A stretch of 55,544 bases of DNA from Halarcobacter sp. (lineage in GTDB: Bacteria > Campylobacterota > Campylobacteria > Campylobacterales > Arcobacteraceae). A program made the translations under genes and the position numbers. Each line of letters begins with the position of its first letter. Position 1 is the first letter of the stretch. The stretch is taken from assembly GCA_030145305.1 (NCBI GenBank), contig JAQYVX010000013.1, positions 1-55,544 of the forward strand, in the 5' to 3' direction. Of this stretch, positions 1 through 55,544 are shown piece after piece. The notes under the pieces were generated by a model, which was not told the DNA's origin, did not search any database, and saw nothing but the letters and a program-made list of their open reading frames with translations.

Positions 1-213
1 TTGTTCACAAGGTGCATCATTACAATGCATACAAGCTATTGACAACGAATATTCTAGGCCTTCTATACCTTCATTCATTGTTATTACTTTTCTTCTATTT
101 ATTCCTGCTGGTAGTTCATGCGCTTCTGCACAAGCTACTGAACAAGCAAAACATTCAATACAACGATCTTCATCACAATAAAATTTTAATCTAGCGTTTT
201 CACTATTACTCAT
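1..213 (-). CDS. fdhB: Formate dehydrogenase iron-sulfur subunit, N-terminal part (cut by window edge)
   Basis: Only the first 71 codons lie in the window. The protein would carry electrons from the FdhA active site through [4Fe-4S] clusters to the membrane cytochrome subunit. The visible part begins MSNSENARLKFYCDEDRCIEC, continues with a ferredoxin Cys set (CIECFACSVAC) and reaches a second one (CMHCNDAPC) at the edge, the usual order for FdhB/HybA-type subunits. The ATG at 211-213 follows an AGGAAAGG ribosome binding site that overlaps the end of fdhA; the gap to the fdhA stop is 13 bp, so the genes are co-transcribed. The cytochrome subunit fdhC is presumably beyond the left edge (inference). 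Confidence 0.9.
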   Translation of the reverse strand, partial: MSNSENARLKFYCDEDRCIECFACSVACAEAHELPAGINRRKVITMNEGIEGLEYSLSIACMHCNDAPCEQ

Positions 214-226
214 TACTCATCCTTTC

Positions 227-3067
227 CTAAGCTTTTTCTATTCGACATAGACCAGCATTAAACTCAGGAATCTGAGTAATAATATCAAAACCATAGTTCG
301 TAATTGTATTTGAACTCTCACCTGTTATATAAGGTTTTGTTCCCTCTGGATAATTCATACTTAAATCTACACCTTGCATAACACCGGCAAAATTGTAAGG
401 TAAAGCAATTCTATCAGGAGTTACACTATGAGAATAAATAGCTTTTACTTTAATCTTAGTTCCTTGAGGTGCATGTAACCACATATCCTCACCATCTCTT
501 AAGCCATAATCAGCAGCTAAATCTGGATTGATATGTGCAAACATTTCAGGCGTAATTTGTGATAAATATTTACTTGTACGCTCTAACATCCCTGCTCCAC
601 TTAAGTTTACAACTCTCATTGTAACAAGCATTGTAGGGAAATCTTTTGACCAATCTTGTGCATTTTGTTCTGATTTAAATCTAACATCCACTCTAAAGTT
701 ATTTGTTTGATCCTCATAAGTAGGATATTTTACAACTAAATCTTGTCTTGGAGAATGAATTGGTTCTCTGTGCATTGGTATTTTATCAGGGAAAGTCCAT
801 ACTTTCGCTCTAGCTCTTGCATTTCCATATGGAGCTACTCCTGCTTCTCTACATTTTGCTTGAATAATTCCTGAAAAATCCATTTTCCAGTTTGATCCAA
901 TTTTATTTTTTTCATCTTCTGTTAATGTAATGCCAAGAACTTTTTCAATATTCTCTTTTGTAATTTCAGGATAACCGCCTTTGATTTTTGAACCTTTTAT
1001 AGTTACATCATCCGAAGCTAATAAATCATTTCCTTCATGTTCTAATCCAAATCTATTTCTAAATCCCATACCACCTTCATTTACAGGTGTATCCACGTCA
1101 TATAAAATTGGACTTCCTGGATGTTTAGTATCCCATGAAGGCCAAGGTAATCCATAATATTGATCTTTTACAGGTCCTCTTCCTTTTAAAGTTAAAGGAT
1201 CAAATAGATGCCAATATTTTTGATGTTCTCTTAGTCTTTTTGCAGTCCAGCCACCTAGACCAATTGTTTTAACAATTCTTGCAATTTCATTTAAAGCATC
1301 ATCTGCAAAATAGAAATCTTCTTTTACTATTTTTGGTTCTCCATCTACAATATCCATTTTCATAGCTCTTGTATATTCATCATAAAAACCAAATTTTTTA
1401 GCAAATTCAAACATTACTTCGTGGTCAGTTTTTGATTCATATAAAGGATCAACAACTTTATCTCTCCACTGTGCTGTTCTATTAGTTGCCGTTACAACAC
1501 CTTCTGTTTCAAACTGTGTTCCTACAGGTAAAATATAAATATCATCAGTTTTATTTGTAATAATTGCTGCTTCATTTACAAAAGGTTCAGCAATAACTAA
1601 TAAATCTAATTTATTTAAGGCTTCTTGTACTTTTACAGTTTGTGCCATAGAAGTAATACCAGTTCCTTGAACCCATAATGCTCTAATTGGAGAAGAAGAG
1701 TATGTTTTTTCTTCTTGTAATACACCTTGCCACCATTTAGCTAAAGAGAAACCTTTTTCATTCATCCATTTTGGTTCGTGGAATCTTCCTTTTAGCCATT
1801 CGTAATCTACACCCCAACCTTTAGCATAATACTTCCATGAAGCATCACTTAAGCCATAGTATCCAGGTAGACTATCTGCTAGACAACACATATCAGTTGA
1901 ACCTTGAACATTATCATGACCTCTAATAATATTACATCCACCACCTTTTTGACCCATATTTCCAAGTACTAATTGTAAAATAGGTAAGATTCTTGTGTTT
2001 GATGTTCCTGTACTATGTTGTGTAATTCCTAAAGCCCATACTACTGTAGCGGGTTTCGTTTTTGCCATTAATCTTGCAATTTGAATAATTTGTTCTGCTG
2101 GAATTCCTGTAACATTTGAAGTTTCTTCAGGAGTCCACTTTTTAGCTTCTTCCATCACATCTTCAATTCCATAAACTCTTTCTTTTATAAAACTTTTATC
2201 TTCCCAACCATTTTTAAAAATCAGGTGTAAAAGTCCATAAATAAATGCAACATCAGTACCTGTTCTAATTCTTAAATAATGATCTGCTTTAGCAGCACTT
2301 TTTGTAAAAACTGGATCAATAACAATTAGTTTTGCATTATTTCTATCTTTTGCTTGTAAGAAATGTTTAAAACCAATTGGATTTGCAACTGCTGAGTTTG
2401 CTCCAATCATAAAAATAGCTTTTGAGTTTTCGACCACATCACCAAAGTGATTTGTCATAGCGCCATAACCCCATGTATTCGCCACACCGGCGACTGTTGC
2501 ACTATGTCAAATTCTTGCTACGTGATCTATATTATTAGTTCCCCATAAAGCTGCGAATTTTCTAAAATAAAAAGCTTGTTGTAAATTAAATTTTGCTGAA
2601 CCTAAGAACATTGAAACATCAGGACCATTTTCAGCTCTAAGTTTTAACATTTTTTCTGAAATTTCATTTATTGCTGTTTCCCATGAAATTCTTTGCCATT
2701 TACCAGCAACTTTTTTCATTGGATGTTTAACTCTTTGTTTACTTTTAACTAAGTCAATTTGGTCAATACCTTTACAGCAATGACTTCCTTCACTAATTGG
2801 ATGATCTTGAGCAACATCTTGTCTTACCCAAACACCATTTTGTACTTCTGCAACAATTCCACAGCCAGCGGAACATATACTACATATTGTTTTAACCATC
2901 TTCGATTTTGGAAATGGATTTTTTATTTCTTCTTCTGTAGCAGGTCGAATAGAATCATCAGATGCAAATGCATTTGTAACTCCAAGTCCCGCTCCAACAG
3001 TAGCTAATTTTAAAAAATTTCTTCTTCCAATTTTTAAAGATAAGTTATCAAGTATATTTTTACCCAT
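227..3067 (-). CDS. fdhA: Formate dehydrogenase catalytic subunit, selenocysteine-containing (Sec187)
   Basis: Molybdopterin (or tungstopterin) oxidoreductase that oxidises formate to CO2 in the periplasm. The frame is continuous through one UGA (2507-2509): residues before it read DHVARI and after it HSATVAGVANTWGYGAM, giving ARI-U-HSATVAG, the family's active-site motif in which the U or C binds the metal. Read through, the protein is 946 residues, normal for the family; either half alone would be non-functional. The N-terminus has a twin-arginine signal (GRRNFLK near residue 15) and a [4Fe-4S] motif CSICSAGC. A hairpin right after the UGA fits a SECIS, and selA, selB, selD and tRNA-Sec are all in this window. 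An AGAGGAAG ribosome binding site precedes the ATG. It lies downstream of the TAT protein gene and upstream of fdhB. Confidence 0.95.
2479..2493 (-). other. Candidate bacterial SECIS hairpin of fdhA
   Basis: In the mRNA the stretch 2493 down to 2479 forms a perfect 5-bp stem (UCGCC / GGCGA) with a GGUGU loop, starting 13 nt after the UGA. Bacterial SECIS elements sit just downstream of the UGA and present a GGU in the apical loop to SelB, as in E. coli fdhF. Position and loop both fit; lower-stem pairing was not computed. Confidence 0.75.
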
Positions 3068-3098
3068 TTTGTAACTTCCTCTTTTAAATATTTTTTAA

Positions 3099-3308
3099 TT
3101 AATAACTTGCTTTATAAAAAGCGTCCCAATTCTTTGTTTCTTTATAAAGAATTTCTTTTTTCTTAGACTTACCTATAACAACGCCATTTGAACTAGACTT
3201 GTTACTACTTTTACTATTGTAAACAGCAGCTGTTGCAGTTGAGGCTACAACAAGAGCACTAGTACTAAGAGCTTTTTTGACAAACTCACGTCGTTTATTT
3301 TCCATCAT
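3099..3308 (-). CDS. Small TAT-signal protein of formate dehydrogenase operons
   Basis: A 69-residue protein beginning MMENKRREFVKKALSTSALV, with a twin-arginine-type motif (RREFVKKA) and a hydrophobic stretch, then a short Ser/Lys-rich tail ending in WDAFYKASY. It matches the pattern of the 'formate dehydrogenase region TAT target' family (FdhX in Shewanella), always found just upstream of fdhA. Its role is not settled; a helper in assembly or export is likely. A strong AAGGAG site precedes two adjacent ATG codons, so the start could be one codon later. The 31-bp gap to fdhA places it in the operon. Confidence 0.85.
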   Translation of the reverse strand: MMENKRREFVKKALSTSALVVASTATAAVYNSKSSNKSSSNGVVIGKSKKKEILYKETKNWDAFYKASY

Positions 3309-3381
3309 TCTTCTCCTTGAAATATTTTCTCTAATTAAAGAGATGAGTCAAAAAACTTTATTTTCTCACTCATCTTTTTCA

Positions 3382-3420
3382 AAGAATCAAAATATGCAAA
3401 ATTTGCATATTTTGATTCTT
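3382..3420. repeat. Perfect 19-bp inverted repeat inside the fdh operon
   Basis: The arms AAGAATCAAAATATGCAAA and its exact complement are separated by one base, in the 190-bp gap between the TorD-like gene and the TAT-protein gene. On the transcribed (minus) strand no T-run follows, so it is not a classic terminator. It shares the core ATATGCAAA-W-TTTGCATAT with a second inverted repeat 30 bp away. It may be an RNA-processing or stability hairpin, a partial attenuator, or a protein site. Confidence 0.85.
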
Positions 3421-3450
3421 GTTAAAAGAAAATACTAAATATACCTTAGG

Positions 3451-3477
3451 TTAAATATGCAAATTTTGCATATTTAA
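3451..3477. repeat. Second inverted repeat (13-bp arms) with the same core
   Basis: The arms TTAAATATGCAAA and complement flank one central T. It is transcribed before the larger hairpin at 3382-3420 and has the same core. It abuts the sequence ACCTTAGGTTA (3443-3453), which also occurs inside the palindromes near 16258 and 19075 in the selenium promoters. Confidence 0.8.
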
Positions 3478-3498
3478 GAACAAATAAAAAGAACTATT

Positions 3499-4221
3499 TT
3501 ATAATGAAGTAACTTCGTTAAGATTTCTTTTTGCTCTTTTAACTGCATCTTTCTTTTTAACTTTTGTATTTGGTCTAATTGTTTCTTTAATCTCTTTTTT
3601 TACTGGTGTCGTTAAACTATAATAATGTCTCTCAAATTCCATAAATATTTTTAATAATAGTGCTAAATTTTTATAAAAATTTGCATTTTCATGATTATAT
3701 AAATTTGTAAGGAAAGGATCAATTGTTTCATTTAATATATTTGCAAATACTTTTTTTGCTAACTCTTCTGAATTTTCTGATTTTTCATTATTGTCAAGAG
3801 AATTTTCTAATAATTTATGAATAAAAGTTAAGATAAAACCAATATTATCTTCGGCCTCTTTATAAACTGATTCATCACGTCTAAAAGTAGATTCAGAAAT
3901 ATAACTTAACATTTCAATCTTTTTTTTACCATCATCTCTTGCTTCATCATAAAATGAAGCACTAACAGGAATATAAGTTGTACTTGGACTAAAAAATACA
4001 AGATTTGATTCTGCTTGAAGACCTTTAAAACTCTCTTTTTCAAGAAAATTTTTCATTTCAAGTAAAGCTCTTTCACTATGTGTTTCTAATGGATTTTCAT
4101 TTAAAAAATCAATTGTGTTTTTTATATTTTCATAATTTTTGTCTGTTTCTAAAAAAGACAAAACAGCAGAGAATAGTCCATAATAGACTACTCTTGCTTT
4201 GTTCATATTATTTTGACTCAT
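3499..4221 (-). CDS. TorD/DmsD-family chaperone for formate dehydrogenase
   Basis: A predicted all-helical cytoplasmic protein of 240 residues of the TorD type. Such chaperones hold TAT-exported molybdoenzymes until the cofactor is inserted. Family features seen: an N-terminal helix with ARVVYYGLFSAVL, a central YIPVSASFYDE segment (the Y/P-rich stretch typical of the family) and an LLKIFMEFERHYY segment near the C-terminus. The tail is strongly basic (KVKKKDAVKRAKRN). It overlaps the preceding Fe-S gene by 4 bp (ATGA), so the two are translationally coupled. It corresponds to the chaperone (FdhM) of Shewanella fdh operons; its client here is surely FdhA (inference from position). Confidence 0.8.
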   Translation of the reverse strand: MSQNNMNKARVVYYGLFSAVLSFLETDKNYENIKNTIDFLNENPLETHSERALLEMKNFLEKESFKGLQAESNLVFFSPSTTYIPVSASFYDEARDDGKKKIEMLSYISESTFRRDESVYKEAEDNIGFILTFIHKLLENSLDNNEKSENSEELAKKVFANILNETIDPFLTNLYNHENANFYKNLALLLKIFMEFERHYYSLTTPVKKEIKETIRPNTKVKKKDAVKRAKRNLNEVTSL

Positions 4222-5921
4222 ATAGATACACCTTCTTTATTATTATAATTTTCTGGATTTTCCATATAACTTTTCATCATAATTTTTGGTTTACATGATT
4301 CACAACAGTAAAGAGTTCTCTCTTTTATTGGATCTGATTTAAATATTGGTGCCATTAAAGCAGCTATTTTTTCAACTGCTTTTTTTGTTGCAAACTCTTT
4401 TCCACACTCAATACAAGCAAATAGTTCATCTTTTGCTAAAATCTCTTCTTTAAACCAAGTTGGAGTTAATTTAATTACATCTTGCTCGATTGTTAAACAA
4501 TCTTTTTCAGGACATGAAACTTCACAATATCCACAAGATGTACATAAAGAAGGGTTTAATCTTAAAGTATTATCACTAGTATCTGCAATAAGTGCATTTA
4601 CATTACAAGCTCCAACACAAGCTAAACATAAAGTACAATTTGATTCATTTACTTTTACATGACCATAATGTACATTTTCACCTGTTTTAACAACACCTAA
4701 ATCATCTTTTCCTACAATTTTTGATAATCTAATTGCGAAAAGTTCTCTTTTTCTCATTTCCATATCATTTAGTTTATATTTTGAATTTTCAATAAACTCT
4801 ACATTTTCTAAAGCTTTTACTAACTCTTCTTCATTCATGGCTAATAAAATTGCATCTTTTTGATATTTAGCTTGATATGTTTGATTTAAAATTGAAATAC
4901 AATCTTTAGTTCCTTTTGATAAAAAGTCAGTATAAAAAACTACTTGAGAACCCGATTCTTGTAAGATTGTTAAAAGTGTTGCTTCATGTAAAAATTTCTC
5001 TCCTTCTATTTTAAAAGGAAGGACATTTTCTTTTAATTCTACTTTTATAGAAGGAATATTCATTTTGTGTGGAATAATTAAAGGAATATGATCTTCATAG
5101 AATTTACTCATTTGTGAAATAGATTCTCTATTTGAAGGAGTATATTCTATTGCTCCTGAAGGACAAACAGAAACACATCCACCACATCCGTGACAATCTA
5201 TTTGAGAAAACTCAAGATGTTTTTCTTCATCATTTTTTACAATAGCAACTGTAGGACAAACATCTGCACATTTTCCACAAATTTCTTCTCTTCTTTCATG
5301 GTATTGACAAATTGTTTTATCATAAGTTGTAAATTTTTTATATTCAAAATTTGAAATATTTTGTCTAACAGTTGCTAGTACCTCATTAATTGAAGATTTT
5401 AAAGGATCAAAACAACCACTTTGTTTCATTCCTAACTCTTTTTCATCAAACCAAATTATTTGATCTACATTTAATTTAATATCTTCAGTATCATCTTTAA
5501 CAGTAACTGTTAAATTACCTATATGACCCTCAACATTTACGATTATTTCTTCACTAATATGAAATAAATCAAATTCATCTTCAACAATTGATTTTAAAAT
5601 TTCATTTTTCCATTCTTTTTCACAAACAAGTAAAACCTTGTTTGAAACTTCTTCTGTGTAAGTCATATCTTGAGCTAAATCAAATCTAGTTTCATTTACT
5701 TTATAAAGCTTCTCAATATTCTTAATTTTTGCTGCAATTGAGTCTTTTGAATTTTTTATATAAAAATCAATTTCATCGGCAACAAGCTCCGTATTAAACA
5801 TATTTGTATTTGAAACAATAAAATCAGAATCTTTGTAATCTGTAATTTTGTCAGTAACTAAAATATTCTCTGAAAGTGGGAAATCTATCCCTTCTTCGTT
5901 GTAATATATAAACTCTTGCAT
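4218..5921 (-). CDS. Multi-[4Fe-4S] ferredoxin-domain protein heading the fdh operon
   Basis: A 567-residue cytoplasmic protein with no signal peptide. It has a poorly conserved N-terminal 200 residues, then two ferredoxin motifs (CGKCADVCP, CHGCGGCVSVCP), a middle segment, two more (CTLCLACVGAC, CTSCGYCEVSCP), and a C-terminal pair of CxxC motifs (CIECGKEF and CCESCKP) that looks zinc-ribbon-like. Similar proteins precede the TorD-like chaperone in Shewanella and Campylobacterota fdh operons. Its exact role is unknown; maturation or electron supply for FdhA is likely. It is the first gene of the operon, with its ATG only 12 bp from the first GGTAAA-N6-TTTACC operator. Confidence 0.8.
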   Translation of the reverse strand: MQEFIYYNEEGIDFPLSENILVTDKITDYKDSDFIVSNTNMFNTELVADEIDFYIKNSKDSIAAKIKNIEKLYKVNETRFDLAQDMTYTEEVSNKVLLVCEKEWKNEILKSIVEDEFDLFHISEEIIVNVEGHIGNLTVTVKDDTEDIKLNVDQIIWFDEKELGMKQSGCFDPLKSSINEVLATVRQNISNFEYKKFTTYDKTICQYHERREEICGKCADVCPTVAIVKNDEEKHLEFSQIDCHGCGGCVSVCPSGAIEYTPSNRESISQMSKFYEDHIPLIIPHKMNIPSIKVELKENVLPFKIEGEKFLHEATLLTILQESGSQVVFYTDFLSKGTKDCISILNQTYQAKYQKDAILLAMNEEELVKALENVEFIENSKYKLNDMEMRKRELFAIRLSKIVGKDDLGVVKTGENVHYGHVKVNESNCTLCLACVGACNVNALIADTSDNTLRLNPSLCTSCGYCEVSCPEKDCLTIEQDVIKLTPTWFKEEILAKDELFACIECGKEFATKKAVEKIAALMAPIFKSDPIKERTLYCCESCKPKIMMKSYMENPENYNNKEGVSI

Positions 5922-5933
5922 TATTTGTACCTT

Positions 5934-6051
5934 TTGGTAAAAAATCTTTTACCAATTTTAGTTATATTAAACTTTAATTGTTCTTAAAAGGTTAAATAAA
6001 TTTTACTATAAATAGCTAATTTATATCTTTTGGTTAAATTTAAGTTACCAA
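5934..6051. promoter_or_regulatory. Divergent fdh / sensor-operon promoter with three copies of GGTAAA-N6-TTTACC
   Basis: Three 22-bp sites lie at 5934-5955 (perfect: TTGGTAAA / TTTACCAA with 6 bp between), 5988-6009 (GGT-N12-ACT) and 6030-6051 (TTGGTTAA / GTTACCAA). Their centres are 54 and 42 bp apart, close to whole helical turns. A TATAAT at 6058-6063 fits the rightward promoter, placing site 3 over its -35 region. A TATAAC read leftward at 5967-5962 fits the fdh promoter, placing site 2 around -43. The same motif occurs at 16322 and 19136. The bound protein is not known; the response regulator encoded at 8818 is the obvious candidate. Confidence 0.75.
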
Positions 6052-6082
6052 TTATGATATAATTCATTTTTAAGGGGAATAT

Positions 6083-7225
6083 TTGCTTAAATATATTATT
6101 GCTTATTTAATAAGTCTTAGTCTTTTTTTTCTTTTATTAAAAGATAGAATATACACAGAAGATACCATAGTTCTTGGAGCATCATTACCTAAAACTGGGA
6201 TAATGAAAGAATGGGGCAGAAGTGTTGAAATTGGAACAAATGCTTATTTTAAATATGTGAATGAAAAAGGTCTATTATCTGATAAAAGAAAAATAAAACT
6301 TATTACACTTGATGATAAATATGAACCTGAATTAACCCATGAAAATACAAAAAAATTTCTTGAGAGAAAAGATATTTTCTCTTTATATGGATATGTAGGA
6401 ACTCCAACTGTAAAATATATATTGCCACTTTTAGAAAAAAATGATATTCCTTTTATTGCTCCATTTTCAGGAGCATCTTTTTTAAGATATAACAATAATG
6501 AAAACTTTGTAAACTTTAGAAGTTCATATAAAGAAGAAATTGAAAAAATTGTTGATTATTTGTATTTCAAAAAAAACATTAGAAACTTTGCAGTTTTTTA
6601 TCAAAATGACCAATATGGAGAAGAAGGATATATCTCATTAATTCAAGCTTTAGAAAAAAAGAACTTAAAACTACAAGCAGAAGGTACCTATAAAAGAAAT
6701 ACTCTTTCTATAAAACATGCTTTTAGTGAGCTAGCTCAATTTCAACCCGAAGCTTTGATTATGATAGGCGCTTATAATGCTAATGCTTTATTTATAAAAA
6801 AAGCAAAAGCAAATGAAAAACTAAAAGATACAATCTTTTGTACTATTTCATTTAGTAATGCTGATGTGATGATTAAAAGTTTAGATTTTAATACAAAAAA
6901 TCTTATATTTTCAGAAATTGTTCCAAATTATGAAAATTCTAAAATTGACATTATAAAAGAGTATAAATACTTAATGAGAAGATATTATCCCAAAGAACCT
7001 CTTGGCTTTATCTCTTTAGAATCATTTCTTGCTGCAAAAACTGTTGTGGAAGCTATTAATAATATAAAAGGATTTTTAACACAAAGAAAATTTCTAGATG
7101 AATTAAGACAAATTCCAAAGGATACGTTAAAAGGACTAGAAATTGAATATAAAAATACACAGCTTTTAAATGAAGTATATTTATTCAAACATGAAAATTC
7201 AGATTTTGTAGAGATTCATGATTAA
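6083..7225 (+). CDS. LivK-like periplasmic binding protein, probable sensor partner
   Basis: A 380-residue type I periplasmic binding protein of the branched-chain amino acid/urea/amide group. A hydrophobic N-terminal signal is followed by TIVLGASLPKTG, the typical first strand, then NDIPFIAPFSG, FAVFYQNDQYGEEG and the usual second lobe. The start is TTG at 6083 behind a clear AAGGGGAA site. There is no permease or ATPase gene nearby; instead it overlaps a histidine kinase gene by 8 bp, and that gene overlaps a response regulator by 8 bp. Binding proteins in such operons usually present a ligand to the kinase in the periplasm. The ligand cannot be read from sequence; position next to fdh suggests formate respiration or selenium status (inference). 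Confidence 0.85.
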   Translation: MLKYIIAYLISLSLFFLLLKDRIYTEDTIVLGASLPKTGIMKEWGRSVEIGTNAYFKYVNEKGLLSDKRKIKLITLDDKYEPELTHENTKKFLERKDIFSLYGYVGTPTVKYILPLLEKNDIPFIAPFSGASFLRYNNNENFVNFRSSYKEEIEKIVDYLYFKKNIRNFAVFYQNDQYGEEGYISLIQALEKKNLKLQAEGTYKRNTLSIKHAFSELAQFQPEALIMIGAYNANALFIKKAKANEKLKDTIFCTISFSNADVMIKSLDFNTKNLIFSEIVPNYENSKIDIIKEYKYLMRRYYPKEPLGFISLESFLAAKTVVEAINNIKGFLTQRKFLDELRQIPKDTLKGLEIEYKNTQLLNEVYLFKHENSDFVEIHD

Positions 7226-8825
7226 AAAAGATAATAAATTAAAAAGAGTATTCTCTTATTTAAATAGTCTGCCTTTTTCTTATAAATCATCATTTCTTTT
7301 ATTTATAATCACAGGTGGTATGTTTATAATTATTGTTTTATCTCAAATCTCAATTTATACTTTAAAAAATGATTTTGATATATTATTTGAAAAAAGAACT
7401 AAACCTATTATCCAACTTGAAAATATTAAAGATATTTATAAAATCAATATTTACGATACTTTTTATGATATTCAACAAAAAAATATAGATATACAACAAT
7501 CAAAAGAGATTATCTCTTTAGGTCAACAACTTATAAATAAAAGTTGGAAAAATTATAAAGAAGTTACACTTGGAAAAGAGTTTGAAAAATCATATGTCAC
7601 TAGATTGATTAATAATTATTTTAATGTAAAAAAATCTTATAGTAATTCAATTTTGGAAAAAAACATTATTCCAATAATTGATAGGAAAATTAACCAAATT
7701 CATACTACTATTAATAAAATAGTAAAATTACTTGAAAGAAAGCATTTCGATAAAGCCTTAGAATTGGTTAATCTAATATATTTTGAAATAAATTCTGTAA
7801 ATATTTACCTTACTAATCTTACAAATTATGATTTAAATCTAGCAATTACTGAAAAAAATGAAACCCAAAAAGTATATTCTCTTTTAACCTTTATTTTGAA
7901 TCTTTCTATAATATTTGTATTTCTTTTTTCAATAATTTTTTCATACATTGTTGTTAATCATTTTAGAAAATTACATTTTAATCTTGAAGATGCTGTTAAT
8001 GCGAAAACAAAAGAGTTACAAGAAATAAATGATTATTTAGCAATTAAAATTGGAAAAGAAGTTGCAAATTCAAGAAAAAAAGATTTGATTATGTTTCAGC
8101 AATCAAAGCTTGCAAGTTTAGGTGAAATGCTAGGGAATGTAGCTCATCAATGGAGACAACCTTTAGGTTCTTTAATGATGATTATTCAATCTTTTCAAAC
8201 AAAAATGAGTTTAGGAAAACTCTCATATGAGTTTGTGGAACAAAAAGTTGAAGATGCCTTATTACTTAGTGAAAATATGTCAAATACATTAAATGATTTT
8301 CAAAACTTTTTTAGTCCAAATAAAGATAAAGCCCTTTTTAAAGTAAAAGATTGTGTTGCTCATTCTGTGCAATTATCTAAATACTTACTAGAAAGAGAAA
8401 ATATAAATCTAAGACATATAATTGTAGATGATTTAGAAATTTATGGCTTTTATAATGAACTATCACATGTATTTTTAAATATTATTTCAAATGCAAAAGA
8501 TGCATTAAAGAATAATGAAAATCAAAAAAAAATCAAAATAGTCGTAAAAAAACATAATGAAAATATAAGAATTAATATTTATGATAATGCAGGAGGAATT
8601 GAAGAAAATATAATCCCTCTTATCTTTGAGCCTTATTACACAACAAAGTATAAAAGTGCAGGAACGGGTATTGGTTTATATATGTCCAAACAAATTATTG
8701 AAAAGCATATGAATGGTATTATTAAATGTAAAAATGTTTTTAATAAAGTAGATGGATTTAATTTAGAATATGGTGCTTTATTTATAATAGATATTCCACT
8801 AACACAAAAGGAAAACAATGATTGA
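7218..8825 (+). CDS. Membrane sensor histidine kinase
   Basis: 535 residues. Two membrane segments (about 24-46 and 221-246) enclose a helical periplasmic domain of about 170 residues, the likely contact for the binding protein. A short linker with coiled-coil character leads to the H-box GEMLGNVAHQWRQPLG (phosphorylated His310), an N-box NIISNAKDALKN, and G-boxes DNAGGIEE and GTGIGLYMSKQIIE. All catalytic parts are present. The HQWRQPL type of H-box is common among Campylobacterota kinases. The gene is translationally coupled to both neighbours. Confidence 0.92.
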   Translation: MIKKDNKLKRVFSYLNSLPFSYKSSFLLFIITGGMFIIIVLSQISIYTLKNDFDILFEKRTKPIIQLENIKDIYKINIYDTFYDIQQKNIDIQQSKEIISLGQQLINKSWKNYKEVTLGKEFEKSYVTRLINNYFNVKKSYSNSILEKNIIPIIDRKINQIHTTINKIVKLLERKHFDKALELVNLIYFEINSVNIYLTNLTNYDLNLAITEKNETQKVYSLLTFILNLSIIFVFLFSIIFSYIVVNHFRKLHFNLEDAVNAKTKELQEINDYLAIKIGKEVANSRKKDLIMFQQSKLASLGEMLGNVAHQWRQPLGSLMMIIQSFQTKMSLGKLSYEFVEQKVEDALLLSENMSNTLNDFQNFFSPNKDKALFKVKDCVAHSVQLSKYLLERENINLRHIIVDDLEIYGFYNELSHVFLNIISNAKDALKNNENQKKIKIVVKKHNENIRINIYDNAGGIEENIIPLIFEPYYTTKYKSAGTGIGLYMSKQIIEKHMNGIIKCKNVFNKVDGFNLEYGALFIIDIPLTQKENND

Positions 8826-9483
8826 TAGAAACTTAAATATATTAAAAAACTTTACTGTTTTATATTTAGAAGATGATAAATCTCTTCTAACGCATACAAA
8901 AGATATCTTAGATGATTTTGTTTTAAAAGTATTTGCTGTAAACACTTCAAAAGAGGCTTTTGAAGTTTTAGAAAATGAAAAAATTAATGTAATTATTTCT
9001 GATATTCTTTTGGAAAATGAAAATGGAATAGATTTTTTAAGAACATTAAAAGAGGAAAAGAATTTAGATATTCCTATAATATTAACAACTGCGCATACAG
9101 ATACAAACTATCTTTTAGACGCTATAAAATTAAAAGTTGAAAACTATATTGTAAAACCTATAAATATAAAAGATTTATTAAACTCTTTGCATGATATTTT
9201 ATTTCCAATAATTCAAGCCCAAGAGATTGAAAAAAATTCAAATGTAATTAAAACAATATCTGCAATTACAGATAGTAAACAAGTAGAAGTTATAAAATAT
9301 ATTATTGCAAATTTAAATAATAATAACCAACTAATAGCTTCATATACTGATATTATGTCAGATATTTCAATATCAAAGCCAACATTGATAAAACTTTTTA
9401 AAGAACTAGCAGAAAAAAATATCTTGGTAAAAGTAGCACATAAAACTTATGATTTTAATTCCCAGGAGTTGAATAAGTTCTAA
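8818..9483 (+). CDS. Response regulator with C-terminal winged-helix-like domain
   Basis: 221 residues. The receiver domain shows the acidic pair (LEDD, residues 18-20), the phospho-acceptor Asp62 in ISDILL, the conserved TA (LTTAHTD) and the Lys in IVKPIN. Residues from about 145 onward are not an obvious OmpR, NarL or Fis output. The segment DIMSDISISKPTLIKLFKELAEKNIL reads as a helix-turn-helix with a wing after it, as in MarR-like or replication-initiator winged helices. It is the last gene of the three-gene sensor operon. It is the best candidate to bind GGTAAA-N6-TTTACC sites, three of which lie in front of its own operon (inference). Confidence 0.85.
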   Translation: MIDRNLNILKNFTVLYLEDDKSLLTHTKDILDDFVLKVFAVNTSKEAFEVLENEKINVIISDILLENENGIDFLRTLKEEKNLDIPIILTTAHTDTNYLLDAIKLKVENYIVKPINIKDLLNSLHDILFPIIQAQEIEKNSNVIKTISAITDSKQVEVIKYIIANLNNNNQLIASYTDIMSDISISKPTLIKLFKELAEKNILVKVAHKTYDFNSQELNKF

Positions 9484-9553
9484 ATATAAATTTATAATCA
9501 ATACTTAATCAATATTTATATATGATTCTTTTTTAATTACAAAAAGGAATCTC

Positions 9554-10048
9554 TTGAAACTTGATATTACAAAAATTGCCAATGTTATTTTATACTTATT
9601 AGATGAAAAAGTCTTACATCTAAATGATAGAAAATTATCTATCTTACTTTTTTTAATGGACTTTAACCACCTAGAAAACTGTGGTACTAAAATATTTGGA
9701 GAAGAGTACAAAAAAGATAAAAGAAACCCTGAACCAATTGTTATCTCAGAACTTTTTGATATTATTGCAAATCAAGAAGATTTAGATGAAGAAGATGAAA
9801 GGTTATTTTTAATAAGTGAATTATTAGAATATCTTGATATTGAAATTATCACAAATGATAAATTTATAGAGTTAGAATTTATAAAAATGGATGAAGAGTT
9901 TGACGAAGAACTTTTTTCTAAAGAAGAAATGAAAACTATTAATAAAGTTGTAGAAAAATATAAAGATGAAACTGCCAGAAAAATTGCAAATGCATGTTTT
10001 CAAATTGACAAAGTAAGAGATACAGCTTTAAACGAAACAATTATTTAG
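9554..10048 (+). CDS. SocA/Panacea-like (DUF4065) protein
   Basis: A 164-residue acidic protein. The first half (ILYLLDEKVLHLNDRKLSILLFLMDFNHLENCGTKIFGEEY) resembles the start of the Panacea domain (SocA, DUF4065), where a helical segment with 'L-YL-D' is followed by a conserved G and a basic/Pro stretch before an ELF helix. Panacea proteins often serve as antitoxins, but no toxin partner is visible next to it. The likely start is TTG at 9554 behind AAAGGAATC. Downstream is a decayed insertion element. The family call is moderate; function is not established. Confidence 0.55.
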   Translation: MKLDITKIANVILYLLDEKVLHLNDRKLSILLFLMDFNHLENCGTKIFGEEYKKDKRNPEPIVISELFDIIANQEDLDEEDERLFLISELLEYLDIEIITNDKFIELEFIKMDEEFDEELFSKEEMKTINKVVEKYKDETARKIANACFQIDKVRDTALNETII

Positions 10049-10061
10049 CTACCCCAAAAGG

Positions 10062-11144
10062 GGAGTGTTCAATAATTCATGTATGACATCTGTAATTCTT
10101 AAAAATGAATCAAAATTAGACCATTTAAGGCTCTGCATTAAGTCACATAAAAGAACAAATTTATATTTGTTACAATGCTAAATAATTGTCCAATTATGAA
10201 CTGGCTGAGTCCCATTTTCTTTTGCATTTAGTATTCTCATAATATAACAATTTTAAAAGTGAATTTTCATTAGGAAAATCTTCTTTTATTTTAGTTAATT
10301 TTCTAAGTTATCTATGAACAAATTCTATTATATTTGTTGTATACATAATCTTTCTTATCTCTTTTGAATATTTAAAATAATAAGATAATTTTTTCATTTA
10401 TTTTGTGAAAATTGAAGTATTATAGTATATTTCTTGTACCATTTTTTATCAAGTTTTAAATCTTTCCTAAATTTTTTTTGATTTTTAGAGGCTACATACT
10501 TTAATCAATTTTTATTTACTTTTTCAAGATTCCGTTACACTACATGATGGACAACACAAAGTTTGTACTTCACTATTTGAATATCTTATTTTAATGACTC
10601 TGCCAAAGCCTTTAAGACCATAAACTGAAACAATTAGAATATTTTCTAACCCTTTATTATTAAAATACCAAACCAAAGTTTGCTCCTTCACTTTGAGAAA
10701 GATACAATCCTTATATATCTTTTTTGTCATCAATTTCCATTTGCTGTACTGTACATACATTTTTAATTATATATGTATCACTATTTATAATGTATTACAT
10801 CTAATCAGATAAATGAATAAATTGATTTTAAAGGTCTACTTTCTCAATATTTTGTCCGTAATAGCGCTTGTTGTTGCCCTTGATAATTGTATTTGATAAA
10901 TTTCTTCAATATATTTGATTATATTTCTATAGCTTAATCCTAAGCCATACATTAAGAGTATTTTTTCTATTTCATGTGATATTATAAAAAGCAATTACAC
11001 CTAATTTTTTACTAATAGATCAACATTTCATCTCTTCTATTGACATTTTGCCTGATTTTATACCTTTATAAGATTGTTTAACATCTATTTTTCTCGTCAT
11101 CCGTGTGTCCTTTAGTATTTTTTATTTCTAAAAATTATCACTCC
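10062..11144 (-). mobile_element. Decayed IS256-family insertion element
   Basis: About 1.1 kb without an intact gene between the SocA-like gene and the DUF2975 gene. Fragments of a Mutator/IS256 transposase can be followed on the minus strand through this whole stretch in shifting frames. Candidate ends are GGAGTGTTCAATAATT at 10062 and, inward from the other side, GGAGTGATAATTTTT ending at 11144; only the first 6 bp match well, so the exact ends are tentative. No target duplication was recognised. The size fits a worn, internally deleted copy of an element normally about 1.3 kb long. Confidence 0.75.
10130..11100 (-). pseudogene. IS256-family transposase remnant, frameshifted and truncated internally
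   Basis: Reading leftward from the ATG at 11098-11100: MTRKIDVKQSYKGIKSGKMS; then MYGLGLSYRNIIKYIEEIY with SRATTSAITDKIL; then GLENILIVSVYGLKGFGRVI; then LKYVASKNQKKFRKDLK; then KEIRKIMYTTNIIEFVHR, a stop, LRKLTKIKEDFP; and NWTII near the end. These follow the IS256 order (Y-GMS-R-I, ED-L---VDGLKGF, IRNSLKYVS-KD, RR-IYTTN-IE--NR-LRK). Several in-frame stops, one at 10308-10310, and frameshifts are present; the segment after KDLK is shortened, and the catalytic Asp of VDGLKGF is Tyr. It cannot be active. Confidence 0.88.
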
Positions 11145-11214
11145 AAAATTTCTAGTTAAAACTATTCTCTTTATTTTTAGTGCATAAAACTATGATTTAT
11201 TTCAATATTTTATC

Positions 11215-11242
11215 GTAAAACAATAATTTATAATTGTTTTAC
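11215..11242. promoter_or_regulatory. Perfect inverted repeat, probable operator of the XRE regulator
   Basis: The arms GTAAAACAAT and ATTGTTTTAC are separated by 8 bp and end 13 bp before a TATAAT (-10, 11256-11261) that serves the DUF2975/XRE operon. A protein bound here would cover the -35 region. The small XRE protein encoded two genes downstream is the likely binder, giving autorepression (inference). Confidence 0.7.
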
Positions 11243-11287
11243 AATGAATATATGATATAATCTTTTTATATTAATATAAGGATTTAA

Positions 11288-11797
11288 ATGAATAATTTAA
11301 ATAAAATAAGTTCAATTAGTAAAGGATTAAAAATAATCATAAATATTTTAATCTTTTTGTTGCCACTTTATTATTTACAATATTGGCTTTTAATAAATAT
11401 TACAAAAGAAGATTTATTACAAACTGATATAAGTATGATACAACAAAGTATGGGTTTGATATGTTCTTGTTTACCCCTTTTGATATTACTAATTTTACTT
11501 ATAAGAATACGTGATTTATTACATTATTACATTAATGGAGAATTATTTTTGTATGAACATGTACTTATTTTTAAAAAAATTGCAAAACTATTTGCCTTAT
11601 GGGTTATATTTTCAATTATTTATGAAGGTATTAAAAGTGTAATATTTTCATGGAATAATATAAATAATAGGTATTTAGAAATTCAAATTGATGCCAACCA
11701 AACAATTTTAATTTTCATGTCTCTTGTTATATATGTTCTTGCCTTGATAGTTGATGAAGGTAGAAAAATAAAAGAAGAGAATTCACTTACGATATAA
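11288..11797 (+). CDS. DUF2975-family membrane protein
   Basis: 169 residues with four predicted membrane segments (about 17-35, 53-74, 96-116, 140-157), the layout of DUF2975/YoaS-like proteins. These are typically encoded next to a small YozG-like XRE regulator, exactly as here. Function is unknown in the family. An AAGGA site precedes the ATG. The next gene starts 11 bp after the stop, so the two form an operon. Confidence 0.8.
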   Translation: MNNLNKISSISKGLKIIINILIFLLPLYYLQYWLLINITKEDLLQTDISMIQQSMGLICSCLPLLILLILLIRIRDLLHYYINGELFLYEHVLIFKKIAKLFALWVIFSIIYEGIKSVIFSWNNINNRYLEIQIDANQTILIFMSLVIYVLALIVDEGRKIKEENSLTI

Positions 11798-11808
11798 AGG
11801 AGCTAACT

Positions 11809-12027
11809 ATGGCAATAATAATTAACCTAGATGTAATGTTAGCTAAGCGTAAAATGAAATCAATGGAATTGGCTAAATTAATTGGTATTACGGAGCAAAA
11901 TCTTTCTATATTAAAGACAGGAAAAGCAAAAGCTATTCGTTTATCAACACTTAATGAGATTTGTAAACACTTAGACTGTCAGCCATCTGATATTTTAGAG
12001 TATACAAAAGATAATAAAGAAAATTAA
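11809..12027 (+). CDS. Small XRE-family transcriptional regulator (YozG-like)
   Basis: 72 residues forming little more than one Cro/CI helix-turn-helix: LDVMLAKRKMKSMELAKLIGITEQNLSILKTGKAKAIRLSTLNEICKHLDCQPSDIL. The ending C-QPSDIL-Y is characteristic of the YozG type paired with DUF2975 proteins. It probably regulates its own operon through the inverted repeat at 11215-11242. A GGAG site overlaps the end of the intergenic gap. Confidence 0.9.
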   Translation: MAIIINLDVMLAKRKMKSMELAKLIGITEQNLSILKTGKAKAIRLSTLNEICKHLDCQPSDILEYTKDNKEN

Positions 12028-12040
12028 AAAAGGATTTACA

Positions 12041-12382
12041 ATGAAAAAAACTATATTATTAACTTCTGCACTAATATTTATATTCTCTGCTTGTTCTATA
12101 AAGCAACATTCACAAACCATTGAAAATGCATCAAAAAACAAGATGTTTCAGGGACTAGATAAACACACTAAGTTTTCTACTAGTTTTCCAAATGCTCATA
12201 ATGGAGTATATCAAGAAGTGATCCAATTTGATTTTGTAATAAAGTCTGGTTTGTACAGAAATAAAAATGCAAGTTCTATTCTTGTGAAAAAAGATAATAA
12301 ATGGCAGGTAATAAAATTATATGTTCAAATTAATGAAGAATGGGTTTTATTAAAAAAAGCTAATGAAAAAGAAAGTGAATAA
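12041..12382 (+). CDS. Small lipoprotein of unknown function
   Basis: 113 residues starting with a lipoprotein signal (MKKTILLTSALIFIFSAC; lipobox FSAC, acylated Cys18). The mature part is short and basic, with WQVIKLYVQINEEWVLLKK near the end. No family was recognised. It starts 13 bp after the XRE gene with an AAAGGA site and is probably part of the same operon. A weak AGAAAG/CTTTCT hairpin straddles the stop codon. Confidence 0.75.
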   Translation: MKKTILLTSALIFIFSACSIKQHSQTIENASKNKMFQGLDKHTKFSTSFPNAHNGVYQEVIQFDFVIKSGLYRNKNASSILVKKDNKWQVIKLYVQINEEWVLLKKANEKESE

Positions 12383-12509
12383 TTTTCTTTCTTATACTGA
12401 GATTTTCGAGCTTTTAAGTATCGATTAAATAAAATAAAAAGTTCAAGTTGTTAAATAATTTTATGGTAAGTATTATACATATAATATTTGATAATTAAAT
12501 GAGGAAAAA

Positions 12510-13184
12510 ATGAATAAAAATAGTAACCCCTCAAGAATTGCAGGGATATTAATTGTAATTGGAATGATTGTAGGAATATTAAGCGTTATTCCTGCTGTTG
12601 AAAGTTTGGATTATCTTAAGGAAGTTTCTTTAAATCAAAATCAAGTATTTATAGGAGCATTCTTTCAGTCTATTATGATTCCCATCTATATTGGATTTGC
12701 ACTTATACTATATCCGATTTTAGAACAATATAATAAAAGTCTTGCTATTGGGTTTGTAGGATTTAGAATAATGGCAGGAATGTTTCACTTAATTGGAATT
12801 CTTCTTCTTCCCTTATTTTTATTATTAAGTCAAAAGTTTGTAAATGATATAAGTCCAGATTTATTATATTTTCAAACATTGGGGGAAGTTTTAAAATTAG
12901 GACGAGATTTAGTAAACCATGTGGGTATGATATTGTCTTTAAGTTTAAGCAATTTAATTCTATATTATATATTTTATAAAACTAAACTTATCCCTCAATG
13001 GTTGACAATTTGGGGGATTTTGGGATATATATTAACAATAATGGCAAGCTATTTGTTATTATTTAATTTTATAAATGTTATCACATCTACATATATGATT
13101 TTAATGTTACCTGTAGCTTTACAAGAAATGATTTTAGCAATATGGTTAATTACGAAAGGATTTAACTCTAAAGCAATAAAATAA
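12510..13184 (+). CDS. DUF4386-family membrane protein
   Basis: 224 residues with about six hydrophobic segments. The N-terminal NPSRIAGILIVIGMIVGI and later GFVGFRIMAGMFHLIG and LGRDLVNHVGMILS follow the DUF4386 pattern (SRIAG...GFR..E). Family function is unknown. A TATAAT-like -10 about 30 bp upstream and a GAGGAAA site support an own promoter. It ends in a shared terminator with the convergent transporter gene. Confidence 0.8.
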   Translation: MNKNSNPSRIAGILIVIGMIVGILSVIPAVESLDYLKEVSLNQNQVFIGAFFQSIMIPIYIGFALILYPILEQYNKSLAIGFVGFRIMAGMFHLIGILLLPLFLLLSQKFVNDISPDLLYFQTLGEVLKLGRDLVNHVGMILSLSLSNLILYYIFYKTKLIPQWLTIWGILGYILTIMASYLLLFNFINVITSTYMILMLPVALQEMILAIWLITKGFNSKAIK

Positions 13185-13209
13185 GAAGATATACCTTATC
13201 TTCTTATTT
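13177..13209. terminator. Bidirectional terminator between convergent genes
   Basis: A 14-bp inverted repeat (AAAATAAGAAGATA / TATCTTCTTATTTT) with a 5-nt loop overlaps the stop codons of the DUF4386 gene (plus) and the permease gene (minus). Each arm supplies an A-tract/T-tract for one direction. Confidence 0.8.
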
Positions 13210-14685
13210 TAAATCACATCCACAAGAAGTTATACTTTGCTCTACTTTCAAATAATTTCTAGTTCTTCGTGAAATACTATCAATTATTATATTTAACATT
13301 GCTGTTATTACTAGCAATAACATCATTTTATCAAGCCTAAAATCTGCTATTGCAGAATCAATAAAAAATCCTAATGTAGCAACTCCTAAAATACCTAATA
13401 TTGCAGATTCTCTCATAATTATTTCCCATCTGTAAAAAAGAAAAGCTAAAAATTGAGAATAAATTCTTGGTAAGACTTCATAAAAATATAATTCATTTTT
13501 CTTTTTTGTTACATCTTGCCGCAAGTTTAATATATTTGTTTGTTGTCCCATTAAAAAAGCAATTATTGCTCCATTGTGAAGCATTAAAGCTAAAGCAGCA
13601 GGTAACATAGAAGGACCAAACATTTGTAAAAATATATATGCAATGATATATTCAGGAGTTGAACGTAAAACTACTAAAAACATATGAGCTATTGCTCTTC
13701 CAAATTTATTTGTAAATTTTAAAGAAATAAAAGGAAAAGAAATCAAGGCTAAGATTGCAGTTAAGACAAGTGCTATTTGGGTTAAAAGAATTGTATTAAA
13801 AACTCCTATTAAAATTTCATTTGTAAAAATATTTGAAAACCACTCAAAAGTCTTTTCATATCCTGCATTTGTTCTTATTGGGTGTGGAATAATATCACTT
13901 GTAATAAACCTAATAAAATTGTCTATTTTAATACTTGGAAATTCTTCTAAATAAAAAAAAGAAGCAAGTATAATAAAGCCTACACTATATTTTGTAAGCC
14001 AAAATCTTATAGTGGCTATTACTATATAAAATAAAATTAATAAAAGCCATACTTCATTATAATATCCTTGCATAAATGAAGAAGAAAGATAATATCCTAA
14101 AGTAGTAATTCCTACAAAACCTAAAATTGCTGTTGAACGTAAAGCACACTCAAATCTATAAAAAGTATATGAAATTAAGTGTGGCAAGGCATCGGGAATT
14201 TTTGTATATAAATAGTATGAAACTTTAGATTTTCCTTTTAATTCTTTAGGAAAATTATCATGTTCTTGCAATATTTCAGCATATACTTTTGCTAAAATTG
14301 CACTATAAGGAATAGTAATCGCCAAAAGTGCTGTAAGTGTGTTTAATCCAAATATTTGTAAAAATATTAAAGCCCAGAAAAGCTCATGAATTGCTCTTGT
14401 AAAAGCTAAACTTATTCTTACAAAAAAGTTTTCAAAGGTTAAAGCTAATAAAAACCCAAAAATTGTAGCAAAAAACATTGCAAGAATAGCTATTGAGATT
14501 GTATTAAATAGTGCAGGAAAAAGTTTTGTTGTTTGTGAAAAATCTATTTGAAATATGGCAAAAGAAAATTTCTTTAATTCTAAAAATGGCTCTAAAGTAG
14601 AAATAGAAAAATCTGCAAAAATAAAAGAGATTATTCCTACAAATAAAAAAAGAAAAGAGACTTTCGTATTTTTACTCAACTGCAT
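13204..14685 (-). CDS. PhnE-like ABC permease, two permease domains fused; putative selenium oxyanion transport
   Basis: 493 residues containing two binding-protein-dependent permease units in tandem (about 30-235 and 275-480). Each has its own EAA-like loop before the last helices (RFECALRSTAILGFVGITTLG and RWEIIMRESAILGILGVATLG), so the polypeptide alone makes the membrane dimer. The sequence follows PhnE of the phosphonate/phosphite group. Operon: binding protein (15344), ATPase (14672, overlapping by 14 bp) and this gene, all leftward and opposite yedF. The binding protein is of the branch named 'putative selenate' transporter, so selenium oxyanion import is the likeliest role. The C-terminal tail has a CGCDLK motif of unknown meaning. 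Confidence 0.8.
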   Translation of the reverse strand: MQLSKNTKVSFLFLFVGIISFIFADFSISTLEPFLELKKFSFAIFQIDFSQTTKLFPALFNTISIAILAMFFATIFGFLLALTFENFFVRISLAFTRAIHELFWALIFLQIFGLNTLTALLAITIPYSAILAKVYAEILQEHDNFPKELKGKSKVSYYLYTKIPDALPHLISYTFYRFECALRSTAILGFVGITTLGYYLSSSFMQGYYNEVWLLLILFYIVIATIRFWLTKYSVGFIILASFFYLEEFPSIKIDNFIRFITSDIIPHPIRTNAGYEKTFEWFSNIFTNEILIGVFNTILLTQIALVLTAILALISFPFISLKFTNKFGRAIAHMFLVVLRSTPEYIIAYIFLQMFGPSMLPAALALMLHNGAIIAFLMGQQTNILNLRQDVTKKKNELYFYEVLPRIYSQFLAFLFYRWEIIMRESAILGILGVATLGFFIDSAIADFRLDKMMLLLVITAMLNIIIDSISRRTRNYLKVEQSITSCGCDLK

Positions 14686-15340
14686 GATATAAATTTTCTC
14701 TATCTTCTTGTGTTAAATCCTCACATCTTTTGTCAAGTAATAGTTTGCCATTTTTCAAACCTATTACCCTATCAAAGTTTTCAAGAGCTAAATCTACATT
14801 ATGAAGAGTACAAATTACTGTTTCATAGGAAGTACTTAAAATATTAACAACTTTTTTAGATAAATACTCATCAAGAGCAGATACAGGCTCATCAGCTAAC
14901 AGAATCTTCTTTTGTGAGTACAAAGCACGAGCAATTGCTACACGCTGTTTTTGACCACCTGAAAGATTTTGTGACTTTATAAATATTTTATCCTCAAGTA
15001 ATAATTTACTTAAAATATTAGAAATATTACTTATCTCATTTTTAACTGGCATTATAAGATTTCTAATATTGTAAAACAATGAGTTTGAATCAAGTTGGGA
15101 AATATATACATTATGAAAAACAGATAAATTATTTACCAAACCTAATTCTTGAGGAATGTATGAAGATTTTTCTTCTTGTAGTTCATACATTCTTTTTAAA
15201 AGTGTAGATTTTCCACTTCCACTTTTTCCTAAAAGGGCGATTTTTTCGCCCTCTTTTATTTCTAAAGTAATAGAATCAATAGCTAATAAACTATTATAAG
15301 AAATAGATTCGTTTGTAAAAGAAAAAGCTATATTTTTCAA
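14672..15340 (-). CDS. PhnC-like ABC transporter ATPase; putative selenium oxyanion transport
   Basis: 222 residues with Walker A LLGKSGSGKST, signature LSGGQKQRVAIARAL, Walker B ILLADEPVSALD and the switch His (TLHNVDLA). It is somewhat shorter than PhnC proteins (about 250) and its helical domain is compact. It starts 3 bp after the binding-protein stop and overlaps the permease by 14 bp, so the three genes are one translational unit. Confidence 0.88.
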   Translation of the reverse strand: MKNIAFSFTNESISYNSLLAIDSITLEIKEGEKIALLGKSGSGKSTLLKRMYELQEEKSSYIPQELGLVNNLSVFHNVYISQLDSNSLFYNIRNLIMPVKNEISNISNILSKLLLEDKIFIKSQNLSGGQKQRVAIARALYSQKKILLADEPVSALDEYLSKKVVNILSTSYETVICTLHNVDLALENFDRVIGLKNGKLLLDKRCEDLTQEDRENLYHAVE

Positions 15341-15343
15341 AGC

Positions 15344-16186
15344 TTAGTCAATAAGTCCAATTTTTTTACCAACATTTAAAATTGGTTCAAAATCTTTATT
15401 TTCAGCTTTGATAAAAGCAGTTCTTGGAAAAGCATCTAAGATTTTTTTATCTTTAACATTGATAAGTGCTTTTTGTAATTTTGCTGTAAAACCTTTTCCA
15501 TAAACTTCATCTAAATCACCACGTGCAGTAAACTGATAATCAGGATAAGCAGGAGTTTTATAAATAACTTTTACTTTTGAAGTATCAATTTTACCAGCTT
15601 TTAATTCTCTATCCCATACTTTAAAGTTAACAGCTCCTAATTCATAAGCCCCGCTTTGAACTAAGGCAATTGTCTTAGAATGATTTCCAGAAAATCCAAC
15701 TTTTTTAAATATATCATTTGGAGCTTTTTTAAAAGTTTCTCTAATAAAATATTCAGGCATTAATCTACCACTTGTACTTCCTTTTGAACCAAAAGTAAAA
15801 GTTTTACCTTTAACTTCAGAAGATAGTAAATCAGCTTTTTCTAAACCTGTACTAGCATTTGCAATTATATAAGAATGGAATTTAGGATCTTCAGCACCTT
15901 GAGCTATTGCTACAGAATTAGGAACAACAATTCTAGCTCGAACACCACTTAAACCACCAAACCAAGCTAATTGTACTTGATTGTTTCTAAACGCTGCGAT
16001 TGATGCAGAATAAGACTTAACAGGGATAAACTTAACATCCACATCTAACTCTTTTGAAAGATAAGTTGCTAATAAAGAAAATCTTTCTTTTAGATTTGTT
16101 TCATCCTGATCAGGAATTGCCGTAAATGTAAATGTTTGTGAAAACAAAGACGAAGCACATAATAGTGCCAATAGAAGTTTTTTCAT
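15344..16186 (-). CDS. PhnD-like binding protein of the putative selenate ABC transporter group
   Basis: 280 residues with a signal peptide (MKKLLLALLCASSLFSQTF) and a type II periplasmic binding fold. The opening FTFTAIPDQDET, then KSYSASIAAFRNNQVQLAWFGGLSGVRAR and AIAQGAEDPKF, are the recognisable blocks of the PhnD-related branch labelled in protein family collections as a putative selenate-binding component, which tends to lie near selD and yedF. Here it is divergent from yedF and 3 kb from selD, as expected. Phosphonate use is unlikely since no C-P lyase genes are visible. Substrate is inferred from family and context, not shown. The upstream region carries the palindrome at 16251 and the operator at 16322. 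Confidence 0.82.
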   Translation of the reverse strand: MKKLLLALLCASSLFSQTFTFTAIPDQDETNLKERFSLLATYLSKELDVDVKFIPVKSYSASIAAFRNNQVQLAWFGGLSGVRARIVVPNSVAIAQGAEDPKFHSYIIANASTGLEKADLLSSEVKGKTFTFGSKGSTSGRLMPEYFIRETFKKAPNDIFKKVGFSGNHSKTIALVQSGAYELGAVNFKVWDRELKAGKIDTSKVKVIYKTPAYPDYQFTARGDLDEVYGKGFTAKLQKALINVKDKKILDAFPRTAFIKAENKDFEPILNVGKKIGLID

Positions 16187-16250
16187 TTCTACTCCAAAAT
16201 TTTTTTTGAAGCATGTTTAGTCATATAAGTTCATGCATAGCTATATGTCC

Positions 16251-16339
16251 AACCTAAACCTTAGGTTATGCTTGTTTGTTGTTCGTACTATAATAAAGAA
16301 TATATAAAAGTACTCTTAAAAGGTAAAATAAAATTTACT
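16251..16339. promoter_or_regulatory. Divergent transporter / yedF control region: palindrome plus GGTAAA-type operator
   Basis: AACCTAAACCTTAGGTT (16251-16267; 7-bp arms around 3 bp) and GGTAAAATAAAATTTACT (16322-16339) lie between the transporter and yedF. A TAAAAT at 16371-16376 is the probable -10 for yedF, so the second site is centred near -52. The same two elements, in the same order and spacing, stand between the double-cubane gene and selD (19068-19153). The 28 bp around the first palindrome, TGTCCAACCTAAACCTTAGG and onward through TATGCTT, are identical in both places. Confidence 0.8.
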
Positions 16340-16378
16340 TTAGCTAATTTTATTTTAACTAAATAGATTGTAAAATAA

Positions 16379-16460
16379 CTTACATTAGCCTATGGAATAG
16401 GTGTACATAAATGTTTAATCTTCTTTTATTCAAATTATCTGCACTTCTTACATACAAATT
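16379..16460 (+). promoter_or_regulatory. Conserved yedF leader, nearly identical to the selD leader
   Basis: From the predicted transcription start (about 16382) the 5' untranslated region matches 19193-19268 almost base for base, starting TTACATTAGCCTATGGAATA and ending near CACTTCTTACATA. It contains an ACATT / AAATGT outer pairing and a CCTAT-GGA-ATAGG inner hairpin. One difference (G for A before CCTAT) keeps pairing possible as G-U. It could be an RNA regulator or a second operator resembling AACCTAA-N3-TTAGGTT. Confidence 0.7.
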
Positions 16461-16480
16461 TTATAATACAAAGGAATGCG

Positions 16481-16819
16481 ATGAATACTTCAAAAAAAAC
16501 TCTATTTTTAAAATCTGACAAAGTTGGTGATGGCGAACTAGGTTCAATGTTAATAAAAGGTTTTTTAAATGCGATTAGTCAACAAGAAAACTTACCTGAA
16601 AGCATAATCTGTGTTAATAGTGCCATTTTATTAACAACAAGTGAGGATGAAGAATTAATTCAGATTCTAAAAGAATTAGAAAATAAAAAAGTTTCAATTT
16701 ATTCATGCGGAACTTGTTTAGACTATTATAAAAAGAGAGATGATTTAAAAGTTGGAGTTCCTGGAAATGCTATGGATACTGTAAACTTACTTTTAAATAA
16801 AGATATTGTAACACTTTAA
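16481..16819 (+). CDS. yedF: YedF-like selenium metabolism protein (DsrE fold)
   Basis: 112 residues corresponding to the DsrE/F-like domain of YedF. Typical parts are LFLKSDKVGDGELGSMLIKGFLNAI, a SAILLTTSE stretch and the Cys motif YSCGTCLDYY (the likely persulfide or selenide carrier). The TusA-like N-terminal domain present in longer YedF proteins is missing. YedF proteins co-occur with selD and are thought to deliver or handle reduced selenium; biochemical proof is limited. An AAAGGAATGCG site precedes the ATG. It sits behind the conserved leader and ends at a bidirectional terminator. Confidence 0.85.
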   Translation: MNTSKKTLFLKSDKVGDGELGSMLIKGFLNAISQQENLPESIICVNSAILLTTSEDEELIQILKELENKKVSIYSCGTCLDYYKKRDDLKVGVPGNAMDTVNLLLNKDIVTL

Positions 16820-16822
16820 AAT

Positions 16823-16849
16823 ACAATAGGCTCAAATTAAGCCTATTGT
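16823..16849. terminator. Bidirectional terminator after yedF and the activase gene
   Basis: A 10-bp perfect stem (ACAATAGGCT / AGCCTATTGT) with a 7-nt loop lies between the converging stop codons and is followed by T-rich sequence rightward and A-rich leftward. Confidence 0.85.
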
Positions 16850-17611
16850 TTAAATTTCATTACAAACTTCATATCCACTAAGAGCAGCACCAATTGCTCC
16901 AACTAATTGAGGATGTTTTGCTGCAATAACCTTTTTTTCTAATTTTTGAGATAGAAGATATACTAAAAAACCATTTAATGCTCCACCACCTGTAAAAATT
17001 ATGTACTCACTTTTTATTGCAAATTTTCTAGCCATTGAAGCTAATCTTGAGGCAATAGATTCATGAACTGCAAAACAGATATTTGAAGCACTCTCTTTTT
17101 TAGCAATTAAAGAAATAACTTCTGATTCTGCAAAAACAGCACACATACTAGAAATAGTAAGCTCTTTATTTGCTTCAAATCCTATTTTTGAAAATTCATC
17201 TAATTCTAAGCCCATTCTACTTGAAGCTATTTCTAAAAACTTTCCAGTTCCTGCTGCACATTTATCATTCATTTTAAAATCAATAAATCCACCTGTTTTA
17301 TCAAGTAAGATAACTTTGCTATCTTGTCCACCTAAATCAATTACCATCTGAGCTTGATTTTGAAAAAAATACGCACCTTTTGCATGAGCTTTTATTTCAC
17401 TTATTACAGGACAAGAAAAAGTATCTTCAATCATATGTCTACCATATCCTGTGGATACTAGCATTTGAACATCTTTATCTTTTAGATAATCTTTTACTAT
17501 CTCATCTTGATTTACAATAGTAGGTATAATTTTTGTGTAAATAATCTCTTTACTTTCATTGATTCCACATATTTTTGTATATGTGGAACCCACATCTACG
17601 CCCCAATACAT
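16850..17611 (-). CDS. ATP-dependent activase of the double-cubane-cluster protein (BcrA/BadF/HgdC type, YjiL-like)
   Basis: 253 residues of the ASKHA ATPase fold: phosphate-1 loop GVDVGSTYTK (4-13), IDLGGQDSKVI (91-101), NDKCAAGTGKFLE with Cys118 and TISSMCAVFAESEV with Cys157 (the two Cys that bridge one [4Fe-4S] between subunits), and FTGGGALNGF. This is the archerase type that uses ATP to push an electron to very low potential. It follows the double-cubane gene by 1 bp, so it is its partner. No full 2-hydroxyacyl-CoA dehydratase operon is present, which argues against fermentation of hydroxy acids. Confidence 0.9.
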   Translation of the reverse strand: MYWGVDVGSTYTKICGINESKEIIYTKIIPTIVNQDEIVKDYLKDKDVQMLVSTGYGRHMIEDTFSCPVISEIKAHAKGAYFFQNQAQMVIDLGGQDSKVILLDKTGGFIDFKMNDKCAAGTGKFLEIASSRMGLELDEFSKIGFEANKELTISSMCAVFAESEVISLIAKKESASNICFAVHESIASRLASMARKFAIKSEYIIFTGGGALNGFLVYLLSQKLEKKVIAAKHPQLVGAIGAALSGYEVCNEI

Positions 17612-17612
17612 A

Positions 17613-18935
17613 TTAATTTTTTTGTTTAAATTTTAAAGCTTTATTTTTAAAAGATATACTTTCTAAAAAGGCTTCAACTCTTGTTTTTATTTGTCCTGCA
17701 TCTTCAGGAGAATAATCTGATTCTATAACTAAACAAGGTATTCCAGCTTCTTCAAGTGCAGTAGTTACAAGATGTGATTCAACATTATATGTATGACAAA
17801 AAGAAAGAGTGTAATAAATAACCCCATCAGCACATCTATCTTTATACATTTGCAAAATTTTATCAATTCTAGGCGTATTTGGGGTAAAACAAGCACAATC
17901 AACTGCACTATATCTTTTCATAAGTTCACTCATTAAGTCATCTTCTGTTTCAATATTTTCTAAATCAACATTATCTTTATAATATCTGTGTCCAATACAT
18001 GATTCTTCATTTATAATTGCCCCACCTGAACCTTCAACTGCGGTATGAAGTTTCCAATTAGGAGGAGCAATAGGCGTTCCTAAAACCATTAATCTAGGTG
18101 TATCTTTTTCAAATACTGAAATCTTTTCTTCTACTCTTTTTTCAAGTTCATCACAAAGTTCATTTACTTTTTTGGTATATCTTGTAGGATCATCTAAAAA
18201 TCCCATTTGATTAATAAATAGAGCATCTTTACCACTAATTGGCACAACATCAGGATTTAATCCTCTAAGAGTATCAAGCCTTTGCATAGCTTTTCTTTTT
18301 TCATTTATAATTTTTGTTCCATTAACCATCTCTTCTAAAGATAACTTTTTTCCAATTACTTCTTCAATATGTTCTTTAAATTCAACAATCTCTTCTTTCC
18401 ACATTTTTAAATCTTTTTCTCTTTTCATATGCGGAATATTCATTACATGAACAGGATGATGTTTATTAAGTATTTCCCAAGTCTTTTTCTTAGCTTCACA
18501 TGTAGTTTCACCATAAATAAAATCTGCTGATTGTGTATAAGCACAAGTCTTTTGTAACTTAAATCCATGTGCTGATTTAATTAAAGGACAAATATTTCGA
18601 GGAAGTTCTGTTTCTCCATCTGCAATTGTTGCTGGACTCCCACCACATAAACCAAAACATGCACCACCAGCACCTACAATAATTTCTTCAGGAACAAAAA
18701 TACAAAAAGTTCCAACAGTAGGTTTTTTATTTTTTCTTAATTCATTTATTTCTGCAATTCTGCCACCTTGAATCTCACTCATAAACCAATCAAAATACTT
18801 CATTCCCTCAGGTCTATTTTTTTGAGACATAAATTGATTTTGATATGATTCTAATCCCATACTCATCATTTTTGCATGCCTATCTACATCTACACCAATA
18901 TTTGAAAGAAGTTTTTTATGTTCTTGAACACCCAT
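17613..18935 (-). CDS. Double-cubane-cluster-type reductase (HgdB/DCCP family, YjiM-like)
   Basis: 440 residues in a single chain of the 2-hydroxyacyl-CoA dehydratase D family. Candidate cluster Cys are C78 (GTFCIFVPEE), C93 and C97 (GACFGLCGG), C116 (RNICPLIK), C131 (KTCAYTQSADF) and C146 (ETTCEAKK), with further ones in the C-terminal half. A lone subunit plus dedicated activase is the arrangement of the Carboxydothermus double-cubane protein, known to reduce small molecules such as acetylene with ATP; its physiological substrate is unknown. Here it is divergent from selD under a promoter shared in design with yedF and the putative selenate transporter, so a role in selenium (or sulfur) reduction is a reasonable but untested idea. 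Confidence 0.85.
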   Translation of the reverse strand: MGVQEHKKLLSNIGVDVDRHAKMMSMGLESYQNQFMSQKNRPEGMKYFDWFMSEIQGGRIAEINELRKNKKPTVGTFCIFVPEEIIVGAGGACFGLCGGSPATIADGETELPRNICPLIKSAHGFKLQKTCAYTQSADFIYGETTCEAKKKTWEILNKHHPVHVMNIPHMKREKDLKMWKEEIVEFKEHIEEVIGKKLSLEEMVNGTKIINEKRKAMQRLDTLRGLNPDVVPISGKDALFINQMGFLDDPTRYTKKVNELCDELEKRVEEKISVFEKDTPRLMVLGTPIAPPNWKLHTAVEGSGGAIINEESCIGHRYYKDNVDLENIETEDDLMSELMKRYSAVDCACFTPNTPRIDKILQMYKDRCADGVIYYTLSFCHTYNVESHLVTTALEEAGIPCLVIESDYSPEDAGQIKTRVEAFLESISFKNKALKFKQKN

Positions 18936-19067
18936 TTAATTTTCCTTAAATTTTTTTAGTTTCATGATAAAAGATTAGTGTGAAGGTTACTGTCTTTAAA
19001 TCATGTTATTTAAAACTTGAATTATTAAACAGCATATGTAGGCAATAAGAATAAGTGCTTTTTGTCC

Positions 19068-19153
19068 AACCTAAACCTTAGGTTATGCTTATTTTTTTAA
19101 ATTATATATATTCTTTTATAAAATTAAACTTAAAAGGTAAAGAAAATTTTACC
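19068..19153. promoter_or_regulatory. Divergent reductase / selD control region: palindrome plus GGTAAA-type operator
   Basis: AACCTAAACCTTAGGTT (19068-19084) and GGTAAAGAAAATTTTACC (19136-19153, perfect 6-bp arms, 7 with the flanking A/T) repeat the layout at 16251-16339. A TAAAAT at 19185-19190 is the probable -10 of selD, putting the operator centre near -52, as for yedF. The interval 18936-19285 holds no gene. Confidence 0.82.
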
Positions 19154-19192
19154 TATCTTTAATCTAGGCTTAATTTTTTTATAGTAAAATAT

Positions 19193-19268
19193 CTTACATT
19201 AACCTATGGAATAGGTGTACATAAATGTCTAATCTCCTTTTATTCAACTTATCTACACTTCTTACATA
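19193..19268 (+). promoter_or_regulatory. Conserved selD leader, nearly identical to the yedF leader
   Basis: Begins TCTTACATTAACCTATGG three bases after the -10 box and runs to CACTTCTTACATATA, matching the yedF leader with only a few substitutions while sequence on either side has diverged. The inner hairpin ACCTAT-GGA-ATAGGT is perfect here. Functions to consider: RNA switch, translational control, or protein site at the transcription start. Confidence 0.7.
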
Positions 19269-19285
19269 TATAATCAAGGAAAAAA

Positions 19286-20320
19286 ATGAATAACGAATAT
19301 AAATTAACAAAATTCGTTCAAGCTGCTGGCTGAGCTGCTAAGATGGGTCCGGGGGATCTTAAACAAACAATTATTAGCTTAGTACCATGCGATGACAAAG
19401 TGCTTGTAGGATTTGAAAATAGTGATGATGCTTCTGTTTATAAATTAAATGATGAAGAAGCTCTAGTTCAAACACTTGATTTTATAACGCCTGTTGTAGA
19501 TGACCCTTATGTTTATGGGAAAATTGCAGCAGCAAATTCACTTTCAGATATTTTTGCAATGGGAGCAGATGTTAAAACTGCTCTAAATATTGTAGGATTT
19601 GATAATAAAAATCAAGGAACAGATGCTCTAAGAGAAATACTTAGAGGTGGAAATGAAAAAATTCAAGAGTGTGGTGGACTTTTAATGGGTGGACATACTA
19701 TTGAAAGCCCTGAAATGTATTATGGTTTATCAGTTTCTGGAATTGTTCATCCTAATAAAATATTAAGAAATAATACCGCTAAAATTGGCCATGTATTAGT
19801 TTTGACAAAACCATTAGGAATGGGAGTTTTATCAACTGCTATTAAAAGAGATTTATTAAGTGAGTCTACAACAAATGAAGCAGTTAAGATTATGGAAGCA
19901 TTAAATTATTTGCCTTCAAAATTATTAAGAAAATATGATGTAAGTGCTTGTACAGATATAACTGGTTTTGGTTTATTAGGTCATGCTTTAGAATCTACAA
20001 ATGAATTTAATTCTTTTGCAATACATTGTGGAAAAGTGCCTATTATGCAAGATGCTTTAGAATTAGCAGCACAAGGTGTAGTTCCTGGAGGTACAAAAAG
20101 AAATATTAAGTATCTTCAAGATAAAACTACTGTTATGTGTGCATCAAACGATTGTTATGAAATGTATTGTGATGCCCAAACTTCAGGTGGATTGTTAGTA
20201 TCAATGGCAGAAGAAGATGCAAAAGAGTACGTAAAAGAAATAGAAGATTTAACTTATGGATATGCAACTATTATTGGTGAAGTAATTCCAAGAGGAATAA
20301 CACCTATAATGATTTATTAA
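19286..20320 (+). CDS. selD: Selenophosphate synthase, itself a selenoprotein (Sec16)
   Basis: Makes selenophosphate from selenide and ATP for selenocysteine synthesis. The frame starts at ATG 19286 (AAGGA site 9 bp before) and passes one UGA at 19331-19333: residues 9-22 read KFVQAAG-U-AAKMGP. That U takes the place of the catalytic Cys17 of E. coli SelD, with the essential Lys three residues on. Total length is 344 residues, normal; starting after the UGA would lose the active site. GGHTIE, TDITGFGLLGH and DAQTSGGLL are the expected ATP/metal motifs. Sec-type SelD is known (for example Haemophilus) and implies autoregulation by selenium supply. A large hairpin terminator follows. Confidence 0.95.
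19339..19361 (+). other. Candidate SECIS hairpin of selD
   Basis: Starting 5 nt after the UGA, UAAGAU pairs with AUCUUA across an 11-nt G-rich loop that contains GGU. Position suits a bacterial SECIS; the loop is larger than in the E. coli case, so inner pairing (UCC with GGG) may form. Confidence 0.5.
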
Positions 20321-20328
20321 AAAATAAA

Positions 20329-20379
20329 AATTAGCAAAAGAATAATATTTTACAAACTTGTAAAATATTATTGCTAATT
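20329..20379 (+). terminator. Long hairpin terminator after selD
   Basis: An inner 15-bp stem (AATAATATTTTACAA / TTGTAAAATATTATT, 2-nt loop) is extended by AATTAGC / GCTAATT with a 5-nt bulge on the left side, followed by TTATATAA. It is very stable for such AT-rich DNA and separates selD from the thioredoxin-like gene. Confidence 0.8.
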
Positions 20380-20488
20380 TATATAACTACAAAAACTTTA
20401 AATCTTTTAAAATATCTTAACTTCTAAACAAATCACAAACAAATTACAATTATAATTAGAGTATAAAGTGAATAAAAGAAGGAAAAAG

Positions 20489-20983
20489 ATGCAAGACAAA
20501 TTTAAAAAGTATTTAAAAGAAGCTCTAGTTTTTATTGTAATATTAGCAATAGCAATGAATATAATGAGTTATTATAAAGCCCTAGATTTAAATAAAGATA
20601 AATTAGAAATAGAGAGTTTTAGCTTACTTGATAATACAGAATATACCATACCTAAAGACAAACCATTACTTCTTCACTTTTGGGCTACTTGGTGTCCAAC
20701 TTGTAAATTAGAAGCAGCAAATATAGAAAAAATTTCAAAAGATTATGAAGTAATAACTATAGCTGTTCAATCAGGCACAAAAAAAGAGATTCACAACTAT
20801 TTACAAAATAATAATTTATCATTTAAAGTTGTAAATGACGAAGATGGTTTTTATTCACGCAAGTTTAATATTAAAGCATTTCCAAGCACACTTATATATG
20901 ATAAAGAAAGAAATATAAAATTTAGTGAAGTGGGATATACTACAACTGCTGGATTATATGCAAGAATGCTTTTAAGTAAATAA
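20489..20983 (+). CDS. Membrane-anchored thioredoxin-like protein (TlpA/ScsD type)
   Basis: About 164 residues: an N-terminal membrane anchor (EALVFIVILAIAMNIMSYY), then a periplasmic thioredoxin fold with active site FWATWCPTCKLEA and the cis-Pro region KAFPSTLIYD. It resembles ScsD-like protein disulfide oxidoreductases. The ATG at 20489 has an AAGGAAAAAG site; an in-frame GTG at 20468 lacks one. A terminator lies between it and selD, so it is not clearly part of the selenium unit. Substrate unknown. Confidence 0.85.
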   Translation: MQDKFKKYLKEALVFIVILAIAMNIMSYYKALDLNKDKLEIESFSLLDNTEYTIPKDKPLLLHFWATWCPTCKLEAANIEKISKDYEVITIAVQSGTKKEIHNYLQNNNLSFKVVNDEDGFYSRKFNIKAFPSTLIYDKERNIKFSEVGYTTTAGLYARMLLSK

Positions 20984-21010
20984 TAAATATGAAAATATAG
21001 ATACAATTAT

Positions 21011-21592
21011 TTAATGATTTAAAAAATCTAAATAATCTTTTTTTGTATCTATATCCATAGAATATTTATCTTCTAATAATACAAAATCTAAAGGATTTTC
21101 TTCAAGAAATTTTCTAGCACCTTTATCTCCTTTTAATTCTTTTAAAATATTAAAATATTTTTTAGGAAAGATAGAAGGAACTGCAAATTTATTTTGATAC
21201 TTTGAACATATAATTAGATTTTCATTTTCTAAAGATTTTTTAATTAATTTTTTATAATGAGTTAAAGGAATCAAAGGTTGGTCACATAACATAATTAATA
21301 CTTTATTAGCTTCAAAAAAATTAGACATTCCATAAGCTAAAGAGCTTCCCATTCCTTCTTTATACTTTGGATTAATTATTATTGAAATAGGATATTCAAT
21401 TATCTCATTTTTTATTTCATCACTTTTATGTCCTAAAACAACTCTAACATTAGAACTAAGTTCTAAAGCTTTTTTTATAGTTAGTTGAACTAATGTTTCT
21501 TCTCCTACTTTTAACAATTGTTTTGGCTCTCCTAAACGTGAAGATGTACCTGCTGCTAAAATAAGTATTGCAAGATTATTAGATTTTTCCAT
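21011..21592 (-). CDS. MocA/MobA-like molybdenum cofactor nucleotidyltransferase
   Basis: 193 residues with the nucleotidyltransferase signature LAAGTSSRLGEPKQLL, the metal/nucleotide motif MLCDQPLI, and a GDKGARKFL segment near the end. The DQP and the R-L-G-PKQLL form place it with MocA (cytidylyl transfer to Moco), which suits hydroxylases of the xanthine oxidase family. It overlaps xdhC by 14 bp and ends the leftward IorAB operon. Confidence 0.88.
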   Translation of the reverse strand: MEKSNNLAILILAAGTSSRLGEPKQLLKVGEETLVQLTIKKALELSSNVRVVLGHKSDEIKNEIIEYPISIIINPKYKEGMGSSLAYGMSNFFEANKVLIMLCDQPLIPLTHYKKLIKKSLENENLIICSKYQNKFAVPSIFPKKYFNILKELKGDKGARKFLEENPLDFVLLEDKYSMDIDTKKDYLDFLNH

Positions 21593-22469
21593 TTTTCTTC
21601 GCTTCTATTTGTGCACATATTGATAAAGCTATGGATTCATGAGTATTCCCTCCAATATCAAAACCAACGGGAGCGAAAAATCTATTATCATCATGAAGTT
21701 TAAATTCATCTCTCTTTTTTTGCATATTCTTTTTATTTCCTAAAATTCCAATATATTCAACATTTGATTTAAGCAAGGCTTCTAAGTAAGTATCATCAGT
21801 CTTAGGAGAATGGCTTAAAATAACAGAAGCATTGTATGAACTCAAATCCATAATTAAAATATCTTGAAGTTTTTCTAATTTAATTAAATTATCTGCTTGA
21901 TTTACTACTTCTTTTTTTATTTCCATATCAATAACAGTAGTTTCCCACCCCATCAAATTAGCCATAGAAATTAAAGATGTGACATGAGCACCTGAACCAA
22001 AAATTAATAAAGAGTATGGTTTTTCAATTCTTTGATAAAATTTATCATTTTCAAATTTAGTTTCAATTATTTCATCAACAATTTCAAAATTAAAGTCTTT
22101 AATAGATCTAATTAAAGTCTTTCCTATATTATCAAGACAAACTCCTAAAGAAGCATAATTTTCATTATACAAAAAAGCTTGTACTAAGTATTTACTTATC
22201 CCATGCCCTGAGTTCTTATCTTTTGGAGTATTTTCAAAATATAAAGGTTTATTAGATTGTAACACTTCTTTAGACAAAGCTAAAATCTTATTCTGTAAAG
22301 CTGGGCTTCCTAAAACGCCTACAAATTCTTCATTAGAATTTACAAGCATCATATTCCCTGGCTTTGCATAAGTAGAACCTAGTGTTTGAATAACACTAGT
22401 TCCTACAATATCTAAACCTCTTTGTCTACTATTTTTTATAAATTTTAAATAATCTTTATTTGCAAACAC
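21579..22469 (-). CDS. XdhC-family molybdenum hydroxylase maturation factor
   Basis: 296 residues. The N-terminal XdhC/CoxI part shows VGTSVIQTLGSTYAKPGNMML and GHGISKYLVQAF; the C-terminal Rossmann part shows LLIFGSGAHVTSL, SHSPKTDDTYLEALL and YIGILGNKKN. XdhC proteins bind Moco, promote its sulfuration and hand it to xanthine dehydrogenase-type enzymes. The start is GTG at 22469, 3 bp after the large-subunit stop. Together with the MocA-like gene it provides cofactor tailoring for the IorAB-like enzyme. Confidence 0.88.
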   Translation of the reverse strand: MFANKDYLKFIKNSRQRGLDIVGTSVIQTLGSTYAKPGNMMLVNSNEEFVGVLGSPALQNKILALSKEVLQSNKPLYFENTPKDKNSGHGISKYLVQAFLYNENYASLGVCLDNIGKTLIRSIKDFNFEIVDEIIETKFENDKFYQRIEKPYSLLIFGSGAHVTSLISMANLMGWETTVIDMEIKKEVVNQADNLIKLEKLQDILIMDLSSYNASVILSHSPKTDDTYLEALLKSNVEYIGILGNKKNMQKKRDEFKLHDDNRFFAPVGFDIGGNTHESIALSICAQIEAKKNGKI

Positions 22470-22472
22470 AAG

Positions 22473-24608
22473 TTATCCCATTTTTATTGGCATTGAAGTA
22501 TATAGTTTTCCTGTTGCATCAAAAATTGCATTTGGAACTGCTGCTAAAATTGGAGGAGTTCCAGGCTCACCTATACCCCCTATTTTCTCACCAGAATTTA
22601 TAATACTAACTTCAATATCAGGAACATCTGAAATTCTAGTTACTTTATAGTCATTAAAGTTATTTTGAACAGTAGCACCATCTTTAATAGTAATTTCACT
22701 ACTTAATAAAGTTGCAATTCCAAAGTTAATACCACTAATCATTTGATTTTCAACATTTTGTGGATTAAAAGCAAATCCACAATCAACCGAACACCAAACT
22801 TTTTCAACTTTAAAATCATTTTTACCTACTCTTACTTTTGCAATTTGGGCACATACACTTCCAAATGATTCAACAATAGCTACACCATAACCTACATTTT
22901 TCTCTTTCTTTCTATTTTTCCAATTAGCTTTTAAAGCTACATCATCCAATAAAGTAATAAATCTTTTATTTGTTAACATACTTTTTCTGTATTCAATTGG
23001 ATCTTTTTTCGCAATTTTTGCTGCTTGATCAATACTACATTCAACTGTTTGAGCTGATTGTGTATGTCCTACTGATCTCCACCAAAGAACAGGAATTGGT
23101 GATTCCATAGTATATGCTTGCATATCATTGTTAGCTATATCATAAGGATGTGTAGCTAATCCCTCTTTTTGTGCCGCATCAACTCCATCTTTATAACCAA
23201 CAGCTTCAAAAGGAGAACCTTTAAAAATAGATTGACTTACAACTTTTGCGTTAAAAGCAGTAATATCTCCATATTCATCTAAAGCTAATTTAACTTTATT
23301 TTTATATTTTGGTCTATAACTTCCAAGTTTAATATCATCTTCTCTTGTCCATAAAGTAAGAATTGGATAGCCTTCATCTTTTGCTACATAAAGCCCATCT
23401 AAAACAAAGTCCATATTAATAGCCCCTCTTCTACCAAATGCACCACCTAAATAAGGAGTATTATAAGTAATATCCTCAGCTTTAACTCCTAAAACTTTTT
23501 GAGCAGAAGCAAAAGCTAAAGTTTGGGATTGTGCTGTAGACCATAAAATTGCTTCTCCTTCTTTATGATGTGCTGCAAAACTTAAAGGTTCCATTGCCCC
23601 ATGGGCTAAAAATGGGAATTCATAATCTAGTTCAATTACATTTGAAGCTTCTTTAAATGCTTTATCACTATCGCCATCTTTTCTCATAGATGAACCCTTC
23701 TTTTCCATAGCAAGGGCATATTCTTTATCCATATCAGAAGTACTTACTTTTGCAAATTCTCCTAAATCCCATTCAACATTTATTTCAATTAGTGCTTCTT
23801 TTGCTACAAACCAAGCATCAGCAATAACAGCTATTCCTGATGGAATTTGTTTTACTTTAATTACACCTTCTTTTTTCTCAACTGCTTTTGCATCAAAGCT
23901 TTTAACCTTAGCACCAAATACTGTAGGATGAAGAACCGCTGCATATTTTAAGCCCTCAGGTCTAATATCTAATCCAAAATCAGCTTTTCCTGTAACTTTT
24001 GCCCAAGCTTCTTTTGGGTCTCGAGGCATTGCTTTACCAATAATTTTACAATCTTTAAAATCTTTTATTTTTACATTTGTAGGAACTTTTATACTTGATA
24101 AATCAGCTACTAAATCTCCATATGTTAAAGATTCTTTTGTTCTTTTATTTATGACTTTTGAATCTTTTGTTTCGACATCATAAGTTCTTATTTTCCATCT
24201 TTTAGAGGCTGCTTCTTTTAACATCATATTTAAAGCTGCTGAATTTTTTCTCATTTTTTCTTGCATTCCCCAAATCGATGAAGAACCACCTGTAATCATT
24301 AATCCCCAAACATGGTTATAAATAGGTGCAACTTTTGGAACTGGCTTAATATTAATATTATCCCAGTTTAAATTTAATTCTTCTGCTAAACACATTGCTA
24401 AAGTTGTATGTGTACCTTGACCCATTTCAACTTGACCAATGAAAACAGTAATTGTATTATCTGATTTAATTTCAATAAAAGCATTTGGTTCAAAAGCTTC
24501 TTCACTTGCCTTTGAATTTGAAGCTCTTGACTTACTTGGAATATAAAAACCAATAACAAAAGCAGAAGTCGCTATTGATGTCGTTTTTAAAAAGTCTCTT
24601 CTTTCCAT
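22473..24608 (-). CDS. Molybdenum hydroxylase large subunit, IorB-like, TAT-exported
   Basis: 711 residues from the ATG at 24608. A twin-arginine signal (MERRDFLKTTSIATSAFVIG) opens the protein, as in isoquinoline 1-oxidoreductase beta subunits and membrane-bound aldehyde dehydrogenases. Recognisable Moco-domain blocks: GQVEMGQGTHTTLAMCLAEEL, AHGAMEPL, GGAFGRRGAINMDF, and near the end GIGEPGTPP, whose Glu is the catalytic base position. A longer in-frame start at 24683 would overlap the small subunit and precede the signal, so it is rejected; GGAGGTG stands in front of 24608. Substrate (an aldehyde or N-heterocycle) cannot be told from sequence. Confidence 0.9.
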   Translation of the reverse strand: MERRDFLKTTSIATSAFVIGFYIPSKSRASNSKASEEAFEPNAFIEIKSDNTITVFIGQVEMGQGTHTTLAMCLAEELNLNWDNINIKPVPKVAPIYNHVWGLMITGGSSSIWGMQEKMRKNSAALNMMLKEAASKRWKIRTYDVETKDSKVINKRTKESLTYGDLVADLSSIKVPTNVKIKDFKDCKIIGKAMPRDPKEAWAKVTGKADFGLDIRPEGLKYAAVLHPTVFGAKVKSFDAKAVEKKEGVIKVKQIPSGIAVIADAWFVAKEALIEINVEWDLGEFAKVSTSDMDKEYALAMEKKGSSMRKDGDSDKAFKEASNVIELDYEFPFLAHGAMEPLSFAAHHKEGEAILWSTAQSQTLAFASAQKVLGVKAEDITYNTPYLGGAFGRRGAINMDFVLDGLYVAKDEGYPILTLWTREDDIKLGSYRPKYKNKVKLALDEYGDITAFNAKVVSQSIFKGSPFEAVGYKDGVDAAQKEGLATHPYDIANNDMQAYTMESPIPVLWWRSVGHTQSAQTVECSIDQAAKIAKKDPIEYRKSMLTNKRFITLLDDVALKANWKNRKKEKNVGYGVAIVESFGSVCAQIAKVRVGKNDFKVEKVWCSVDCGFAFNPQNVENQMISGINFGIATLLSSEITIKDGATVQNNFNDYKVTRISDVPDIEVSIINSGEKIGGIGEPGTPPILAAVPNAIFDATGKLYTSMPIKMG

Positions 24609-24609
24609 C

Positions 24610-25065
24610 TTACACCTCCACAGTTGCAGCTTTAATAGCTGTTTTGATTTTGTTATACGTTCCACATCTACAAATATTTCCATTCATAGCTGATACAATC
24701 TCTTCATCACTTGGTTTTGGATTTAATTTGATTAATGAGGCTGCATTCATAATTTGTCCTGATTGGCAATACCCACATTGAACTACATCTTCTTGAATCC
24801 AAAATTTTTGAAGTTTTTGAACAGTTTTATCTTTACTTGTTTCAATCGTTGTGATTTTTGAATTATCAAGTATGCTAAGAGGGGTAATACAACTTCTTGT
24901 TGCAACTCCATCTACTAGCACTGTACATGCACCACACTGACCAATCCCACAGCCAAATTTTGTACCTGTTAAATTTAAGTTATCTCTCAAAACCCAAAGT
25001 AGTGGAGTTTCTGGATTAACATTTAAATCATATTTTTTATCATCAATAGTTATTTTTATAGACAT
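24610..25065 (-). CDS. Molybdenum hydroxylase small subunit, [2Fe-2S] IorA-like
   Basis: 151 residues with the usual two-cluster layout: plant-type ferredoxin Cys GCGIGQCGACTVLVDG plus RSC, and the helical-domain Cys CGYCQSGQIM and GNICRCGTY. Length is typical. No own signal peptide, so it is probably exported by hitch-hiking on the TAT signal of the large subunit. First gene of the operon; 1 bp from the large subunit, with AAGGA before the ATG. The upstream gap to the divergent tetR carries paired operators. Confidence 0.92.
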   Translation of the reverse strand: MSIKITIDDKKYDLNVNPETPLLWVLRDNLNLTGTKFGCGIGQCGACTVLVDGVATRSCITPLSILDNSKITTIETSKDKTVQKLQKFWIQEDVVQCGYCQSGQIMNAASLIKLNPKPSDEEIVSAMNGNICRCGTYNKIKTAIKAATVEV

Positions 25066-25092
25066 ATTATTTCCTTAAATTAAAACTCTTAA

Positions 25093-25157
25093 ACTGAACT
25101 AACAAGTTTAGTCAAAGAAAGCTTGTGTTTTTATTAAACTATACTTCTTAGTTTAGT
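25093..25157. promoter_or_regulatory. Two inverted copies of a 20-bp operator between iorA-like and tetR-like genes
   Basis: ACTGAACTAACAAGTTTAGT at 25093-25112 and, on the other strand, ACTAAACTAAGAAGTATAGT at 25157-25138 agree at 17 of 20 positions. Centres are 45 bp apart. Each is itself weakly palindromic (ACTAA...TTTAGT). This is the expected arrangement for a TetR repressor controlling its own gene and the divergent enzyme operon. Confidence 0.75.
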
Positions 25158-25189
25158 TTTAAATTAGCTCAGTTTTGATATGATTACTT

Positions 25190-25798
25190 ATGAAAAGAAA
25201 CAGACCCCTTAATATAGAGAAAAGAAAAGATATTTTAAAAGCTGCAATACAAGAGTTTTACAAAAATGGATTTGAAGGTTCTAGTATGGATGCCATTTCA
25301 AAAGAAGCAAATGTATCCAAAGCAACAGTATATAATCATTTTAAAAATAAAGAAGAACTATTTTTAGAAATAGCCAATATACTAAAATGTAGACTTGATG
25401 AGAGTTTTAAATATTCTTATAATAAAAGCAAAAGTATAAATAAACAGCTTACTGATATGGCTAGAAAAGAATTAGACTTTTTATCTTGTCAAGAGAATAT
25501 TACATTAATACAAATTGTTACAGTTGTTATGATTCAAAAAAATAATATTGGAGAAAAAATATTAGCACAAATGACTGAAAATTGTATGTTAATGACAGCC
25601 CAATGGTTTGAAGAAGCTAAAAAAGATGATAAATTAGATTTTGAAAGCAGTTCTTTTTTATCCACACAATTTATTGGAATGATAAAATCATTTGCCTTTT
25701 ATCCTCAACTTTATGGTGCACCAATTTTATCCAAAAAAGAAGGCGAAAAAGTAATTAAAGCAGCTGTTAATATGATAAAAACTACTTATGGTAAATAA
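25190..25798 (+). CDS. TetR-family regulator
   Basis: 202 residues. The N-terminal TetR helix-turn-helix is clear: KRKDILKAAIQEFYKNGFEGSSMDAISKEANVSKATVYNHFKNKEELFLEI. The C-terminal ligand domain resembles AefR-like members but the inducer is unknown. Divergent from the IorAB-like operon with two inverted operator copies between, so it most likely represses that operon and itself, relieved by the enzyme's substrate (inference). Confidence 0.92.
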   Translation: MKRNRPLNIEKRKDILKAAIQEFYKNGFEGSSMDAISKEANVSKATVYNHFKNKEELFLEIANILKCRLDESFKYSYNKSKSINKQLTDMARKELDFLSCQENITLIQIVTVVMIQKNNIGEKILAQMTENCMLMTAQWFEEAKKDDKLDFESSSFLSTQFIGMIKSFAFYPQLYGAPILSKKEGEKVIKAAVNMIKTTYGK

Positions 25799-25825
25799 AT
25801 ATTAATAAAAATTTTACTTAAAACT

Positions 25826-25847
25826 AAAGTAAAATATATTTTACTTT
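25826..25847. repeat. Perfect 22-bp palindrome related to the GGTAAA-type operator
   Basis: The sequence AAAGTAAAATA followed directly by its complement. The inner 18 bp read AGTAAA-N6-TTTACT, the same layout as the fdh/selenium operators with A for the first G. It lies between tetR and the tRNA-Sec gene, downstream of both, so a terminator or chance AT palindrome is also possible. Confidence 0.6.
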
Positions 25848-25889
25848 ATTAAGATTTAACTGATTTAGATTTAGATATAATCCCGTATT

Positions 25890-25912
25890 AAGCATTCATA
25901 TTGCTTTTTTTT
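25890..25912 (+). terminator. Probable terminator downstream of tetR
   Basis: A short stem AAGCA / TGCTT with a 7-nt loop runs into eight T. Otherwise the 200 bp between tetR and tRNA-Sec hold only the palindrome at 25826 and no gene. Confidence 0.6.
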
Positions 25913-26000
25913 GTATTAATTTCAATTTTTAATTCATTAGAAAAGCTGTAGTATTTAGTTGTGAATTTGTAGATATAAAAATAAATTAGAGCATCAAAAT

Positions 26001-26099
26001 TGGCGAGAAGGTGTAGGAATCGAACCTACCGCGGCGTGTACACACAAACCGCCAAACAGGGTTGAAACCTGCGGTGCCCACCAGGGTCACATACCCCCC
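26001..26099 (-). tRNA. selC: tRNA-Sec (anticodon UCA)
   Basis: Reads, on the minus strand, as a long tRNA with CCA encoded at its 3' end (26003-26001). Anticodon arm GCAGG-TTTCAAC-CCTGT has UCA in the loop; T arm GTAGG-TTCGATT-CCTAC is perfect; a long variable arm closes with GGCG / CGCC; the D arm is a 6-bp type stem (GTGACC / GGGCAC, one mismatch) with a 5-nt loop. These extras (long D stem, long variable arm, 99 nt) define tRNA-Sec. The acceptor 5' strand is a run of six G facing ACCTTCTC, giving several G-U pairs and an imperfect base of the stem. It is divergent from selAB with about 59 bp between. Confidence 0.93.
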
Positions 26100-26158
26100 A
26101 ATTTTTTCTAGAATGTAATTCTACTATAACAATATTAAAAAATTATAAAAGGGTAAAT

Positions 26159-27523
26159 ATGGTTTTACTAAAATCAATTCCTAAAGTTGATAAGTTCATC
26201 TCAAACAAAGAGTTTGAAACAATGGCTCATTCGCTTGTAGCTTCAATTTCTAAAAGAATTTTACAGGAATTAAGAGAGTCTATTTTAAATAATGAAATTA
26301 ATGAAATTGATGAAAAAATTTTAATTGAAAAAGTAAAAAACGAGTATGAAGAGATAACAAGACCATCTTTACAAAAAGTTATAAATGCTACAGGAGTGAT
26401 TGTTCATACAAATCTAGGAAGAAGTTTAATAAATGAAAAAGCTTTTCTAAAAGCTAAAGATATAGCAACTTCATATAACAACCTTGAGTATGATTTAAAA
26501 AAAGGGAAAAGAGGAGAAAGATATTCTCATATTTCAAAGGTAATTTGTGAAACTTTGGGCTGTGAAGATGTTCTAATTGTAAATAACAATGCCAGTGCTG
26601 TTTTTCTAATTCTTAATACTTTTGCAAAAAATAAAGAAGTAGTCGTAAGCCGTGGTGAGTTAGTTGAAATTGGCGGAAGTTTTAGAGTCCCTGATGTAAT
26701 GTCAAGTAGTGGCGCAATTTTAAAAGAGATTGGAACTACTAATAAAACACACTTAAAAGATTATGAAAATGCAATAAGTGAAAACACCTCTATGTTAATG
26801 AAAGTTCACAAATCAAATTATTCTATAGAAGGGTTTACCTCAGAAGTTTCTTTTCAAGATATTATTGAAGTGGCCAATAAAAATGATTTAATAAACTATT
26901 ATGATATGGGAAGTGGACATTTAATTGACTTGCCATATGGCTTAGATCAAGGAGAACCTTCTGTTTTAAAATATATGCAAGATAAGCCAAGTCTTCTTAG
27001 TTTTTCAGGTGACAAGCTATTAGGAAGTGTACAAGCAGGGATTATAGTTGGAAAGAAAAAATATATTGATCAGTTGAAGAAAAATCAATTGCTAAGAATG
27101 TTAAGAGTTGATAAAATAACACTAGCGTTACTTGAAGAAAATGTAACTTCTATATTATTAGGAAACTTAGATGAGATTCCAACACTTAAAATGTTATTTA
27201 AAACAATAGATGAATTAAAAAACAATGCAAGTATTTTAGAAAATTCTTTGAATAACCTTTGCCAAAAGGAAGTTTGCAAAACTAGAATTTGTGAAACCCA
27301 AACTGTAATTGGAGGAGGAACAACTCCTAATAAAAAAATACCTACAGTGGCCTTAGCTTTAAAAATAAAAAATTATAAACCAAATAAAATAGAGAAACTT
27401 TTAAGAGCTAAAAATATTATTGGAAGAATTGAAAATGATGAGTTTTTATTAGATTTTAGAACTATCCAAGAAGATGAAATTAAATTAATTGAAAATATTA
27501 TAAAAGAGATTTGTGATGAATAA
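26159..27523 (+). CDS. selA: L-seryl-tRNA(Sec) selenium transferase
   Basis: 454 residues, the normal size. Converts Ser-tRNA(Sec) to Sec-tRNA(Sec) with selenophosphate and PLP. Visible family blocks: VINATGVIVHTNLGRS, YNNLEYDLKKGKRGERYSH, NNNASAVFLIL, SRGELVEIGGSFRVPDVM, and the PLP lysine in SFSGDKLLGSVQAG (Lys286). A TATAAC -10 lies about 30 bp before the start and an AAAAGGG site precedes it. It overlaps selB by 8 bp. Confidence 0.97.
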   Translation: MVLLKSIPKVDKFISNKEFETMAHSLVASISKRILQELRESILNNEINEIDEKILIEKVKNEYEEITRPSLQKVINATGVIVHTNLGRSLINEKAFLKAKDIATSYNNLEYDLKKGKRGERYSHISKVICETLGCEDVLIVNNNASAVFLILNTFAKNKEVVVSRGELVEIGGSFRVPDVMSSSGAILKEIGTTNKTHLKDYENAISENTSMLMKVHKSNYSIEGFTSEVSFQDIIEVANKNDLINYYDMGSGHLIDLPYGLDQGEPSVLKYMQDKPSLLSFSGDKLLGSVQAGIIVGKKKYIDQLKKNQLLRMLRVDKITLALLEENVTSILLGNLDEIPTLKMLFKTIDELKNNASILENSLNNLCQKEVCKTRICETQTVIGGGTTPNKKIPTVALALKIKNYKPNKIEKLLRAKNIIGRIENDEFLLDFRTIQEDEIKLIENIIKEICDE

Positions 27524-29357
27524 TTATATTGTAGGAACTTGTGGACATATTGACCATGGAAAAACAGCTTTAATCAAGGCCTTAAATGGTTTTGAAGGAG
27601 ATACAACAAAAGAAGAAAAACAAAGAGGTATTACTATTGATTTAAGTTTTTCTAATATTTCAAATGGTTCTTCTAATATTGCATTTATTGATGTGCCAGG
27701 CCATGAAAAGCTTGTAAAAAACATGATTGCAGGAGCTTTTTCTTTTGATTGCGTGATGATTGTAGTAAGTGCTTCTGAAAAAATTATGCCACAAACAACG
27801 GAACACTTACAAATTTTATCACTTCTTGGTGTTAAAAATGCGATTTTAACTATTACAAAAAAAGATTTAGTTGAAGAAAATATGCTCCCTAAAATCAAAG
27901 AAGAAATTGAAGAGTATGTTAAAGAATATGGTTTTAATCTTCTGTTTTCAACTGCCGTTTCAATTTATGATGAAGCTTCGATTGAAGAATTAAGAGATAA
28001 ATTATTTTCACTAAATGCAAATACGAAAATAGAAGAAAACTTCTTTAGATATTATATTGATAGAGTTTTTTCAAGCCCAGGGGCTGGAACTATTGTAACA
28101 GGGACAGTATTAGGACGCCCTATAAAAGTAAATGACAAACTATTTATTTGTGATATAAAAAAAGAAGCAAAAATTAAAAATCTTCAAGTTCATGGTGAAG
28201 ATTGTGAGCTTTCAAATATCTCAAATAGAACAGCAATAAACTTAAGTGGAATAAATTCAAATCTATTAAAAAGAGGTTATGTACTTTCACAAAAAGGATA
28301 TTTAAGAGGTTTTGATACTATTGATATCTCTTTTAATTGTTTAAAGAAAAAAGAACTAAAACATAATCAAAAATACTCTATTTTCATTGGTTCAAAAAAA
28401 ATAGAGGGTAAAGTCTTACTTTTTAATTCTACTGATTCACTTCAAAGTGGATTTGCAATGATTAAAAGTGATAGCCCTATTTTTTCAGTTTATAAAGAAA
28501 AACTGATTATTAGACAAGGGAATGACACTATTGCAGGAGCAATTGTATTAAATCCAATTATGGATCCAATGAAAAAATCCCAAAAGCTACAACTACTTGA
28601 AGCCTTGGAAGATGAAGATATTTCAAAAGCATATGAAATACTAACTCATGCCCATAAAAAAGGTCTTGGATTAATTTCTTCTGCTCAAAGGTTTGCTCTT
28701 AGTCATGAAAAAGCTTTAGAATATGCACTAAAGCTAAAAGATACTTTTATAGATGAAAAATCGTTAATTTTATATCCTATGCAAACAAAAGAACTAATAA
28801 AAAATAGCATAAAAAACATTTACAATAAAAATCAATTTGCCCTACTTTCAGTTGCTTCAATACAATTAAGAATGAAATGGGCTAGTGAAAGTTTTATTCA
28901 AACTGTTTTAGAAGAACTAAGCCAAGAAAATTTCTTACAAAAAGATGGAAATCTTTTCAAAAGTGCGAATATTGTTGAAGATTTTAAAACAAAATTAGAG
29001 AATATAGTTTTAAAAAGATTAGAAAATGAAAATCTAACTCCAACAGCACCTTATAATATTTATGATGATTTAGATTTAGATAGAAAGATGGGAGATAATA
29101 TTTTAAAAGCATTATGTGCAAAAAAAGCTGTGGTAAGACTTCAACACAATCTATTTATTCATGCACAAAGTCTTAGTAATATTGTTCTTGAAATGAAAAA
29201 TATCATCAAAAATCAAGGTTATATAGATATTTCAAATTTCAAAGAAAAATATCCACTTAGTAGAAAATATTTAGTTACCTATTTAGATTATCTAGATAAT
29301 TTTTCTCAGATAAAAAAAGATGGAAATAAAAGAGTTTTTTCATCTGAGATTATTTAA
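27516..29357 (+). CDS. selB: Selenocysteine-specific elongation factor
   Basis: 613 residues. The GTPase domain shows GHIDHGKT (10-17), KQRGITIDLSF, DVPGHEKL and the TKKD specificity motif; domains 2-3 follow (VFSSPGAGTIVTGTVLG); the C-terminal winged helices that bind SECIS RNA occupy roughly the last 250 residues (for example YIDISNFKEKYPLSRKYLVTYLDYLD). The ATG at 27516 overlaps the selA stop by 8 bp (a GTG one codon earlier is less likely). With selA, selD and tRNA-Sec this completes the insertion machinery. Confidence 0.96.
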   Translation: MNNYIVGTCGHIDHGKTALIKALNGFEGDTTKEEKQRGITIDLSFSNISNGSSNIAFIDVPGHEKLVKNMIAGAFSFDCVMIVVSASEKIMPQTTEHLQILSLLGVKNAILTITKKDLVEENMLPKIKEEIEEYVKEYGFNLLFSTAVSIYDEASIEELRDKLFSLNANTKIEENFFRYYIDRVFSSPGAGTIVTGTVLGRPIKVNDKLFICDIKKEAKIKNLQVHGEDCELSNISNRTAINLSGINSNLLKRGYVLSQKGYLRGFDTIDISFNCLKKKELKHNQKYSIFIGSKKIEGKVLLFNSTDSLQSGFAMIKSDSPIFSVYKEKLIIRQGNDTIAGAIVLNPIMDPMKKSQKLQLLEALEDEDISKAYEILTHAHKKGLGLISSAQRFALSHEKALEYALKLKDTFIDEKSLILYPMQTKELIKNSIKNIYNKNQFALLSVASIQLRMKWASESFIQTVLEELSQENFLQKDGNLFKSANIVEDFKTKLENIVLKRLENENLTPTAPYNIYDDLDLDRKMGDNILKALCAKKAVVRLQHNLFIHAQSLSNIVLEMKNIIKNQGYIDISNFKEKYPLSRKYLVTYLDYLDNFSQIKKDGNKRVFSSEII

Positions 29358-29374
29358 TTTTTCTTTATTAGATT

Positions 29375-30709
29375 TTACAAATAAAATTGCCAGTAAACTA
29401 AGGCAGTTATTGTAATTAAAATAATACCAAGAATATTAAATACAAAACCAAACTTAGCCATATCTTTTACTCTAACAGCTCCACTACTTAAAGCAATTGC
29501 ATTTGGTGGAGTTGCTATTGGAAGCATAAAGGCATATGAAGCACAAATTGTTGCAATAAATAATATTAAAGTAGTATCTATATGTGTAACTTGACTAAGA
29601 GAGTATATTATTGGTAAAACAATAGAAATCAAGGCTGTATTTGAAGTTACCTCAGTAGTAAAAGTAACTAAGGAAGCCACTATTATAATAATTAATATAG
29701 TTGGTAAATTTGTTAAAACTAAAAGATAATTTGCAATTTCTCCTGCTAATCCAGTAGAAGAGAAAGCTGCTGCGATTGAGAAACCTGCACCAAATAAGAA
29801 AATTATTTCATAAGGAATTTTCTTTGTATCTTCCCAAGTTAAAAAACCAATTTTTGGCATAAACATTAATAAGCCATAACTTAGTAATATTCCTTTTTCA
29901 TTTAATCCAAGACCACTGTAATATGGTTCGATTTTTGAATTCACAACTAACACCACTATTAAAGAACCTAATATGTATAAAAGGCGTTTTTGATCAACTG
30001 TTAAGTTGCCTTTTTCTTCTATTTTTACATCTAGTTTTGAATCTTTTACACCAAGAGATAAAACAAAAGGAATTATTATTAACATAAGTAAAGAAAGAGG
30101 AGCTGTAATAAATATCCATTTTATAAAAGGAATTGCTTCCATTGAATGCTGTTCCATAAAACCTAATAATATTAGATTTGGAGGAGTTCCAATTGGAGTC
30201 ATAATTCCCCCAATACTTGCTCCATAAGCAATGGCTAAAACCATTCTCATTCTTATATTAGTATCTTCTGTTAAGTAAGCTGCAATTGGTATTAAAAGCA
30301 AGGCTGTAGTTGTGTTTGAAATTAGTGAACTTAAAAAAGCTGACGTAATTGCAAGAGAAAATAATATTCCTTTTATAGTATGTGGAAATAAACTCAAAAG
30401 TTTATTAGACAAATATTCATGCAATTGAGTTTTTTGAGTAGCTATTGCAATCATAAATCCACCTAAAAATAAAAATATAATAGAATTAGAATAATTCTGC
30501 GTAGTTTGATTTGTAGTCAAAATATCAAAACTCGGAAACAAGATAATTGGAAATAAAGAAACAACACCTAACGGTAGGGCTTCATTTGTCCATAGTGTAA
30601 CAAGTAAGACAATAAGAGATATTAATATTGAATGTTGTGGATTAAAAGTAAGTCCAGCTATAAAATATGTGATTATAGATAGAATTAAGGCTAAGGCAAT
30701 TTTTTTCAT
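29375..30709 (-). CDS. DASS/SLC13-family anion symporter
   Basis: About 444 residues and 11-12 membrane segments. Two family motifs are plain: SNTTTALLLIPIAAYL with GTPPNLILLGFM, and later SNTALISIVLPIIYSL with ATPPNAIALSSG. These SNT motifs bind sodium and the carboxylate or sulfate in DASS transporters (dicarboxylates, citrate, sulfate). Substrate cannot be fixed by eye. A start at 30709 puts an AAAGAAAG stretch upstream; the in-frame ATG at 30727 adds six basic residues and is the alternative. It runs opposite to selAB. Confidence 0.88.
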   Translation of the reverse strand: MKKIALALILSIITYFIAGLTFNPQHSILISLIVLLVTLWTNEALPLGVVSLFPIILFPSFDILTTNQTTQNYSNSIIFLFLGGFMIAIATQKTQLHEYLSNKLLSLFPHTIKGILFSLAITSAFLSSLISNTTTALLLIPIAAYLTEDTNIRMRMVLAIAYGASIGGIMTPIGTPPNLILLGFMEQHSMEAIPFIKWIFITAPLSLLMLIIIPFVLSLGVKDSKLDVKIEEKGNLTVDQKRLLYILGSLIVVLVVNSKIEPYYSGLGLNEKGILLSYGLLMFMPKIGFLTWEDTKKIPYEIIFLFGAGFSIAAAFSSTGLAGEIANYLLVLTNLPTILIIIIVASLVTFTTEVTSNTALISIVLPIIYSLSQVTHIDTTLILFIATICASYAFMLPIATPPNAIALSSGAVRVKDMAKFGFVFNILGIILITITALVYWQFYL

Positions 30710-30824
30710 AATAAACTTTCTTTTCATTTAATTATATATTAAAAGTAATAAGTATGTAATGAAATTTAGAAAGAAAGTTTACATTTATATGAATTAATAA
30801 TTAAAAAAGACAATAATTAAAAAA

Positions 30825-31364
30825 TTATTTTTTCTTTGGTCTAAAAGGCTTAATAACTTCTTCATTACACTCTAAAAATGGCCCTTCCATCAAATCAATA
30901 CAATATGGAATAGCAGGGAAAACTGCATCTAAACATTCTCTTATTGATTTTGGTTTTCCTGGTAAGTTTACAATTAAAGAACTTCCTCTAAGACCTGCTG
31001 TTTGACGAGATAAAATAGCAGTTGGAACAAACTTTAAAGACTCAGCTCTCATAAGTTCACCAAAACCAGGCATCATTCTATCACATACAGCTTCAGTAGC
31101 TTCAGGAGTAACATCACGTGCAGCTGGACCTGTTCCACCTGTTGTAACAACTAAACTACATCCTTCAATATCTACAAGTTCTTTCATAGTATCTTCTAAA
31201 GTTTGTTGATCATCTTCAATACATCTATAAACTTCTTGCCATGGAGATGTTAGATAATCATTTAAAGTATCAATAATAGCCTTTCCAGATAAGTCTTCAT
31301 ATATACCTTTACTAGCTCTATCTGATGCTGTTATAATTCCAATTTTTGCAATTTCTTTACTCAT
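30825..31364 (-). CDS. mog: Molybdopterin adenylyltransferase
   Basis: 179 residues. Activates molybdopterin with AMP before metal insertion. The MoeA/MogA fold motifs are clear: IGIITASDRASKGIYEDLSG, VVTTGGTGPAARDVTPEAT and SLIVNLPGKPKSIRECL. It is last in the aroB-bioV run, overlapping bioV by 4 bp. It serves the molybdoenzymes of the cell, including FdhA and the IorAB-like enzyme in this window. Confidence 0.93.
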   Translation of the reverse strand: MSKEIAKIGIITASDRASKGIYEDLSGKAIIDTLNDYLTSPWQEVYRCIEDDQQTLEDTMKELVDIEGCSLVVTTGGTGPAARDVTPEATEAVCDRMMPGFGELMRAESLKFVPTAILSRQTAGLRGSSLIVNLPGKPKSIRECLDAVFPAIPYCIDLMEGPFLECNEEVIKPFRPKKK

Positions 31365-31891
31365 AAAATATGTCCTTTTTCTTTTATAAAATATACCGTA
31401 CCAAATTTTTTAAAAAATTCTAATGCTGTTTTTGAATTAATAATTTTATCTTTTTCACCTAAATATACCTCGATATTTATGCCTTTTTCTAAAACTTTAT
31501 TTATTTTCTCTTCTTCCCAAGTGTAGTTCAAAAGTTCTTCAAGCTCTTTAAGACTTCCTTCTACAAAATAGTTATTTATATTAAAGCTATTATTTTTATT
31601 TAAAATAGAAGGATAGATAATATTCTCTAAAAAGTTTTTACAATATGCATTTTTATCTTTTTTAAAAAATATAAGTTGCATTCTTTTAAATTTTTTATCT
31701 TGGGCTTGAAAAAAAGCTGGAGAAAAAAGTTGTAAAGTATCAATTCTTTTTTTAGATTCTAAAGCATATTCAAAAGCCTTTGTTGCCCCATAAGAAAAAC
31801 CTGAAACTGTAAAGTCATTATCTATTAAATACTCAGAAAAAAGCTCTTCCTCATTTTGTAAGGAAAAGCCAGAAAAAAATTTAGATATCAT
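31361..31891 (-). CDS. bioV: Pimeloyl-ACP methyl ester esterase, BioV type
   Basis: 176 residues, a compact alpha/beta hydrolase. The nucleophile elbow is SGFSYGATKAFEYAL; conserved BioV stretches follow (LQLFSPAFFQAQDKKFKRMQL, EGSLKELEELLNYTW, IEVYLGEKDKI and a terminal GHIL). The similarity in layout to Helicobacter pylori BioV is strong. It frees pimeloyl-ACP for biotin synthesis in place of BioH. It overlaps the upstream FtsH-like gene by 11 bp and mog by 4 bp. Confidence 0.85.
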   Translation of the reverse strand: MISKFFSGFSLQNEEELFSEYLIDNDFTVSGFSYGATKAFEYALESKKRIDTLQLFSPAFFQAQDKKFKRMQLIFFKKDKNAYCKNFLENIIYPSILNKNNSFNINNYFVEGSLKELEELLNYTWEEEKINKVLEKGINIEVYLGEKDKIINSKTALEFFKKFGTVYFIKEKGHIL

Positions 31892-33362
31892 CGTTTGTAA
31901 TTACCTCATTTTTAAGCATAATATTCTTTAATCTATTAATATCTGTAGCATTATGTGAAAGGTATGATCTTAAATCATTACTAATATTTTCTATTAAAAC
32001 ATTAGCATCTTTTGCCATTTTATAATCATCTACAATTTTTTGAGCTAAAGTATAAGCTTTATTTAGATCCTCACTATTTATTGCATATTTCTCTTTTTTA
32101 ATTACTTCAACACCTATTGAACCAGCTAAGTATCTTTTAATATTTTCCAAAAGTTCATTATATGAAGGATAAATACTATCTATTTTCTTTGTACTTTCAT
32201 CAAATAAAGATACTTTACTTTTAGAAACAAAAGCCTTACTCGCTTGATAAATACATAAAATATCTTTTTGCTCCATTGATAAAACTAGGCTATCTTTTTT
32301 ACCAAATTCTACTTTAGTTTTTGCAGCTTCTATATCTTCTAATTCAATAACTTTTGCTTCTCTTTTTATCATATTTAATAAAGCTTCATTTATAAGTGTT
32401 GATAGTGCAGCTGAACTAAAACCAGATGTTTCAAGTGCTAATCTATCCAAATCAAATTCATAATGTTTTGAAGTTAAATATAACTCTAAAATCTTTTTTC
32501 TATCTTCTATATTTGGCAAGTTTATAAATACTCTTCTATCAAATCTTCCAGCTCTTAAAAGTGCATCATCTAATACTTCTATTTTATTTGTTGCAGCTAT
32601 AACAATAACTCCAGAATCACCTTCAAAACCATCCATTTGTGTTAGAAGTTCATTTAATGTTGATTCTCTTTCATCATTTGTTTTTCCACCTCTTTTTTTA
32701 CCAATGGCATCTATTTCATCAATAAATACAATAGCAGGAGCAGTAGCTTTTGCTTTGGTAAAAAGTTCTCTTACTTTTTTTGCACCCATTCCTACATAAA
32801 TTTGAACAAAACTTGCACCACTTTGATAGAAAAAAGGAACATCCGCTTCTCCGGCAACTGCTCTTGCAATAAGTGTTTTTCCAACTCCAGGAGGTCCAAC
32901 TAAAAGTACACCTTTTGGTAATTTAACACCATGCTTTAAGTATTTTTTTGGATTATTTAGAAAATCAACTATTTCTTCAAGTTCACCTTTTGTTTGAGAA
33001 ATTCCAGCAACATCTTTAAAAGTAATATTTGAAGTAACAGCTGTTATGTTTGAAGAAAAATCTTCATGCTTACTATTTGTTCTACTATTATCTTGGGCTC
33101 TATTTAATTCTTTTGAAAAAGTAGAACCCTCGCCTTTTTCTTTATTTAAAAACTTTTGAATTTTCTCTTGTTTAAATCTTGCAAAAATTGCAAAAACTAT
33201 TAATAATAAAAGAAATATAATTCCAAAATAATAAGAGCCTGACTTTATATGATCACTACTTTTATAAAGTGTATATAAAAAAAGTACCAGCAATATAATT
33301 GCTGACATACCCATAAGTTTAAAGTTTTTATCTAAAATATTTTTATTTGAATCTCGCGACAT
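31881..33362 (-). CDS. FtsH-like membrane AAA+ ATPase without the protease zinc motif
   Basis: 493 residues. Two membrane segments (about 17-33 and 44-61) precede an AAA+ module with Walker A GPPGVGKT (156-163), Walker [11 protein letters not shown] and the second region of homology [12 protein letters not shown]. All match FtsH. The C-terminal part is aligned by LSMEQKD..., but where FtsH has HEAGH this protein has YQASK (372-376), and no other HExxH is present. The tail is also shorter than in FtsH (about 600-650 residues). It is therefore probably an ATPase/unfoldase or regulator rather than a protease. The position between mtaB and bioV matches Helicobacter gene order. Confidence 0.85.
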
Positions 33363-34611
33363 TTTTATTAACCTTTGCTTGATAATCCTCTATAAAAATC
33401 CAATCACCAACTAAATCAACAGAACTTTCCACTTCTATTTGATTAAAGTGTTGGTCAAAACCAATATATTTACCATTTTTTTGAGTTTCTATTAAAACTT
33501 CAAGAATTTTAGTATTATTTTTTCTAAATTGGTAATTCTTTTCTTCTATGATTTTTGTTAATTCATTATATCTTTTTTTAGCAATATCACCTTTGATATC
33601 GCCTTTCATAGTAGCACTAGGTGTTCCATCTCTTTTTGAATATGTAAAGCCATGAACATGAGTAAGTGGGAACTTATGCAAATTTTCAATAGCTTCTTTC
33701 CATAATTCTTCTGTTTCACCAGGATGTCCTACAATAAAGTCTGTTCCTAAAGCATAGCCATTTTCTTTTAAAAACTCAAAAAGTTCAAGGTCACTTAATA
33801 CTTTATTTCTTCTATTCATAATTTTTAACATCTCTTTTGAAGTATGTTGAAGTGCAATATGAAGATGTTTTGCCATAAAAGGTTCATTTATGATTTCTTT
33901 GAATTCATCATCTATTTGAATAGGTTCTATACTTCCCATTCTAATTCTTCTAACACCTTTTATTTGAGACATTTTTTTAAGAAGTTTTGCTAAAGAAGTA
34001 TGCTGTTTTTTACCATAAGAACCTACATTAGTTCCAGTTAAAATAAATTCTCCAAAACCATTTGAAGCTAAAGTTCTAACTTGTTCTAAAATTTTATCTT
34101 CAGTATAAGACCTTGCATCTCCTCTTACATAAGGAATAATGCAATATGAACATCTGAAATCACAACCCTCTTGAATTTTAATAAAAGCTCTACTTTTACC
34201 TATAAACTCTTCAACAATAGTATCATCAATATGCTCTAAATCACCAGCATTGAAAAATCGTTCTTCATTTTGTAGAAGTTCATTGATTTTCTCTTTTTCT
34301 GAATGTCCAAATAAAGAATCTACTTTTTCTTCTTTAAAAAGGTTTTCACCTTTTGTCCAAACTCCACATCCTGTAAATACAACTCTTGGAGGTTTATTAA
34401 ATCTATTTAAAGAGTTTATATAACCACGAGCTGTACTATCTGCACTATTTGTAACTGTACATGAGTTTATAACAACTATATCAGCTTGTTTCTCATCTTG
34501 TGTTACTTCAAAATCTTTTAAATTACTCATCATAACTTGAGTATCAAACACATTTGTTCGACACCCAAAAGTTTTAAAGAATACTTTTTGCTTGTTTGCT
34601 GAAAAATTCAT
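33343..34611 (-). CDS. mtaB: tRNA methylthiotransferase MtaB (t6A37 to ms2t6A37)
   Basis: 422 residues of the radical-SAM methylthiotransferase family. The N-terminal UPF0004 domain carries FKTFGCRTNVFDTQ, INSCTVTNSAD and FTGCGVW (three cluster Cys). The radical SAM motif is EGCDFRCSYCIIPYVRGDARS. The last part is a TRAM-like domain. The GCRTN form and CDFRCSYC favour MtaB over MiaB. The gene overlaps the FtsH-like gene by 20 bp. Confidence 0.85.
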   Translation of the reverse strand: MNFSANKQKVFFKTFGCRTNVFDTQVMMSNLKDFEVTQDEKQADIVVINSCTVTNSADSTARGYINSLNRFNKPPRVVFTGCGVWTKGENLFKEEKVDSLFGHSEKEKINELLQNEERFFNAGDLEHIDDTIVEEFIGKSRAFIKIQEGCDFRCSYCIIPYVRGDARSYTEDKILEQVRTLASNGFGEFILTGTNVGSYGKKQHTSLAKLLKKMSQIKGVRRIRMGSIEPIQIDDEFKEIINEPFMAKHLHIALQHTSKEMLKIMNRRNKVLSDLELFEFLKENGYALGTDFIVGHPGETEELWKEAIENLHKFPLTHVHGFTYSKRDGTPSATMKGDIKGDIAKKRYNELTKIIEEKNYQFRKNNTKILEVLIETQKNGKYIGFDQHFNQIEVESSVDLVGDWIFIEDYQAKVNKNVARFK

Positions 34612-34628
34612 TAAAGCTTTTTCCTCAT

Positions 34629-36461
34629 TTATCTTTTTATAATTTGATCTTCTATATCTTGTGGAACCGTTCTATTTGAAGGTCCATAATGATCATCAGT
34701 TTTATTTATATTTATTTGTTGTGTTGGGTATGCAATATGAATATCAGGTTCTTTCATAAATGCTTCTAAAATCTCAGGAGACATAGTACTTCTTAATACT
34801 AAAGCTGAATAAGAGTTTGTTAAATACCAAGCTGAAATCACTATTCCATATGGTTCTACAAAGGTATAAACTCTAGGTTCTACACCTGTAGCTCTTAATT
34901 GATATTTACTTCTCATTTTTGAAAGTTGCTTTCTTGTTATATCTGTATAACCTTTTGAATAATGTTTCAAAATCTCTTTTGCTATATGCTGTGCTTTTTT
35001 GTGATTTGAATCAAAAGTAATAGTAATATCAATACCATCCCAAACTGTTCGTAATCCAGAATGCGTATAATTCGCAATCATTTCAGAGAAAACATAGTTA
35101 TTTGGAATAAAGAAAATTCGCCCTGTTCTTCTATTTGTTCTATATGAAGTATAAGTAATATCTTCTCTAATAGTCATTTTAACAAGTGAAATATCAAGAA
35201 CATCTCCCACAACTTCTTGCCCATCTCTTGTTACTTTTATTCTATCTCCAACATGTATAGAACCTGAACTTACAATTACTAGCCATCCAAAAATCGACAT
35301 AAACCAATCTTTTAAAGCAATAGCAATACCAGCTGATGCAAATCCTAATATTGTTACAAGATATGAAACATTATCTATATATGAAAATAACATAATCATC
35401 AAAATCATAAATACAACTAAAAAATTGATTATTTTATTTGTCATATAATAGCTCTCATTTTGAGAGAAATACTTTTTAAGAGCCATTTTAATTAAAAATG
35501 TAATTATAAAAAGAGAAACTATAATTAAAGCAATACTAAATATTTTTTCAATTTGCTCAGATATTTGTGATTTTGTTTCTAAAACTACTTGTTCAATTTT
35601 TCTAGTATAAACCTCTTCAGTAGTAGCAACAATTTCCAAAACCATATTAAAATCTTTTTTCTCTTTATCTAAAAATTTAATTTCATCTTTATATTCAGGC
35701 TTTGTATCTAAATTATATAGTTCAAGATATACGAATAATTTTTCATCTAAAAGATTAATTAATTTTTTAATATCATTTTCTACAGATAAAAACTGATGAT
35801 TATTATTTTCTACTTTTTTAATATATGATAAGGCGTTGATTATCCCAAATGGATTTGTAATATCTTCATATTTTTCTATTTCAGGAGGGTTTATTAATGA
35901 ACCAATTGGAGAACCTTTGTATTCTGAAATAAGTTCAAGCTCATTTTTCTTAATTCTAATTTTATTTTTTAAATGATAAATTTGTTCTTCAGTTTTACCA
36001 GAACTATTTGCAAGGCTTTTTTGTAATTCAGCTAATTCATCTGAAATTCTTCTATAAGCATCATAATTGTTATATCGTTTTATTAGAATATTATTTTTTA
36101 ACTTAGCATCAATTCCTTCAATTTTCTTTTTAAGGCCATTGATTTTAAACTCTCTTTCTTCTTTTTCCTCTTTTTCAAGGCTTAGTCTTTGAGCTTCAAT
36201 AATTGCTTCTTTTTCTAAGGCTATTTTTTCTAAGGCCTCTTGTTCTAAAGCTAACTGTTCTTCTTTTGTTTTTTCAGGAAATTGAATATTTTCTTCATTA
36301 TCAGTTACAAGATTTTTTAATGTTTTTTCAATATTATTTAAAGTTAAATTTTCTAAAGTCGTATTATTTTTATTAGCTTTTTCTTCTATTGCGTGTGCAA
36401 AAGTTAAAAATAAAGAGAGAATCAAAAAACTTTTTAAAGAATTTTTTATTATATTATTCAA
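34629..36461 (-). CDS. MscS-family mechanosensitive channel with long coiled-coil N-terminus
   Basis: 610 residues. A signal peptide (ends near FAHA) is followed by about 270 residues rich in Glu/Lys/Leu predicted as coiled coil in the periplasm, then membrane segments from about 305 on. The pore helix and beta domain are recognisable: GFASAGIAIALKDWFMSIFGWLVI, SIHVGDRIKV and FFIPNNYVFSEMI. The large N-terminal domain puts it with the bigger MscS relatives. Its place next to aroB agrees with Helicobacter order. Confidence 0.88.
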   Translation of the reverse strand: MNNIIKNSLKSFLILSLFLTFAHAIEEKANKNNTTLENLTLNNIEKTLKNLVTDNEENIQFPEKTKEEQLALEQEALEKIALEKEAIIEAQRLSLEKEEKEEREFKINGLKKKIEGIDAKLKNNILIKRYNNYDAYRRISDELAELQKSLANSSGKTEEQIYHLKNKIRIKKNELELISEYKGSPIGSLINPPEIEKYEDITNPFGIINALSYIKKVENNNHQFLSVENDIKKLINLLDEKLFVYLELYNLDTKPEYKDEIKFLDKEKKDFNMVLEIVATTEEVYTRKIEQVVLETKSQISEQIEKIFSIALIIVSLFIITFLIKMALKKYFSQNESYYMTNKIINFLVVFMILMIMLFSYIDNVSYLVTILGFASAGIAIALKDWFMSIFGWLVIVSSGSIHVGDRIKVTRDGQEVVGDVLDISLVKMTIREDITYTSYRTNRRTGRIFFIPNNYVFSEMIANYTHSGLRTVWDGIDITITFDSNHKKAQHIAKEILKHYSKGYTDITRKQLSKMRSKYQLRATGVEPRVYTFVEPYGIVISAWYLTNSYSALVLRSTMSPEILEAFMKEPDIHIAYPTQQININKTDDHYGPSNRTVPQDIEDQIIKR

Positions 36462-36462
36462 A

Positions 36463-37497
36463 TTAAAAACCTTTTAATGTTTTAATAACATCATCTTTTG
36501 AAATCTTATCAGTAATTTCACAATCCCCTATCTCTTTTGAAATAATAAACTTGATTTTATTATCAAGTGATTTTTTATCTAAGAAAAAATCTTCATAAAA
36601 ATTCTCTACATTTTCTATTTTATAGCTTGTTGGAATTTCATATTTTTCAAGAAGTTTTTTAACTCTTAGAGCATTTTCTTCACTCATTTTACCAACTCTT
36701 ACAGCTAAAGCATTTGCCATAACCATTCCTATACCAACAGCTTCACCATGTAAATAAGTTTTATATTTTGTCTCTTTTTCAATTACATGTCCAAAAGTAT
36801 GTCCATAATTAAGAGCAGCTCGTAAGCCTTTTTCTTTTTCATCTTGAGAAACAACCCAAGCTTTTGTTTCAACAGATTTTGCAATTGCTATTTTTATATT
36901 TTCACTATCATTTAAATCATTGTTTTCTAACCAAAGAAAAAAATCTTCATTAAAAGTAACTGCCATTTTTACAATCTCTGCAATGCCAGCACCTAATTCT
37001 CTTTTTGGCAAAGTAGTTAAAAAATATGGATCAATATAAACAGCTCTTGGCTGATGAAAAGCACCTAAAAGATTTTTTCCATATTTATTATTTATTCCAG
37101 TTTTTCCACCAACACTAGCATCAACTTGAGAAAGTAAGGTAGTTGGAATTTGTATGAAATCAATTCCTCTTTGATAAATAGATGCAGCAAAACCAGTCAT
37201 ATCACCAATTACACCGCCACCAAAGGCCAACAATAAAGAACTTCTATTTAATTTTTCTTCAAAACAGTGATCTAAGATAGTATTTAGTGTTTCTAAATTC
37301 TTATACTTTTCTCCATCAGGAACGGTAACAACAGAAAATTCTTTTGCTGAAATTTTTTCTTTTAAATATTCAAGATGAAGTCCACTAACAGTAGGATTTG
37401 TGACAAGAACTACTTTTCTATCAAAAGTTAATTTTTTTAAACTATCAATAGTGACATCATATGAAATGTTATTTGCTAAGCTAATATTTACAATCAT
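36463..37497 (-). CDS. aroB: 3-dehydroquinate synthase
   Basis: 344 residues. Second step of the shikimate pathway, NAD- and metal-dependent. Key motifs: VPDGEKYKN, FGGGVIGDMTGFAAS, IQIPTTLLSQVDASVGGKTGIN, ELGAGIAEIVK, ALNYGHTFGHVIE and LHGEAVGIGM (metal ligands Glu, His, His). Normal length. First gene of a six-gene leftward run to mog with overlaps or short gaps throughout. Confidence 0.96.
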   Translation of the reverse strand: MIVNISLANNISYDVTIDSLKKLTFDRKVVLVTNPTVSGLHLEYLKEKISAKEFSVVTVPDGEKYKNLETLNTILDHCFEEKLNRSSLLLAFGGGVIGDMTGFAASIYQRGIDFIQIPTTLLSQVDASVGGKTGINNKYGKNLLGAFHQPRAVYIDPYFLTTLPKRELGAGIAEIVKMAVTFNEDFFLWLENNDLNDSENIKIAIAKSVETKAWVVSQDEKEKGLRAALNYGHTFGHVIEKETKYKTYLHGEAVGIGMVMANALAVRVGKMSEENALRVKKLLEKYEIPTSYKIENVENFYEDFFLDKKSLDNKIKFIISKEIGDCEITDKISKDDVIKTLKGF

Positions 37498-37662
37498 TAA
37501 AAATCCATAAGTTATAATTTAATAGAAGATAGCAAATTTTAGCTAAAAAAGTCCTTAGATTGGGCTTTGTTGAATAAGTTTTAATTTAAGTTTTATTTCT
37601 TTTTATAGAGCATAAAAAGTTGCTAATTTTTTATGTAAAATCCCAAAATCAACCATATTTTC

Positions 37663-38535
37663 TTAAATCGATATTATATAATTAGTTTCAAAAATTTCAT
37701 TTTTTTCTAAAGATTTTATAGCTTTTTTTTCATCAAATTTCTTATTATGTTCTTTAAAGTCAGCTATTCCATGCCAAGGTTCAATACAAATAAAAGGTGT
37801 GCCTCTAGCTTCTGACCAAAGTCCTATATATGGAAATTCTTCAAACTCTACTCTTATAAATTTATCATTTATATCATTTGCAAAAAGTATTGTTTTATTT
37901 TTTAGATTTTCTAAAATTAAAGCATCATCTTTAAAAATTTCTTCATTTAAATATAATTTCCCATCATAAAGAGAAAGCTTTTCTTTTTTTGAAGATATTC
38001 CATCTTTTGTTAAAGGAAGTCTTTCAATCTCAAAAGTATCATAAAATTTAAAATAAGAATCTTCTTTTCTTTCATCAGCTAAAGGCCAATTAAAACCAGG
38101 GTGAGCACCAATAGAAAAAAGCATTGTTTTTTCATCTTTATTTACAACTTTATAGCTTATTTTTAGGCTATTTTCAAAAAGTTCATAGGAAATATACAAT
38201 TCAAAAGCAAAAGGATATTTTTCTAAGGTGTTCTCATCTTCTTTTAATTTAAAGCAAAGATAATTGTTTTTTTCTTCAAAAAGAATAAACACATTATCTC
38301 TTGCAAATCCATGCTGTCCCATTTTATAAGTTTTATCTTCATAAATATATTCATCATCAATTAACTTTCCTACAATAGGAAAAAGTATAGGAGAATGCCG
38401 GCCCCAATGCTTTTCATCAGCTTGCCACATATACTCTATGTCTATACCATTTCTTTTAAGACTACAAAGCTCCGCACCAAAATCTTTTATTGATGCAGAG
38501 ATAAAGTTATTTGAGATTTTATATTCCATGTTCAA
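37663..38535 (-). CDS. Aldose 1-epimerase family protein
   Basis: 290 residues in the galactose mutarotase fold, LacX-like group. Blocks seen: FGAELCSLKRNGIDIEYMW, RHSPILFPIVGKL, GQHGFARDNVF, SIGAHPGFNWPL and FICIEPWHGIAD (the catalytic His and Glu pattern). Sugar substrate not determinable. 10 bp downstream of the RhlE helicase gene and co-directional. Confidence 0.88.
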   Translation of the reverse strand: MNMEYKISNNFISASIKDFGAELCSLKRNGIDIEYMWQADEKHWGRHSPILFPIVGKLIDDEYIYEDKTYKMGQHGFARDNVFILFEEKNNYLCFKLKEDENTLEKYPFAFELYISYELFENSLKISYKVVNKDEKTMLFSIGAHPGFNWPLADERKEDSYFKFYDTFEIERLPLTKDGISSKKEKLSLYDGKLYLNEEIFKDDALILENLKNKTILFANDINDKFIRVEFEEFPYIGLWSEARGTPFICIEPWHGIADFKEHNKKFDEKKAIKSLEKNEIFETNYIISI

Positions 38536-38545
38536 TCCTTATAAA

Positions 38546-39883
38546 TTAAGCTCTTCCTGACGATTTGCCCTGTGTTTTTCTTGAATTACTTCGTGAACTA
38601 TTAGTATTTGCCCGAGGATTATTTCTTGGGTTATTTTTTGAAGTTCTACTATCATTTTTATTTCTATTATTTCTAGAACTATTGGTATTATTAGAAGAAT
38701 TTCCTCTATTTTGCCCACTTCTTGTTATTGGTTCTGCTTTTATTGATGGGTTTACTTCAAAGCCTTCAATAATTACTTTTTTAATTTGTTTGTTAATTAA
38801 TTTTTCAATACCTTTTAAATAATCATGTTCATCAACACAAACTAAAGATACAGCTTCACCTTCTCGTCCAGCACGACCTGTTCGTCCAATTCTATGTACA
38901 TAATCTTCTGCAACATTTGGTAATTCAAAGTTTACTACATGAGGCAATTGGTCAATATCAATTCCCCTTGCAGCAATATCAGTTGCAACTAAAACTTTTA
39001 TATTTCCTGCTTTAAAATCAGCTAAAGCTTTTGTTCTTGCACCTTGGCTTTTATTTCCATGAATTGCAGAAGAACTTATATCAAATTTGTTTAGTTGTTC
39101 ACTTAATCTATTTGCACCATGTTTAGTTCTTGTAAATACTAAAACTTGCTTCCAATTATCTTTTTTAATTAAATGAATTAAAAGATCTCTTTTTCTTTCT
39201 CTATCAACATGATGTACAACTTGTTCAACTGTTTCAGAAGAAGTATTTCTTCGTGCAACTTCAATTAACTCTGGGTTATTTAAAAGTTTGTCTGCTAATT
39301 TTTTAATATCATCAGAAAAAGTAGCTGAGAAAAGTAAGTTTTGTCTATGAGCAGGTAAAAGTGCTAAAACTTTTTTAATATCATGTATAAATCCCATATC
39401 AAGCATTCTATCTGCTTCATCTAAAACAAAAAATTCTACTCTTCCTAAGTCTAAACTATCTTGTGAAATTAAATCTAAAAGTCGTCCAGGAGTTGCTATT
39501 ACAATATCAACACCTTTTCTAATAGCTGCTCTTTGAGGATTTATTCCAACTCCACCAAAAACAATTGTTGATTTAAAAGGAAGATATTTCCCATAAGTTT
39601 TCACATTCTCTCCAACTTGCGCTGCTAGTTCTCTAGTAGGAGTTAAAATTAAAGCTCTAACGTGAGGCTTTCCTGTCCCTCTTTTTTTATCATGTAATCT
39701 TTGTAAAATTGGAAGTGTAAATCCTGCTGTTTTTCCTGTACCTGTTTGTGCACCTGCAAGAACATCTTTTTTCTCTAATATAATAGGAATTGCTTGTTCT
39801 TGAATAGGTGAAGGTTTTGTATAACCTTGATCCTTTATAGCATCTAATAGTTCTTTACATAAACCTAAATCTGAAAATGTCAT
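38546..39883 (-). CDS. rhlE: DEAD-box RNA helicase, RhlE type
   Basis: 445 residues. Core motifs in order: Q motif with [24 protein letters not shown] (I), PTRELAAQ (Ia), ATPGRLLDL (Ib), [13 protein letters not shown] (II), FSATF (III), [12 protein letters not shown] (IV), [11 protein letters not shown] (V), [13 protein letters not shown] (VI). After residue 385 the tail is almost only Asn, Ser, Arg, Lys and Gly, a flexible RNA-binding region. It acts in ribosome assembly or RNA turnover. Confidence 0.92.
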
Positions 39884-39890
39884 ATATCTC

Positions 39891-40253
39891 CTACTCTTTT
39901 TCTAATGAAACTTCTGTTTCATCTTCACTTGAATTTGAGTTTTCGTCAGATTCCTCTGTAATTTCTACTTCTTCAATTTTTTTAATACCTTCTGTTGATA
40001 ATATTTCCATATAAAAGCTATCACATTTTTCTTTTGCTGCTTCATTTATACAATCAGTAATATCATTAAAATCAACCTCTTTTGGTGTTTCATCATTTTT
40101 TGCAAATTTACATTTTAAATCCCAAAAATCTACACCCTCAGGAAGATTTTTTCTTTTTTCTCTTTTTATATATTTTCTAATTTCATGTTTAATAGCTTCA
40201 AGAAGTCTATCTGGATGTTTATTTTCTATATTTAACTTAAACGTTTTTTTCAT
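39891..40253 (-). CDS. Small conserved protein, DUF6172-like
   Basis: 120 residues. The N-terminal part is [33 protein letters not shown], then [12 protein letters not shown], then an acidic Ser/Glu-rich tail. The pattern fits the uncharacterised DUF6172 group common in Campylobacterota and gamma-proteobacteria; I cannot confirm it without a search. It precedes rhlE by 7 bp, so co-expression with the helicase is likely. Confidence 0.65.
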
Positions 40254-40348
40254 TTATTTCCTTTTTTTGGATTATACACCATATTAGATGTATAAAACAT
40301 CAAGTTGCACTTAAGTATAATTCAAAAAAAGTTAATTAAAGGATATCT

Positions 40349-40795
40349 ATGCTTGAAAAAATTGGTGAAACACTAGATAATATGGATGTATTTGAGCTGT
40401 CTGATACAATTGCAGTTGATGAAGATGGAATTATTTATAAAATTAATAATGATGAATTATGTGATAGTATTTATTGTGTTGCAGATTTTGAAAATAGAAC
40501 TTCTGTTGATGATATAAAAAGTCATATTGTAAATACTTATAAATTAATTGTAGGAAAACATAGAATTGATATTGTTGCAAATAAGATTGATGGCGAAAAA
40601 TTTAAATATATTGATGAAGATGAAAATGAATTTGTTCAAATAGAATTTAAAGAAAATTCAATCAAGTTGTTTGATAGTGGAGAAGTTGAAGAAAATATTA
40701 CAAAGGAAGAGTTTAAAACTCATATTTTAGCTATTGAAAAAGCTTATCATTATGATGTTGATGAATTTGAAGATTTTTTTAGCCTAAAATTCTAG
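40349..40795 (+). CDS. Acidic hypothetical protein
   Basis: 148 residues, strongly acidic, with no membrane segment or signal. It is rich in Asp/Glu/Asn and beta-prone segments (IAVDEDGIIYKINNDEL, FKYIDEDENEFVQIEFKENSIKLF). No family was recognised. AAAGGA precedes the ATG, and coding character (length, AT-biased third positions like its neighbours) supports a real gene. Divergent from the DUF6172-like gene. Confidence 0.65.
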   Translation: MLEKIGETLDNMDVFELSDTIAVDEDGIIYKINNDELCDSIYCVADFENRTSVDDIKSHIVNTYKLIVGKHRIDIVANKIDGEKFKYIDEDENEFVQIEFKENSIKLFDSGEVEENITKEEFKTHILAIEKAYHYDVDEFEDFFSLKF

Positions 40796-40923
40796 CTTAT
40801 ACAAGTCAAATAGGAGTAATTTAATTTTTTTATTTTTACAAAAATAATATATAAATATAATTGTTACTAAAATGCAATTTTTTTCTACTATAATAGTTTA
40901 TATTTAAAAATTTAGGAGAAAAA

Positions 40924-41985
40924 ATGAAAAAGTTAAGCATTCTATTTGTTACTACATCTGTATTACTAAGCGGTAATTTGTTTGCAGAAGATACATTAAA
41001 AATCCTTACGTGGAAAGGCTATGCTCCACAGGCTCTAGTTCAAAAATTTGAAAAAGAAACAGGAATAAATGTTAAATTAACATATTCAAATAATGAAGAA
41101 ATGATAGCAAAACTAAGAGCTACTAGAGGAGCTGGTTTTGATCTTGCACAACCATCACAAGATAGAATTTCTTCAGTTCAAGCTAAATACAAAATCTATA
41201 AACCAATAGATTATTCAAAATTAAATAATTTAAATATTGTACCTTCAATGTTAGCTGCGGTTAAGAAAAATACACAGCTTAAAGGTAAATCATATGCAGT
41301 TCCGTTTTGTTATGGAACATCTGGTTTAATTGTTAATAAAAAATTAGCTCCTGATGCAAAAGATTATAGCGATTTATTAAACCCTAAATACTCAGGTAAA
41401 ATCTCATATAGATTAAAAAGACCAACTCTTATAGCTCTTGCTTTTGCAAAAGGCACTAATCCTTTTGAGAAATATTCTGATATAAAAGCCTACTCAACTC
41501 TTATGGATTCTGTTGGGAAGGATTTAATTGAGGCTAAACCATTGGCACATAACTATTGGGCAAATGGAGACACACTTTTAAGTATGTTAAGAAGTGGAGA
41601 AGTAACTGTTGCCATGGGTTGGGACGGTGGTGGCTGGAAACTACATAAAGAAAACCCAGATATCGACTTTGTTGCACCAAAAAGTGGAGCATTAGGTTGG
41701 ATTGATACTTTTGCAATTCCTGCAAAAGCTAAAAATGTAGAAGGTGCTTATAAATGGATTAATTTTATGTTAAAACCAGAAAATGCAGCTTACTTCACAA
41801 ATGACCAAGGATATGGTACTGCTTCAAATGGAGCAACTAAACTTTTAGATCCTGAAAAAAGAGATAACTTTGAAAGAACATTTTCAAAAGCAGATTTAGA
41901 TAATATAAATTGGTATCCGCCAGTTCCTTCAAAGCTAGAAAAAATTGAAGGTAAAATTTTAGATTTAGTAAAATCTTCACAATAA
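40924..41985 (+). CDS. PotD-like extracellular solute-binding protein
   Basis: 353 residues: signal peptide (MKKLSILFVTTSVLLSGNLFA), then LKILTWKGYAPQALVQKFEKETGINVKLTYSNNEEM, the typical start of spermidine/putrescine-type binding proteins, and later VAMGWDGGGWKL and GWIDTFAIPAKAKN. Polyamine is the default guess, but related proteins carry other amines or amino acids. A TATAAT-type promoter lies in the 128-bp gap before it and AGGAG precedes the ATG. A hairpin after the stop separates it from the ATPase gene. Confidence 0.88.
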   Translation: MKKLSILFVTTSVLLSGNLFAEDTLKILTWKGYAPQALVQKFEKETGINVKLTYSNNEEMIAKLRATRGAGFDLAQPSQDRISSVQAKYKIYKPIDYSKLNNLNIVPSMLAAVKKNTQLKGKSYAVPFCYGTSGLIVNKKLAPDAKDYSDLLNPKYSGKISYRLKRPTLIALAFAKGTNPFEKYSDIKAYSTLMDSVGKDLIEAKPLAHNYWANGDTLLSMLRSGEVTVAMGWDGGGWKLHKENPDIDFVAPKSGALGWIDTFAIPAKAKNVEGAYKWINFMLKPENAAYFTNDQGYGTASNGATKLLDPEKRDNFERTFSKADLDNINWYPPVPSKLEKIEGKILDLVKSSQ

Positions 41986-41992
41986 AACAATA

Positions 41993-42012
41993 AGGGGAAG
42001 TAAAACTCCCCT
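41993..42012 (+). terminator. Hairpin between binding-protein and ATPase genes
   Basis: A GC-rich AGGGGA / TCCCCT stem with an 8-nt loop followed by ATTTTA. In transporter operons such a hairpin often lets only part of transcription through, giving more binding protein than membrane parts. Confidence 0.65.
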
Positions 42013-42027
42013 ATTTTAGGAAAATTA

Positions 42028-43095
42028 ATGCAAAATGTTTTAGATATTAGAAATCTTAAAAAAAAGTTTGGAGATCACCAAGCAGTTAATGGTGTAAATT
42101 TTCAAGTAGAAGAAGGTAAATTCTTCTCAATTTTAGGCCCCTCAGGTTGTGGGAAAACAACTTTACTTCGAATGATTGCTGGATTTTTAGAGCCAAGTTC
42201 AGGAAATATCCTTATAAATAATAAGGAAATGGTAGGTATTTCACCTAACAAAAGACCTGTAAATCTTGTTTTTCAAAATTTAGCACTTTTCCCCATGATG
42301 AATGTTCAAGAAAATGTAGCATTTGGACTAAAAAGACAAAATGTTGATAAAAAAGAAATAGAAAAAAGAGTTAAATCTATGTTAGAAAGAGTTCATCTTG
42401 AAGATTATCTAAATCACAATGTCCAAGAACTCTCAGGAGGACAAAAACAAAGAGTTGCAATTGCTAGGTCACTTGTTTTATCTCCTTCTATTCTTCTTTT
42501 AGATGAGCCTTTAGGGGCCTTAGATTTAAAACTTAGAGAAGAAATGAAAATAGAATTAAAAAAACTTCAAAATGAGATTGGAACAACATTTATTTATATA
42601 ACTCATGATCAATCAGAAGCCTTAGTTATGAGTGATAAGGTTGCGGTTATGAATAAAGGACAATTAGAACAAATAGATACGCCTCAAAATCTTTATGCAA
42701 ATCCAAAAACTAGTTTTGTAGCTGGTTTTGTTGGTGAAACAAATAAATTTCAAGCCTTTAAAGAAAATGAAGAATCAGTAATAACAAAAGAAGGAATTAA
42801 GTTTTTATCTATATTTATAGATAAAGATATTAAAAAAGATTGTACTTTATTTGTAAGACCTGAAGCAATAGCCTTATTTCCAAAAGATAATGAAAAAGAT
42901 ATGAATTACTTTGATTTAAAAGTAAAAACAATACTTTTTGATGGTTCAAATACGAAAATATTAGCAACTTTTTTAGAGAATAATCATGAAATTATGGTTT
43001 CATTACCTCAAAATAGAGAATTTGCTCATATACAAAAAAATGATGTGGTGAAAGCCGGTGTTCACATAGAAGATTGTAAGTGTTATAAAGCATGA
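42028..43095 (+). CDS. PotA-like ABC transporter ATPase
   Basis: 355 residues. Walker A ILGPSGCGKTTLL, signature LSGGQKQRVAIARSL, Walker B ILLLDEPLGALD, switch THDQSEA, and a C-terminal TOBE-type domain (VRPEAIALFPK onward). Normal PotA length. It overlaps the first permease by 4 bp. Confidence 0.92.
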   Translation: MQNVLDIRNLKKKFGDHQAVNGVNFQVEEGKFFSILGPSGCGKTTLLRMIAGFLEPSSGNILINNKEMVGISPNKRPVNLVFQNLALFPMMNVQENVAFGLKRQNVDKKEIEKRVKSMLERVHLEDYLNHNVQELSGGQKQRVAIARSLVLSPSILLLDEPLGALDLKLREEMKIELKKLQNEIGTTFIYITHDQSEALVMSDKVAVMNKGQLEQIDTPQNLYANPKTSFVAGFVGETNKFQAFKENEESVITKEGIKFLSIFIDKDIKKDCTLFVRPEAIALFPKDNEKDMNYFDLKVKTILFDGSNTKILATFLENNHEIMVSLPQNREFAHIQKNDVVKAGVHIEDCKCYKA

Positions 43096-43949
43096 AAAAA
43101 CATATAACTTTAGCATTTTTAATATTTTTTATTCCTGTATTTTTGTGGCTTTTTTTACTTATAATTTTACCTCAAATTGACCTATTCTTTATGTCTTTAA
43201 AAGTGGAAAATGATGTAGGAGATATGGTTTGGAGTTTTAATAATTATAATGAATTTTTTCAAGAAAAAATATACTGGTTAACTTTTCTAAGAACAGCTTT
43301 GTATTCAATTCTTGTGACCTTTTTAACTTTTGTGGTAACTTTTCCTATTGCCTTTTATATTACTAAAATCATTTCTCCCAAATATAAAGGTTTTTTAACT
43401 ATCTTACTTTTGATGCCTTTTTGGGTTAGTGAACTTGTACGTGTCTATGGTTGGATGATTTTACTAAGAGAAAGTGGAGTGATAAACTATTATTTAATGC
43501 AATTTGGATTAATTGATAAACCAATACAAATGCTTTATAATGATGTTTCCATGATAATGGGACTTGTTTATACTTCTATGTTATTTATGATTGTTCCATT
43601 AATATCTGCTTTAGATGGAATGGATGATAGTTATATTGAAGCAGCTTTAGATTTAGGTGCTTCAAAATTTGTAATATTTTTTAAAATAATAATACCATAT
43701 GCAGCACCAGGAATAGTTTCTGGTTCTATTGTAGTTTTCATGCTAACCTTAGGTAATTATTTAACACCAAATCTCTTAGGTGGAAAGAATTCTTTATGGT
43801 TTACTGAACAAATTTATAATCAATTTATTGCAAGCTTTAATTGGAATCAAGGTGCAGCATTTGGATTTTTACTTTTAATTTTATCTTCACTAATTATTTG
43901 GATTGGCTTAAAAATTAGTAAGCAAAATCTTTCAAAGGCATTATCATGA
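43092..43949 (+). CDS. PotB-like ABC permease
   Basis: 285 residues with six membrane segments. The EAA loop is EAALDLGASKFVIFFKIIIPYAAPGI. The central LLLMPFWVSELVRVYGWMILL is typical for PotB-type permeases. 4-bp overlaps with both neighbours show translational coupling. Confidence 0.92.
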   Translation: MKKHITLAFLIFFIPVFLWLFLLIILPQIDLFFMSLKVENDVGDMVWSFNNYNEFFQEKIYWLTFLRTALYSILVTFLTFVVTFPIAFYITKIISPKYKGFLTILLLMPFWVSELVRVYGWMILLRESGVINYYLMQFGLIDKPIQMLYNDVSMIMGLVYTSMLFMIVPLISALDGMDDSYIEAALDLGASKFVIFFKIIIPYAAPGIVSGSIVVFMLTLGNYLTPNLLGGKNSLWFTEQIYNQFIASFNWNQGAAFGFLLLILSSLIIWIGLKISKQNLSKALS

Positions 43950-44803
43950 TAAGAGCTTTGCCAAGAAGTAAAAAATATAATCTTACTTTTTTATTTTATA
44001 TAATTTTATTTTATCTTTTTTTGTTTGCTCCATTAGTTATTACTTGTATTTTAGCCTTTAATAATTCTGATTTTCCAAGCTTACCTTGGAAAGGATTTTC
44101 CCTTGATTGGTTCTTGTCTAATACCCAAGATAGAGTAGGACTATTCCATGATAGTAATAGTTTACAAAGTATAATTATAAGTATCCAAACTGCATTTTTT
44201 GTTTCTATTTTTTCTTTGCTAGTTGGAACAATGGCAGCCTTTTTATTCGAAAGAGAAAATTTTAGATTTAAACAAGCTTTTTATTTTCTTGCCCTACTTC
44301 CTTTGGTGATTCCAGGGGTTATACTTGGTATTTCTTTGCTTTTAGCAACGAATACAGCAGGAACATACTTTGAAGATGTCTGGGGCTTAGATATAAGCAT
44401 TTTAAGACCTAGCTTTTGGTTGGTTGTACTTGGACAGTTTTCATTTATCACTACTTTTGTTTTACTAGTGGTCTCTGCAAGACTAAAAAAATTTGATAAT
44501 TCTTTATCAGAAGCTGCATTAAATTTAGGTGCAAGTAAATTTGATACCATAAGATTAATTATTTTACCATTTTTAAAACCAGCACTTATTGGGGCAGGTG
44601 CAGTTGCCTTTTTGATGAGCTTTGAAAACTTTAATACTACTTTATTTTTAGTGGGTTCAGATACAACTTTACCTGTTAATTTATATCTTCAAGTACGAGA
44701 TGGTAGTACCCCTATTATAAATTCAATATCGTTTTTATTGATAATATCAACTTCAATTTTAGCTATTATGAATTTAATATTTACAAAAAAAGAATCAATA
44801 TAA
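43946..44803 (+). CDS. PotC-like ABC permease
   Basis: 285 residues with six membrane segments and EAA loop EAALNLGASKFDTIRLIILPFLKPALIGA; LPLVIPGVILGISLLL is characteristic of PotC. Partner of the preceding permease. The glycerophosphodiesterase gene starts 16 bp downstream. Confidence 0.92.
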   Translation: MIRALPRSKKYNLTFLFYIILFYLFLFAPLVITCILAFNNSDFPSLPWKGFSLDWFLSNTQDRVGLFHDSNSLQSIIISIQTAFFVSIFSLLVGTMAAFLFERENFRFKQAFYFLALLPLVIPGVILGISLLLATNTAGTYFEDVWGLDISILRPSFWLVVLGQFSFITTFVLLVVSARLKKFDNSLSEAALNLGASKFDTIRLIILPFLKPALIGAGAVAFLMSFENFNTTLFLVGSDTTLPVNLYLQVRDGSTPIINSISFLLIISTSILAIMNLIFTKKESI

Positions 44804-44819
44804 GAGAGAATCAGAACAA

Positions 44820-45626
44820 ATGAGTTTTTGGAATAATTTTGAAAAAGATATATATACACTTATTTCACATCGTGGTGTTAGATTAACAAGAGCAGAAAAT
44901 ACAATCTCTGCATTTGAGCAAGCAATTTTAAAATATAAAATTGTAGAGTTTGATGTAGCTTTTTCTAGTGATGGAGTTCCTGTAATAATACATGATGATA
45001 CCCTAGAAAGAACCAGTAATGTAAAAGATTTTAATGAATTCAAAGCACCTTATAATGTTGTGGATTATACTTATAAACAACTTTTACAACTTGATTTTGG
45101 CTCATGGTTTATAAAAGACGACCCCTTTGGAACAATAAAAGATGGTATGGTTTCAGTAGAAGAATTAAAAAATCTAGGAATTCAAAGAATATTAACGCTA
45201 GAAGAAACTTTAATTTTTTTAAGAGAAAACAATACCTTTGCAAATATCGAAATAAAAGATTTAGAAAATACAAAATTTGATGAAATTGCAGTTCAAGAAG
45301 TCCTAAGAATAGTTGATGAAACACAAATGGAAAATAACGTTATGATTTCATCATTTAATCATAAATATTTAAAGCAAGTATATGAATTAAATTCTTTTAT
45401 TGAAACAGCAGCCTTACAAGAAGATCGCCACCCAAAAAATTTAATAAAATACTTAAAAAGTTTGCATGTACAAAACTATAATCCTAGTTTTGAAATCACC
45501 GATAAAACCTTAGTAAAAAAATTAAATGCTGCGGGATTTTATGTTAATGTTTATACTGTAAATACTCAAGAAGATATAAATAAACTTTTTGAATGGGAAG
45601 TAAAATCAGTTTTTACAGATTTTTAA
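44820..45626 (+). CDS. Glycerophosphodiester phosphodiesterase family protein
   Basis: 268 residues, no signal peptide. The GDPD motifs are LISHRGVRLTRAENTISAFEQAI, VEFDVAFSSDGVPVIIHDDTLERTSN (catalytic HR, metal-binding E-D and H-D), FANIEIKD, and VYTVNTQEDINKLFEWEVKSVFTDF at the end. It cuts glycerophosphodiesters to glycerol-3-phosphate and an alcohol. Its position as the last gene of the PotABCD-like operon suggests the transporter may import a glycerophosphodiester or headgroup amine rather than a polyamine (inference). Confidence 0.9.
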   Translation: MSFWNNFEKDIYTLISHRGVRLTRAENTISAFEQAILKYKIVEFDVAFSSDGVPVIIHDDTLERTSNVKDFNEFKAPYNVVDYTYKQLLQLDFGSWFIKDDPFGTIKDGMVSVEELKNLGIQRILTLEETLIFLRENNTFANIEIKDLENTKFDEIAVQEVLRIVDETQMENNVMISSFNHKYLKQVYELNSFIETAALQEDRHPKNLIKYLKSLHVQNYNPSFEITDKTLVKKLNAAGFYVNVYTVNTQEDINKLFEWEVKSVFTDF

Positions 45627-45707
45627 AATACTAATTAAAAAATCAAATCTTTTAAATTAATATTTTTTCTTGCCTTGGTTTAAAATTTTTAAGCTAAAAT
45701 TTCGCCA

Positions 45708-47330
45708 ATGAATTTAACACAAGAACAAATTGAAATAATAAATGCAAAAGAGGATTCTTTTAAAATAAATGCTGTTGCAGGAAGTGGAAAAACAACCACC
45801 CTGCTAGAGTATGCAAAGAAAAATCCCCATCTTAAGATTTTATATCTAGCTTATAATAAGTCCTTACAAACTTCTATACAAGATAAGCTTAAAGAATATA
45901 GGCTTTCTCATATGAAAGTAAGCACTATTCATTCCCTCGCATATAATAAGATACAAGCCTACCAGTATAATCTATGCAATGATTTAAAAATTCAAGTAAT
46001 AGAGTTTTGTTTATGTGAATATGAACACCAAGTTAATCAAAGATCAAATTATTTTCCAATAGCTGAGTATGTAACTTTAATAAAAGATTTAGTGAATTTT
46101 TATTGTAACTCATCATTAATTGCTTTAGATTCAACTCTGCTAGAAAGATATAAAAAGCAGTGTGATTTAGGACAAAAGATTATTGACCTTTTAAATAAAG
46201 ATGAACAAAAAGCATTAAATCACTTAAAACATATACTTTCAGCCATGAAAAATAAAAAAATTGATGCAATACATGATTTTTATTTAAAAATGTTTTATTT
46301 AAATAAGTCTGTTTGTAAAAGCTTGGATTATGATTTAATCTTAGTTGATGAAGCACAAGATATTTCAGATGTTATGATTGGTATTGTTGAAGCACAGGAT
46401 TGTAGACGAATTTATATAGGCGATTCTTTTCAACAGATTTACTCATTTAGATATGCTATTAATGCTTTGTATAAAATTGATTTACCCCAATATTCATTAT
46501 CAAAAAGTTTCAGATTTTCTAATACTTATGCCAAAATTTTACAAAACTCTTTAAATGAACTTTATACTATAAATACAAAAAAAACTTTAAAAATATCTGG
46601 AATGGATAGTGAAACAAAAGTTGGTAAAAATGCTATTGATACAAATAAACCCTATTGTGTAATAGCTAGAACAACTTTTGGTTTAGTTCAAGAACTTGTT
46701 TTTTTAATGCATGATGATAAAAAAATATATTTTGAAGGGGGATATTCCTCTTATTCTTTTATGAATCAAACAGTTTATTCTATATTTTATTTAAAAGAAA
46801 AGAAATTTGATAAAATTACAATGAGTGAGATAAAAGAGTTTGAATCAATATTTGAACTTGAACAGTTTTCAAAAGATACAAAAAATCAAGATTTTTTAAA
46901 TGTTATCAAATTTATTAATGCTTATGGCGATAATATTTTTGAGATTAATAAAAAAATAAAAGAAAAATTAACTACAAAAAAAGAAGAAGCTGATATTATT
47001 TTTACAACCACTCATAAATCAAAAGGTTTAGAATATGAACAAGTTTTGATGGCAAATGACTTTGTAACAAAAAAAGAGATAACAAATCAAAAAAATAAAA
47101 TGTCATTTACCCAAGAACTTGAAGAATTAAATATCTATTATGTAGCAGCTACTAGAGCTAAAAAAGCAATAAGTTTAACCTCTTTAAACTTAGATTATAA
47201 GTATAATGAAAATGATAACCATGCCCCTAGTTCAAATAAATATAGAAGAAAATCCAGTGACAAAAAAATGAAAAATCTTCAAGAAGATTGGTTAAAAAAT
47301 AATAGAGTCAAAAAAGTTATTAACTTATAA
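45708..47330 (+). CDS. UvrD/Rep-like superfamily 1 DNA helicase
   Basis: 540 residues, shorter than UvrD (about 720). Motifs: I AVAGSGKTTTLLEYA, Ia LAYNKSLQ, II ILVDEAQDIS, III GDSFQQIYSFRYA, V TTHKSKGLEYEQV, VI YVAATRAKK. The 1A/1B/2A/2B order is like F-box-helicase-type or phage-type SF1 helicases. The tail is basic. Solitary gene on its own promoter; role in repair or replication restart is likely. Confidence 0.85.
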   Translation: MNLTQEQIEIINAKEDSFKINAVAGSGKTTTLLEYAKKNPHLKILYLAYNKSLQTSIQDKLKEYRLSHMKVSTIHSLAYNKIQAYQYNLCNDLKIQVIEFCLCEYEHQVNQRSNYFPIAEYVTLIKDLVNFYCNSSLIALDSTLLERYKKQCDLGQKIIDLLNKDEQKALNHLKHILSAMKNKKIDAIHDFYLKMFYLNKSVCKSLDYDLILVDEAQDISDVMIGIVEAQDCRRIYIGDSFQQIYSFRYAINALYKIDLPQYSLSKSFRFSNTYAKILQNSLNELYTINTKKTLKISGMDSETKVGKNAIDTNKPYCVIARTTFGLVQELVFLMHDDKKIYFEGGYSSYSFMNQTVYSIFYLKEKKFDKITMSEIKEFESIFELEQFSKDTKNQDFLNVIKFINAYGDNIFEINKKIKEKLTTKKEEADIIFTTTHKSKGLEYEQVLMANDFVTKKEITNQKNKMSFTQELEELNIYYVAATRAKKAISLTSLNLDYKYNENDNHAPSSNKYRRKSSDKKMKNLQEDWLKNNRVKKVINL

Positions 47331-47344
47331 GACTCTATTTATTA

Positions 47345-48049
47345 TTACTCTTTTTGCCAAATATTTATCAAAATCATTAATGACATTAAAAGTATAGATG
47401 AAACCATAAGCCCACCCATTATATAAATCATATAAACTAAACCCGTAAAGAATTTGGAAAACCACCATGAGAATATATCCAAAAATGCCCCTCCATAAGA
47501 AGTCCAAATTAATGTTGTTTTTATATTATTTTTATATGTTGTATATGAAAAAATCAATGTCAATGTAATTAAAAACATTGCAATACCAAACATATGTATA
47601 TGGGCTTGTTTAGACATTTTAGACCATGAGTAACCAACTTGAGTATGGCTTTTAATTTCTTCATATGTTTCAAAAGGCATAGAAGGAATAGCTTTACTCA
47701 TTTCTGATGATTTACTATGACAATCAGCACAATCTAAAGCCATAATCTCTTTTACCTCAGGATAAAGTTCATCTTCTTTCAATGAACCATTTTTGATCCA
47801 TCTATCTACTGTATCAATATCAGAATCATCAGCTACATGCTCATACATATTTCCTTTCATAGAAGCTACTAACTCAGGAGTTGTATATTTATTCTGTATT
47901 TGAGATACCGTAGGAATATTTATCCCTTTTTTTTCTCCTGTTAACTCTAAACCTAGAAGGATAACTGAAGAAATTGTTGCTATTATTATAAACATCAAAA
48001 ACAGCGAAATCGCTGTCTTTGCTTGAATATTTAGTTGTTGAATATTCAT
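47345..48049 (-). CDS. Membrane-anchored monoheme cytochrome c-like protein
   Basis: 234 residues. One N-terminal membrane segment (about 11-34), a periplasmic domain with one heme c motif CADCH (Cys107, Cys110, His111), then three hydrophobic segments in the C-terminal third containing several His (QAHIHMFGIAMF). It looks like an electron-transfer protein linking quinone or membrane to a periplasmic partner. It follows the ethylbenzene-dehydrogenase-related gene by 27 bp on the same strand and is probably co-regulated with it by the divergent two-component system. Confidence 0.7.
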   Translation of the reverse strand: MNIQQLNIQAKTAISLFLMFIIIATISSVILLGLELTGEKKGINIPTVSQIQNKYTTPELVASMKGNMYEHVADDSDIDTVDRWIKNGSLKEDELYPEVKEIMALDCADCHSKSSEMSKAIPSMPFETYEEIKSHTQVGYSWSKMSKQAHIHMFGIAMFLITLTLIFSYTTYKNNIKTTLIWTSYGGAFLDIFSWWFSKFFTGLVYMIYIMGGLMVSSILLMSLMILINIWQKE

Positions 48050-48076
48050 TTTATCTCCCCCTTTCTCATTCTTCTA

Positions 48077-49147
48077 CTATTTGAAATTAAGTTTAATACT
48101 TCCCTCATGGAACATATGATTAATTTGAGTATTATCAAATGCTGCTACACCAAAGTAATAATCTTTTTTCATGTCATTAAACTGAACATCTTGTACTTTT
48201 GATTTAGGATGATTAGTTATTAAAGCTCTTTTAAATACTAAAGTCCATTTTCCATCAGCATATTTACTACTAGTTTGGATATCTGCTGCTGAACCACTCA
48301 TTTTAGAAACTATAATTGCAGGAATCATATCGCCAGCTTTAAAATTATCTACAAAAGGAACTTTTTCAGCATCTAAAAGATATGTAAGTTTATTATCAGT
48401 ATTTTTGCTCATATACATTGGCATTTTTTTATCTTTAGTCATGTTGTTTTTATAACCACCACCAAGTTTTTCATCACCATGTCTACCCCAGTTTTTATTT
48501 TTTTTAGGATCCTTAATATCATCAACATATTGGTCATGACTCAAATCAAAAGCTAAGCCTGTTCTAACTGACTTCCAATGCCACATATCAATAGTTTCTC
48601 CTGCTTTTCTTGTGTATTTTCTACCTGCACTTGAATCTGACAAACCAGCATTCATACCATCTTTAGTAAGGTGACATGCTATTGCACAACCTTTTTTAGC
48701 AAATCCTTTTGCTTTTATATCCCAATACACACCTGCTTTGTCTTCATAATAAGTATTTTCATGACCCGTTTGATCTTTATCTTTTAATTGTTTCCATGAA
48801 CCATCTTCTTGCTTTATCCAAGGATATCTAGCAACACTATAAGTTGGATCTTCATATTGCATAAATAAATAGATGCTATCATTATCATATAATGATTTTA
48901 ATGTTGCATTTGTTGTTGTGATTCCTGGGAAACCTTTTGGTTTATATGGAGTTTCACTTAAAGTTAAATTTAACATTGGAGCAGTTTTCCATGCTGGATT
49001 ATCTGCATCTAAAGTAATTGGTTCAGAAATTTTTGCACTATCTAAACTATACTTTTCACCTTTTGCAAATGATGATGTCCCTATTATTAAAGAACTTGCC
49101 AAGGCAACGGAAATACCTGTTGTTAATATCTTGTTAAAAGTTTTCAT
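48077..49147 (-). CDS. Ethylbenzene-dehydrogenase-related heme-binding protein
   Basis: 356 residues from the ATG at 49147 (TAAGGAGAAG site); an upstream in-frame ATG is discarded because it would place residues before the signal peptide. After the signal (ends near SSFAKG) comes the EB_dh / DMSO-reductase-like heme-binding fold: PITLDADNPAWKTAP, NDSIYLFMQYEDPT, VYWDIKAKGF, ATG-free beta segments and a final SIKLNFK. It also has CAIACH (Cys154, Cys158, His159), a CxxxCH that may bind heme c in an unusual spacing. No molybdenum subunit is nearby, so it may be a stand-alone periplasmic heme protein. Confidence 0.78.
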   Translation of the reverse strand: MKTFNKILTTGISVALASSLIIGTSSFAKGEKYSLDSAKISEPITLDADNPAWKTAPMLNLTLSETPYKPKGFPGITTTNATLKSLYDNDSIYLFMQYEDPTYSVARYPWIKQEDGSWKQLKDKDQTGHENTYYEDKAGVYWDIKAKGFAKKGCAIACHLTKDGMNAGLSDSSAGRKYTRKAGETIDMWHWKSVRTGLAFDLSHDQYVDDIKDPKKNKNWGRHGDEKLGGGYKNNMTKDKKMPMYMSKNTDNKLTYLLDAEKVPFVDNFKAGDMIPAIIVSKMSGSAADIQTSSKYADGKWTLVFKRALITNHPKSKVQDVQFNDMKKDYYFGVAAFDNTQINHMFHEGSIKLNFK

Positions 49148-49274
49148 TTTCTTCTCCTTAAATTTTATAATCAAATTATCATATATCAACATTTCGTATA
49201 TATTAATTCAACATTAATTTTTCTTAATATTCCTATTAATAATAATTCAATTAATTTTCAGTTATGATTTTTAA

Positions 49275-49949
49275 ATGAATGTATTAATAGTAGAAGATGA
49301 TGAAAAAATATTAACTTATATTGCTAAGGGGCTAAAAGAAGAAAGCTTTAGTGTAGACATTGCAAGTAGTGGTGATGATGGACTTTACTTAGCCCAAATA
49401 AATGAGTACGATATTATTATACTAGATTGGGGATTGCCAAGTATAAGTGGCCTTCAAATTTGTAAAGAGTTACGTTTGCAAAAAATCACTACTCCTATTC
49501 TAATGTTAACGGCAAAAAATGATATTGATGACAAAATAGAAAGTTTAGAATCTGGAATGGATGATTATATGACTAAACCTTTTGTCTTTAGAGAATTAGT
49601 TGCTAGAATCAATTCTTTGATTAGACGTTCTTCTTATAATCACTCAGATCTAATCACTTTAGATACTCTTGAAGTAAATATTTCAAAAAGAACTGTTAAG
49701 CGTTCAAATAAAATTATAGAACTTACAAGTAAAGAATTTTCTATATTAGTATATATGCTAAATAATAAAGGAAATATAGTAACTCATACAAAACTACAAG
49801 ATAAAGTCTGGGGAATGAGTGAGATAACCTCCTCAAATGTAATTAATGTTTTTGTTCATCATTTAAGAAAAAAAATTGATATAAAAGGTGAACTTCCCCT
49901 AATAAAAACTATTCGTGGTTCAGGATATAAAATAGAGGCAAACTCTTAA
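49275..49949 (+). CDS. OmpR-family response regulator
   Basis: 224 residues. Receiver: VEDDEKIL, phospho-Asp in IIILDWGLPS, MLTAKND, TKPFVFREL. C-terminal OmpR winged helix: ITLDTLEVNISKRTV, ELTSKEFSILVYMLNN, NVINVFVHHLRKKID, IRGSGYKIEA. It starts 127 bp from the divergent heme-protein gene and is followed by its kinase after 1 bp. The gap contains repeated ATTAAT-type half-sites (for example ATTCAACATTAATTTTTC near 49206) that could be its targets. Confidence 0.93.
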   Translation: MNVLIVEDDEKILTYIAKGLKEESFSVDIASSGDDGLYLAQINEYDIIILDWGLPSISGLQICKELRLQKITTPILMLTAKNDIDDKIESLESGMDDYMTKPFVFRELVARINSLIRRSSYNHSDLITLDTLEVNISKRTVKRSNKIIELTSKEFSILVYMLNNKGNIVTHTKLQDKVWGMSEITSSNVINVFVHHLRKKIDIKGELPLIKTIRGSGYKIEANS

Positions 49950-49950
49950 G

Positions 49951-51357
49951 ATGGATATCGTATATTTTATTTATGGTTTATCTTTTTTTGTTTTTGGAGT
50001 TTTAGTATTATTTGTTAGAACTAAAGATAGTGATTTATTCTTTGCTGATAAAATTTGGTTCTTAGGAATGTTTGCAATATTACATGCAATTGTCGAATGG
50101 ATTGTTCTTTATGAGAATATTTATCCTTCATCCAAGTCTTTCCTTATTCCTTTTGAAGTTGTTATTTTGCTCCTCTCATATTTATTTTTATTTGAATTTT
50201 CACGTTTTATTTTAAGAAAGAGTTTTGAAAATCAAACTTCAAGGTATCATTTTATTTATCATATTTATTCTGGTCCTATTATTTATATTATAAGTGCATC
50301 CTTACTTATTACTCATATTGTGTTATTTCCAGGATTAAATGAAACTATAGTGGCAATTCGTTATACCTATGGATTTTGGGGTTCATTATTCTTAGGTATT
50401 GGACTTTATTTTTATAGTAATACCTTAAAAGAAGTAAGTCATATTAAAGAATTAAAATTTTATTTTAAAATTGCGGGGATTTCTTTTTTATGTTATTCAT
50501 TTTTTGCAGGATTAATTGTTCCTTCAGCAGAACACTTCCCAGCTAGATATTTAAATGAGCAATGGTTTCTGGAAACATTTCATCTACCTGTACAAGTATT
50601 TAGGTCTCTTTGTGCTTTAGGTATTGCTATATCTTCTATAAAAGCCTTAGAAATTTTTAGAAATGAACTTACAGAAAAACTAAACCAATCCTTTCAACAA
50701 ATTAAAGAGTTTAACTCAAATGCTTCACATCAATTAAAGACACCTTTATCTTCAATGAAAGTACAAATTGATGTTACCTTAGAAAAAGAACGAACAAATA
50801 CAGAATATAAAGAAGTATTAACTTCAATCAATCAAGAAGTAAACTCTTTGCAAAGTCTAGTATCAAATCTTTTGATGCTAACAAGAATGAGAGACAAGAC
50901 AATAAAAGAGGGTTTCAAAGAATTACAATTGGATGATATTTTACTTGAGGTAATTGGCGAAAATATTATAATGGCCCAAAAGAAAAAAATAAATCTTGAT
51001 ATAAAAAATTTAGACGAATTGAAATTAAAAGGAAATGCAACTCTTCTTTCAATATTAATTACTAATTTAATTGATAATGCAATAAAATATACTCCCAAAG
51101 AAAGAACAATTACAATATCTTTAAAAAAATCTATTTTATCAATTAAAGATGAAGGTATAGGTATAGAAAAGGATAAAATAGAACTAATTTTTGATAAATT
51201 CTATCAAATTAATAAAATCAAAGATAAAACAATAAAAGGTTATGGATTAGGATTAGCAATGGTTAAAAAAATTGCTAAATTACATAATGGTTCAATTAGT
51301 ATTAAAAGTCAAATCAATAAAGGAACTACTATTTTCATAAAGTTTGAGACAAAATGA
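49951..51357 (+). CDS. Sensor histidine kinase with multi-pass membrane N-terminus
   Basis: 468 residues. The first ~230 residues are a membrane sensor with about seven hydrophobic segments, different from the two-segment kinase at 7218. H-box FNSNASHQLKTPLSSM, N-box ILITNLIDNAIKYT, G-boxes IKDEGIGIEKDKI and GYGLGLAMVKKIAKLH are intact. A membrane-embedded sensor suggests a redox, quinone or lipid-side signal. Coupled to the regulator (1 bp) and overlapping a tiny membrane ORF by 4 bp. Confidence 0.92.
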   Translation: MDIVYFIYGLSFFVFGVLVLFVRTKDSDLFFADKIWFLGMFAILHAIVEWIVLYENIYPSSKSFLIPFEVVILLLSYLFLFEFSRFILRKSFENQTSRYHFIYHIYSGPIIYIISASLLITHIVLFPGLNETIVAIRYTYGFWGSLFLGIGLYFYSNTLKEVSHIKELKFYFKIAGISFLCYSFFAGLIVPSAEHFPARYLNEQWFLETFHLPVQVFRSLCALGIAISSIKALEIFRNELTEKLNQSFQQIKEFNSNASHQLKTPLSSMKVQIDVTLEKERTNTEYKEVLTSINQEVNSLQSLVSNLLMLTRMRDKTIKEGFKELQLDDILLEVIGENIIMAQKKKINLDIKNLDELKLKGNATLLSILITNLIDNAIKYTPKERTITISLKKSILSIKDEGIGIEKDKIELIFDKFYQINKIKDKTIKGYGLGLAMVKKIAKLHNGSISIKSQINKGTTIFIKFETK

Positions 51358-51458
51358 CAATTTTATATAAAATATTTGAGATAGGAATTGGAATATATTT
51401 TATTTATTTACTTATTAAGTTTTTAAAATGTAAATTTGCTAAGTGTGATTTAGATTAA
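51354..51458 (+). CDS. Possible 34-residue membrane peptide coupled to the kinase gene
   Basis: The ATG overlaps the kinase stop (ATGA). Sequence: MTILYKIFEIGIGIYFIYLL then IKFLKCKFAKCDLD. One clear membrane helix followed by a short Cys-containing tail (KCKFAKC). Its stop lies in the loop region of the terminator, so the operon ends with it. No ribosome binding site of its own besides coupling. Could be a small accessory of the sensor or a chance ORF. Confidence 0.45.
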   Translation: MTILYKIFEIGIGIYFIYLLIKFLKCKFAKCDLD

Positions 51459-51466
51459 TCACACTT
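51441..51466. terminator. Bidirectional terminator after the kinase operon and the DsbA-like gene
   Basis: A perfect 10-bp stem AAGTGTGATT / AATCACACTT with a 6-nt loop between convergent genes, followed by a T-rich stretch on the right. Confidence 0.8.
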
Positions 51467-51486
51467 TCGCTTTACTAATAAAATAT

Positions 51487-52128
51487 TTATAATTCAGATT
51501 CTATTAAATTAATTAAATTTTCCCATCCAAAGTTTTGTAAAGGTTTTCCATTTACAAAAAATGCTGGAGTTTTATCAGCTTTTAGAGTTTCTGCATCAGC
51601 TAAATCTTGATTGATAATTAAATCAGCTTTAGGGTCATTCATAAATTTACCTAATTTTTCCATATCCAAGCCTTCAACTTTATTTAAAATTCTCCAAAGT
51701 TTTTGAGGGTTTACAACATGCCCATCTATCCAATGTCTTTGTGTAGAAAAAACAAGATCAAGAGTTTCATGAAATAAGCCTTGTTCTCTTGCACCTTCTA
51801 GCATTTTAACTGCATAATTTGAATTTTGATGAAAAGGAGCATATCTTAAAACTAATTTTATATCACCCTTTTTTTCTTCCATTAATTTTTTAACTCTAAA
51901 ATGAAAATCAGCACAAGTTCCACAAGCTGGGTCAAAAAACTCTACTAATTGAACTTTTGCATCTGCATTTCCAACAACTAAAGAGTGAGGTCTTTGAAAA
52001 AGTTCTGCTTGTTCTTTTGACATTTTTGTTAATTTCTCAGATTGAGAATTTTTGTAGGCATATCCGCCACCAATGAAGATTGCTATTAATACAACAATCG
52101 AAATTAAAACTACTTTTTTATTTTGCAT
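51487..52128 (-). CDS. DsbA-family thiol oxidoreductase, membrane-anchored
   Basis: 213 residues. N-terminal anchor (VVLISIVVLIAIFIGGGYAY), then a thioredoxin fold with DsbA-type helical insert: VQLVEFFDPACGTCADFHFRVKKL (active site CGTC), later KTPAFFVNGKPLQNFGWENLINLI with the cis-Pro. Matches the 'thioredoxin_4' group that includes BdbD-like proteins. It acts outside the membrane on disulfides; partner unknown. Confidence 0.88.
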   Translation of the reverse strand: MQNKKVVLISIVVLIAIFIGGGYAYKNSQSEKLTKMSKEQAELFQRPHSLVVGNADAKVQLVEFFDPACGTCADFHFRVKKLMEEKKGDIKLVLRYAPFHQNSNYAVKMLEGAREQGLFHETLDLVFSTQRHWIDGHVVNPQKLWRILNKVEGLDMEKLGKFMNDPKADLIINQDLADAETLKADKTPAFFVNGKPLQNFGWENLINLIESEL

Positions 52129-52160
52129 ATCTATCTCCGTAGTAAAGTACTAAAGATTTT

Positions 52161-52196
52161 ATCTAATCCTCTGTGTAGTCTATATGTAGATTAGAT
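52161..52196 (-). terminator. Hairpin between the DUF711 gene and the DsbA-like gene
   Basis: An 8-bp inverted repeat (ATCTAATC / GATTAGAT) with a 20-nt loop, followed on the minus strand by AAAATCTTT. Lies just after the DUF711 stop; a weak terminator or a leader hairpin for the next gene. Confidence 0.5.
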
Positions 52197-52203
52197 TTGT
52201 TTA

Positions 52204-53460
52204 TTAAGGAACTTCTAAAATAGCGCAATTACATAAATCATCACTTTCATATTCTGTTAATTCCCCTGCTTCTTTTTCTGGATAAGGAAAAAGTCTTACA
52301 GTCAAGGGTTTATTTAGTCTAAAAGCCATAGTTCCAGTGTCTCGCATTAAAGCTGAAATCTTATCTATTGAAGTATTTCCTGGAATTGGAACAGTATCAA
52401 GTCCTATTCCACAAACAGCACTATTAGTTAATAAAGTTCTAATATCATAATTATTTTTTACTGTTCCTTTAGCTAATCCTAAGTCTTCGATAACTGCAAG
52501 CATTAAACCTGAAAATCCTACTAAAGGTAGATTTTCAACTCCTTTAAATACTTTTGTTAATAAAGAAGATACTTCAACACTTCCTGCTGCTCCAAAATAT
52601 GGCACACCTAATAATTCATAAACTTTTGTCATTGAAGAGCAATTTTTTGAAGGAGCGGCTGAACTATCTATTCCTACAAATTTGAAATCTTTGCTAAAGT
52701 TTTCATCTTCACTTTCATATAAATCTAAAATATCTTTTACATTATTAACATGATATTGTAATGCTTGATTCATGATTTTATAATATTGAGAGAATAATTC
52801 TTGGTGATTTTTAATCTCTTTATTTTTATTAAACTCTTCTAAAACATGAACTAATAAATCAGGAGTTTCAAATCCTATTACATATGAGTTTTCTAATTTG
52901 CTATCATGATAAGAAGCTGGAAAATATGGAATAAAGGTCTTACAATTAAAATTAACCGTAAAATTAAAATTACCCTCGCCTCTTGGAGTTAATTGGGAAA
53001 TCTTTTGTACAGCTTTCGAGCAATGTCTTATAAGTTCATTATCTAAAATATCATATTCATTTATTGGCACATTAACACAAGCATTACAAAGATCACCATA
53101 AGATGCAATAAGTTCAGGCAGAAGTTCAATTTCATTTATAGTTTTAGCTTCACCTATTGCAAATCTTATACGTAAGCCCTCATTTGCAAAAGTGTTTAAA
53201 TGATTACTTAGAATCTCTAAGTCTGCTTTTGCACTTTCTAAACTCGAAATATCTAAATACTCTGCAAAAGCATTTGTTACTATTCTTATTGATTGGACTT
53301 CATAATTATTTTCATTAAATTTTTTTGTTAATTCATTACAAAAATTACATGCTTTTTCTATTTCGTCTTTCCAAAATGTTTTATTTTTTTTTAGAGTTAG
53401 GAAAGTTGTTATTGTTCTTATTTTACATAAATCTTTATTTTGATAAGTGGAGTAATTCAT
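52204..53460 (-). CDS. DUF711 (UPF0210) family protein
   Basis: 418 residues. The N-terminal KIRTITTFLTL and RIVTNAFAEY, central GEGNFNFTVNFNC, and GVPYFGAAGSVEVSSLLTKV, GFSGLMLAVIEDLGLA and CGIGLDTVPIPGNTS resemble the UPF0210/DUF711 family, related in fold to pyruvate formate-lyase-like proteins but lacking an experimentally known function. The family is usually about 450 residues; this one is slightly shorter. Solitary, divergent from the TSUP permease gene. Confidence 0.8.
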   Translation of the reverse strand: MNYSTYQNKDLCKIRTITTFLTLKKNKTFWKDEIEKACNFCNELTKKFNENNYEVQSIRIVTNAFAEYLDISSLESAKADLEILSNHLNTFANEGLRIRFAIGEAKTINEIELLPELIASYGDLCNACVNVPINEYDILDNELIRHCSKAVQKISQLTPRGEGNFNFTVNFNCKTFIPYFPASYHDSKLENSYVIGFETPDLLVHVLEEFNKNKEIKNHQELFSQYYKIMNQALQYHVNNVKDILDLYESEDENFSKDFKFVGIDSSAAPSKNCSSMTKVYELLGVPYFGAAGSVEVSSLLTKVFKGVENLPLVGFSGLMLAVIEDLGLAKGTVKNNYDIRTLLTNSAVCGIGLDTVPIPGNTSIDKISALMRDTGTMAFRLNKPLTVRLFPYPEKEAGELTEYESDDLCNCAILEVP

Positions 53461-53559
53461 TTATACACCTTTTGAAATTTCTTAAAGTATAACTAAAAAA
53501 TAATCTTCAAACAATCCAAATATTGCTATAATTGCGCCAAATTAAAAGAAAGTAAATAA

Positions 53560-54327
53560 ATGGAATTTTTAGAAGATATTTCGACAACGTGGATAATAAT
53601 ATTTGTATTAACTGGATTTATTGCAGGCTATATTGACTCAATTGCAGGGGGTGGTGGAATGATTACCATTCCTATGTTACTTTTTAGTGGAATCCCTCCT
53701 ATTTTTGTATTAGGAACAAACAAAATGCAAAGTGTAGTAGGAGCTTTAATGGCTACTATAAAGTACACAATAAATAAAAAAGTAAATTGGAAGATAGTCT
53801 CAATCGCCATAATTCCTTGTCTTTTAGCTTCTTATATAGGAAGTCTTTTAGTAATGTATTTATCTGATGAAATAATTCAATGGGCAATTTTAGTATCAAT
53901 TCCAATTGCTTTATTAACACTTCTTAAAAAAAGTAAAAAAATAAAAGAAGAAGATAGTGAATTAACAAAAAAAAATATTATTTTAGCAACTGCGCCTATT
54001 GGTTTTTATGATGGATTATTAGGCCCTGGAACAGGAACATACCTAACAATTTCTATGAAAAAGTTTTTGCATTTAGATTATTTAACATCAACCGCTTCTG
54101 CAAAACCACTAAACTTTGCTACAAATTTTGGTTCAGTAGTAGCCTTTTTATTTGCAGCTAAAATTTTATGGCTTGTTGCTATTCCTATGGGATTAGCTAA
54201 TATTGCTGGGTCTTATATAGGAAGTCATTATGCTATTAAAGGTGGAGAAGCATTTATAAAAAAAGTCTTGATTTTTGTTTTAGTTTCAATGTTACTTGCT
54301 AATATTATAAAAATAATTGTATCTTGA
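53560..54327 (+). CDS. TSUP-family permease (TauE/SafE)
   Basis: 255 residues, seven to eight membrane segments. The family's duplicated motif is seen as FIAGYIDSIAGGGGMITIPMLLFSGIPP with LGTNKMQS, and in the second half FYDGLLGPGTGTYLTI with SASAK-like TASAKPLNFATNFGS. TSUP proteins move sulfite, sulfoacetate or other sulfur anions; the substrate here is unknown. Confidence 0.9.
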   Translation: MEFLEDISTTWIIIFVLTGFIAGYIDSIAGGGGMITIPMLLFSGIPPIFVLGTNKMQSVVGALMATIKYTINKKVNWKIVSIAIIPCLLASYIGSLLVMYLSDEIIQWAILVSIPIALLTLLKKSKKIKEEDSELTKKNIILATAPIGFYDGLLGPGTGTYLTISMKKFLHLDYLTSTASAKPLNFATNFGSVVAFLFAAKILWLVAIPMGLANIAGSYIGSHYAIKGGEAFIKKVLIFVLVSMLLANIIKIIVS

Positions 54328-54346
54328 TTCTTACTTTAATTTTAAC

Positions 54347-55192
54347 TTAATTGTTTGTGAGAGCTTCATAAGCAACTAAGATTTTCTTTCTTTCTATTCC
54401 CCATCTATAACCACTCATGGCCCCTGATTTTGCTAAAACTCTATGACAAGGAATTAGATATCCAATATGATTTGAACCAATCGCACTAGCAACTGCACGC
54501 ACAGCTTTTGGCTTATTTATACTATTTGCAATATCTTGATATGTTGCTATTGTTCCATTTGGAATATTTAATAAAGCTTTCCAAATATTTATTTGAAAAT
54601 TTGTCCCTTTTACATATAAATCAAACTTTTCTTTATCTATAAATATTTTATTTAAATACTCTTTTGCTTCTTTATCATTTAAAACTAAATCTGCTTTCGC
54701 CCAAATTTCTTGAAATCTATTAAAGAGTTGTTCTTTATTTTTATTATTTGAATCTACAAAACCTAAATAAGAAACTCCCCTTTTTGTAAAACCAATTAAA
54801 GCTTCCCCAAAAGGAGTTGCCCCAAAACCATAAGTAATTTTTACATTGCGTCCAAATTCTTTATACTCTTTAGGAGTCACTCCAATAATATTTACAAATA
54901 AATCATGAAGTCTACTAGCACTTGACAATCCTAAATCTAAAGAGCTATCTAAAATAGATTTTGACTCTTTTAAATGTTCTTTTGCATAATTTAACGTAAT
55001 TGATTGTAAAAATTGTATTGGGGTAACTCCTACATACTCTTTGAAAACCCTTATAAGGTGGTATTTACTCATTCCTATGTATTCGGAAATGTCATCTATT
55101 GTAGGCTGTTCTTTGAAGTTTTCATCTATGTATTTTATGACTTTTTCTATTTTATTGTAATTTTGATTTTCTATATTTAAATCATTTGCCAT
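54347..55192 (-). CDS. AraC-type regulator fused to O6-methylguanine-DNA methyltransferase (Ada-like)
   Basis: 281 residues. The N-terminal ~105 residues are an AraC helix-turn-helix pair (TIDDISEYIGMSKYHLIRVFKEYVGVTPIQFLQ, then LDLGLSSASRLHDLFVNIIGVTPKEY). The C-terminal half is the alkyltransferase: FQINIWKALLNIPNGTIATYQDIA and IGYLIPCHRVLAKSGAMSGYRWG with the acceptor Cys in PCHRV. The phosphotriester Cys domain of E. coli Ada is absent. It repairs alkylated DNA and possibly induces itself. Confidence 0.92.
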   Translation of the reverse strand: MANDLNIENQNYNKIEKVIKYIDENFKEQPTIDDISEYIGMSKYHLIRVFKEYVGVTPIQFLQSITLNYAKEHLKESKSILDSSLDLGLSSASRLHDLFVNIIGVTPKEYKEFGRNVKITYGFGATPFGEALIGFTKRGVSYLGFVDSNNKNKEQLFNRFQEIWAKADLVLNDKEAKEYLNKIFIDKEKFDLYVKGTNFQINIWKALLNIPNGTIATYQDIANSINKPKAVRAVASAIGSNHIGYLIPCHRVLAKSGAMSGYRWGIERKKILVAYEALTNN

Positions 55193-55288
55193 AAAATTAT
55201 CCTCTAAAAATTTAGATGATATTTTATACCACCTAAACTTTCTATTTTGTTAATAATTTTTAAAAATAAAAATTACCAATAAAAAATA

Positions 55289-55544
55289 TTAATACGTCGA
55301 TTTATCATAAATAACAAAATCACGAGCAAGAGAAGTAAGTTCTTGTTTAATGCTTTCTTGTAGTTTAGTGTTATTAATATCATCTAATACATCACATATC
55401 TTGTTTGCTATTATTTCAAACTCTTTTTCTTTCATTCCTCTAGCTGTTAATGCTGGGCTTCCTATTCTTATCCCTGAAGTTACAAAGGGACTTCTTGTTT
55501 CACCTGGTACTGTATTTTTATTTACTGTTATTCCTGCATTCCCT
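55289..55544 (-). CDS. glyA: Serine hydroxymethyltransferase, C-terminal end (cut by window edge)
   Basis: The last 84 residues are visible, beginning [28 protein letters not shown] and continuing [14 protein letters not shown]. This block is diagnostic for GlyA (NKNTVP, the P.TSG.RIG.PA.T.RG motif that binds PLP and substrate carboxylate). The tail ends [10 protein letters not shown]. Converts serine and tetrahydrofolate to glycine and methylene-tetrahydrofolate. Confidence 0.95.

Follow-up and report, generated by a model that had tools for sequence, protein, structure and literature searches.

Two-component control of a respiratory regulon by way of a periplasmic binding-protein sensor is known from TorT-TorS-TorR. 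As regards selenium and formate oxidation, YedE (FdhT) and YedF (FdhU) of Campylobacter jejuni are described, in the accessible portions of the papers concerned, as supporting a selenium-dependent formate dehydrogenase (PMC6682613, PMC5322559). The window analyzed here (the whole 55,544-nucleotide stretch of Halarcobacter sp. DNA) encodes a selenocysteine-containing formate dehydrogenase (fdh), an adjacent sensor operon and a set of selenium-related genes, and it is quite probable, judging from sequence comparisons and without any binding or expression data, that the 8818-9483 response regulator binds a palindromic operator found between them and thus coordinates fdh with selenium supply. No regulator, operator or RNA of such a kind was found in the open-licence literature. 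The genes in question are as follows:

227..3067, minus strand: formate dehydrogenase catalytic subunit, in-frame TGA (selenocysteine), two listed open reading frames
3499..4221, minus strand: fdh operon chaperone (Nitrate_red_del)
4218..5921, minus strand: 4Fe-4S protein of the fdh operon
6083..7225, plus strand: periplasmic binding protein of the sensor operon (Peripla_BP_6)
7218..8825, plus strand: sensor histidine kinase (HATPase_c, Pfam)
8818..9483, plus strand: response regulator, predicted operator reader (receiver, long helix, winged helix-turn-helix)
13204..14685, minus strand: PhnE-like permease of a selenate-type ABC transporter (203 bits, cut-off 217)
14672..15340, minus strand: ABC ATPase of the selenate-type transporter
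15344..16186, minus strand: substrate-binding protein (TIGR04553 "putative selenate", 375 bits, cut-off 250)
16481..16819, plus strand: YedF (TIGR03527, above cut-off)
16850..17611, minus strand: activase (BadF/CoA_E_activ)
17613..18935, minus strand: double-cubane-cluster reductase (NF040772, above cut-off)
19286..20320, plus strand: selD, in-frame TGA near the start (the open reading frame list begins at 19343)
26005..26099, minus strand: tRNA-Sec (selC; Rfam)
26159..27523, plus strand: selA
27513..29357, plus strand: selB

Operator sites within the window and their frequency

A preliminary description of this DNA had listed five sites of the form GGTAAA-N6-TTTACC, all of which are real, keep GGT-N12-AC(C/T) and are intergenic, as it had claimed, but three of which (those given as 5934, 5988 and 6030) had each been placed 2 bp too low. 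Their positions, none of which is assigned to a strand, are:

5936..5953: operator site 1, GGTAAAAAATCTTTTACC, exact; the fdh 4Fe-4S gene has its start codon 15 bp away
5983..6007: operator site 2 with its CTTAAAA extension (core 5990-6007), GGTTAAATAAATTTTACT, 2 mismatches
6032..6049: operator site 3, GGTTAAATTTAAGTTACC, 2 mismatches
16315..16339: yedF/transporter operator, extended (core 16322-16339), GGTAAAATAAAATTTACT, 1 mismatch
19129..19153: selD operator, extended (core 19136-19153), GGTAAAGAAAATTTTACC, exact

The fdh promoter has two of these sites, 54 bp apart: the centre of site 2 lies at about -50 relative to the predicted fdh transcription start, and site 1, as had gone unnoticed before, is predicted to overlap that start. 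Site 3, the conservation of which is weaker among relatives, extends over the -35 position in the promoter of the sensor operon, whose TATAAT box is at 6058-6063. The remaining two are located between divergent promoters, 16322-16339 between those of the selenate-type transporter and yedF, and 19136-19153 between those of the double-cubane reductase and selD, so that, going by the predicted starts, one site would serve two divergent promoters, which also goes beyond the preliminary description. The distance of about 52 bp before the start that had been given for yedF and selD fits the predicted transcription start (the operator centre being 40 bp from the beginning of a TAAAAT box), but not the start codon, which is ~150 bp (yedF, 16481) or 142 bp (selD, 19286) from that centre; all of the transcription starts are predictions from -10 boxes chosen by eye. 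Sites 5990, 16322 and 19136 have the CTTAAAA extension in common, and the yedF and selD operators are embedded in two similar sequence stretches, and may therefore not be independent of each other.

Frequency at the random level had been named as something that would refute the motif, and for its loose form this is indeed what is seen: up to three mismatches, the window holds 55 matches (46 +/- 7 in shuffles), and genome-wide there are 16 matches at up to one mismatch versus 15 for the control. The extended pattern, on the other hand, is enriched over its control (see below) and matches the organism's own 3.03-Mb genome only three times, at sites 5990, 16322 and 19136; the case is thus a comparative one, built on sites that match exactly or in the extended form and on those at orthologous positions. 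Exact matches genome-wide number three, against one for the reversed pattern, and correspond to fdh, selD and a second selenocysteine fdh operon. Among the 15 inspected matches (of the 16) at up to one mismatch, 10 are coding and five intergenic, the latter preceding fdh, the second fdh, selD, yedF and what by eye looks like ribB (the names ribB, TorD and DedA being provisional). A match at 26152 was set aside as an operator, as it is the start of selA.

Co-occurrence of the operator and the regulator

The scan of related genomes that had been proposed as a check bore the operator out, as all 26 matches of its extended form (CTTAAANRGTWAAN6TTTACY), found in 19 of 298 Campylobacterota genomes versus two matches for the reversed-pattern control, fall at fdh, fdhD, selD, yedF, their divergent partners or sensor operons of the regulator family. 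A regulon should have one site recurring before related genes more often than a control pattern does, and the extended pattern complies, with the reservation that it was derived from loci among those that it then recovers. Where a regulator relative of at least 55% identity is present, the site is observed in the fdh/sensor region of 34/38 genomes at one mismatch (37/38 at two), whereas none of the 25 fdh promoters from regulator-less genomes (20 of family f3, four of f2 and one of f5) has it at one mismatch, and the retention of the site at orthologous fdh promoters, present with the regulator and absent without it, is thereby borne out. The four misses are L067 (where a contig end cuts the locus), L070, L087 and L089; L016 was dropped from the count as the same genome stretch as L060, nor do the 38 include loci in which no binding protein was recognised (L088, L091, L092, L095, L097 and the greater part of family f2). 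The 20 f3 controls were hand-picked from the best-scoring genomes without a regulator match, among 197 genomes with an fdh protein, and, since all of them belonged to one family, the five of f2 and f5 were added (the gene start being uncertain in the four f2 loci); with 20/25 controls still coming from f3, the absence of the site may partly follow descent. One f3 control has a two-mismatch match elsewhere, the fdh of L244, a same-family genome without a regulator ortholog, lacks the site, and an extra fdh copy in G187 is without it at the usual place but has, some 270 bp upstream, a match with one mismatch.

The selD promoters likewise retain the site, which was found with up to two mismatches within 330 bp in 19 of the 21 loci listed (the window included), the two without it having regulators of only 48% and 34% identity. 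Exact sites elsewhere in regulator genomes are intergenic in 18/19 inspected cases, among the matches listed, and the genes that they precede include fdh operons, a VTT-domain protein, YedE/FdhT (NF033796, 609 bits, cut-off 350) and a binding protein of the selenate type. In the exact-site loci listed first, all eight from regulator genomes are intergenic (three overlap the 19), versus 18/21 coding in the others (one of these 21, G205, has a distant regulator); an exact match of some kind occurs in 76/298 genomes, with many of those inspected being coding and in genomes without the regulator. In family f10 (which we guess to be Sulfurospirillum-like, with f2 Helicobacter-like), the fdh site has drifted in some genomes (e.g., GGTCAATAAACATTTACC in L086), and a looser f10-type site lies 56-65 bp upstream of the hairpin of a rhodanese-like lipoprotein in 5/5 loci. 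Several sites precede DmsB/PhsA-like operons that are not known to need selenium.

The protein itself meets what is expected of a two-component response regulator (Pfam Response_reg, 75 bits), and its structural model (mean pLDDT 91) consists of a receiver and a winged helix. Its output domain matches only RepL in Pfam (32 bits), with HTH_36 below the cut-off in a relative; no Trans_reg_C or GerE output domain was matched by Pfam in the regulator, and the Foldseek and VIA-align matches were filled by receiver domains, leaving the output domain unidentified. Across 47 relatives, the residues that open the predicted recognition helix (S186 to T189) vary little or not at all. The suggestion that the adjacent sensor set supplies the regulator gains from the core palindrome also lying, at up to one mismatch, upstream of four of the six inspected distant binding-protein/kinase/regulator operons, all four of them from f10 (L099 and L108 are without it). 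No palindrome within three mismatches was found for distant regulators of at most 53% identity (L090, L093, L094, L096), and no core match within one mismatch for the inspected relatives without a binding protein, which means that the site is not universal to the regulator family.

It remains possible, although distinctly unlikely in our estimate, that the palindrome is regulatory but read by another transcription factor, with the sensor operon merely one of its targets: there are no binding data, the regulator adjoins a presumed target, so that co-occurrence could reflect linkage or descent, and in L153 and L157 the site-bearing promoter of a DmsB/PhsA-like operon is divergent from an OmpR-type regulator. 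Such a reader would, however, have to be reconciled with the exact sites at distant targets in regulator genomes (yedE, the VTT protein, the DmsB-like operon), the site-free regulator-less fdh promoters and the palindrome kept upstream of distant sensor operons. That the yedF and selD sites are instead a duplicated promoter-leader block, and the remaining matches chance in an AT-rich genome, seems hardly tenable; the near-identity of yedF and selD around the site and the lack of enrichment of loose matches would suit it, but the site persists while its surroundings change in many genomes, and both the confinement of the extended matches to related promoters (the reversed pattern giving only two) and the regulator-less fdh promoters contradict it.

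Leader hairpins of the selenium-supply transcripts

All four divergent selenium-supply transcripts share, at their predicted 5' end, a hairpin that the preliminary description had missed and of which no earlier account was found in the open-licence literature, and similar leaders occur elsewhere too:

16252..16266, minus strand: transporter leader hairpin, ACCUAA-GGU-UUAGGU
16388..16402, plus strand: yedF leader hairpin, GCCUAU-GGA-AUAGGU
19069..19083, minus strand: double-cubane reductase leader hairpin, ACCUAA-GGU-UUAGGU
19202..19216, plus strand: selD leader hairpin, ACCUAU-GGA-AUAGGU

Covariation is observed for all six base pairs in the alignment. The 34 hairpins of alignment A1 have GGU (21), GGA (10), GGC (2) or GUU (1) loops with an invariant first G; their collection relied in part on a search for hairpins and on visual inspection, a selection that inflates the share of paired positions. 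The hairpin model, to which alignment A3 was fitted, later picked up L199-L202 as well, and of the 18 loci inspected, L189, L192, L193 and L194 look like chance, with L177 and L191 uncertain. Single-fold z-scores range from -0.59 to -2.30 in 7/8 leaders (+0.19 in one), and the hairpin is part of the lowest-energy fold in 5/5 transporter or Tat leaders, but 0/3 selD or yedF leaders, for which it consequently rests on covariation alone. Rfam at gathering score matched only tRNA-Sec in the whole window, leaving the hairpins unmatched, and at E up to 10 gave five unrelated weak matches in 15900-19400, all of them outside the hairpins. By eye, the transporter and Tat leaders also show a three-way junction (P1, P3), the alignment test covering the hairpin only, and the leaders of selD and yedF could be read as containing a leader peptide. 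That the GGA loops might be CsrA sites was rejected, as many loops are GGU and an Arcobacter is reported to lack csrA, as far as the accessible part of that source goes (PMC6682613).

The leader hairpin resembles a SECIS loop without the UGA, its function not being established: a 5/6-bp hairpin (here six pairs) with a loop G is there, and an in-frame UGA is not, as the hairpins lie upstream of start codons. In E. coli, the selAB leader reportedly contains an element similar to a SECIS that SelB uses (Thanbichler and Bock 2002). The leaders could then be the main control, each a UGA-less hairpin bound by SelB through which surplus selenocysteyl-tRNA would shut off selenium supply, with the operator only setting the level, and this, which does not exclude the regulator, we regard as rather doubtful. 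Its attraction lies in the 5' position of the hairpins, their mostly GGU and GGA loops, the similarly short SECIS of the window's fdhA (5 bp, GGUGU loop) and, in the part of the source available, epsilonproteobacterial SECIS elements being 5/6-bp hairpins with an invariant loop guanosine (PMC4607533); its weakness lies in the selD and yedF loops being GGA, not GGU, and absent from their lowest-energy folds, in there being no shown SelB binding, in some hairpin matches preceding genes without a known selenium role, and in selB being present in 36/38 genomes tested, so that its presence does not discriminate.

Proposed mechanism and comparison with known systems

Returning to the regulator, a single one for formate oxidation and selenium supply, as first proposed, is supported by conservation and co-occurrence, with its binding, signal and sign being inferred. 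The binding protein (6083) and kinase (7218) would respond to a signal from outside the cell, probably the availability of formate or selenium, and control the phosphorylation of the regulator, a presumed dimer of which would bind (A/G)GT(A/T)AA-N6-TTTAC(C/T). At the selenium-supply genes, a single operator at about -50 relative to the predicted start, in the space between a divergent promoter pair, most likely activates both promoters, i.e., the transporter with yedF and the double-cubane reductase with selD. The two fdh sites, one at -50 and one over the start, flank the core promoter, so fdh is probably tuned in both directions, and site 3 probably autorepresses the sensor operon; as a site over the start suits repression and one at -50 activation, the sign is undecided. 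The 6-bp hairpin with its GG(U/A) loop would add a second layer in each selenium-supply transcript, likely read by a selenium-responsive factor. A two-layer selenium economy in Campylobacterota can be put forward only tentatively: a two-component system sensing formate or selenium would set the transcription of the selenocysteine fdh and the supply genes from one operator, and a new class of leader hairpin, either mimicking a SECIS but lacking the UGA or acting as a small riboswitch-like element, would let selenium status (e.g., by way of SelB with selenocysteyl-tRNA) close the same supply genes after initiation.

The operator is conserved across several families of one phylum and has a named candidate regulator, which makes the proposal directly testable, and it groups YedF, YedE, the double-cubane reductase, the selenate-type transporter, a Tat-signal transglutaminase-like protein and VTT proteins, whose roles were previously uncertain, into one likely selenium-supply set, the shared leader hairpin being a candidate new RNA regulator. 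As in TorT-TorS-TorR, the binding protein, kinase and regulator are encoded beside the respiratory enzyme operon that they are proposed to control, whereas here the output domain matches only RepL or, below cut-off, HTH_36, and the regulon would include selenium uptake and selenophosphate synthesis. LysR_Se/HrsM is similarly a regulator linked to sel genes, but of the one-component LysR type, and the accessible part of its description mentions no two-component system or promoter (PMC5322559). The SECIS elements of epsilonproteobacteria, as far as their source is available, share the short 5/6-bp hairpin and conserved loop guanosine, but follow an in-frame UGA inside the gene, whereas the present hairpins are in 5' leaders (PMC4607533). 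FdhTU is described as accessory and post-transcriptional, with no shared operator reported in the portions of the papers available (PMC6682613, PMC5322559), and both of its families, YedE and YedF, are found in the present regulon.

Operator sites in the window and across Campylobacterota

The proposal that one 18-bp palindromic operator, GGTAAA-N6-TTTACC, links the selenocysteine formate dehydrogenase (fdh) operon with selenium promoters was borne out, both for the shared site itself and for its reach, with five sites present in the window, none of them inside a gene (two exact palindromes, one with one mismatch and two with two mismatches):

Start 5936: operator site, intergenic
Start 5990: operator site, intergenic
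Start 6032: operator site, intergenic
Start 16322: operator site, intergenic
Start 19136: operator site, intergenic

The window fdh, which contains an in-frame TGA, is divergent from a sensor operon (binding protein, kinase, response regulator). The window's transporter has a binding protein that scores above the TIGR04553 (putative selenate) cut-off; selD, selA, selB, YedF and tRNA-Sec are also encoded, as are a double-cubane reductase and the activase belonging to it. A two-mismatch palindrome at 25828-25845 (AGTAAAATATATTTTACT), separating a TetR gene from tRNA-Sec/selA, may be a further operator.

Loose matching gave no enrichment in the window (55 vs 46 +/- 7), nor did allowing one mismatch in the own genome (16 matches vs 15 in the control; 5 of the 15 fetched sites with at most one mismatch were intergenic and 10 coding), where exact matches numbered 3 vs 1 in the control, the third of them (L145) lying upstream of another selenocysteine formate dehydrogenase operon. 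An extended pattern, CTTAAANRGTWAAN6TTTACY, built from the window sites and relatives, has 26 matches in 19 of 298 Campylobacterota genomes against 2 for the reversed control. All 26 fall at fdh, fdhD, sel, divergent-partner or sensor-operon promoters: 25 adjoin selD, yedF, a Tat-transglutaminase-like protein, double-cubane reductase, transporter, fdh or sensor operons (three being distant sensor operons of genome family f10), and the remaining one adjoins fdhD. As the pattern was partly derived from loci later found, this count shows the absence of other matches more than discovery.

Exact 18-bp sites extend the set to YedE/FdhT (609 bits, cut-off 350), a VTT-domain protein, more fdh operons, a DmsB/PhsA-like operon and a binding protein of the selenate type whose score of 178 bits falls short of the cut-off of 250. 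Among the matches listed, 1 of the 19 exact-site loci fetched (L160) was within a gene; the first-listed ones of regulator-containing genomes were all intergenic (8/8), and those of other genomes were coding in 18 of 21 cases.

The response regulator as the predicted reader

Relatives of the response regulator encoded at 8818-9483 were found at E <= 1e-20 in 108 of the 298 genomes, and in many genomes with close relatives the sensor operon is divergent from fdh, with selA, selB or selD nearby downstream. The expected co-occurrence of site and regulator was observed: among genomes whose regulator shares 55% identity or more, the fdh/sensor region has the palindrome in 34 of 38 at one mismatch (37 at two). 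Of 25 regulator-less fdh promoters, none has it at one mismatch; 20 of these are from a single family, a set for which 0.3% of mononucleotide shuffles attain one mismatch, and the five added ones are from two others. The site was also missing from this region for four more distant regulators and from a same-family genome without a regulator ortholog (L244), and an extra fdh copy (L243, genome G187) does not have it in the customary position, with a one-mismatch match ~270 bp upstream.

In regions with the 4Fe-4S gene as divergent neighbour, the principal copy in most cases begins 11-24 bp upstream of that gene's start codon and is directly preceded by a -10-like box (TAAAAT, TAGAAT, TACAAT and similar), and therefore overlies the predicted fdh transcription start, which would suit repression, the sign not being known. 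In many genomes a second copy, flanked on the fdh side by TTTTAAG or a near form, lies 52-56 bp further out, centred near -50.

Of six distant binding-protein/kinase/regulator operons fetched, four (all f10) have GTAAA-N6-TTTAC upstream of themselves, two exactly and two with one mismatch; the other two (L099, L108) have none. The predicted recognition helix opens with S186, K187, P188 and T189, residues that are invariant or at least 90% conserved in 47 relatives. Some f10 fdh sites have drifted (e.g., GGTCAATAAACATTTACC in L086). The regulator, which the preliminary description had put forward as the natural candidate, remains the operator's most likely reader, binding being inferred from sequence only.

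A hairpin at the predicted 5' ends of selenium-supply transcripts

16252-16266: hairpin, transporter leader
16388-16402: hairpin, yedF leader
19069-19083: hairpin, double-cubane reductase leader
19202-19216: hairpin, selD leader

In these hairpins a stem of 6 bp closes a loop that reads GGU or GGA (GGC also among relatives); ACATA mostly comes next, and the same form recurs at such 5' ends in L199-L202. In an alignment of 34 leaders both sides vary in all six pairs, 98.5% of cells pair (a value inflated by selection), and the covariation score is 0.862 vs at most 0.158 in slid versions (0.880 with 44 matches in 53 loci). At E <= 0.01 the covariance model matches only the four leaders in the own genome; across the 298 genomes, 33 contain matches, among them f10 yedF (L179, L183) and lipoprotein (L184-L186, L188, L190) leaders that lie outside the training set. 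Rfam gave no match at the leader hairpins, and lowest-energy folds of single leaders contain the hairpin for transporter and Tat and lack it for selD and yedF.

In 28 of the 34 leaders the stem is preceded by an operator that departs from RGTWAAN6TTWACY at no more than one position and has its centre 50-68 bp upstream of the stem, the six exceptions being L017 (three), L023, L025 and the L064 HGDD leader. A looser site, RGTHAAN6TTDACY, stands 56-65 bp upstream of the f10 rhodanese-like lipoprotein hairpin in 5/5 loci and is missing from the f10 yedF leader (L199). The -10-like box, chosen by eye among candidates, mostly starts 37-41 bp from the operator centre (30 for L060 yedF), which places the operator near -50 of the predicted start. 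Both selenium sites of the window lie between divergent promoters and have a -10-like box to either side, at 38 and 40 bp, a placement that would suit activation of both promoters, the sign not being known.

Several side observations were made. Similar short open frames, seen by eye between the hairpin and selD (19224-19292, MSNLLLFNLSTLLTY...) and likewise ahead of yedF (16409-16500, MFNLLLFKLSALLTY...), are possible leader peptides. A three-way junction may form in transporter/Tat leaders (16184-16276, minus strand; L018, L017, L023, L060), its proposed stems being flanking AAGCAU/AUGCUU and CAAAA/UUUUGGAG adjoining the ribosome site. Many loci (L060, L064, L069, L072, L201 and others) encode, divergently from selD or yedF, a hairpin-bearing Tat-signal protein that has no NCBIfam name and whose transglutaminase core scores 71 bits in Pfam for L201; it is perhaps a new selenium-supply protein. 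Operator and hairpin both occur upstream of a DmsB/PhsA-like molybdoenzyme operon (L153, L157, L159, L204), divergent from an OmpR-type regulator in the first two. In L147 and L202, from two genomes, a similar inverted repeat accompanies a binding protein of the Peripla_BP_4 type, L147 additionally having an exact operator, and two genomes of one genus have a similar hairpin after a gene end (L177, L191), with no clear target gene.

Comparison with known systems

The leader loop resembles that of the fdhA SECIS element of these genomes, which reads GGUGU in the window, the leader hairpin differing in having no UGA; the published epsilonproteobacterial SECIS resembles it too (PMC4607533). This likeness is no more than a lead. 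For the leader hairpin in genes of the proposed selenium-formate regulon, no description turned up in the open-licence literature searched. The proposed regulon of the two-component system, for which binding, signal and sign are not shown, is new as a variant, its kind being already known.
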